Source: a virus. Taken from it: a stretch of 27,145 bases of DNA. The notes beneath the pieces were generated by a model. The model saw only the letters and a list, made by a program, of their open reading frames with translations. It was not told the origin of the DNA and made no database searches. Shown in pieces: positions 1 to 27,145 of this stretch. Position 1 is the first letter of the stretch, and each line of letters starts with the position of its first letter. The stretch spans positions 1 through 27,145 of the IMG/VR virus record IMGVR_UViG_3300005264_000274; one strand, written 5' to 3'. The position numbers were made by a program, and so were the translations under genes.

Positions 1-104
1 TTAATATTAGTTTAAGTTTAGCTATAAGTTAGTACTAATCTTCATTTAATATATATTAAATGAAGATTAGTACTAACTTATAGCTAAACTTAAACTAATA
101 TTAA
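1..104. repeat. Left hairpin telomere (perfect 104-bp palindrome)
   Basis: Bases 1-52 are the exact reverse complement of 53-104, checked base by base, with no loop. The centre is TTTAATAT|ATATTAAA at 52/53. A 34-bp inner part (36-69) recurs in the right-end palindrome and differs only in the two central bases. A perfect palindrome ending exactly at a contig end is what an assembly gives when reads run around a covalently closed hairpin, so the molecule probably ends at base 53. The motif CTAAACTTAA at 84-93 also occurs in the right telomere. The telomere function is inferred from the palindrome, its partner at the other end and the protelomerase gene. Confidence 0.9.
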
Positions 105-319
105 GATTAGTATTTCTCTGGGTTATTCACATAAAACTAATCTTAAGTATAGTTATTCACATATATCGATATTTAATAATTATTATTTCTTCTTATATTT
201 CAAATACTAATCTTAGTTATTCACACTAATTTTATAGTCAGTGTGAATAAAAACATAAAAACATATAAACATATAAATTAATTAAGCCCTAATTTTAGGA
301 TAAAATATAATTAATATGT
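105..319. promoter_or_regulatory. Left subtelomere: four DnaA-box-like sites and ACATATAAAC repeats
   Basis: No gene is seen here. TTATTCACA, which fits the DnaA-box consensus TTATNCACA, occurs at 123-131, 153-161 and 217-225, and in inverse form (TGTGAATAA) at 242-250. ACTAATCTTA occurs at 136 and 207, next to these boxes. The 17-mer ACATATAAACATATAAA at 261-277 is followed at 314-327 by an inverted partial copy, ATATGTTTATATGT. The right end carries the same set of motifs. The role (replication, telomere handling or segregation) is inferred. Confidence 0.65.
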
Positions 320-868
320 TTATATGTTATTATGATTAGTTAAAAATATATTTAGAATATGTAAATAAAATATAGTTTTGGAAGTGGTGCTAAATAATAT
401 TATAATTAGTAGTTGATTTAAATGTAATGTTATTGGAGTTTCTTTTAGATATTCTGTGGGTTTGATAAACTCTTTTAATATATCTACTGCATAAACAAGA
501 TATTGAGCTTTAATAGCCCCTGCTTCAGTGATTATGTCATCTTTTTGAATGACGATTGGTTGAGAACCTGCATCAGCTGTATTATTTATATATTCTTGCA
601 CTTCTGCTTCTATATTCTCGTATGGTACAAATAAACCAAGAGCTTTTAAATCTTTTGTAACATATCCTATATGTAAAAGTTCTACATTTATAATATCTTT
701 TAAGTAATTTATAGCCCATTGTGGGGCTTTTTCTACTTCTGATACTGTTACATTCATATATGAACTAAAAGTGGCTATATCTTGACCATTGAGCCTCAAA
801 AGAATATCTAAAATCTCTTTATTGGTATCTGCAACAACAGCAAAACTGTCTGTTTGAATTTTTGGCAT
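320..868 (-). CDS. Hypothetical protein, telomere-proximal
   Basis: I do not recognise this 182-residue protein. It starts at an ATG preceded by AGGGGAAAAA, a plausible ribosome binding site. The first 140 residues look like a normal soluble protein, mostly helical, with no obvious catalytic motif. The last 40 residues change character: they are rich in I, L, F, T and N and run into the AT-rich subtelomere, where the stop overlaps the inverted ATATGTTTATATGT copy. This tail may be read-through after loss of the original stop codon. It is the last gene before the left telomere and faces outward, downstream of the repeat region that follows the helicase gene. An accessory or replication-linked role cannot be told from sequence. 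Confidence 0.6.
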   Translation of the reverse strand: MPKIQTDSFAVVADTNKEILDILLRLNGQDIATFSSYMNVTVSEVEKAPQWAINYLKDIINVELLHIGYVTKDLKALGLFVPYENIEAEVQEYINNTADAGSQPIVIQKDDIITEAGAIKAQYLVYAVDILKEFIKPTEYLKETPITLHLNQLLIIILFSTTSKTIFYLHILNIFLTNHNNI

Positions 869-1044
869 TTTTTCCCCTAATGGAAATTTTTAAAAAATAA
901 TTATAATTTTTACTTGATGATTTTATCAATGTGGTTTATTTAACTAATTTAAAAAAAAAGCAGTAATTTAGACAAAAGACCTTTTTTCTAATAGATTTTT
1001 CTTCAAAAACACCAAAAGACCTTAGAAACACTAAAATATATACT

Positions 1045-1088
1045 AAAAACACATAAAAAACACATAAAAAACACATAAAAAACACCAC
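1045..1088. repeat. 11-bp tandem repeat, AAAAACACAT units
   Basis: AAAAACACAT occurs at 1045-1054, 1056-1065 and 1067-1076, with a partial fourth copy ending in CACC at about 1078-1086. The period is 11 bp, close to one helical turn, so a protein bound to each unit would sit on one face of the helix. This suits iterons next to a replication gene. Confidence 0.6.
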
Positions 1089-1280
1089 ATAAAAAGCACT
1101 ATAAAGCCCATAAAAGAGGGGTTTTCAGTATTATTTTACAATACAAATAAAAATATATCAAATAAAAAAAATAATTTTAAAAAATCTATGAAGTAAAAAT
1201 GTAAAAATAGTGTTGTTTCCCTATATTTAGGGGTTTAATGGTGTTTTTGGTAGTGTTTTTGGTGTGTTTTTGATGTGTTT

Positions 1281-1306
1281 CCGACCCGTTTCTGTGTTTG
1301 GGTCGG
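1281..1306. other. GC-rich hairpin after the helicase gene
   Basis: CCGACCC at 1281-1287 pairs with GGGTCGG at 1300-1306 around a 12-base loop. It is one of the few GC-rich spots in the region and lies 18 bases past the helicase stop codon. No U-run follows it on the minus strand, so it is not a standard intrinsic terminator. It could be a single-strand initiation structure or an mRNA 3' stabiliser. Confidence 0.45.
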
Positions 1307-1323
1307 TGTTTCTTGCGGTGTTT

Positions 1324-3222
1324 TTAGAAAATGTCGTGAGTGTACTCTACTGCTGTCTTTTTACCCATAAAAACAAAAGTTTTTTGATTGAAGTGGAATG
1401 TCTTTAGCTCTTCATGCTGATTAATAGGTCTAAACTTCTCACTATGACTAAATTCAACTAAAGTCATAGTTCCATCAACATTTCTGTTTTCTTCCCATTT
1501 GAGTTTAATGAGAGTAGCTTGATTAAGTACCAAGTTCCAAAAATTACCAAACTTTGTATCACTTTTCAGTATATGCTCGATGTTTGTCACATTACTGAAC
1601 CACTTCAAACTAGTATTTGAGATAAGACCTGCTTTAAACTCATCCATGAAGATAACTTTCATATTTATATTTGTGTGAGGGAAAGGAATTGTTTCTTTTG
1701 CTTTAGTAGCTCCATACTCTCCCTGTACTATTTTCTCAACTTCTGACTTTATTAGAATAGAGTTTTTAGTATCTTGAATAGCTTCTTCAAGTATCTCATC
1801 TATAGTTTCGATGTCTTGACTTCTAAATGCTGTCTTTAAAACTGATTGAGTAGTAGAAGTTGCATCTTGGATAGCTTTTTTAGTTTTATTTTTAATAGTC
1901 GACATTGCTAACTGAACATTGAATTTACACATCTTCAAATGCACCAAAAAAGCATCTCTTTCTTTCTCTAAAAGAGAAATAAACTCAACCAGCTCATAAC
2001 CCATACTTCGAGCTACTTGTAAGAGAGTTCGTGACTTAGTTTCAATTACAGATAATCGCTCATCAGATTGATCCATTGGAATTGGTAAATCTTCATTACT
2101 TAAAAAAATACAGTTAGCTGAAAATCTTATCATATATGGATTTGTATGCATAGTTCTAATTGATACATTATCCTCTGATACTATGAGCTTTATTTTATTT
2201 GCGATATCTTTGTCTTTGTGAAAATCGCCTTTAACTTCATCAAAAGTGATAAATAGCTTATCTTCTAAGTAGCTGTTAAAGTTATCTGATAGATTGGCAT
2301 TTGTGGCAATAAAACAGTTACTCTCATGCATAGCATATTCAATGATTTTAGAAGCAAATACACCTTTTCCAGTTCTTTGAATACCTTTGAGAATAACAGC
2401 AGTTTTAGTTTTTTTAGCTGTGTTTAAAATCGTACTTAGCCAATTAAGTAAAAATACTCTCTCATCTATATAAGGTGCTATATTTTCAAGTAGTGCATTG
2501 ATTACAGGGTATCGTTGAGGCATTGTAATTTCTGTGAAGTTCTCGACACTTAAAACATTTTTTACATTTACATCTAAAAACCCATTTGGCTTATAAGTAT
2601 TAAAAAATTCTCCGTAAAATGCAGGTTTTAAAGGTGCAAATTCTTTGATATACGGTTTGAAGTTTCTTAGTATAGTAGTTCTAAGTTTTGTATCAATGTG
2701 AACACCTGCAAGTTTTTTTGATTCAAGGTCAATATATTTATTTATAGTTGAAGATTTAAAACGGTCTGTCCTGATGCGGTCATACTCTGTGCCATCTTTG
2801 TCAATGTCTATATATCTTGATATCCTTACATACATATCTGTTACTGCGTCATAGAAGAGAGTAGATTTACCAAGTCTATCGTATGAAGCGTTTTTCTTAG
2901 CGTATTTAAAATAAGCCATTTCAAGCTCTTTCATCTTTAGCTGTAGAGCTTCTTTCTCTTTTGTACCCTCATATCTTCTCTCAATGTCTTTTTTTTCTTC
3001 AATGAACTCATTGAATGTCAGAGATGATTTATCTTCATTATGCAATTTACTTTTTTCTCTAATCGTATTAACTGCAGATAGATGCATATCTACTTGATTA
3101 TAAAAGTCATCGCTTGGTGTCAAGCTCTTTTTAGCACTATCTCTTATTGCTTGAATTTTGCTAGTTATAGAATTAGCCTGTTGTGTCACACTTGGATTAT
3201 GCTGCTCTGTCACATTACTCAT
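1324..3222 (-). CDS. SF3/D5-type replicative helicase
   Basis: This 632-residue protein has a superfamily-3-like ATPase core of the type in phage and plasmid primase-helicases. A Walker A loop, GIQRTGKG, lies at about 280-287, Walker B LFITFDE at about 323-329, a sensor-type FLSNED at about 373-378, and a likely arginine finger in SDERLS at about 386-391. The N-terminal 110 residues are charged and helical. Its ATG overlaps the stop of the TOPRIM gene (TAATG), so the two are translationally coupled. Together they match the activities joined in one large RepA protein in N15-type linear prophages. Residues 4-16 are encoded by a copy of the dispersed 24-bp repeat, also present near the end of gene X, so the true ancestral N-terminus may have differed. 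It is expected to unwind DNA at the element's origin. Confidence 0.85.
   Translation of the reverse strand: MSNVTEQHNPSVTQQANSITSKIQAIRDSAKKSLTPSDDFYNQVDMHLSAVNTIREKSKLHNEDKSSLTFNEFIEEKKDIERRYEGTKEKEALQLKMKELEMAYFKYAKKNASYDRLGKSTLFYDAVTDMYVRISRYIDIDKDGTEYDRIRTDRFKSSTINKYIDLESKKLAGVHIDTKLRTTILRNFKPYIKEFAPLKPAFYGEFFNTYKPNGFLDVNVKNVLSVENFTEITMPQRYPVINALLENIAPYIDERVFLLNWLSTILNTAKKTKTAVILKGIQRTGKGVFASKIIEYAMHESNCFIATNANLSDNFNSYLEDKLFITFDEVKGDFHKDKDIANKIKLIVSEDNVSIRTMHTNPYMIRFSANCIFLSNEDLPIPMDQSDERLSVIETKSRTLLQVARSMGYELVEFISLLEKERDAFLVHLKMCKFNVQLAMSTIKNKTKKAIQDATSTTQSVLKTAFRSQDIETIDEILEEAIQDTKNSILIKSEVEKIVQGEYGATKAKETIPFPHTNINMKVIFMDEFKAGLISNTSLKWFSNVTNIEHILKSDTKFGNFWNLVLNQATLIKLKWEENRNVDGTMTLVEFSHSEKFRPINQHEELKTFHFNQKTFVFMGKKTAVEYTHDIF
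3176..3214 (-). repeat. 24-bp-period GTGAC repeat inside the helicase 5' end
   Basis: On the minus strand this reads GTGACAGAGCAGCATAATCC followed by AAGTGTGACACAACAGGC. Apart from one base (ACACAACAGG against ACTCAACAGG) it matches 18619-18656 near the end of gene X. The two GTGAC heads are 24 bp apart. It is in frame and encodes VTEQHNPSVTQQA. Confidence 0.75.
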
Positions 3223-4385
3223 TAGTTGTTCCCAGACTGTAAATATTCTACAAAATCAACATTGCTGTTAAATTCTAAAAAGTTTTTGATTTGAAAAGCA
3301 TTTTTATTGATAAAATTGATATAGTTTGATAAAACAATGTCCTGATTTGATTTATCAGGTAAAACTATATTTTCTTTCATTTTTATAAAAATTTCAATGT
3401 TATCTTTTGCACTTGGATAATAATTTTTAATAAAATTTAAATAAGATTTAGCACCAGCCAAATCACCGTCAAACATAGATAAAATAATAAAACCTTTCTT
3501 CTCTAAATCAAATATATAGTCGATAAGATTATTATTTATAGTATTTGATGTACTTTCAAGAGATATATAAGGAACAGAGTACAAAAGGGCATTTAAACCG
3601 TTTTTAATGCCCTCTCCAACTATTGCATACTTGTCAGTATTTGAGGGTTTATTTAGAATTGATTCAACTTCTTTTCTAAAAGGGTATAAAAATTTTTCAC
3701 CTCGGTTATGAGAATTTTTATAGATGTATTTCGGATTTGACCACTCGTTGTAGTTTTTAGGTTTCTGAGGTCTATATGCTATTAAATCAACTATTTGTCC
3801 ACTATCATCTTTAATGATGATGCTTGAGCAGTTGAAATGTTTATTCCAACCTATCAAATTGGTAAATAAATAATTTATTTTTTGTTTATATTCTGCAGGG
3901 AGTATTTTTGTTTCAAAAAGTTTTAGTAACTCAGTCGGTATAATAAAATTTATTAATTTTTCTTCTGAATCAATGTGTTCAGTAGGTCTATGAATACCAA
4001 CACTTTGAAGTTCTGCTGTTCCCCATTGCTGAAGCTTTTGAAAGTCAACTTGTTTTTTAGCCTTTGCCTCTTCTTTTCTTTTTATCTGGAGGGCAGGGTC
4101 AACCGTGTAAGTATCAAGTGAACTTAACTCTTTAAGTCGGTTGATACCTGCTTTTTTATCAAGTTTTTCAAAATACATTACAAGGTCGAGAACTGAACCT
4201 CCAGTAATATCTCCATTGAAATTACTAAATATTTGTTTAGCAGGATTGACTACGATACTTGGGTCATTTTTAAATTTAAAATTAGCACCATTTTTTACAA
4301 GTTCGCCATACATTTCGGCTACTGTTATGATGTCTAAAGATTGTTTGATTTGTTCTAATGTGGGTTCATTTGCATAATTACTCAT
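3222..4385 (-). CDS. TOPRIM-domain DNA primase
   Basis: This 387-residue protein is a DnaG-like primase. The first 90 residues resemble the DnaG zinc-ribbon region (GDITGGSVLDLVMYF near 58-72 corresponds to the GDVI stretch), but the Cys/His zinc ligands are absent, so that domain is probably metal-free. The TOPRIM catalytic core shows VGEG at about 256-259 and FDGDLAG at about 305-311, giving the expected Glu and DxD acids for metal binding. The middle section (about 180-240) fits the RNA polymerase domain of this class. It is the first gene of a two-gene operon and its stop overlaps the helicase start by one base. It should synthesise primers for the element's own replication. Splitting of primase and helicase differs from the fused RepA of N15. 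Confidence 0.8.
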   Translation of the reverse strand: MSNYANEPTLEQIKQSLDIITVAEMYGELVKNGANFKFKNDPSIVVNPAKQIFSNFNGDITGGSVLDLVMYFEKLDKKAGINRLKELSSLDTYTVDPALQIKRKEEAKAKKQVDFQKLQQWGTAELQSVGIHRPTEHIDSEEKLINFIIPTELLKLFETKILPAEYKQKINYLFTNLIGWNKHFNCSSIIIKDDSGQIVDLIAYRPQKPKNYNEWSNPKYIYKNSHNRGEKFLYPFRKEVESILNKPSNTDKYAIVGEGIKNGLNALLYSVPYISLESTSNTINNNLIDYIFDLEKKGFIILSMFDGDLAGAKSYLNFIKNYYPSAKDNIEIFIKMKENIVLPDKSNQDIVLSNYINFINKNAFQIKNFLEFNSNVDFVEYLQSGNN

Positions 4386-4437
4386 ATTATTATCCTATTT
4401 AATTAATTTACTTTTCATAAATAAATTGGTACAATAT

Positions 4438-4494
4438 GAGCAACCAAACTCGGTGTATCGCACCAATTTTTTTGGAGTAAGAAATTACTCCAAA
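4438..4494. promoter_or_regulatory. Inverted repeats upstream of the replication operon
   Basis: GAGCAACCAAA (4438-4448) has an exact inverted partner, TTTGGTTGCTC (4788-4798), so the pair flanks the small ribbon-helix-helix gene. Next is a short hairpin GGTG-TATCG-CACC (about 4452-4464) followed by a T-run on the plus strand. TTTGGAGTAA-GAAA-TTACTCCAAA (4471-4494) is a perfect 10-bp stem with a GAAA loop. This lies in the leader of the primase mRNA, between it and the RHH gene, a natural place for copy-number control by the RHH protein or a small antisense RNA. The function is inferred. Confidence 0.45.
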
Positions 4495-4497
4495 AGC

Positions 4498-4707
4498 TTA
4501 TTTTTTTATTTCCTGATTTTTAATATTTTCTAAAAAAGCATTCATCAAAGTTTGAATTACCCCTGACTTATTAAGATTATTTTTATCTGCAATTTTATTA
4601 AATTCACTTAAAATGTCTTCTTTTATTGTAAAAGTCACTCTCTTTGTTTTAATATTGATTGGATATTTTTGATTATTATCAATTTTATAAACATCAGTAT
4701 CTGGCAT
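4498..4707 (-). CDS. Small ribbon-helix-helix DNA-binding protein
   Basis: The 69-residue product has a CopG/Arc-like ribbon-helix-helix: a beta strand (KRVTFTIKEDIL, about 22-33), then two helices ending in KSGVIQTLMNAFLE. The spacing matches the family, which binds DNA as dimers at inverted or direct repeats. It lies directly upstream of the primase and helicase genes on the same strand, bracketed by the inverted repeats GAGCAACCAAA and TTTGGTTGCTC. A role as repressor of the replication operon, as CopG does in plasmid copy control, is an inference from fold and position. Confidence 0.7.
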   Translation of the reverse strand: MPDTDVYKIDNNQKYPINIKTKRVTFTIKEDILSEFNKIADKNNLNKSGVIQTLMNAFLENIKNQEIKK

Positions 4708-4830
4708 AAAAAATCCTTTATTTTATATAGAAAACATTATATTATCATAATTCTTAAAATATGATTAATAGTAATACTTTTATTTTTTTTGGTTGCTCGT
4801 TGTAAATTAATTAAAAAATTACTCCTTTTT

Positions 4831-5292
4831 TTAAATTGTATTTTCTTTATGATTTTTAACTATTTCTTCTATACTTCTAATTGACAAATTATAATTATCT
4901 GCTATTTTTCTGTATTGTTGCCCTTTTTGTTTATCTCTTAAAATACAATTATCTCTTTTATAAATTGTAAAATCTTGAAAGTTTGGAATTATTTCAGCTT
5001 CTTCATTATATTTTTTTATAAAATCATTTAGTTCTAAATTGTTATTTTGAATATCTGCTATAACAAAAGATAATAATTTTATTTGAGTGTGAGATAGTTT
5101 TTTGGATTTGCCCCTTGCTGAATGTCTTTTATTTGCATCATAATATTCTTCTTTAAAAGAATAAAAAACTTGCTTTTCTACAAAATAATGACCCTTAACA
5201 TAAACTGCTTTTAAAAAGCCTTGTCTGATATAATAATTAATATTATTTTTTTTTGTATTTAGAATTTCAGCCATATCAGCAGTTGAAAACAT
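4831..5292 (-). CDS. Two-ended helix-turn-helix protein of the early operon
   Basis: The frame opens further upstream, but the best start is the ATG at 5292: it overlaps the stop of the preceding gene as TAATG, giving 153 residues. The N-terminus (MFSTADMAEILNTKKNNINYY) looks like a MerR- or excisionase-type winged helix-turn-helix. The C-terminus (GQQYRKIADNYNLSIRSIEE) resembles a sigma-region-4 or resolvase-type helix-turn-helix. It is the second gene of the operon that runs away from the repressor, behind a Cro-like gene, so it may be an early activator or a replication regulator. The exact function is unknown. Confidence 0.6.
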   Translation of the reverse strand: MFSTADMAEILNTKKNNINYYIRQGFLKAVYVKGHYFVEKQVFYSFKEEYYDANKRHSARGKSKKLSHTQIKLLSFVIADIQNNNLELNDFIKKYNEEAEIIPNFQDFTIYKRDNCILRDKQKGQQYRKIADNYNLSIRSIEEIVKNHKENTI

Positions 5293-5507
5293 TATTTTAT
5301 ATTCTCTTTTTGTTTTTTTAAGTCTACCCAAGAGCGAGCAGGTATACCAAAAGTATCTTCAATAAGTATAGCTTTTTCAAGCGGTGGTAAATTTGAAGAA
5401 TTTTTATATTTTTCTGCCATATTTCGACCAACACCAACCAAGTTGGCAAGGTCAATGGTTTTAATATTGTTAATTAATATTGAAGTTTCATCTAAATTTA
5501 TTTTCAT
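5292..5507 (-). CDS. Cro-like helix-turn-helix protein
   Basis: The product has 71 residues. Residues 18-45 (DLANLVGVGRNMAEKYKNSS) form a helix-turn-helix like those of Cro, YdaS and phage antirepressor-switch proteins. The C-terminal part (LEKAILIEDTFGIPARSW) fits the following helices of the family. It is transcribed divergently from the S24 repressor, with two operator-like sites in the 130-base gap. This is the usual Cro position in a lysogeny switch. It is translationally coupled to the next gene by a TAATG overlap. Confidence 0.65.
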   Translation of the reverse strand: MKINLDETSILINNIKTIDLANLVGVGRNMAEKYKNSSNLPPLEKAILIEDTFGIPARSWVDLKKQKENIK

Positions 5508-5535
5508 ACAAGGATAGTAACCATATTTCTATTAA

Positions 5536-5623
5536 TTGTTAATTAAATTATGTAATAAACTAAAAAGTAATCTAATTTCTTTTTAAAGAAGTATAATTGT
5601 ATTATACATAATTAAATTATGCA
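5536..5623. promoter_or_regulatory. Repressor-switch operators and divergent promoter region
   Basis: The 19-bp palindrome TACATAATTAAATTATGTA, found perfect at 20838-20856, has a one-mismatch copy at 5605-5623 (ending GCA) and a three-mismatch copy at 5536-5554. The two are 69 bp apart between the Cro-like and repressor start codons. TATAAT at 5592-5597 is a likely -10 element for the repressor. The downstream copy lies just before the repressor start, suited to autoregulation. Assignment of the operator to this repressor is inferred from position and the shared third site. Confidence 0.6.
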
Positions 5624-5637
5624 AAAAAGGATTTAAA

Positions 5638-6324
5638 ATGTTTTCTCAGAATTTAAAAAAATATAGAAAATTAGAAAAATTATCTCAAAAAGAACTTGCA
5701 CAAAAAATATCACATCTTATAAATAAAAATATTGAAGATGCAAATGTTCGTTCATGGGAAAACGGAACCAATCCAAAAATAGAAGTAATTATTGCAATAG
5801 CTGAAATATTTGATATACCAGAACAATATTTATTTGATGATAGCAAAGAAACAATAAATAAAATAGTTTCAAAAGAAGCTCCTAATTTAAAAAGTCTAGT
5901 GGAACATACTAAGAAAGTTCCTCTTCTTAATGGTTATGTTGGTGCAGGAAGCTTAGGCATCAACGAAGATATAGAAGTTGATAAATTTTTATACGTTGAT
6001 ACTTCTTTAATTAAAAGAGCTTATCAAAATAAAGAAATTAGAGCTTTAACTGTAATTGGTGATAGCATGAAGCCTTATGTTGACAATGGGGATATAGTAA
6101 TATATGCTCCATTTGAACAAGGTCAATATAATTATTCTGATGGAAAATATATTATCCAAACGATAAATGGCACGATGCTAAAAAATCTTAGCTTTAGAAC
6201 AAATGGGGATATAGTAATATCATCTTGTAACAAAGGCTATAGTGATGAAATAATAAAATGTTCTGAATCACAAGAATATTTAGATATTGTTGGTATAGCC
6301 GTTGGAAGATTATTAAAATCTTAA
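5638..6324 (+). CDS. LexA/CI-type repressor with S24 autocleavage domain
   Basis: The 228-residue protein has an N-terminal XRE helix-turn-helix (about 5-65; LSQKELAQKI and VRSWENGTNP) and a C-terminal S24 peptidase fold. The Ala-Gly cleavage site is visible at 103-104 (GYVGAGS), the nucleophile Ser143 in GDSM, and the general-base Lys182 in GTMLKNLSF. All residues for RecA-stimulated self-cleavage are present, so the repressor should be SOS-inducible like CI of lambdoid phages. It faces the Cro-like gene across shared operators. A further perfect operator lies before the Dam-like gene, so that gene is probably under its control. ATG follows AAAAAAGGATTTAAA, a good ribosome binding site. Confidence 0.88.
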   Translation: MFSQNLKKYRKLEKLSQKELAQKISHLINKNIEDANVRSWENGTNPKIEVIIAIAEIFDIPEQYLFDDSKETINKIVSKEAPNLKSLVEHTKKVPLLNGYVGAGSLGINEDIEVDKFLYVDTSLIKRAYQNKEIRALTVIGDSMKPYVDNGDIVIYAPFEQGQYNYSDGKYIIQTINGTMLKNLSFRTNGDIVISSCNKGYSDEIIKCSESQEYLDIVGIAVGRLLKS

Positions 6325-6393
6325 TGTGTTTTAGTTGCAGTAAAAAACTGTGATTGATCCAGGCATCAAAAGTGTGACGGACCAGTAATAAAA
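6325..6393. repeat. 24-bp-period GTGAC repeat, copy after the repressor gene
   Basis: Three tandem units start GTGTTTTAG, GTGATTGATCCAGGC and GTGACGGACCAG, each 24 bp after the last. The set aligns with 14948-15010, including the preceding shared AAAATCTTAATGTGT. It lies right after the repressor stop codon. Confidence 0.65.
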
Positions 6394-6397
6394 AATT

Positions 6398-6703
6398 TTA
6401 TTTGCAAAATGATAGAGCTTTTTTTATAAAAGGTGACAAACTAATTTTAGTGCCTTTTAAATTAGGATTGTCTCTCCAAATAAGATTAATATTTCTTCCA
6501 AAAACGCTAGAGCTTCTACCTGTTAAGCCATAAGGCAAATCTCCTACTTTTACAATTGCAAAAGGCAAATCTGACTCACACCCAATATATAATTTATCTA
6601 CAGTAAATGCCCAATCTTTCCCATAATCTTTTTTTTCTATAAGAATATTTCCATCAGCAAATAAAGTTGATGCTATAAAAATAGAAATTATTAAATTTTT
6701 CAC
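6398..6703 (-). CDS. Secreted DUF2511 (YebY-like) protein
   Basis: The 101-residue product has a signal peptide (MKNLIISIFIASTLFADG) with likely cleavage near residue 16. The mature part matches the DUF2511 pattern of E. coli YebY: KKDYGKDWAFTVDKLYIGC near the start, a YGLTG motif in the middle, and NLKGTKISLSPFIKKALSFC at the end. The two conserved cysteines, which probably form a disulfide, are present. The family is periplasmic with no firm enzymatic role; YebY is linked to copper in E. coli. It sits alone on the minus strand between the repressor and the tail operon, the position of lysogenic-conversion genes. Confidence 0.75.
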   Translation of the reverse strand: MKNLIISIFIASTLFADGNILIEKKDYGKDWAFTVDKLYIGCESDLPFAIVKVGDLPYGLTGRSSSVFGRNINLIWRDNPNLKGTKISLSPFIKKALSFCK

Positions 6704-6752
6704 ATTTGTCCTTTTTTTAATTAATTATAGCAATCTTTTATATAAAACCACA

Positions 6753-6782
6753 TTGATTAATCCACTTTATACCTAATACAAT
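6753..6782 (+). promoter_or_regulatory. Candidate promoter of the tail operon
   Basis: TTGATT (6753-6758) and TACAAT (6777-6782) are separated by 18 bp and lie about 30 bases before the first gene of the tail cluster. No copy of the 19-bp repressor operator is seen here, so direct repression by the S24 repressor is not evident. Confidence 0.4.
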
Positions 6783-6810
6783 AATGTACTTTAAAAATAA
6801 AGAGCATTAA

Positions 6811-7095
6811 TTGGAAATATCTGTTGCATCTATTTTAACTGTTGCTGGTTCTCTATTGCTATATTTTGCAAAGTGGTACCACGACCATAACACTATTCAA
6901 GATTTAAAAAAATCTAAATTTGATAAAGAAGATAGATTGAAAAAAATAGAGTCTGAATTATTAAAACTAGATGAAGCTTTAAATCGCACCTATGTAAGTG
7001 CAGAATATTTATATAACAGTTTTTACGATAAAGATGATATTGATATGAAATTACAACATTTAAAAGAATTAGCAAAAGCAAAAGGGTGTAAATAG
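6811..7095 (+). CDS. Small membrane-anchored coiled-coil protein, first gene of the tail operon
   Basis: The start is TTG, 94 residues. Residues 3-22 (ISVASILTVAGSLLLYFAKW) form one membrane segment, followed by a charged coiled coil (about 30-60, with LKKIESELLKLDEAL) and a short basic tail. This layout resembles XhlA-like holin partners or inner-membrane spanins, and fits a lysis or host-membrane role, but no family signature is decisive. Its stop TAG overlaps the GTG start of gene V. In P2-like phages other genes (R, S) precede V; neither is present here. Confidence 0.6.
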   Translation: MEISVASILTVAGSLLLYFAKWYHDHNTIQDLKKSKFDKEDRLKKIESELLKLDEALNRTYVSAEYLYNSFYDKDDIDMKLQHLKELAKAKGCK

Positions 7096-7616
7096 TGAAT
7101 ATTCAATACGGAACAATTACAGAATTTAGATATTTGCCTTTAGGTTCTGGTAAAAAATTAGAAGTTAAAGTTTCTGTTGATAATAGAGTTACAAATTGGC
7201 TACCAATTAGAACACAAGCATCTTCTTTTTTAACAGTTCATACGCCTGTAAGAATTAATGACCAAGTTATCGTTTTTAATCCATTCGGCAACAATGAAGA
7301 TGGCTTTGTAGATAGAAATTTAACTTACAAAGAAATGCCTTTGCCAAAAAGTGCTGATGAAAATACTTACATAAGTGTACATGAGGATGGAACTGAATTT
7401 ACTCATAATACAAAAACTAAAAAAATTAATTTAACAACTCCTTGTGATTTAGATTTAGATGTAAATATTTTAACAATAAAAGCAAAACATACTAAATTCG
7501 TAGGTGGTCAAATTTCTCACGATGGAATAGACATTTCTAAAGCTCATAATCATCCTCAAAATGCAGGAAATCACTTTGGAGGTGGTACAGATACTTCTGT
7601 ACCAAATGCATTATGA
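7095..7616 (+). CDS. V: Baseplate spike protein gpV
   Basis: This 173-residue protein is the central membrane-piercing spike of a contractile tail. The N-terminal part forms the OB-fold region (about 1-75), the middle is the beta-helix shaft (DGTEFTHNTKTKKINLTTP near 98-116), and the C-terminus ends in KAHNHPQNAGNHFGGG, with the HxH pair (His151, His153) that binds iron at the spike tip in P2 gpV and related proteins. The start GTG overlaps the previous stop, and the end overlaps the start of W. The reading frame is intact, unlike J and FII. Confidence 0.88.
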   Translation: MNIQYGTITEFRYLPLGSGKKLEVKVSVDNRVTNWLPIRTQASSFLTVHTPVRINDQVIVFNPFGNNEDGFVDRNLTYKEMPLPKSADENTYISVHEDGTEFTHNTKTKKINLTTPCDLDLDVNILTIKAKHTKFVGGQISHDGIDISKAHNHPQNAGNHFGGGTDTSVPNAL

Positions 7617-7942
7617 TAGAAATAACAAAAATAACTTTATCTTCTGATTTAGGCGGATATGCTGTAACACCAATAGATAGCTTTATAGATGCATTAACTA
7701 CCCCTAAAGGAAGTGTAATTGCTCGTCCTGCGTATGGAACAAAGCTTTATACTTTAAAACATAGACCATACAACAGCTCGTGGTTAATTGACTTTAAAAG
7801 ATGTTTAAAAGATGCTTGTTCTTTTGATGATAGATTAAAATTTAAAGAAGCAATTATTTCTGAAAATGAAATATCTGTAGGAAAATTAAATTTTGATGTA
7901 TCTTTAGAAAATAGCATAATTCAAGGTTTTATAAATGTATAA
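7613..7942 (+). CDS. W: Baseplate wedge protein gpW (gp25-like)
   Basis: The 109-residue protein matches the GPW/gp25 family of sheath initiators in contractile tails. It shows the characteristic central block SVIARPAYGTKLYTLKHRPY (about 34-53) and the end pattern VGKLNFDVSLENSIIQGFINV, close to the family length of 110-130. It overlaps V by ATGA and J by 8 bases, which means tight translational coupling. In P2 and T4 this protein joins the baseplate to the first sheath ring. Confidence 0.87.
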   Translation: MIEITKITLSSDLGGYAVTPIDSFIDALTTPKGSVIARPAYGTKLYTLKHRPYNSSWLIDFKRCLKDACSFDDRLKFKEAIISENEISVGKLNFDVSLENSIIQGFINV

Positions 7943-8931
7943 AGATTTAGAAAATAAACTTTCTACTTTAGTAGAGCCTACACCTTTTAAAATTAAAACT
8001 TTTGATGAGTTATTAGCTGAAAATATAGCACTTGCAAAAGAAATCATTGGTACAGATTGGAAGCCTTTAGAATCTGACCCATATATGAAAAAATTAAGAG
8101 TTCTTACGCTTAGACAAGTTCATAATCAAATGGATAAAAAAGAGACTTTTAAACAGCTTCTAATTACTACTGCGACAGATATTGATTTAGATAATTTAGG
8201 TGCAGAATTTGATGTATTTAGAGATGAGGGCGAATATCCTTATGCAGAGTTTGAATTTACATTGCTTACTACACAAGATAAAGATGTAATTATTCCTGCA
8301 GGTTTGATACTAAATGATATTAATGATAATGTGAGAGCTTATTTAGTTGAAAACATAACAATAGTTACAGGTCAAATTAGTGAAATAGCAACAGTAAAAT
8401 TAGAAAAATACATAGCAGAGAGTGATATAAAAACTGAGAATATAGTAAGTGAACTTACTTATGCAGTAGATGTAAAACAATTAACTCTTTTTTCTAATGG
8501 AGCTGAAATTGAAAGTGATGATAGATATAGATTGAGAATAATAGCTTCTAATGCAAAATATAGCACAGCAGGAAGTGTTGAGGCTTATAAATATTTTGCT
8601 TATAGTGCAGATAGTCGCATAGATGATATAACAATCCCTAATGACAATAATCCTCTTGATGTAAACATTTTTATAGCTTCTTTTGAGGTTGTAGATGAAA
8701 CAATGATAAATAATGTATATAAAGCTTGTAATGCTGAATACACAAGACCCTTGGGCGATCAAAGACTCTTTTTTTATAGGTCAAAATTTTGTAGAGAGTG
8801 ACTTTATAAGAAAGTGCCATGTTGATGGTGTATATCGTGTATATAGTTCATTTGAAGATGTTCTTGTTAATGATAAGCAAATAATAAAAATAAGAAGTTT
8901 GGCACTTAATTTTAAAGAGGCTCAATTATGA
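7935..8931 (+). pseudogene. J: Baseplate protein gpJ, broken by deletion and frameshift
   Basis: The first frame (7935-8801) follows gpJ well: the N-terminal wedge, LDNLGAEFDV, DDRYRLRIIASNAKYSTAGS and the YTRPLGD block. It then runs into about 12 unrelated residues and stops. The C-terminal end of gpJ (SDFIRKCHVDGVYRVYSS to the stop at 8931) is in the +1 frame. Against P2 gpJ (302 residues; RPVADRVTV followed some 50 residues later by AALHVEGVQRVEL) about 45 residues between the two parts are missing, so this is a deletion with frame change near 8750-8790 and not just a one-base error. gpJ forms the wedge rim that triggers sheath contraction, so a functional baseplate is doubtful unless a partial protein suffices. 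Confidence 0.75.
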
Positions 8932-9725
8932 GTTTATTACCAAATAACTTATCAAAAAAAGACCAAGAATTTGCATTATTTTTAGATTCTAATTCTAGAG
9001 TTGATTATAGTGATTTAAAAATAGATGTAATGACTTGTGACAGTTCTATATTATCTCATATCGCACTAATTAAAGGTGCAAATATAGAAAATATGACAGA
9101 ACTTGAAGCTAGAGAATATTTAAAGACTTTTACTAAAAAACATATAGGAACAGTTGGAGCAGTTAAAGATGCTATGAATGTATGTTTTGATAATGCAGAA
9201 CTGGTTGAATGGTTTAACAGTGAAAACTTACAAAGAGGTTATTTTAATATAAATGTTTATTTAAAACATAAAAATATTTATGATGAAAGATTATTTAATG
9301 TATCTAAAAGATTAATAGATAATGCTAAAAATGTTCGTTCTAAATTAAGTCAATTCGATGTTCGTATTCCTATAAGTAAAGTAGATATAAAAACTAATTA
9401 CGCAAATGTATTTGATTATAACTTTGACTCTGAAATTAAAGATTTAAAACCTTGCAAAAATTTAGGCTTATTAATTAATAACGATAGCTCTTTAGAAATA
9501 GCTAAAAATCTAATCAATTCAAAACGAAAAACAACTTTAAATTTAATAGCAATATCATCTCAAAATATCAAAATAGTTAAAAATTCTTTTTCTAAAAGTA
9601 TAAACAAATTGATCTCTTTAAGTGTTGCTTCTTTTGTAAATTCTGAAATAGAAAAAAAACTTTATTATAAACACAATTATTCAACTCAACTTAATTTAAT
9701 AGGAGGTTTAACTTGGAACATATAA
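8928..9725 (+). CDS. I: Baseplate/tail protein gpI
   Basis: This 265-residue protein occupies the gpI slot after J and overlaps it by four bases. Residues 1-90 follow the family: LLPNNLSKKDQEFALFLD, then DVMTCDSSILSHIALIKG (the position of CP...LLPWLAWALSV in P2), then KKHIGTVGAVKDAM (the KGT..A motif). P2 gpI has 176 residues; the extra C-terminal 80-90 residues (about 175-262), rich in N, K and S, are an extension probably tied to fibre attachment. gpI connects baseplate wedges with tail fibres. The frame is intact. Confidence 0.75.
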   Translation: MSLLPNNLSKKDQEFALFLDSNSRVDYSDLKIDVMTCDSSILSHIALIKGANIENMTELEAREYLKTFTKKHIGTVGAVKDAMNVCFDNAELVEWFNSENLQRGYFNINVYLKHKNIYDERLFNVSKRLIDNAKNVRSKLSQFDVRIPISKVDIKTNYANVFDYNFDSEIKDLKPCKNLGLLINNDSSLEIAKNLINSKRKTTLNLIAISSQNIKIVKNSFSKSINKLISLSVASFVNSEIEKKLYYKHNYSTQLNLIGGLTWNI

Positions 9726-10183
9726 CAGCAGAACCAAATGCTGAGGGATTGGATGTTTTACAGCAAGAGCTGTATGAAAAAATTACTCAATTTTCTTTGA
9801 TTGACAATGAGGGTAACGAATATTATAAAAATAGTATTCATAGTTCTTTTTTTGATACGGATGGTGTTTTAACAGTAATCGTGCAAATTCCAAAAGATGA
9901 GCATTTTACAGTTTGGAATGCAGAACTTAGAGTGCTTAGTGATGATAATAAAATAATTACTAAAGTAGAAACACCTGCAATTCAATTTGTAAAAGGTGTA
10001 GGTGGTACTCAAACTGTAAAAATTGCTGTTAGTGGAAAGGCTAATTCAATTATTTATAAAGCAGATGATTACATAACAATAGCAGAACTTGAAGGTATGT
10101 ATATGGGAGCTATACAAGCTTTAACTGCCAAAGTTTTTAGATTAGAAAATATATTAATAAAAAAAGGAATTATAGATGTCTAA
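9713..10183 (+). CDS. Probable tail-fibre base protein
   Basis: The 156-residue product starts at TTG and overlaps the end of I. Its first 100 residues resemble the N-terminal domain of phage tail-collar fibre proteins: FSLIDNEGNEYYKNS, DTDGVLTVIVQIPKDEHF and ELRVLSDDNKIITKVETPAI are typical for the part that docks onto the baseplate. The last 30 residues are helical (AIQALTAKVFRLENILIKKG) and could form a trimeric coiled coil. It overlaps the next gene by 8 bases. In P2 one gene (H) carries base and tip; here the fibre seems to be made of several polypeptides. Confidence 0.6.
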   Translation: MEHITAEPNAEGLDVLQQELYEKITQFSLIDNEGNEYYKNSIHSSFFDTDGVLTVIVQIPKDEHFTVWNAELRVLSDDNKIITKVETPAIQFVKGVGGTQTVKIAVSGKANSIIYKADDYITIAELEGMYMGAIQALTAKVFRLENILIKKGIIDV

Positions 10184-10964
10184 AGCAGTAGAAGAATTAG
10201 TTTTAGAAGCTCAAGGGCTTTTAAAAAGATATGAGGGTGCAACTCTTTCTCTTGAAAATGATAGCAACAAATATAAACTTGAATTAAAAGAGCAATTAGA
10301 AGCTAGTATTTTGAGACTTCAAAATGAAATGAAAAAGTTAGATGTAAATGAGACTTTAGGTGCTATTGATAATAAGGCTCAAGAAGTTATTACACAACTA
10401 GAGAGTAGATTAGAAACAATTATTGCAGATATTGAAGAGGTTAGAGTTATATCTAAACCTATATTGAATGGTGTAGTAACTGTTGCAAATGAAGTTAATT
10501 TTACTTACACAGCATCTGCTGTATCTCATTTGGCAGATGGAAATGTAGCTTCTTTTGATTTTTATAAACCTGATGGCTCAAAAGAATCAATTTTAGCTTT
10601 AAATTCTAAAGCAGAAATGAGTTTTATTCCTACTGGAGAAATAGGAAATAAATTAGCATTAAAAGTTGTTGCAGTAGATAATTTAGGCAACAAATCAGAA
10701 CTTACAGAACTTGAAATTACTATTACTGATAACAATTTACCAGTAATGACAAATTTTAAACATACTCTTGAAAGTGAGTTGATAGGTGGTAAATCTTATG
10801 CTTTTTCTTTAGCAGGTGCAACTGATGTTGATGGAGATAATATCACTTACAAGATAGAAACTTCTGCAAATTTTGCAGTATCTAAAATAACAAATATTCT
10901 TGCAAATGAAGAGATAAGCATAACTACTCCAACGATGACAAAAAATACTAATTTTGAATCATAG
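10176..10964 (+). CDS. Tail-fibre shaft protein with coiled coil and Ig-like repeats (5' part of a split gene)
   Basis: Residues 1-95 are strongly helical and charged, likely a coiled-coil stalk (ATLSLENDSNKYKLELKEQL). Residues 97-185 and 190-262 look like two cadherin- or Ig-like beta domains (NEVNFTYTASAVSHLADGN; LAGATDVDGDNITYKI). The frame stops at TTT GAA TCA TAG. One base fewer after AATTTT would read on smoothly as NTNFNHSFVVPD into the glycine-rich adhesin that follows. The two pieces are therefore probably one fibre of about 530 residues, split by a single-base frameshift at about 10953-10956. Confidence 0.6.
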   Translation: MSKAVEELVLEAQGLLKRYEGATLSLENDSNKYKLELKEQLEASILRLQNEMKKLDVNETLGAIDNKAQEVITQLESRLETIIADIEEVRVISKPILNGVVTVANEVNFTYTASAVSHLADGNVASFDFYKPDGSKESILALNSKAEMSFIPTGEIGNKLALKVVAVDNLGNKSELTELEITITDNNLPVMTNFKHTLESELIGGKSYAFSLAGATDVDGDNITYKIETSANFAVSKITNILANEEISITTPTMTKNTNFES

Positions 10965-11772
10965 TTTTGTAGTGCCTGATAGAGTTTTTTCTATTTGTTC
11001 TGTTTTGGTAGGAGCAGGTCAAGGTGGTAATCGCACGTGGGAAAATAATGGTGGAAACGGTGGTGCATTAGCTTATGCAAATGGAATACCAGTAACACCA
11101 GGTGAAATTTTAACAATAATTGTTGGTGCAGGTGGTGCTCAAAATAGTAATGGAAACAATACGATTTTAAAAAGAAATTCAATAATTCTTTTTGAAGCAG
11201 AAGGTGGAAGAGCAGGTTCTGTAAGAGCTATTCCAAAAAATGGTTCAATAAGCTGTAAGGGTGGTCAAGGTGGTATTTCTAATAACCATTGTGCAGGTGC
11301 AGGTGCAGGTGGTTATGGTGATAACGAAAATGGTTCTGACGCTTGTGGTGGAGACGCTCATTATAACTCTAATAGTGGTTCTGGAGTTAAAGGTTCTGCT
11401 AGTGCAGGGTCTGGTTATAGCTCTTCAACTTATAGCTTCGGTGGTGGTGGTGGAGTAGGATTGAAAGGTCGCTCTAATAGTGGTGCTTCAGTCCAATATG
11501 ATCAAGGGAATATTTTTATTCATTATTATGGAGGTAAAAATGGTTCGGATGGCGATGATGGTGCAAGTAATACGAATAGTTCTGAATCTATAAATGGAAG
11601 AACTTATTATAGTGGTTGTGGTGGTCGCTTCGGTGGTGGCGGTGCAGGTGGTGGAACATCTTTATCTCAAAATTCTAACTTTTGTAAAGGTGGAAACGGT
11701 GGTGCTAGAATAATTTGGGGAGATGATAGAAGCTATCCTCTTAATGCCCAAGATGTAAAAGTGGAGGTATAA
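10954..11772 (+). CDS. Glycine-rich tail-fibre adhesin (3' part of a split gene)
   Basis: The frame opens at TTG 10954 and overlaps the preceding shaft frame by 11 bases; no good ribosome binding site precedes it. It begins HSFVVPDRVFSICSVLVGAG, the standard entry of phage glycine-rich tip domains, and goes on with dense GG motifs (GGNGG, GAGAGGYG, GGGGGVG, GGGGAGGG) to the end at residue 272. Such tips, as in S16 and related phage adhesins, fold as polyglycine-II sandwiches and bind outer-membrane targets. This should be the receptor-binding end of the tail if it is still made. Whether it is expressed without the shaft is unclear. Confidence 0.65.
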   Translation: MNHSFVVPDRVFSICSVLVGAGQGGNRTWENNGGNGGALAYANGIPVTPGEILTIIVGAGGAQNSNGNNTILKRNSIILFEAEGGRAGSVRAIPKNGSISCKGGQGGISNNHCAGAGAGGYGDNENGSDACGGDAHYNSNSGSGVKGSASAGSGYSSSTYSFGGGGGVGLKGRSNSGASVQYDQGNIFIHYYGGKNGSDGDDGASNTNSSESINGRTYYSGCGGRFGGGGAGGGTSLSQNSNFCKGGNGGARIIWGDDRSYPLNAQDVKVEV

Positions 11773-11773
11773 A

Positions 11774-12370
11774 ATGTCTAGAAAATTTGTTAAATTTAAA
11801 AATAATGAAATTAAATCGGGTTTAATTGATGAAAAAAACATAGTTGCTTTATACGGATATATTCCTACTAAAGAAGTATTAAAAAGTGATTCTTTAGTAG
11901 AAGTGATGGCTGTAGAAAAAGATTTGTCTGTTGGTCAATTTATTGAAATAAAAGGTTTGAAAGTTGAAGATGAAAAAGTAGTTTATGGCTATGAAATAAT
12001 AGAAGATTTAAATATTGCAAAACAATCAAAAATAGATAATTTAAATGCTTTATTTTTAGCAAAATCAACTAGACCAATTGTTGAAACCTCTTTAGGTTTT
12101 AGTGTTGATGGAAGTGAGACAGATTTAACTCTTTTTTCTAAAGGTAAAGATAGAAAAATTTTAACAGTTATGGATGCTTATGATAAATCGCATACTATTG
12201 AATTAGCTGATTATGATGTGATTATTAAAGCTATTGAGGATAATCAATTTTCTTTATTACAAGAAAAATGGTCTTTAAAAGCTCAGATAAATGCTTGTGC
12301 AACAGCTACTGAAGTAGATGCAATAGATATAAGTGGTGCTTTTGGTACTGCTGTTGCAGATGAGGACTAA
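11774..12370 (+). CDS. DUF4376-containing tail-fibre-associated protein
   Basis: The 198-residue product follows the adhesin by one base. Its C-terminal 110 residues (KIDNLNALFLAKSTRPI, GKDRKILTVMDAY, KWSLKAQINACATATEVDAI) match the DUF4376 pattern found at the ends of phage tail-fibre or fibre-assembly proteins. The N-terminal 85 residues are a small beta-rich domain. The place right after the tip gene is where P2 encodes the fibre-assembly chaperone G, so a chaperone-like or fibre-capping role is likely but unproven. Confidence 0.6.
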   Translation: MSRKFVKFKNNEIKSGLIDEKNIVALYGYIPTKEVLKSDSLVEVMAVEKDLSVGQFIEIKGLKVEDEKVVYGYEIIEDLNIAKQSKIDNLNALFLAKSTRPIVETSLGFSVDGSETDLTLFSKGKDRKILTVMDAYDKSHTIELADYDVIIKAIEDNQFSLLQEKWSLKAQINACATATEVDAIDISGAFGTAVADED

Positions 12371-12373
12371 GAG

Positions 12374-13660
12374 ATGCCAGGAATAAAAGTCTTAGATGTA
12401 AAAAATATTAGTCCTACTGCTGTTGTAATTACAAGTACAACTGTAATAGGTGTGGTTGGTACTGTTAGCTTTGATGGTGCTTTGGAAGATATAGAGAATG
12501 GTATCAAATCTTTAACAGATACAGATGCAGAAACATTGGCATTTAAAAAAATATTAGAAGATAAAAAAACTTTAATAGAAGAAACTAAAACTAAGCTTTT
12601 AGATACTTCTAAAGCAGGTCTTTTAAGATATTCAAATGCAGAGAAAGCTCTTGAAGTGTTTAGTGTTGTTGCAGGTACTCTTAGAGAAGATTTATATGAT
12701 ATTCAGATGCAAAGTGTGATGAGTCCAATCATTATCTCTCTAGTAGATATTAGTGCAGATGAAATTTCTAAAAGTCATTTAGATTTTTATGATAACCCTG
12801 CAATTAAAACAGATATTTTAAATGCTCTAGATAAGTTAAAAATGGCAAAAACTGCTTTAGCTACTAAAGTTCGTATTCCTATATGTGGTTGGTTCACACA
12901 TGATGATACTGTACTAGATAAGTTAAATAGTCTTATAACAAGTACAAAAATTATTTCAGTTGCAAATGCAAATCATAAAAATGTAGAAGATGCCCTTTTG
13001 TGGTTAAAACCTCAAGCATCGCTGAGACATTTAAGTGTGCCATTTTATCGCCGTGTATGGTCAATTTTTGATGATAAATATATCGAAAAGCCATACTCTG
13101 CAATCATCGCAGGTCATATCTCGTATTGGGATGCAAAGCATGGTGAGTTTGGTACTTGTTTCGATCACGCAAATCGTCCTATTTACAATATGGGAGATTG
13201 TCTTGTGCCTCTTTTTTACCAAGAAGGAGAAAACACTTGTGATGTAAATATTATTGTAAATAGTGGTGGTTGTTTGTGTATCAATGATGAGATAATGGGA
13301 AATATTTTATATAACTTTGAAACTCCTAGCAATGATACAAGATTTAACAAACTTGAAACAACTAGATTTTTTGACCTTATAAATGAAGAGTCTCAAAAAG
13401 CATTAGTGAAACACAAGCATAGACCAGTAACAGAAGTTCTTAATCTAGCTCGTGCAGATATAGAAGCTTTTTTACTTAAATCTAAAAAAGCAAGTGCATC
13501 AGTTGGATTTGATGTTTGGTGGTCTGATAGAAATAGCTCTACTGATATAAGTGCAGGTATATTATATATGGATTACAAAGCAGGTAACAATGTAGGTGTA
13601 AGAACTATTGTCTTACAAGGTTATGCAACAAATGAATACTACACAGTAGAAACAAAATAA
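12374..13660 (+). CDS. FI: Contractile tail sheath protein gpFI
   Basis: The 428-residue protein has the length and features of P2-type sheath subunits. It begins with PGIKVLDVKNISPTAVVITS and enters a domain with TTVIGVVGTV, typical of the sheath N-terminus. A block around 215-245 (ASLRHLSVPFYRRVWSIFDD) and the C-terminal part (SSTDISAGILYMDYKAGNN) follow, where the last strand-forming segment joins neighbouring subunits in the handshake of contractile sheaths. It is intact and follows the fibre genes, as FI does in P2. Presence of a sheath shows that the module derives from a myovirus tail and not a siphovirus. Confidence 0.82.
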   Translation: MPGIKVLDVKNISPTAVVITSTTVIGVVGTVSFDGALEDIENGIKSLTDTDAETLAFKKILEDKKTLIEETKTKLLDTSKAGLLRYSNAEKALEVFSVVAGTLREDLYDIQMQSVMSPIIISLVDISADEISKSHLDFYDNPAIKTDILNALDKLKMAKTALATKVRIPICGWFTHDDTVLDKLNSLITSTKIISVANANHKNVEDALLWLKPQASLRHLSVPFYRRVWSIFDDKYIEKPYSAIIAGHISYWDAKHGEFGTCFDHANRPIYNMGDCLVPLFYQEGENTCDVNIIVNSGGCLCINDEIMGNILYNFETPSNDTRFNKLETTRFFDLINEESQKALVKHKHRPVTEVLNLARADIEAFLLKSKKASASVGFDVWWSDRNSSTDISAGILYMDYKAGNNVGVRTIVLQGYATNEYYTVETK

Positions 13661-13671
13661 GGTGGTAAAAG

Positions 13672-14005
13672 ATGACTAAGACTGGTTTAGGAGCTAACTC
13701 TCAAATATTGAGTGGCTTATCGATTTTGATTGGTGGAAAAAATACTTTTGGATTTACTGGCGATGGCACAAAACAACCAGAATTTGAATTTGAATTAATT
13801 AACGAAGAGAGTACTGGCATGTGAGCTTTTAAAAATGAGTTCTGAAATAAAAGAAGGTGATGTCTTAAAGCGTAGTTTCGAGTTGAGAGTAGATATGTAT
13901 AGTGAAATTGTAAATGGTATTCCTACTATCGTTTATACAAGAAAACCATATCATTGTGTGTTGGGTGGAATAAATACTGCCTCAGATTTTAGTAGTAACA
14001 TCTAG
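13672..14005 (+). pseudogene. FII: Tail tube protein gpFII, internal deletion with frameshift
   Basis: The slot of the tail tube gene, right after the sheath, holds two short frames. The first (13672-13824, 50 residues) starts with GLSILIGGKNTFGFTG and ends EFELINEESTGM at a TGA. The second (13835-14005, 56 residues) begins SSEIKEGDVLKRSFELRVDM and ends in GGINTASDFSSNI, matching the end pattern of FII proteins (a KEVD-G-K-GE block, then a beta strand, then an N-G-D end). FII proteins have about 170 residues, so about 55-65 in the middle are missing and the frame is changed near 13822-13835. A tube cannot form from this product. The assignment rests on position and the two end patterns. Confidence 0.65.
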
Positions 14006-14016
14006 AAGGAAAAAAA

Positions 14017-14328
14017 ATGTCAAAAGAAGTTGAATATGATAAAAAAGATGTAGCTCTAAGTAGAGTTTATCCTTTTGGAAAAATAAAAAAAGCAAAAATA
14101 AAAGGTAAAGAAAAAGAAGTGACGGTGTTAACTGTCAATGAATTTACTGGTGTAGATGATGAAGCTTTGATGCGTAAAAAGAATCCAAGTGCTTATGATG
14201 AAATAGCAATAGCTTGTGGGTTAACGATAGATGAGTCTAAAAAACTAGCTCGTTGTGATGCACAACTTCTAAGTGAGGCAATGCAAGGTTTTTTGTTAGA
14301 GTCGGAGGAGATAGAACTTCTAGACTAG
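14017..14328 (+). CDS. E: Tail assembly chaperone gpE
   Basis: The 103-residue protein lies between the tube and tape-measure slots, the place of gpE in P2-like phages. VTVLTVNEFTGVDDEALMRK and YDEIAIACGLTIDESKKLA fit phage tail assembly chaperones. The frame ends LLESEEIELLD. A slippery heptamer lies 10 codons before the stop, so ribosomes can also make the longer E' product (listed separately). The chaperone keeps the tape-measure protein soluble and guides tube growth; it is not part of the finished tail. Confidence 0.72.
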   Translation: MSKEVEYDKKDVALSRVYPFGKIKKAKIKGKEKEVTVLTVNEFTGVDDEALMRKKNPSAYDEIAIACGLTIDESKKLARCDAQLLSEAMQGFLLESEEIELLD

Positions 14329-14471
14329 AAGCTTATAGCTTAGTTACAGAATTTTTCTTTCTATCAGTAAATGAACAAAAAAAATTACTAGTTAGAGAGT
14401 GGTTAGAGTATTTTGAGGTTGCTATTAAAAAGCAAAAGCAAAAAATGGAATTAATGAATTTAAATCATTAA
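14017..14471 (+). CDS. gpE' (-1 frameshift extension of gpE)
   Basis: After the heptamer T TTT TTG at 14289-14295 a slip to the -1 frame reads VRVGGDRTSRLEAYSLVTEF and continues through SVNEQKKLLVREWLEYF and a lysine-rich end to the TAA at 14469-14471. The -1 frame has no own start codon in a good place and is open across the join, as in P2 E/E' and lambda G/GT. The P2 frameshift uses the same TTTTTTG sequence. The total is about 150 residues. The 70 bases that follow up to the HU-like gene hold a short frame (SMTIGWQSCKKIKKND) that may be a further remnant. Confidence 0.72.
14289..14295 (+). promoter_or_regulatory. Programmed -1 frameshift site TTTTTTG
   Basis: The zero frame is GGT TTT TTG TTA, giving the X-XXY-YYZ form T-TTT-TTG. 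The -1 frame remains open for 58 codons downstream. A purine-rich GGAGGAG follows at 14303-14309. I did not find a clear stimulatory hairpin by eye. Confidence 0.7.
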
Positions 14472-14549
14472 AAAAAATAGACCCTATTTCTATGACAATA
14501 GGTTGGCAAAGCTGTAAAAAAATAAAAAAAAATGACTGAGGAGTCAAAT

Positions 14550-14879
14550 ATGAAAGCAGTAAATACATTAAACGAAAAAGAGCAAAGAGAAGCTGTACAT
14601 AAAGCTTTAACAGAAAAAGGTATTAAAGTTACTAAAACTTTAGTTGACCAAGTAATGGACACTCAAAACGATTTATTATTCAATGCTCTAAGAAGCAACA
14701 CAGGTGTAAAACTTCAAGGTGTAGGAACTTTAGAAGTTCGCACTCATTCAGAAAGAAGTTTTAAAGTACCAGATGGAAAAGGTGGATTTAGAGAAGGTGT
14801 TTCACCTGCAGGTCTTCATGTTAAATTTGTTGAAGCTGACTCTCTTCTTACTGCAATGAATGCACCAATCGAAGCTTAA
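14550..14879 (+). CDS. HU/IHF-family DNA-bending protein
   Basis: The start is chosen at ATG 14550 because GAGGAG lies 6 bases before it; this gives 109 residues. The protein follows the HU fold: N-terminal helices (KEQREAVHKALTEKGIKVTKTLVDQVMDTQ), a beta arm region (GVKLQGVGTLEVRTHSERSFKVPDGKGGF) and a C-terminal strand-helix. It differs from HU in the arm, where GFREGVSPAGLHVKF replaces the usual proline-tipped PATGE block, as in many phage HU-like proteins. It lies inside the tail operon and is followed by an intrinsic terminator, so it may be expressed well on its own. Likely roles are DNA compaction or a cofactor for telomere resolution or transcription; this is open. Confidence 0.75.
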   Translation: MKAVNTLNEKEQREAVHKALTEKGIKVTKTLVDQVMDTQNDLLFNALRSNTGVKLQGVGTLEVRTHSERSFKVPDGKGGFREGVSPAGLHVKFVEADSLLTAMNAPIEA

Positions 14880-14896
14880 TAAAGTTTTGGTGTCTT

Positions 14897-14936
14897 AGGC
14901 TAAGGGAAATTCTCCCTCTTAGCCTTATCTCTTTTT
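14897..14936 (+). terminator. Rho-independent terminator after the HU-like gene
   Basis: AGGCTAAG (14897-14904) pairs with CTTAGCCT (14918-14925), extended inside by GGA/TCC. TATCTCTTTTT follows on the plus strand. This should separate the gpE/HU part from the tape-measure part, so the latter needs read-through or its own promoter. Confidence 0.75.
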
Positions 14937-14947
14937 AAAATCTTAAT

Positions 14948-15015
14948 GTGTCAGAGCTGCTATAAAAATATGTGACTGGTCCAGGCATAAGAAGTGTGAC
15001 TCAACAGGATTAAAT
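14948..15015. repeat. 24-bp-period GTGAC repeat, copy before the tape-measure gene
   Basis: Units starting GTGTCAGAGCTGC, GTGACTGGTCCAGGC and GTGACTCAACAGG are spaced exactly 24 bp. The first resembles the first unit at 18619, the second the second unit at 6325-6393, and the third the last unit at 18643. It lies in the gap between terminator and gene T. Confidence 0.7.
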
Positions 15016-15059
15016 TAAAATTTTAAAAATAGATAAAAATTAAAAAAAAAGGTTAAATT

Positions 15060-17531
15060 ATGGCTCTTGGTTCTGTAAGTCTTAACATGGTGTGGAATCC
15101 TGCCATAAAAGGTTCAAACTTTCTTCAAGCAAGTGTAAAAGGCATACATACCTATGCACAGAAAGTTACAAAAGCTAATCTTTTACAAGCAACAAAATTT
15201 CCTCTTCTTAATAGAAATATCAAACAATTAGATAATCATTTAGGTCGCATAAGAAGTCAAACTGCAAAGATAAGTGCTAATCCCATTCGCTTAGATGTTC
15301 AAACAAGTAGAACTAGTTTAAAAGAAGCTAGAAAAGATATAACTGCAATAGAACACGATGCAAAACAATTTGCCTTTTGGACTAAAAAAGCAAATGAGAA
15401 TTTAAATAAGCCAGTTAAAGAATTTCCATATAAAAAAATTATTCAGAAGCCTATACAAAAGTCTACTCAAAAAGCACAAATAGGTACTGGTGCAATGGTT
15501 GGTGCTGTTGGTGCTGTTGGAATTATGACACTTCCTTTTAAGGCTTCTATTGATTTTGAAAGTAATATGGCAGATGTTAAAGCTCTTACTAAAAATATAA
15601 CAGCTGAGGATTTTACTCTTTTAACAGCAAAAGCTAAAAAACTTGGCTCAACTACAGAGTGGTCAGCTTCTCAAAGTGCAATAGGTATGACTTATTTAGC
15701 TAAAGCAGGTTTTAATGCTAAACAACAGCTTGGTGCGATGGGAGGTGTTCTTGGGTTAGCTACTGCAGGAAGTGTTGATTTAGGAACAGCGAGTGATATT
15801 AGTTCAAATATTTTAAGTTCTTTTAGCATAAAAGCTGAAAAAATGGGAATGGTATCAGATGTTTTAGCTAAAACTTTTTCAACTTCAAATACTGATCTTC
15901 TTATGCTTGGCGAAACAATGAAATATACAGCACCAATTGCTTCTGGTCTTGGTGTTGGTTTGAGCGAAGTATCTGCATTGGCAGGTAAACTTGGTGATGT
16001 TGGTATTCAGGGTTCAATGGCAGGAACTTCTCTTAGACAAATGTACACAAGACTATCTGCACCTCCTACGGAAGCAAGAGATGCATTAAATGCTCTTGGT
16101 GTTTCAGTTTTTGATGCTAAAGGAAAATTTAAAGGTATGCCAAATGTAATTGGCGAACTTAATGCTTCTATGGTTGGTTTAACTGATGAGCAAAAAGTTA
16201 AAAAGTTAAAGCCAATTTTTGGAATGACAGCAATTAGTGCAGGTGTTGCTCTTTTAAAAGTAGGTAGAAAAGGTTTACTTGAATATCAAGCAACATTAGA
16301 TGCATCAGGTGGAACTACTAAAAAAATTCAAACGATTAAACTTGATACAACAAAAGGACATTTTAAACTACTTGCATCAGCGATGGAGGGCTTAAGTATT
16401 AGTGCAACAACTAATTTACTTCCTACTATAAAAATGGTCTCAAACACTTTAAAGAGTGGTGCTGAAAAATTGGATGCATTTACTCAAAAATTTCCAAACG
16501 CTTCTAAGTGGATATTTGGACTTGGTACTGCTTTTATAGTTGGTTCTGTAGCTTTAGCAGGTTTTGGATTTATAGCATCAGGAGTTGGTGCAAGTTTAGC
16601 TCTTTTAGCTTCTCCAGTTGCAGGTGTAGTTTTAGGTGTTATGGCTTTAGCAGGTGCAGGTGTTTATCTTTATAATAAATTTGAATTTATAAAGTTAGGA
16701 ATTGATAATTTATTTAGTGGGATAATGACTGCAGTATCGCCAACTATTACTAATTTAAAAAATAGTTTTGGTGGATTGTTTTCTAGTATAGGTGGACTTT
16801 TTGCCTCTATTTCTCCTCTTTTTTCTCTAGTAGGTTCTGCTTTAAATTATGTAGGTATAAATGCTTCTAGTGTTGGTGGTCTAATAGGTTCTGCTTTTGG
16901 TTTAGTTCTAACTCCTATAATATGGGTTGTACAAGCTCTTACATGGGTTATAGATATGGGTGCAATGGTTGCTAATGGTTGGACTAAAATAGGAACTGTT
17001 GCAGGTATAGCGTGGACTTTAACAGTTAATAGAATTAAATCCCCTTTTGTAAGTCTATTCTCTTGGTTAGAAGCTAAATTTCAATCGGTTATGGGTTTTG
17101 TAAATAAAGTAAAAAATATAGCTTCTAGTGCTACAGATATGAGTAGTAAAGTAAAAGAAAAAGCATCTAATTATTGGAGTGAAACTAAAAACTTTTTTGG
17201 CTTTAAAAAAGAGTCATTAAAAGCTAGTGTTCCTGCAAATAATTTAGAATATAAAAAAAATAAATCTTTCATTGCCCCTTTAAGCGAGACTCGTGTTCCT
17301 ACTGTTCCAATAGAGAGTGTATCTGCTGTTACATCAAATAAAATAGAAGAAACTAAAACTCAAAATAATGCAAATAATGCAAAAAATATAATCCAAAATA
17401 TAAATAATCATATTACTGTAAAAAGTGAAAATGGAATAATTGACGAGGAGGATTTATATGAAAAATTGAAGCGTGTAAATAAAAGAATCGCAGATGAAGA
17501 ACAAGATTTGCAAATGCAAGATATAGCTTAA
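15060..17531 (+). CDS. T: Tail tape-measure protein gpT
   Basis: This 823-residue protein sets tail length and passes into the target envelope. Residues 20-140 are helical. The conserved phage tape-measure domain runs from about 163 (IDFESNMADVKALTKNI) through GSTTEWSASQSAIGMTYLAKAG, with MAGTSLRQMYTRL near 320 and the KIFG-like KPIFGM block near 382. Hydrophobic membrane-like segments follow at about 480-540 (FGLGTAFIVGSVALAGFGF and LLASPVAGVVLGVMALAG), and further GG/SA-rich segments to about 640. The end is helical and charged (EEDLYEKLKRVNKRIADEE). At the usual 1.5 Angstrom per residue this fits a short contractile tail of roughly 120 nm. It is the longest intact gene in the window. Confidence 0.88.
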   Translation: MALGSVSLNMVWNPAIKGSNFLQASVKGIHTYAQKVTKANLLQATKFPLLNRNIKQLDNHLGRIRSQTAKISANPIRLDVQTSRTSLKEARKDITAIEHDAKQFAFWTKKANENLNKPVKEFPYKKIIQKPIQKSTQKAQIGTGAMVGAVGAVGIMTLPFKASIDFESNMADVKALTKNITAEDFTLLTAKAKKLGSTTEWSASQSAIGMTYLAKAGFNAKQQLGAMGGVLGLATAGSVDLGTASDISSNILSSFSIKAEKMGMVSDVLAKTFSTSNTDLLMLGETMKYTAPIASGLGVGLSEVSALAGKLGDVGIQGSMAGTSLRQMYTRLSAPPTEARDALNALGVSVFDAKGKFKGMPNVIGELNASMVGLTDEQKVKKLKPIFGMTAISAGVALLKVGRKGLLEYQATLDASGGTTKKIQTIKLDTTKGHFKLLASAMEGLSISATTNLLPTIKMVSNTLKSGAEKLDAFTQKFPNASKWIFGLGTAFIVGSVALAGFGFIASGVGASLALLASPVAGVVLGVMALAGAGVYLYNKFEFIKLGIDNLFSGIMTAVSPTITNLKNSFGGLFSSIGGLFASISPLFSLVGSALNYVGINASSVGGLIGSAFGLVLTPIIWVVQALTWVIDMGAMVANGWTKIGTVAGIAWTLTVNRIKSPFVSLFSWLEAKFQSVMGFVNKVKNIASSATDMSSKVKEKASNYWSETKNFFGFKKESLKASVPANNLEYKKNKSFIAPLSETRVPTVPIESVSAVTSNKIEETKTQNNANNAKNIIQNINNHITVKSENGIIDEEDLYEKLKRVNKRIADEEQDLQMQDIA

Positions 17532-17548
17532 AAAAATAAAGGAAAAAA

Positions 17549-18064
17549 ATGAAAAAAATGTTTTTAATAATGGCACTAGTTGCTAGTTTGTTTGCTTGGG
17601 ATGAAGCAAAGGTAAAATATGTAATTGACGGAGATACTCTCATGTTGCAAAAAACAGATTTTAAACCATTTAAAGTTCGTTTAATTGCTCTAGATACTTT
17701 TGAAACAAAGATGAATCATAGAGTGTTTAAACAACTTGAGACTCTTAAAATGATACATCCAAATAACCCTAATCATAAAGATAAATATATACATTCAGTT
17801 AAAAAAGTTCTTTCACTTGGTTATATGGCAAGAGATTATGTAGTTGATAATTATTTGGGAAAAGTTGTTAAATATTATAGTTATGGCAAAGATAAATACA
17901 AGAGAGAACTTGTGTGGATTGACGGTCTTAACTTTGGTCTTATGCGTATGGGCTTGGCTGTATATTATCCAAATAATAACATTTCTCCTGATAGAAAAAG
18001 ATATTTAAATGAGTTGAGCAAAGATGCCAACTTAAATAAAAGAGGAATTTACAGAAGGAAATAA
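17549..18064 (+). CDS. Secreted staphylococcal-nuclease-like DNase
   Basis: The 171-residue protein has a signal peptide (MKKMFLIMALVASLFAW) and a thermonuclease fold. Catalytic residues of S. aureus nuclease are all found in order: VIDGDTL (Asp29 equals D21), KVRLIALDTFETK (Arg44, Asp49, Thr50 and Glu52 equal R35, D40, T41 and E43) and DKYKRELVW (Arg119 equals R87). It lies 17 bases after T and 1 base before U, thus inside the tail operon, where P2 has no such gene. The enzyme should cut DNA or RNA in the periplasm or outside the cell. It may protect the host from transformation or superinfection, like phage-borne Dns nucleases of Campylobacter, but that parallel is an inference. Confidence 0.85.
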   Translation: MKKMFLIMALVASLFAWDEAKVKYVIDGDTLMLQKTDFKPFKVRLIALDTFETKMNHRVFKQLETLKMIHPNNPNHKDKYIHSVKKVLSLGYMARDYVVDNYLGKVVKYYSYGKDKYKRELVWIDGLNFGLMRMGLAVYYPNNNISPDRKRYLNELSKDANLNKRGIYRRK

Positions 18065-18065
18065 T

Positions 18066-18467
18066 ATGGCAAGTTTAGAGAGTTTAATAAATGGTCTTAG
18101 TATGGGTAAGTTGGGTGATTTTGAATTTTATATGCATCAAAATGATTATAAAGAAATAGCTAAAAATCTAACTGCAACTTTTGGAAGTTTAAAACCTGCA
18201 AAAGGTCAAGAACAACTAAATAAAAATGGTGGTTATTCTCAAGCTATTTCCTTAAAAGGTGTTTTGGTTGTACAGCCTTTAGAAGCTTTAAAAACTTTAG
18301 AAGATTATACAAAAAATCGTGAGCCTATTCGTTTTACTACTCTAGATACAGATATAGAAGTTATTATAAACTCTCTAAATACTACTCAAAAAATGTTTTT
18401 AGATAATGGAAAATTTACTGTACAAAATTATTCCCTTTCTTTAAAAGAGATCTATGATGCAATATAA
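18066..18467 (+). CDS. U: Tail terminator-type protein gpU
   Basis: This 133-residue protein matches the P2 gpU family: a short N-terminal strand with GDFEFYMHQNDYKEIAKNL, the conserved LKPAKGQEQLNKNGGYSQAI turn, where gpU proteins typically read Q..GPGADTI.L.G, and the end KFTVQNYSLSLKEI. It overlaps gene X by 14 bases. gpU is needed to complete the tail tip away from the baseplate. The frame is intact. Confidence 0.82.
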   Translation: MASLESLINGLSMGKLGDFEFYMHQNDYKEIAKNLTATFGSLKPAKGQEQLNKNGGYSQAISLKGVLVVQPLEALKTLEDYTKNREPIRFTTLDTDIEVIINSLNTTQKMFLDNGKFTVQNYSLSLKEIYDAI

Positions 18468-18681
18468 GTGTAGTAGAGGGGATAGAATAGACTTAATAGT
18501 GTTAAAACACTATGGTCACTTAAACTATCTAAATGATGTAATAAGTGTAAATAAGCAACTTTTAAAAAAATCTATGATTTTAGAATTTGACGAGACAATA
18601 GTTCTACCTGACTTTAGTGTGACAGAGCAGCATAATCCAAGTGTGACTCAACAGGCAAAAAAAAGAGAACCATTATGGTAG
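18454..18681 (+). CDS. X: Tail protein gpX (LysM-like) with repeat-derived C-terminus
   Basis: Seventy-five residues with two possible adjacent start codons (18454 or 18457). The first 55 residues (KCSRGDRIDLIVLKHYGHL and VISVNKQLLKKSMILEFDETIVLPDF) form a LysM-like fold normal for gpX, which binds tail or peptidoglycan parts. The last 21 residues, SVTEQHNPSVTQQAKKREPLW, come mostly from the dispersed GTGAC repeat, inserted in frame just before the KKREPLW end. The family usually ends soon after the LPD segment with a short acidic or W-ending tail, so the repeat seems an insertion that kept the reading frame. Its stop overlaps the next start. Confidence 0.78.
   Translation: MMQYKCSRGDRIDLIVLKHYGHLNYLNDVISVNKQLLKKSMILEFDETIVLPDFSVTEQHNPSVTQQAKKREPLW
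18617..18656. repeat. 24-bp-period GTGAC repeat inside gene X
   Basis: Two units, GTGACAGAGCAGCATAATCC... and GTGACTCAACAGGC, have heads at 18619 and 18643. They match the minus-strand copy at 3176-3214 with one base difference over the shared span. This near-identity, in two unrelated genes, points to recent transfer of the sequence. Confidence 0.75.
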
Positions 18682-19539
18682 AAGATATTATAGAAGTTTT
18701 TATAAATGGTGTAATTGTTAAAAGTTTTTCCTGATTTTGCAAAACCTGCTCCTGATTCAAAAATGGAAGTGATTTTTAAAACTTTACAAAAAGATGAAGT
18801 GATAGAAAAATTAGAATGTGGGCTCTTTCATGTTCAAGCTGTAACTAGAACTGATAATCAAGCTCTTAGCATAACTGCAACTGGTGTGCAATTTAATGAA
18901 AAACAAAAAGAAAAATTGTCTCATCATTATGTAGATACTAAACTCTCAAGCATCGTTAATCTTGTTGCAGATAGATTAGGTCATAAAGTCAAATTTCAAA
19001 CAGTAGACCCTCAAATAAAATCACTTAATCAAACAAATGAAAGTGATATTAATTTTCTTGAGCGAATAGCTAAAGATTACAATGTTTTATTTTCTATCAA
19101 GAATGACATTATCTATTTTGTAAATAAAAATGATGATGCATTACCTATAAGTAAGATTGATGTGAGTTCGTGCAGTAGTTCTTCTATTAAACATTCCACT
19201 AAAACTTATTATAAAAGTTGTGAAGCTTCTTTTCACTCAGTTGATGAAGCAAAAATTTTAAAAGTTACAGTTGGCGATGGTACACCTGTAATAAAAATAA
19301 AGAGTGCTTATAAAGATAAACTCGACGCAAAAATAAAAGCTCAAGCAAAGTTAGATGCTATCAATAAAGGCATAGTAAAAGGATCTCTTTCTCTAAAAGG
19401 AAAATCAGTTTATGCAGGTACTAAAGTTGAGTTATTTAATACTTATGAGGGCGAAGATGACGGTGTATTTAGCGTTGAGAGTTGTACTCATAATTGGAAT
19501 AGTCGAGGTTGGACTACCAACCTCGAAGTTGAAAATTAA
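18675..19539 (+). pseudogene. D: Late tail protein gpD, N-terminal deletion and frameshift
   Basis: The natural start is ATG 18675, which overlaps the stop of X, but this frame reads MVEDIIEVFINGVIVKSFS and stops at 18732-18734. The rest of gpD is open in another frame from about 18715 to 19539. It has PAPDSKMEVIFK, CGLFHVQAVTRTDNQALSI, LNQTNESDINFLERIAKDY (the gpD signature) and TYEGEDDGVFSVESCTHNW near the end. About 25-30 residues between the two parts, compared with P2 gpD, seem missing. A TTG at 18715 could start a shortened product of 274 residues, but no good ribosome binding site is seen. gpD caps the baseplate hub under gpV, so full function is doubtful. Confidence 0.7.
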
Positions 19540-19551
19540 GGAGGTTAAAAA

Positions 19552-19947
19552 GTGGAAATAGGATTTATAGAAGAGCGAGTTCTAACTTCGGTTGGCAAAG
19601 ATGGATTAATTAGAACGATGGAATCTGATTTGACTTACTTTACAAAAATAGTTCAAGCTCAACTTATACTCGTTCCTATTGGTTTTGATACGGATTTGGG
19701 GAGTATTCCTCAGTTTTTACAAGCAATTTTTCCAAAAGACGGAGAAGCATTATTTGCTTATATTTTGCATGATTATTTATACTATACGGGTCTATTTACA
19801 CGCTCAGAATCTGATGATATGTTAAGAGAAGCGATGAAGTCTCTAAATGTTAGTTGGTGGAGAATAGTAGCTGTTAGAAATGGTCTACGCATAGGTGGTT
19901 GGAGAGCTTGGAATAAGCACAGAAAAGCAAATGGAGATATAAAATGA
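19552..19947 (+). CDS. DUF1353 protein
   Basis: The start is GTG after a strong AAGGAGG site; 131 residues. It follows DUF1353: VPIGFDTDLGSIPQFLQAIF (the G-tD-aSiP motif), ALFAYILHDYLYYTG (the HDyLY motif) and DMLREAMKSLNVSWWR. This family is common in phages near tail and lysis genes. Conserved D and H residues suggest a metal site, but no activity is established for it. It directly follows gpD and overlaps the next small gene by ATGA, so it belongs to the same late operon. Confidence 0.82.
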   Translation: MEIGFIEERVLTSVGKDGLIRTMESDLTYFTKIVQAQLILVPIGFDTDLGSIPQFLQAIFPKDGEALFAYILHDYLYYTGLFTRSESDDMLREAMKSLNVSWWRIVAVRNGLRIGGWRAWNKHRKANGDIK

Positions 19948-20096
19948 GTCAAAATGAGATTTTAGAAGAGTTAAGAAACAAAAGACAAAAGTGTACAGTC
20001 TACACTAGAGTAATGGGTTATCATAGACCAGTTACCAGTTTTAACCTTGGCAAAACTGGTGAACACATAGAAAGAAAACAATTTAAGGAAGGCTGA
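19944..20096 (+). CDS. Glycyl-radical-domain-like microprotein (NrdD C-terminus)
   Basis: This 50-residue gene starts at ATG 19944 in a four-base overlap with the DUF1353 stop and ends at TGA 20094-20096. The product has CTVYTRVMGYHRPVTSFNLG (residues 17-36), which matches the C-terminal glycyl-radical segment of anaerobic ribonucleotide reductase NrdD, where the glycine in RV-GY carries the radical. The rest of NrdD and its four-cysteine zinc site are absent; only one Cys remains. It is followed two bases later by the lipoprotein gene. It might be a spare radical-bearing subunit like YfiD/GrcA for pyruvate formate-lyase, or an old fragment that took on another task. Confidence 0.65.
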   Translation: MSQNEILEELRNKRQKCTVYTRVMGYHRPVTSFNLGKTGEHIERKQFKEG

Positions 20097-20097
20097 A

Positions 20098-20346
20098 ATG
20101 AAATTATTTATATTATGTGTGCTTAGTTTATTTTTAGTAGGTTGCACGAGTGCAGGAAGTAGTGTTTATAACAAAGGTAAAGTTATATATGTAGGTGCTA
20201 AAACAGCTTATGTTGAATTAGATATAAAAAGTGAAAAATTAGAGGTCTTAGATGAAGTTGTTGTAACTTTTGATAAAGCTCGAACTGCTGTAATAGAATC
20301 TAAAAAAAAAGTGGATGCAAATACTTCACTTCCTCAAGAATTGTAG
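20098..20346 (+). CDS. Small lipoprotein, possible outer-membrane spanin
   Basis: The 82-residue product has a clear type II signal peptide, MKLFILCVLSLFLVGC, with the lipobox LVGC (lipidated Cys16). The mature part of 66 residues has a beta-like segment (KVIYVGAKTAYVELDI) and a helical part (DEVVVTFDKARTAVIESKKK). Its place, between DUF1353/NrdD-like and the endolysin, is that of Rz1-like lysis lipoproteins, but it lacks the proline-rich middle common in Rz1. No partner inner-membrane spanin is next to it, unless the coiled-coil protein at 6811-7095 fills this role. Function is inferred from position only. Confidence 0.65.
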   Translation: MKLFILCVLSLFLVGCTSAGSSVYNKGKVIYVGAKTAYVELDIKSEKLEVLDEVVVTFDKARTAVIESKKKVDANTSLPQEL

Positions 20347-20369
20347 GGATTGAATGTTGGTGGTAAAAA

Positions 20370-20774
20370 ATGGCTTTTAAAAAAGGTAAAAGAACTATAA
20401 AAAAGCTTTCAACGGCTGATTATAAATTTACTCTTCTAGTAGATGAAGTTCTTAAATATATTGACATAGGTGTTTATGAAAGTTCTCGTACTTTAGCAAG
20501 ACAGCGAAAAATGTATAGAAAAGGTTTGTCGCAACTAGACGGTGTAAAGAAAAAATCAAAGCATCAGATAAGTAAAAAGTTTCCAAAAGCTAGAGCAATT
20601 GACTGCTTTCCTTACGAGAAAGGTCATAATAGTTTTGATGGTTCAGATAAAAGTAAATTGATGTTTTATGAAATGAATTGGCATTTTTATAGAGCTTCAC
20701 TAAAACTTAATATTCCGATAAGGCAAGGATATTTGTTTAGCTTCAAAGATATGCCTCATCAAGAATTAGCTTAA
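20370..20774 (+). CDS. M15-type peptidoglycan endopeptidase (endolysin)
   Basis: The 134-residue protein belongs to the phage L-alanyl-D-glutamate (M15C, VanY-like) peptidases. The zinc ligands can be seen: His65 in KSKHQ, Asp78 in ARAIDCFPY and His130 in FKDMPHQEL, with catalytic Asp127. SSRTLARQRKMYRKG precedes them, as in the family. The part between IRQGY and FKDMPH is only four residues long (YLFSF region); relatives usually have about a dozen more there, with a GxDW element, so a small in-frame loss is possible. There is no signal peptide, so release needs a holin. It ends the tail and lysis operon. Confidence 0.8.
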   Translation: MAFKKGKRTIKKLSTADYKFTLLVDEVLKYIDIGVYESSRTLARQRKMYRKGLSQLDGVKKKSKHQISKKFPKARAIDCFPYEKGHNSFDGSDKSKLMFYEMNWHFYRASLKLNIPIRQGYLFSFKDMPHQELA

Positions 20775-20782
20775 AAAAAACA

Positions 20783-20819
20783 CAGAGTGCAAACAAGCTT
20801 GAGACCCTTTTGCACTCTG
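20783..20819. terminator. Strong hairpin at the end of the late operon
   Basis: CAGAGTGCAAA (20783-20793) pairs exactly with TTTGCACTCTG (20809-20819) around a 15-base loop. It lies 8 bases after the endolysin stop. There is an A-run before it but no T-run after it on the plus strand, so it would be an intrinsic terminator for minus-strand transcripts and a weaker one for the late operon. Confidence 0.5.
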
Positions 20820-20837
20820 ATATGAAATAATATCAAA

Positions 20838-20856
20838 TACATAATTAAATTATGTA
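20838..20856. promoter_or_regulatory. Perfect 19-bp operator before the Dam-like gene
   Basis: TACATAATTAAATTATGTA is a perfect palindrome about A20847. The same sequence lies before the repressor gene with one mismatch (5605-5623) and with three at 5536-5554. It is 27 bases before the methyltransferase frame, right for blocking a promoter. This makes the methyltransferase the likely third target of the S24 repressor. Confidence 0.65.
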
Positions 20857-20882
20857 TAAACAAATTATACAAAGGGTCTAAA

Positions 20883-21674
20883 ATAAAAACTATAACATTA
20901 AAACCACCTCACGGATGGGTAGGTGGAAAATCAAAACTTGCAAAACAAATAGTTACTTTAATACCAGAAGAACATGAGCTTTATGTAGAAGTCTTTGGAG
21001 GGGCTTTAAATGTACTATATGCTAAAGAATTGCCTACACGGTCACAATATAGAGAGGTTGCAAATGATTTTAATAGCGACCTTATAAATCTTCATAGATG
21101 CATCAGAGTAAATCCTGCACTGCTACAAAAATATCTAAATGATTTACTTATATCAAGAGAAATATTCGAAGATATGAAGTTTTCAAATATGAAACCTCAT
21201 AATCCAGTAGAAAAAGGAGCATTTTATTTCTATCAGTTACAGATGAGTTTTGGAAGTAAAGGCGATAATTTTGCAATGAGTGCTAAGAGTCGTAAACCTA
21301 AAAATATTTATAAAGATTTCATGAAATGGTCTGAACGCTTAAAGATGGTAACTATTGAAAATATGGATTTTGAAAAGCTGATACTCAACTATGATAGAGA
21401 AGAAAGTTTTTTTTATTGTGACCCTCCTTATGTTGGAACTGAGAGTTATTATAAAAATGAAAAAACTTTTAATTTAGAAGACCATAAGAGGCTATATAAG
21501 ACATTAAAAGCTGTTAATGGTAAGTTTCTACTCTCTTACAATGATTGTGCCTTTGTGCGTGAGTTATACGCTGATTTTCGTATAGTTGAGAGTGAAGAGT
21601 TTAATTATACTCTTGGTTCAAATGTTCACAAGAGAAAAAAGAGTGTGAGAGAATTATTTATAATGAATTATTAG
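20883..21674 (+). CDS. Dam-like N6-adenine DNA methyltransferase with ATA in place of its start codon
   Basis: The frame gives 263 residues of a D12-class methyltransferase. Motif I is GWVGGKSKLAKQI with VEVFGGALNVLYAKE (AdoMet binding), and the catalytic DPPY is in FFYCDPPYVGTESYY. The N-terminus reads KTITLKPPHGW directly after AAAGGGTCTAAA-ATA, where ATG would be expected. No ATG, GTG or TTG lies in frame before motif I; the first is TTG at 21030, which would remove the cofactor site. So the gene either uses ATA as a weak start or has lost translation. The promoter carries the 19-bp operator, which suggests induction together with the lytic-type switch. Target would probably be GATC, but this cannot be read from sequence. 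Confidence 0.75.
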   Translation: MKTITLKPPHGWVGGKSKLAKQIVTLIPEEHELYVEVFGGALNVLYAKELPTRSQYREVANDFNSDLINLHRCIRVNPALLQKYLNDLLISREIFEDMKFSNMKPHNPVEKGAFYFYQLQMSFGSKGDNFAMSAKSRKPKNIYKDFMKWSERLKMVTIENMDFEKLILNYDREESFFYCDPPYVGTESYYKNEKTFNLEDHKRLYKTLKAVNGKFLLSYNDCAFVRELYADFRIVESEEFNYTLGSNVHKRKKSVRELFIMNY

Positions 21675-21767
21675 TATGTGTCCGACATTGATGTCGGAGA
21701 CATACTAAGTGTGTCTTGGCTGCATAGTAAAAGTGTGACTGGGACACTTTGTAAAAAAGTGACTTAG
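21672..21767. repeat. 17-bp hairpin followed by a 24-bp-period GTGAC repeat
   Basis: TAGTATGTGTCCGACAT (21672-21688) pairs with 21691-21707 with one mismatch; its first three bases are the stop codon of the methyltransferase. Then come units GTGTCTTGGCTGCATAG (from 21711), GTGACTGGGACAC and GTGACTTAGG, each 24 bp apart. This fills the gap between two convergent genes. The hairpin may act as a bidirectional transcript end. Confidence 0.6.
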
Positions 21768-21785
21768 GTTAAGAGTTGTAAAATA

Positions 21786-22898
21786 TTACAACAAATTGTA
21801 ACTTTCACAGTCACATGACAAGCTATTATCTTCTTTTGAAATCTCATCTAATTTTTCAAACTTCAATAAATCACTTCTTTCTTTAGCATTTAAAATTTTT
21901 GTTGTTAAGACTTCAACATCAAACTGCATTGATTGTGGAACGGATAAAATGCCATTTATATATTTTGAAAAATTACTCTTGTTTGGAATGTAACCAGATT
22001 GTATAAATTTATATCTAAGTGTTTTTTGACCTATTTTTTTTGACATCATTCTCAGGGATCTAGTGTGAAAAGTGTAATAGTTAAAATTGTACTTATCTTT
22101 AGCATAATTTACTATCTCTCTAATAGGTGCAAAGCCATCTGGAAAGGTGCTATTTCTTCTAAAGAAAAATGTAGGTACTTTATCAGTATAAGATTTAGAT
22201 ACCTCACTCTCTACTTCCTCCATCTGTTTTATTTTATCTTCACTCATTAATGAAATTGATTTTAAATCAGCTTGAAAACATTCATCACAACCAACTCTTT
22301 TATTACCATTAAAATAAGATTGTGGAATTCCCCAAGTTTCATCAAGAAAAGAATAAACATCGGTTTCAGTCCAATCAGCAATAGGTTGATATATGGTAAA
22401 TCCCCAATCTTTATAAGAGTAATATTCTTTGTCTGGTGTATCTATCCTATCTTTTGACTCATCTCTTCTTTTACCTACTAAACTAATGACCTTTAGACCT
22501 TTAGAATTTAAACTTTTATAATACTCAACTGCAGGTATCATCTTGAGTAATTGAGTACAAGTTTTAGCCATTCGTGTAGGAAATGCTTTTTTAGATTTTA
22601 TTAAATCAGTCATTCCATTTGGATATTTAGGATTAGTCAAAGTTAGGAACTCTATATCAAACTCTTTTAATCTATCTTTGATGGTTTCAATCTCCTGCAT
22701 AGTCTCATCTTTTTCCCAACCTGTATCGCAAAACACTACTTTAATTTGAGAGGGTTTAACTATTTTAAGAAGTAGTGGTAAAGAAACTATAAGAGTTGTT
22801 TTTGAGTCTTTACCTCCACTAATACTTATGACAAATACAGTTTTGTCTGTTGGTGGATTTTGTGTTAATAATTTAGTTAATATTTTTGATTTTTTCAA
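21786..22898 (-). CDS. PAPS-reductase-family PP-loop protein
   Basis: The 370-residue protein starts at TTG 22898 behind AAAGGAAA. It has a PP-loop ATP site, SISGGKDSKTT at about 25-35, then VVFCDTGWEKDET, KTCTQLLKMIP (Cys114), SLVGKRRDES at 139-148 and YQPIADWTETDVYSFL at 170-184, all typical of the PAPS reductase / DndC-like family. CDEC at 204-207 and a CDC near the end could bind a metal or an iron-sulfur cluster. Such proteins are frequent in phages and are often next to methyltransferases; DndC uses this fold in DNA phosphorothioation, but the Dnd partners are absent. Adenylation of a nucleic acid, nucleotide or sulfur carrier is likely, with the substrate unknown. The start overlaps the stop of a zinc-ribbon frame. 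Confidence 0.75.
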   Translation of the reverse strand: MKKSKILTKLLTQNPPTDKTVFVISISGGKDSKTTLIVSLPLLLKIVKPSQIKVVFCDTGWEKDETMQEIETIKDRLKEFDIEFLTLTNPKYPNGMTDLIKSKKAFPTRMAKTCTQLLKMIPAVEYYKSLNSKGLKVISLVGKRRDESKDRIDTPDKEYYSYKDWGFTIYQPIADWTETDVYSFLDETWGIPQSYFNGNKRVGCDECFQADLKSISLMSEDKIKQMEEVESEVSKSYTDKVPTFFFRRNSTFPDGFAPIREIVNYAKDKYNFNYYTFHTRSLRMMSKKIGQKTLRYKFIQSGYIPNKSNFSKYINGILSVPQSMQFDVEVLTTKILNAKERSDLLKFEKLDEISKEDNSLSCDCESYNLL

Positions 22899-23020
22899 CT
22901 TTTTTTCCTTTGTCTCTCAGCTCTTTTTCTACAAGAGGCATCATAATATTTTTTGCGACCTACCAAAACTCTTTTACAACCACAAGGGCATCTCTCTTTT
23001 TGTGACGGTCCCCCCCCTGG
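22895..23020 (-). pseudogene. Zinc-ribbon fragment without a start codon
   Basis: This 41-codon frame lacks an initiation codon. It reads QKERCPCGCKRVLVGRKKYY and then DASCRKRAERQRKKS, a compact zinc-ribbon with CxCxC and a later C followed by basic residues, like many small phage zinc-finger proteins. The stop TGA overlaps the TTG start of the PAPS-reductase-like gene, which is usual for coupled real genes. Upstream it runs into the G-run (plus-strand C8 at 23010-23017) and the GTGAC repeat. With one extra G the C5 methyltransferase frame would read straight into it. It is either the 3' half of a phase-variable fusion or the rest of a gene cut by the repeat. Confidence 0.55.
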
Positions 23021-23679
23021 TCATATAGTTGTGACGGATCAACTTTTTTTAAGTGTGACCCACCTGTTGCACTTTTAACTGCATCTGCTAAAATTCTTCC
23101 AAGTATAAGAGGTACACCGTTACCTACTGCTCTTTTTTTTCCTGCCATATTAAAATCTGGTAGGTCATAATCATCACTAAGACCTTGCAGATAACAAAGC
23201 TCTCTAAAGCTTCGGTCGTCACTTGCTAATGCACATGAGTTTTTAACACCATCCATATTCCCTCGTGGGATATCAAGATAGATGCCATCTTTAGATGCAA
23301 ACTGTATGTGCCTTAATCTGCTAGTGTCTGAGTACCAACCTTGATTTATGTCAATTCTTTGGTGTGAGTAGTTTTCTATTTTGATATTTGGTACACCTTT
23401 GACATTTTCAAGAAGCCACCAAGATGGCTCGGCTTCTTTTACAACTCTGATGAACTCTTGAACCATCTCTAAAGAGTAAGTTCCCTTTTTTCTCTTGAGG
23501 GTGCTAAAATCTTGGCACGGACTTCCTCCAATAACTCCATCAAACTTATGAGCGATGGCTTTGAAGTCTCTTATATCTTGACCTGTTATAAGGTCTCCTG
23601 CAGATACTACACAAAAACCTTTTTCTCTAAAAGCTTGGTCTAGTAATCCAACTCCACTAAATAAACTGAGGACTAGCAT
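22960..23679 (-). CDS. C5-cytosine DNA methyltransferase
   Basis: This 239-residue enzyme is short for its class (usually over 300). Motif I FSGVGLLDQAF (7-17), the catalytic loop GGSPCQDFS with Cys55, ENV (91-93), a motif VIII variant SRLRH (120-124) and motif X GNGVPLILGR (186-195) are all visible. The target recognition part between VIII and X is small. Residues from about 206 on (GGSHLKKVDPSQLYDQGGDR) are encoded by the GTGAC repeat and a G8 run and are not part of the family. A cognate restriction enzyme is not present, so this is probably an orphan enzyme that shields the element or alters host expression. The sequence specificity is unknown. Confidence 0.82.
   Translation of the reverse strand: MLVLSLFSGVGLLDQAFREKGFCVVSAGDLITGQDIRDFKAIAHKFDGVIGGSPCQDFSTLKRKKGTYSLEMVQEFIRVVKEAEPSWWLLENVKGVPNIKIENYSHQRIDINQGWYSDTSRLRHIQFASKDGIYLDIPRGNMDGVKNSCALASDDRSFRELCYLQGLSDDYDLPDFNMAGKKRAVGNGVPLILGRILADAVKSATGGSHLKKVDPSQLYDQGGDRHKKRDALVVVKEFW
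23002..23076. repeat. GTGAC repeat with a C8 tract in the methyltransferase 3' end
   Basis: GTGAC heads lie at 23002, 23031 and 23055. The second spacing is 24 bp; the first is 29, and the 5 extra bases are accounted for by the C8 run at 23010-23017. Runs of 8 or more G/C are classic slippage sites in Campylobacterota. The repeat is read on the minus strand as the methyltransferase C-terminus. Confidence 0.65.
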
Positions 23680-23724
23680 TTCTAAGCCTCATCATCTTTT
23701 TGATATCGCACCTATTCCACCTTT

Positions 23725-23916
23725 TCAAACCCATACTGTAATCTCTTTCATTCCATCTATGAAGCCAACCATTTTCTTAAAAGGTTTTTTTTTGGTTGTA
23801 TCTTTTCTTTTCTCATACGGACTTCTCTCAACATCTTGAAAAGCTTTTTTAGCATCTGCTAAAACTTTATCTGCAGGTAGAAAACTCAAAATAATTTCCT
23901 TGCATACTCTTCGCAT
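23725..23916 (-). CDS. Small hypothetical protein
   Basis: I do not recognise this product of 63 residues. It is basic and helical in the middle (FLPADKVLADAKKAFQDVER and YEKRKDTTKKKPFKKMV). Its start overlaps the 3' end of a preceding short frame (23886-23969). Together the two frames might be one former protein of about 85 residues, since the first ends in FEQKCEEYARKLF near the place where the second begins; that would imply a frameshift. It lies between the structured intergenic RNA region and the C5 methyltransferase on the same strand, so the genes may be co-transcribed. Confidence 0.4.
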   Translation of the reverse strand: MRRVCKEIILSFLPADKVLADAKKAFQDVERSPYEKRKDTTKKKPFKKMVGFIDGMKEITVWV

Positions 23917-23969
23917 TTTTGTTCAAATTTATCAAATAAACTATTTGCTTTTTTTACTATTTTTGCCAT
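23886..23969 (-). CDS. 27-residue frame, possible 5' part of the next gene
   Basis: MAKIVKKANSLFDKFEQKCE, then EYARKLF and stop. The ATG at 23969 follows AAAGGGGTACAGT, a good ribosome binding site, better than that of the next frame. It may be a short leader peptide or the true N-terminus of the protein continued at 23725-23916 by a frameshift. Confidence 0.4.
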   Translation of the reverse strand: MAKIVKKANSLFDKFEQKCEEYARKLF

Positions 23970-23992
23970 ACTGTACCCCTTTAGGATATAAT

Positions 23993-24080
23993 ACGGTTAT
24001 CTAAAAAACTGCTCGACCAAAAGTAATTTTTAGACACCGTAAATAGTTAGCTCTTAGAGCGACTGTTTACCTCCTTTTTT
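23993..24080 (+). ncRNA. Candidate structured small RNA between the partition and modification genes
   Basis: TATAAT at 23987-23992 is followed by two nested stems: ACGGT/ACCGT (23993-23997 with 24036-24040) outside and TCTAAAAA/TTTTTAGA (24000-24007 with 24027-24034) inside, with a 19-base loop holding CTGCTCGACC. A second hairpin follows: AAATAG-tta-GCTC-tta-GAGC-ga-CTGTTT (24041-24068), and then ACCTCC and T6 (24075-24080), like an intrinsic terminator. A transcript of about 80 bases is likely on the plus strand, antisense to the leader of the small minus-strand genes. Its CCUCC could pair with ribosome binding sites. The stems also exist on the minus strand, so a leader element is the alternative. 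Confidence 0.45.
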
Positions 24081-24088
24081 AAATTTCC

Positions 24089-24391
24089 TTATTCTTTTTT
24101 ATTTAACTCATACTGTTGCATAAGCATCTTTTTTATAACTGCATTTGGTGTTCTCTCTTTTGTATTAGTCAAAGTTTCCAACCAAGCTTTAACCTCTTTG
24201 GTAATATGAAAAGCTACTTTTTCAGTTGCTTTTGATTCTCCTGCTAAAGGTCTGCCACCTTTGTTAACCTGTTGAGCTACACTGTCTTTTAAATGTTTAT
24301 GCTCCTGAGCTTTGGCATCTGCTTCCTCAAATGAGTGAATAGGTGTGTGCCCTATTGCATCGTCAATGCCTATTTTTTTCTTTTTTTGCAT
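24089..24391 (-). CDS. Ribbon-helix-helix partition partner (ParB/StbC-like)
   Basis: The 100-residue protein has a disordered, charged N-terminus of about 45 residues, then GRPLAGESKATEKVAFHITK and EVKAWLETLTNTKERTPNAVIKKMLMQQ, a ribbon-helix-helix of the plasmid partition type. The gene starts 4 bases after the stop of the ParA-like gene. In RHH-type partition systems the small protein binds the centromere and its N-terminus stimulates the ATPase. The centromere is not proven; the paired hairpins right downstream or the subtelomeric repeats are candidates. Confidence 0.7.
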   Translation of the reverse strand: MQKKKKIGIDDAIGHTPIHSFEEADAKAQEHKHLKDSVAQQVNKGGRPLAGESKATEKVAFHITKEVKAWLETLTNTKERTPNAVIKKMLMQQYELNKKE

Positions 24392-24395
24392 TAGT

Positions 24396-24998
24396 TTATC
24401 CCTTTTGATTTTTTTCTAATAGTTCGTTGTAAGCTTTATCATCGTTTATGATGTACTTTAGTATTGCTTTGTATTCTGGGATGAAGTTTCGACCTGTATA
24501 AGCTATTTGTTTGCTTCCTGCTACTAATTCAAGAGGACTTTCTCCAAATTCTAAAGCATTTTTTAGCATTTTAGTTTTACGAAGAGGTAACACTTTTATT
24601 TTTGGGAACTTGTCATGAATAGCTGTTTCAATCTCTTTTAGGTCTTGAGGGTTTTCAAGTCTAGTCCCAATTACTAAAAAGTTATTGTTATATTTTTTGA
24701 TCTCGTTTATAGTTTTAATAGCTTTCATCTTTGAATTTAAGTCATTAATACAAGGAACAATAACTACATCACTATATTTTATAATATCAATTACACCACT
24801 ATCTACAAAGCCACCAAAGTCATAAATCGTATCTTCTAGTAATTTTGGGTCTTTCATAATCTTAGCCATATTTGGATAAGCTAACTCAATAACACTATCA
24901 TCATTAGAAATAAGATAATAACCAAGCTCTTTAGCAAGGGCAAAAGCAACAGCTGTTTTTCCTGCCCCTCCATCTGTTGTAATAATTGCTATTTTCAT
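24396..24998 (-). CDS. parA: ParA-like partition ATPase with atypical Walker A
   Basis: The start is placed at ATG 24998, just after the preceding stop, giving 200 residues (an upstream start at 25025 would overlap that gene). The P-loop TTDGGAGKTAV (7-17) has Asp where ParA proteins have their signature Lys (KGGxGKT). A following DFGG motif (about 60-63) fills the switch-like place, and VVIVPCINDLNSKMKAIKTI matches the ParA/MinD fold. It forms an operon with the ribbon-helix-helix gene. It should move or hold plasmid copies at cell division. The missing signature lysine suggests a StbB/TraL-like branch or altered dimer chemistry. Confidence 0.75.
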   Translation of the reverse strand: MKIAIITTDGGAGKTAVAFALAKELGYYLISNDDSVIELAYPNMAKIMKDPKLLEDTIYDFGGFVDSGVIDIIKYSDVVIVPCINDLNSKMKAIKTINEIKKYNNNFLVIGTRLENPQDLKEIETAIHDKFPKIKVLPLRKTKMLKNALEFGESPLELVAGSKQIAYTGRNFIPEYKAILKYIINDDKAYNELLEKNQKG

Positions 24999-24999
24999 C

Positions 25000-25269
25000 T
25001 TATATGTTCTCCAATGGTTGACCATCTAAAATAATAGTACCACCAAAATCTGATATCCCATTACCATCTATAAAAACTTCTTCATTGTCTATCTCAGATA
25101 GTGTCGTATGGCTGTAATCACTTGTAGCACTTAAAGAGTGTTTTATGATGCCTTGACCGTGAATGTCATACATACGGTTGAGCATATCTACTAACTCCTC
25201 TCTAGAAGAGTTTTCTAATTCCTTTGGAACTTCAATCTCATAAGTTTGAGTAATTGTAATTGTTTTCAT
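25000..25269 (-). CDS. Hypothetical protein upstream of parA
   Basis: I do not recognise this 89-residue protein. It begins with a strand KTITITQTYEIEVPKEL, then a helix SSREELVDMLNRMYD, and ends in an acidic beta-rich part (EVFIDGNGISDFGGTIILDG). Its stop (TAA at 25002-25000) lies one base from the ParA start, so it shares that operon. Short proteins of this look occur on plasmids and phages without a known role. It may be an accessory of partition. Confidence 0.6.
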   Translation of the reverse strand: MKTITITQTYEIEVPKELENSSREELVDMLNRMYDIHGQGIIKHSLSATSDYSHTTLSEIDNEEVFIDGNGISDFGGTIILDGQPLENI

Positions 25270-25335
25270 TATTTTATTTCCTTTTTTAGTTCTAGTAAAT
25301 AATATAAGAGCAAATAGCTATTAATATTTCTAAAC

Positions 25336-26748
25336 TCATTTAGCCTTTTTAGTCATATAATGCTCTGAGGCTGTCAATCTCTCTTTAGAAATAACATGAC
25401 CTAATACTTTAGATTTAAAAGATTGTTCGGTGTTCCAAGTTCCATCTACTTCGTCACTATAATTATAAATAATATCTGAGAAAATTTCTCTTGCATCGTG
25501 GAAAGTGAAGTTAGTTCCAGTTAATCTTTTAAATGCATTATTAAGAACATTGTTGTATTTGCTATTTACTTGAGTATTTGTCATATTTTTAGTGCTCAAT
25601 TCATTTTGTATATAAGAGACTAATTCTGATAGTAATTCAAAATCATCATCCAAAGAGTATGCTTCAACACTTGCATTTTCTTCGCCTTTTTTAGCTACTC
25701 CCTCGTAGTACCAAACATTTTCTTTTTTAACAATTTTAAGAGTTTTAATAATCTCTATTTGTCTTCTACCTGTAACTAAGGCAAGATAAGTAGCATATAC
25801 ATAAGCATTAGCTCTTTCTTGAGTTTGTTGACGAGTTTTTGAAATATTGCCTGTGTTAATTTGGTCTTTTAGTCTAGCGATAATTGCAACTAGGTAGTCT
25901 TGGTCATAAGTATCTCTCTCAATATGTTTTTCTTTAGTAGATGCGATTACTTTTGCTTGAGAGGCTTCATATAGTCCTGCAGGAGGAATTAGTAGAGCTA
26001 AAGACATATCTTCATGCTCACCGCCAACTTCTTTAACTATTTTTCTCATTTCAGAATAATAAACTGATGTAGTTCCAAGAGTACGACCTCCAATCCAACA
26101 ATAAGGGATGGCTTGAATAATTGCTATTTGCACATCTCTTTTATTTTTAGAAGCTTGTAATTGCTCTCTAAAGAGCTTTTTAACCTCAGCAGGTTCAGTT
26201 ACACCATAAACAGCTTTTATAAGCTCTGTAGTGATGTTTTGAGCCTCAGTGCTTCGTCCATCTGTTGATGCGGCTTTTTGTGTGGCTTTAAGATTAGTAT
26301 TTTCTTTAGTGAGTGTTTCTATTTGTTGCATTAGAACCTTAGTAACCTCATCATTGTTATTTTGCGACTCATCTTCAAAGATAAACCACTCATCTATATT
26401 AGTAGTCATAATGTTGAAAGGTTTTTTATCGCTTTGTACTACTTGACCGTTATCAACGAAAATATAAACACCTGCTTTCATATCCTCTGTATGTACTCGT
26501 TCTCCTGCAAACATAGCACTTAATGCCTCAGCTTTGCTTAATTTAGCACCTTTAACAGCTTTAGGCTCTTCCCATATCGTCCACTCGTTAATGTCAGTAG
26601 AACTCATATTGAATGGTTCATCTTCATTATTTAGAATCTGCCCATCTACTATATGTATATAAGCTGTTTCACTCCAATGGGGAGCTGTAAGTATGCTTCC
26701 TGCAAATATTGCATTTACTGCTTCAAGTTTATTTAATATCTTTTTCAT
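25336..26748 (-). CDS. Protelomerase (hairpin telomere resolvase) with duplicated N-terminal domain
   Basis: The 470-residue protein has the active-site set of telomere resolvases: TGRRQIEI (about 326-333, catalytic Arg), the AKKG lysines (353-354), HDAR (417-420), LGH (449-451) and Tyr464 in SEHYMTKK. TelN/TelK show the same order (ATGRRSAEI; KDSR; LGH; then Tyr). His451 to Tyr464 is 13 residues, compared with 9 in TelN. Residues 1-62 and 70-126 are two copies of a small domain, both with FAG, Y-I--VD(N)GQ, PFN and I-EW-I-E. A helical linker (135-160) joins them to the core. TelN has 631 residues, TelA and ResT about 445, so the core here is compact. It lies beside the right palindrome and should cut and reseal both palindromes after replication. 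Confidence 0.85.
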   Translation of the reverse strand: MKKILNKLEAVNAIFAGSILTAPHWSETAYIHIVDGQILNNEDEPFNMSSTDINEWTIWEEPKAVKGAKLSKAEALSAMFAGERVHTEDMKAGVYIFVDNGQVVQSDKKPFNIMTTNIDEWFIFEDESQNNNDEVTKVLMQQIETLTKENTNLKATQKAASTDGRSTEAQNITTELIKAVYGVTEPAEVKKLFREQLQASKNKRDVQIAIIQAIPYCWIGGRTLGTTSVYYSEMRKIVKEVGGEHEDMSLALLIPPAGLYEASQAKVIASTKEKHIERDTYDQDYLVAIIARLKDQINTGNISKTRQQTQERANAYVYATYLALVTGRRQIEIIKTLKIVKKENVWYYEGVAKKGEENASVEAYSLDDDFELLSELVSYIQNELSTKNMTNTQVNSKYNNVLNNAFKRLTGTNFTFHDAREIFSDIIYNYSDEVDGTWNTEQSFKSKVLGHVISKERLTASEHYMTKKAK

Positions 26749-27041
26749 GAGTTTCCTTTCTTTTTTTTAGCTGATGAAAGTATATCTTATATAAGCTTAA
26801 ACTAATCATAACATACAAACATATAAACATATAAACTATATAAAACCCAATAAATAGAGCTTAAAACAGTAAATATGTTTATATGATATTAGGGATATGT
26901 TTCTTAATTATAAAAAGCTAAGATTAGTTATTCACACCCTATAAAATTATTATGTGAATAACTAATCTTAGTATTTATAAGTTTTGATGATATTTATTTA
27001 GTTATTCACATAAAACTAAACTTAAAAAATAGTTATTCACA
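26749..27041. promoter_or_regulatory. Right subtelomere: DnaA-box-like sites and ACATATAAAC repeats
   Basis: No gene is seen here. The 17-mer ACATATAAACATATAAA at 26819-26835 is identical to 261-277 and in the same orientation; an inverted partial copy, ATATGTTTATATG, follows at 26873-26885, with similar spacing to the left end. TTATTCACA lies at 26928-26936, 27002-27010 and 27033-27041, and inverted at 26953-26961. ACTAATCTTA or ACTAAACTTA lies next to them. This region also holds the promoter of the protelomerase gene, so its binding protein could regulate telomere resolution. Confidence 0.65.
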
Positions 27042-27145
27042 ATTTAAAGATTTTTTAAGTTTAGTTTTTTTTTAAATAATCTTCATTTAATAATTATTAA
27101 ATGAAGATTATTTAAAAAAAAACTAAACTTAAAAAATCTTTAAAT
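27042..27145. repeat. Right hairpin telomere (perfect 104-bp palindrome)
   Basis: Bases 27042-27093 are the exact reverse complement of 27094-27145. The centre is TTTAATAA|TTATTAAA. The inner 34 bp (27077-27110) equal the left core at 36-69 apart from the central two bases (AT here, TA at left). Outside the core the two telomeres diverge but share CTAAACTTAA, at slightly different distances from the centre (offset 29 here, 31 at left). The physical end is probably base 27093. Confidence 0.9.

Follow-up and report, generated by a model that had tools for sequence, protein, structure and literature searches.

Telomere resolvases join a conserved core to accessory domains that are varied and poorly understood. 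The N-terminal domains of TelA and ResT are autoinhibitory and anneal single-stranded DNA (PMC11271964, PMC7861564), and that of TelA is dispensable for resolution, its autoinhibition being lifted by divalent metal (PMC11271964). Tad2 is a homotetramer composed of V-shaped dimers (PMC12043709), whose gcADPR pockets, as summarized in the same review, are formed by the loop beta1-beta2, the loop beta3-beta4, the strand beta4, the loop beta4-alpha3 and the helix alpha3, and whose dinucleotide site is an insertion between beta2 and beta5 (PMC12043709). Here, we describe a predicted telomere resolvase in which two copies of a domain of predicted Tad2 fold stand ahead of the core.

The window, that is the whole stretch of DNA analysed in this work, comprises 27,145 nt (positions 1 to 27,145 of IMGVR_UViG_3300005264_000274). 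The perfect palindromes found at both its ends can be explained by the assembly having read through two closed hairpin telomeres, and judging from these ends the window is apparently complete, a linear molecule of 27 kb with a hairpin at each end and two distinct telomeres, which have about 16 bp in common beside the centre (AATCTTCATTTAATA) and are mostly different elsewhere. A palindrome with 26-bp arms was also found at the contig end of one relative. The motif GTTATTCAC occurs seven times in the window, always at 250 bp or less from an end, when 0.15 sites are expected, and similar sites lie upstream of the resolvase gene in several relatives. The motif resembles the Helicobacter DnaA box (TTATTCAC), and its clusters beside the telomeres may serve as an origin of the DnaA type or as an operator. 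At 1044-1099 and 1228-1280, between the primase gene and the left end, lie short direct repeats (AAAAAACACAT units) and, at a distance of 150-200 bp, an array that is in part complementary to them; these arrays may be an origin or a transcription stop. The features, in order of position, are the following:

1..104, left telomere, a 104-bp perfect palindrome with its centre at 52/53 (palindrome search)
122..224, plus strand, three DnaA-box-like GTTATTCAC sites adjoining the left telomere
25336..26748, minus strand, predicted telomere resolvase (protelomerase) of 470 aa (ribosome-binding site, Pfam, fold, profile, catalytic residues)
25339..25917, minus strand, predicted tyrosine-recombinase-type catalytic domain, residues 278-470 (fold, catalytic residue alignment)
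25918..26205, minus strand, putative N-core or DNA-clamping region, residues 182-277 (the TelA match starts at model residue 182)
26206..26370, minus strand, putative helical linker, residues 127-181 (low-confidence model helix at 131-159, heptad scoring)
26371..26541, minus strand, Tad2-like domain copy 2, residues 70-126 (repeat; model mean pLDDT 83.6)
26563..26736, minus strand, Tad2-like domain copy 1, residues 5-62 (repeat; model residues 1-62 with pLDDT 79-91)
26927..27040, four DnaA-box-like GTTATTCAC sites between the resolvase gene and the right telomere
27042..27145, right telomere, a 104-bp perfect palindrome with its centre at 27093/27094 (palindrome search)

The resolvase is read from the minus strand, with an ATG at 26748, a stop ending at 25336 and a ribosome-binding site ahead of the start (AAAGGAAACTC-ATG), and the plus strand across the same region contains many stops. 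The Pfam model ResT-TelK_cat (PF16684) matched the protein with 24.2 bits (E 2.7e-5) and did not reach its curated cut-off of 27; therefore, the assignment to the family is based instead on the fold and the catalytic residues. In structure comparisons, residues 182-470 of the model matched TelA (Z 15.9), TelK (Z 15.5) and ResT (Z 11.5), and Foldseek recognized a resolvase fold with an E value of 3e-8, while a nine-row resolvase profile run against solved sequences retrieved ResT (E 2e-6) and TelK (E 1e-5). An alignment of the enzyme with eight phage or plasmid resolvases and one Campylobacterota homologue revealed the full catalytic R-K-(H/K)-R-H-Y set (R328, K353, H417, R420, H451 and Y464). 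Together, these results predict that the window protein is a telomere resolvase of the ResT/TelK family. Its catalytic domain ends six residues past the nucleophile Y464, and no C-terminal domains of the TelN/TelK type were found in it. The heptads of the linker, as scored, are clear right after the domain in the single-copy relatives described below and weaker in the window resolvase. Weak matches to BrxA and Cas5 models, placed within the catalytic part of the resolvases, were discarded as chance.

The original prediction held that the N-terminal part of this resolvase is a tandem duplication, and our analyses show that the duplication is real and that its boundaries had been placed correctly. 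BLASTP of residues 1-64 against 65-129 aligned residues 5-61 with 70-126 over 57 columns without a gap (37% identity, 68% similarity, E 2e-15), and the Smith-Waterman score between the copies was 117, far above the 5000 shuffles (mean 22, sd 4, maximum 44). Both copies are also matched, with 45 and 41 bits, by a profile built from the single-copy domains of the relatives. An assembly artefact was rejected as the source of the doubling, since the copies differ at 63% of their residues. As the two copies stand together in the domain tree, on long branches and with a support of 98/97, the duplication most likely arose inside the lineage of the window.

The likeness of each copy to Tad2/DUF2829 proteins, which had been suggested from a weak resemblance, was borne out as far as the fold is concerned. 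Copy 2 modelled alone (mean pLDDT 83.6) matched all ten Tad2/AcrIIA7 entries compared with Z scores of 6.8-8.1, and the next fold scored 2.6. In the full-length model, residues 3-60 matched ModTad2 with a Z score of 7.7 (rmsd 2.1 over 58 residues), apo-ModTad2 with 7.3 and SPO1 Tad2 with 7.1. These models were built on shallow alignments of 9 and 13 rows. The top eight Foldseek matches of copy 2 were all Tad2 chains, with E values of 0.2-0.7 that are not significant alone, and its best matches in a library of viral structures were small phage proteins, several of them named Tad2-like or DUF2829.

At the sequence level, the PHROG 6670 profile matched the doubled region with an E value of 2e-13 (2.3e-13) and single copies with values from 3e-12 to 7e-5. 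The Tad2-like family PF11195 gave in-register matches with each of the six single-copy relatives tested, of 13.5-19.2 bits (E 0.002-0.11) and all under the curated cut-off of 25 bits; it ranked first in five of the six, an unrelated model standing marginally above it in L011. No PF11195 match was listed for the two window copies, and a Pfam scan of the whole window protein returned no Tad2 model, its matches being ResT-TelK_cat below the cut-off and others due to chance. Among three free-standing phage relatives, two likewise matched PF11195 weakly. Profile-profile comparison with hhalign linked the resolvase domains to the compact phage proteins of PHROG 6670 (97% over 57 columns) and these to canonical DUF2829 (81% over 58 columns); the pooled set reached canonical DUF2829 at 90%, a score attained by none of 200 column shuffles, and the resolvase domains alone at 19% over their first 37 columns, still above all 200 shuffles. 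The domain profile found no Tad2 among PDB sequences, where the best match was glycogen synthase (E 0.89), and neither TelA nor TelK, the ResT N-domain lying outside that set; thus, the link to Tad2 emerges only when profiles are compared with profiles or structures with structures. The case for it is carried by the eight Foldseek matches, the gap in Z scores and the chain of profiles, from which the N-terminal copies are predicted to be compact members of the Tad2/DUF2829 fold superfamily.

The original prediction had asked for a conserved ligand pocket along with a fold match, and for this pocket no support was obtained. In the canonical DUF2829 set (13 proteins from phages and Campylobacterota genomes, retrieved with a canonical query, which stresses its motifs), R-x-G-W-N-G and W-x-x-S-x-x-D-x-x-A-x-D are present in all 13 proteins and the final W in 12. 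All the resolvase domains lack RxGWNG and WxxSxxDxxAxDW, the asparagine and glycine behind the first tryptophan being gone together with the S-D-A pattern, and in window copy 2 the first tryptophan itself is replaced by methionine. Some short Pfam members (L026, L030 and L032) are likewise without the NG. The two tryptophans are 31 residues apart in the resolvase domains vs. 45-76 in the canonical proteins, a spacing by which the beta2-beta5 insertion is absent, and the models of the domain have no helix ahead of the last strand. Even with the canonical motifs lost, the domain may bind some other ligand. For AcrIIA7/HgmTad2, which has the same fold, PDB entries describe bound cADPR and cGG. 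On these sequence grounds, a sponge of the known Tad2 kind is unlikely, and the missing motifs and insertion make a regulatory or assembly module more likely than an immune decoy. The original prediction was therefore a real observation in which the fold was rightly recognized and the function over-interpreted.

When the single window protein was used as a query, no relatives were found among viral and genome contigs; they were reached via the tail sheath gene, then by a three-row alignment, further alignments and the domain query. The related resolvases come from viral contigs, several of which measure 24-27 kb, and from two genome bins, whose labels read Helicobacteraceae and Campylobacterales. 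All nine relatives with a complete N-terminus (L005/L012, L006/L013, L009, L010, L011, L016, L050, L051 and L052) carry a single copy of the domain and belong to tail-bearing linear elements or MAGs of Campylobacterota. This copy reads approximately MVKNTALTKLxxGxKVRAxxWDxxKYIxxNKxGQIVDNxGKxFNxMTAKEKxWExYKEP, and across nine aligned copies only five columns (I, G, Q, N and W) are invariant. Two further relatives (L014 and L015) are uninformative on doubling, their contigs ending inside the domain, and L017 begins past it. The resolvase at L015:1-1070 shows a frameshift in mid-gene, with two open frames meeting near 564-582.

Among the resolvases compared, only that of the window has the doubled domain, and an extra scan of close relatives for doubling gave no case; with the domain profile, no free-standing copy was found elsewhere in the window or in the contigs of the relatives. 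A scan of 397 Campylobacterota genomes yielded no additional resolvase of this clade and one divergent resolvase, L019, without the Tad2-like domain. This second Campylobacterota telomere resolvase (L019:213-1103) is very divergent, has about 290 aa and lies on an 11-kb contig. The domain was also not found in TelN, TelK, PY54, VP882, phiHAP-1, HY01, ST2-1pr and a Pseudomonas corrugata plasmid resolvase, which makes nine resolvases without it, L019 included; TelN, TelK, PY54, VP882 and phiHAP-1 scored 1.1 bits at most. That TelN-type resolvases lack the domain agrees with the original prediction, which had been made without knowledge of the single copy carried throughout the clade. Since a single copy is normal there, the real finding is broader than the doubling: a domain of predicted Tad2 fold is a fixed part of one resolvase family and is doubled in the window enzyme. 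In the open-licence papers searched, we found no description of a fusion between a Tad2-like domain and a telomere resolvase, nor of telomere resolvases of this kind in Campylobacterota.

The element itself encodes contractile-tail proteins (baseplate, sheath, tape measure and hub), a CI-like repressor, a primase/helicase, ParA, an endolysin, methyltransferases and a PAPS-reductase-like protein; among the families searched, no capsid, portal or terminase was recognized in the window. The contractile tail module occupies 6811-20774 in a molecule that is seemingly complete at both ends, and a sheath gene is present on related contigs of 26.1, 26.6 and 26.7 kb as well; all these may belong to one Campylobacterota family of tailocin-like elements borne on linear plasmids. 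Within this module, the tail tube gene (13672-14002) appears to be disrupted: its parts match residues 1-50 and 99-158 of the L004 homologue in two different frames, and the roughly 48 codons that should separate them are missing. The baseplate J-like gene (7935-8931) is split over two overlapping frames and lacks a stretch present in L004, a second apparent internal deletion that may be real decay or an assembly fault. The peptide VTEQHNPSVTQQA is encoded at 3175-3213 (minus strand) and 18619-18657 (plus strand) by nearly identical, inverted DNA, once where the primase/helicase begins and once close to the end of the tail X protein, and is absent from these places in L004. The PAPS-reductase-like gene (21786-22898, minus strand), with model matches to BrxP, SspD and DndC, adjoins two methyltransferase genes, and these genes are possibly a DNA modification or defence island.

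Considering the fold, the missing pocket and the position of the domain, we propose, with a probability somewhat under one half, that it is a compact, pocket-less Tad2-fold module that serves the assembly or control of the linear-element resolvase of Campylobacterota. The capacity of the Tad2 fold for self-association would have been reused for contacts between resolvases and for their control, the domain being placed ahead of the helical linker, where the equivalent N-domains of TelA and ResT restrain the enzyme. Given that Tad2 is a homotetramer, the doubled domain could allow one resolvase dimer to present four Tad2-fold units, a number that relatives with one copy would reach only with two dimers. 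An accessory arm that binds DNA at sub-telomeric repeats, similar to the small N-domain of lambda integrase, would agree with the motifs repeated beside both telomeres and with the positive net charge of the domain in the relatives (+2 to +5); however, the window copies are acidic (-6 and -2), which makes a common DNA-binding role doubtful, and only Tad2 entries stand above Z 2.6 among the folds listed, others being conceivable beyond that list, so that we consider such an arm improbable. Binding of a host protein, either Mre11-Rad50 (SbcCD), with protection of the hairpin ends, or a defence protein, which would be blocked, is unlikely: TelN does shield hairpins from E. coli MR through species-specific contacts outside its C-terminal domains (PMC12624138), and the PDB describes AcrIIA7, which shares the fold of the domain, as inhibiting type II CRISPR-Cas, but TelN itself has no Tad2-like domain and no evidence of a partner was obtained here.

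The remaining readings take the domain as a receptor. An anti-defence or ligand-sensing role, for which we found no positive evidence, keeps a small share of the probability. A sensor of small nucleotides that turns telomere resolution on or off, coupling end formation to the state of the host or to induction, would fit a nucleotide-binding protein fold placed where TelA has its regulatory N-domain, with its metal-relieved autoinhibition (PMC11271964), but no known pocket is conserved and the five invariant columns may be structural only, which renders this reading quite unlikely. Taken more widely, a nucleotide-gated resolvase, whose Tad2-fold sensor would either control hairpin formation or neutralise a signal at the telomere, the ligand perhaps being an immune or host signal, is still unlikely. 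Least probable, and by our estimate very much so, is that the resolvase carries a working anti-defence sponge, for the gcADPR/hisADPR of Thoeris or for the dinucleotides of CBASS. The Tad2 fold, the mobile, phage-like nature of the replicon and the frequency of canonical DUF2829 proteins in phages (374 records) speak for it; RxGWNG, WxxSxxDxxAxDW and the dinucleotide-binding beta2-beta5 insertion are absent, even the first tryptophan is lost from copy 2, and sponges act by stoichiometry (PMC12043709), which would be an odd job for an enzyme.

In wider terms, a fold familiar from anti-defence proteins of phages is here predicted to be fixed on the resolvases of a clade of Campylobacterota linear elements. 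Either this fold also serves purposes other than immune evasion, or immune evasion is built into end formation, and a protein labelled 'Tad2-like' from its fold alone need not be a signal sponge. With the Tad2/DUF2829 proteins (PF11195; SPO1 Tad2, ModTad2, SptTad2 and AcrIIA7/HgmTad2), the domain has in common a fold of about 57-60 residues, with Z scores reaching 8.1 and rmsd values of 1.7-2.2. These proteins have 88-104 residues with GWNG, SxxDxxAxDW and the beta2-beta5 insertion, whereas the resolvase domain has about 60 and lacks all three; unlike Tad2, it is fused to an enzyme and, in the window, doubled. Its closest sequence relatives are the PHROG 6670 proteins (e.g., Lactobacillus phage LP65 orf13 and Lactobacillus phage P1 g072), free-standing proteins of 124-131 aa with a C-terminal half of their own and of unknown function. 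As to the enzyme, the catalytic residues and the context of hairpin telomeres are common to TelN, TelK, PY54 Tel and the VP882/phiHAP-1 protelomerases, and the C-terminal domains of TelN and TelK are missing from the window enzyme. TelA of Agrobacterium, its best fold match, and ResT of Borrelia are of comparable length (442 and 449 aa vs. 470 in the window), and both have a separate N-domain ahead of the N-core, in the same position as the Tad2-like domains of the window resolvase.
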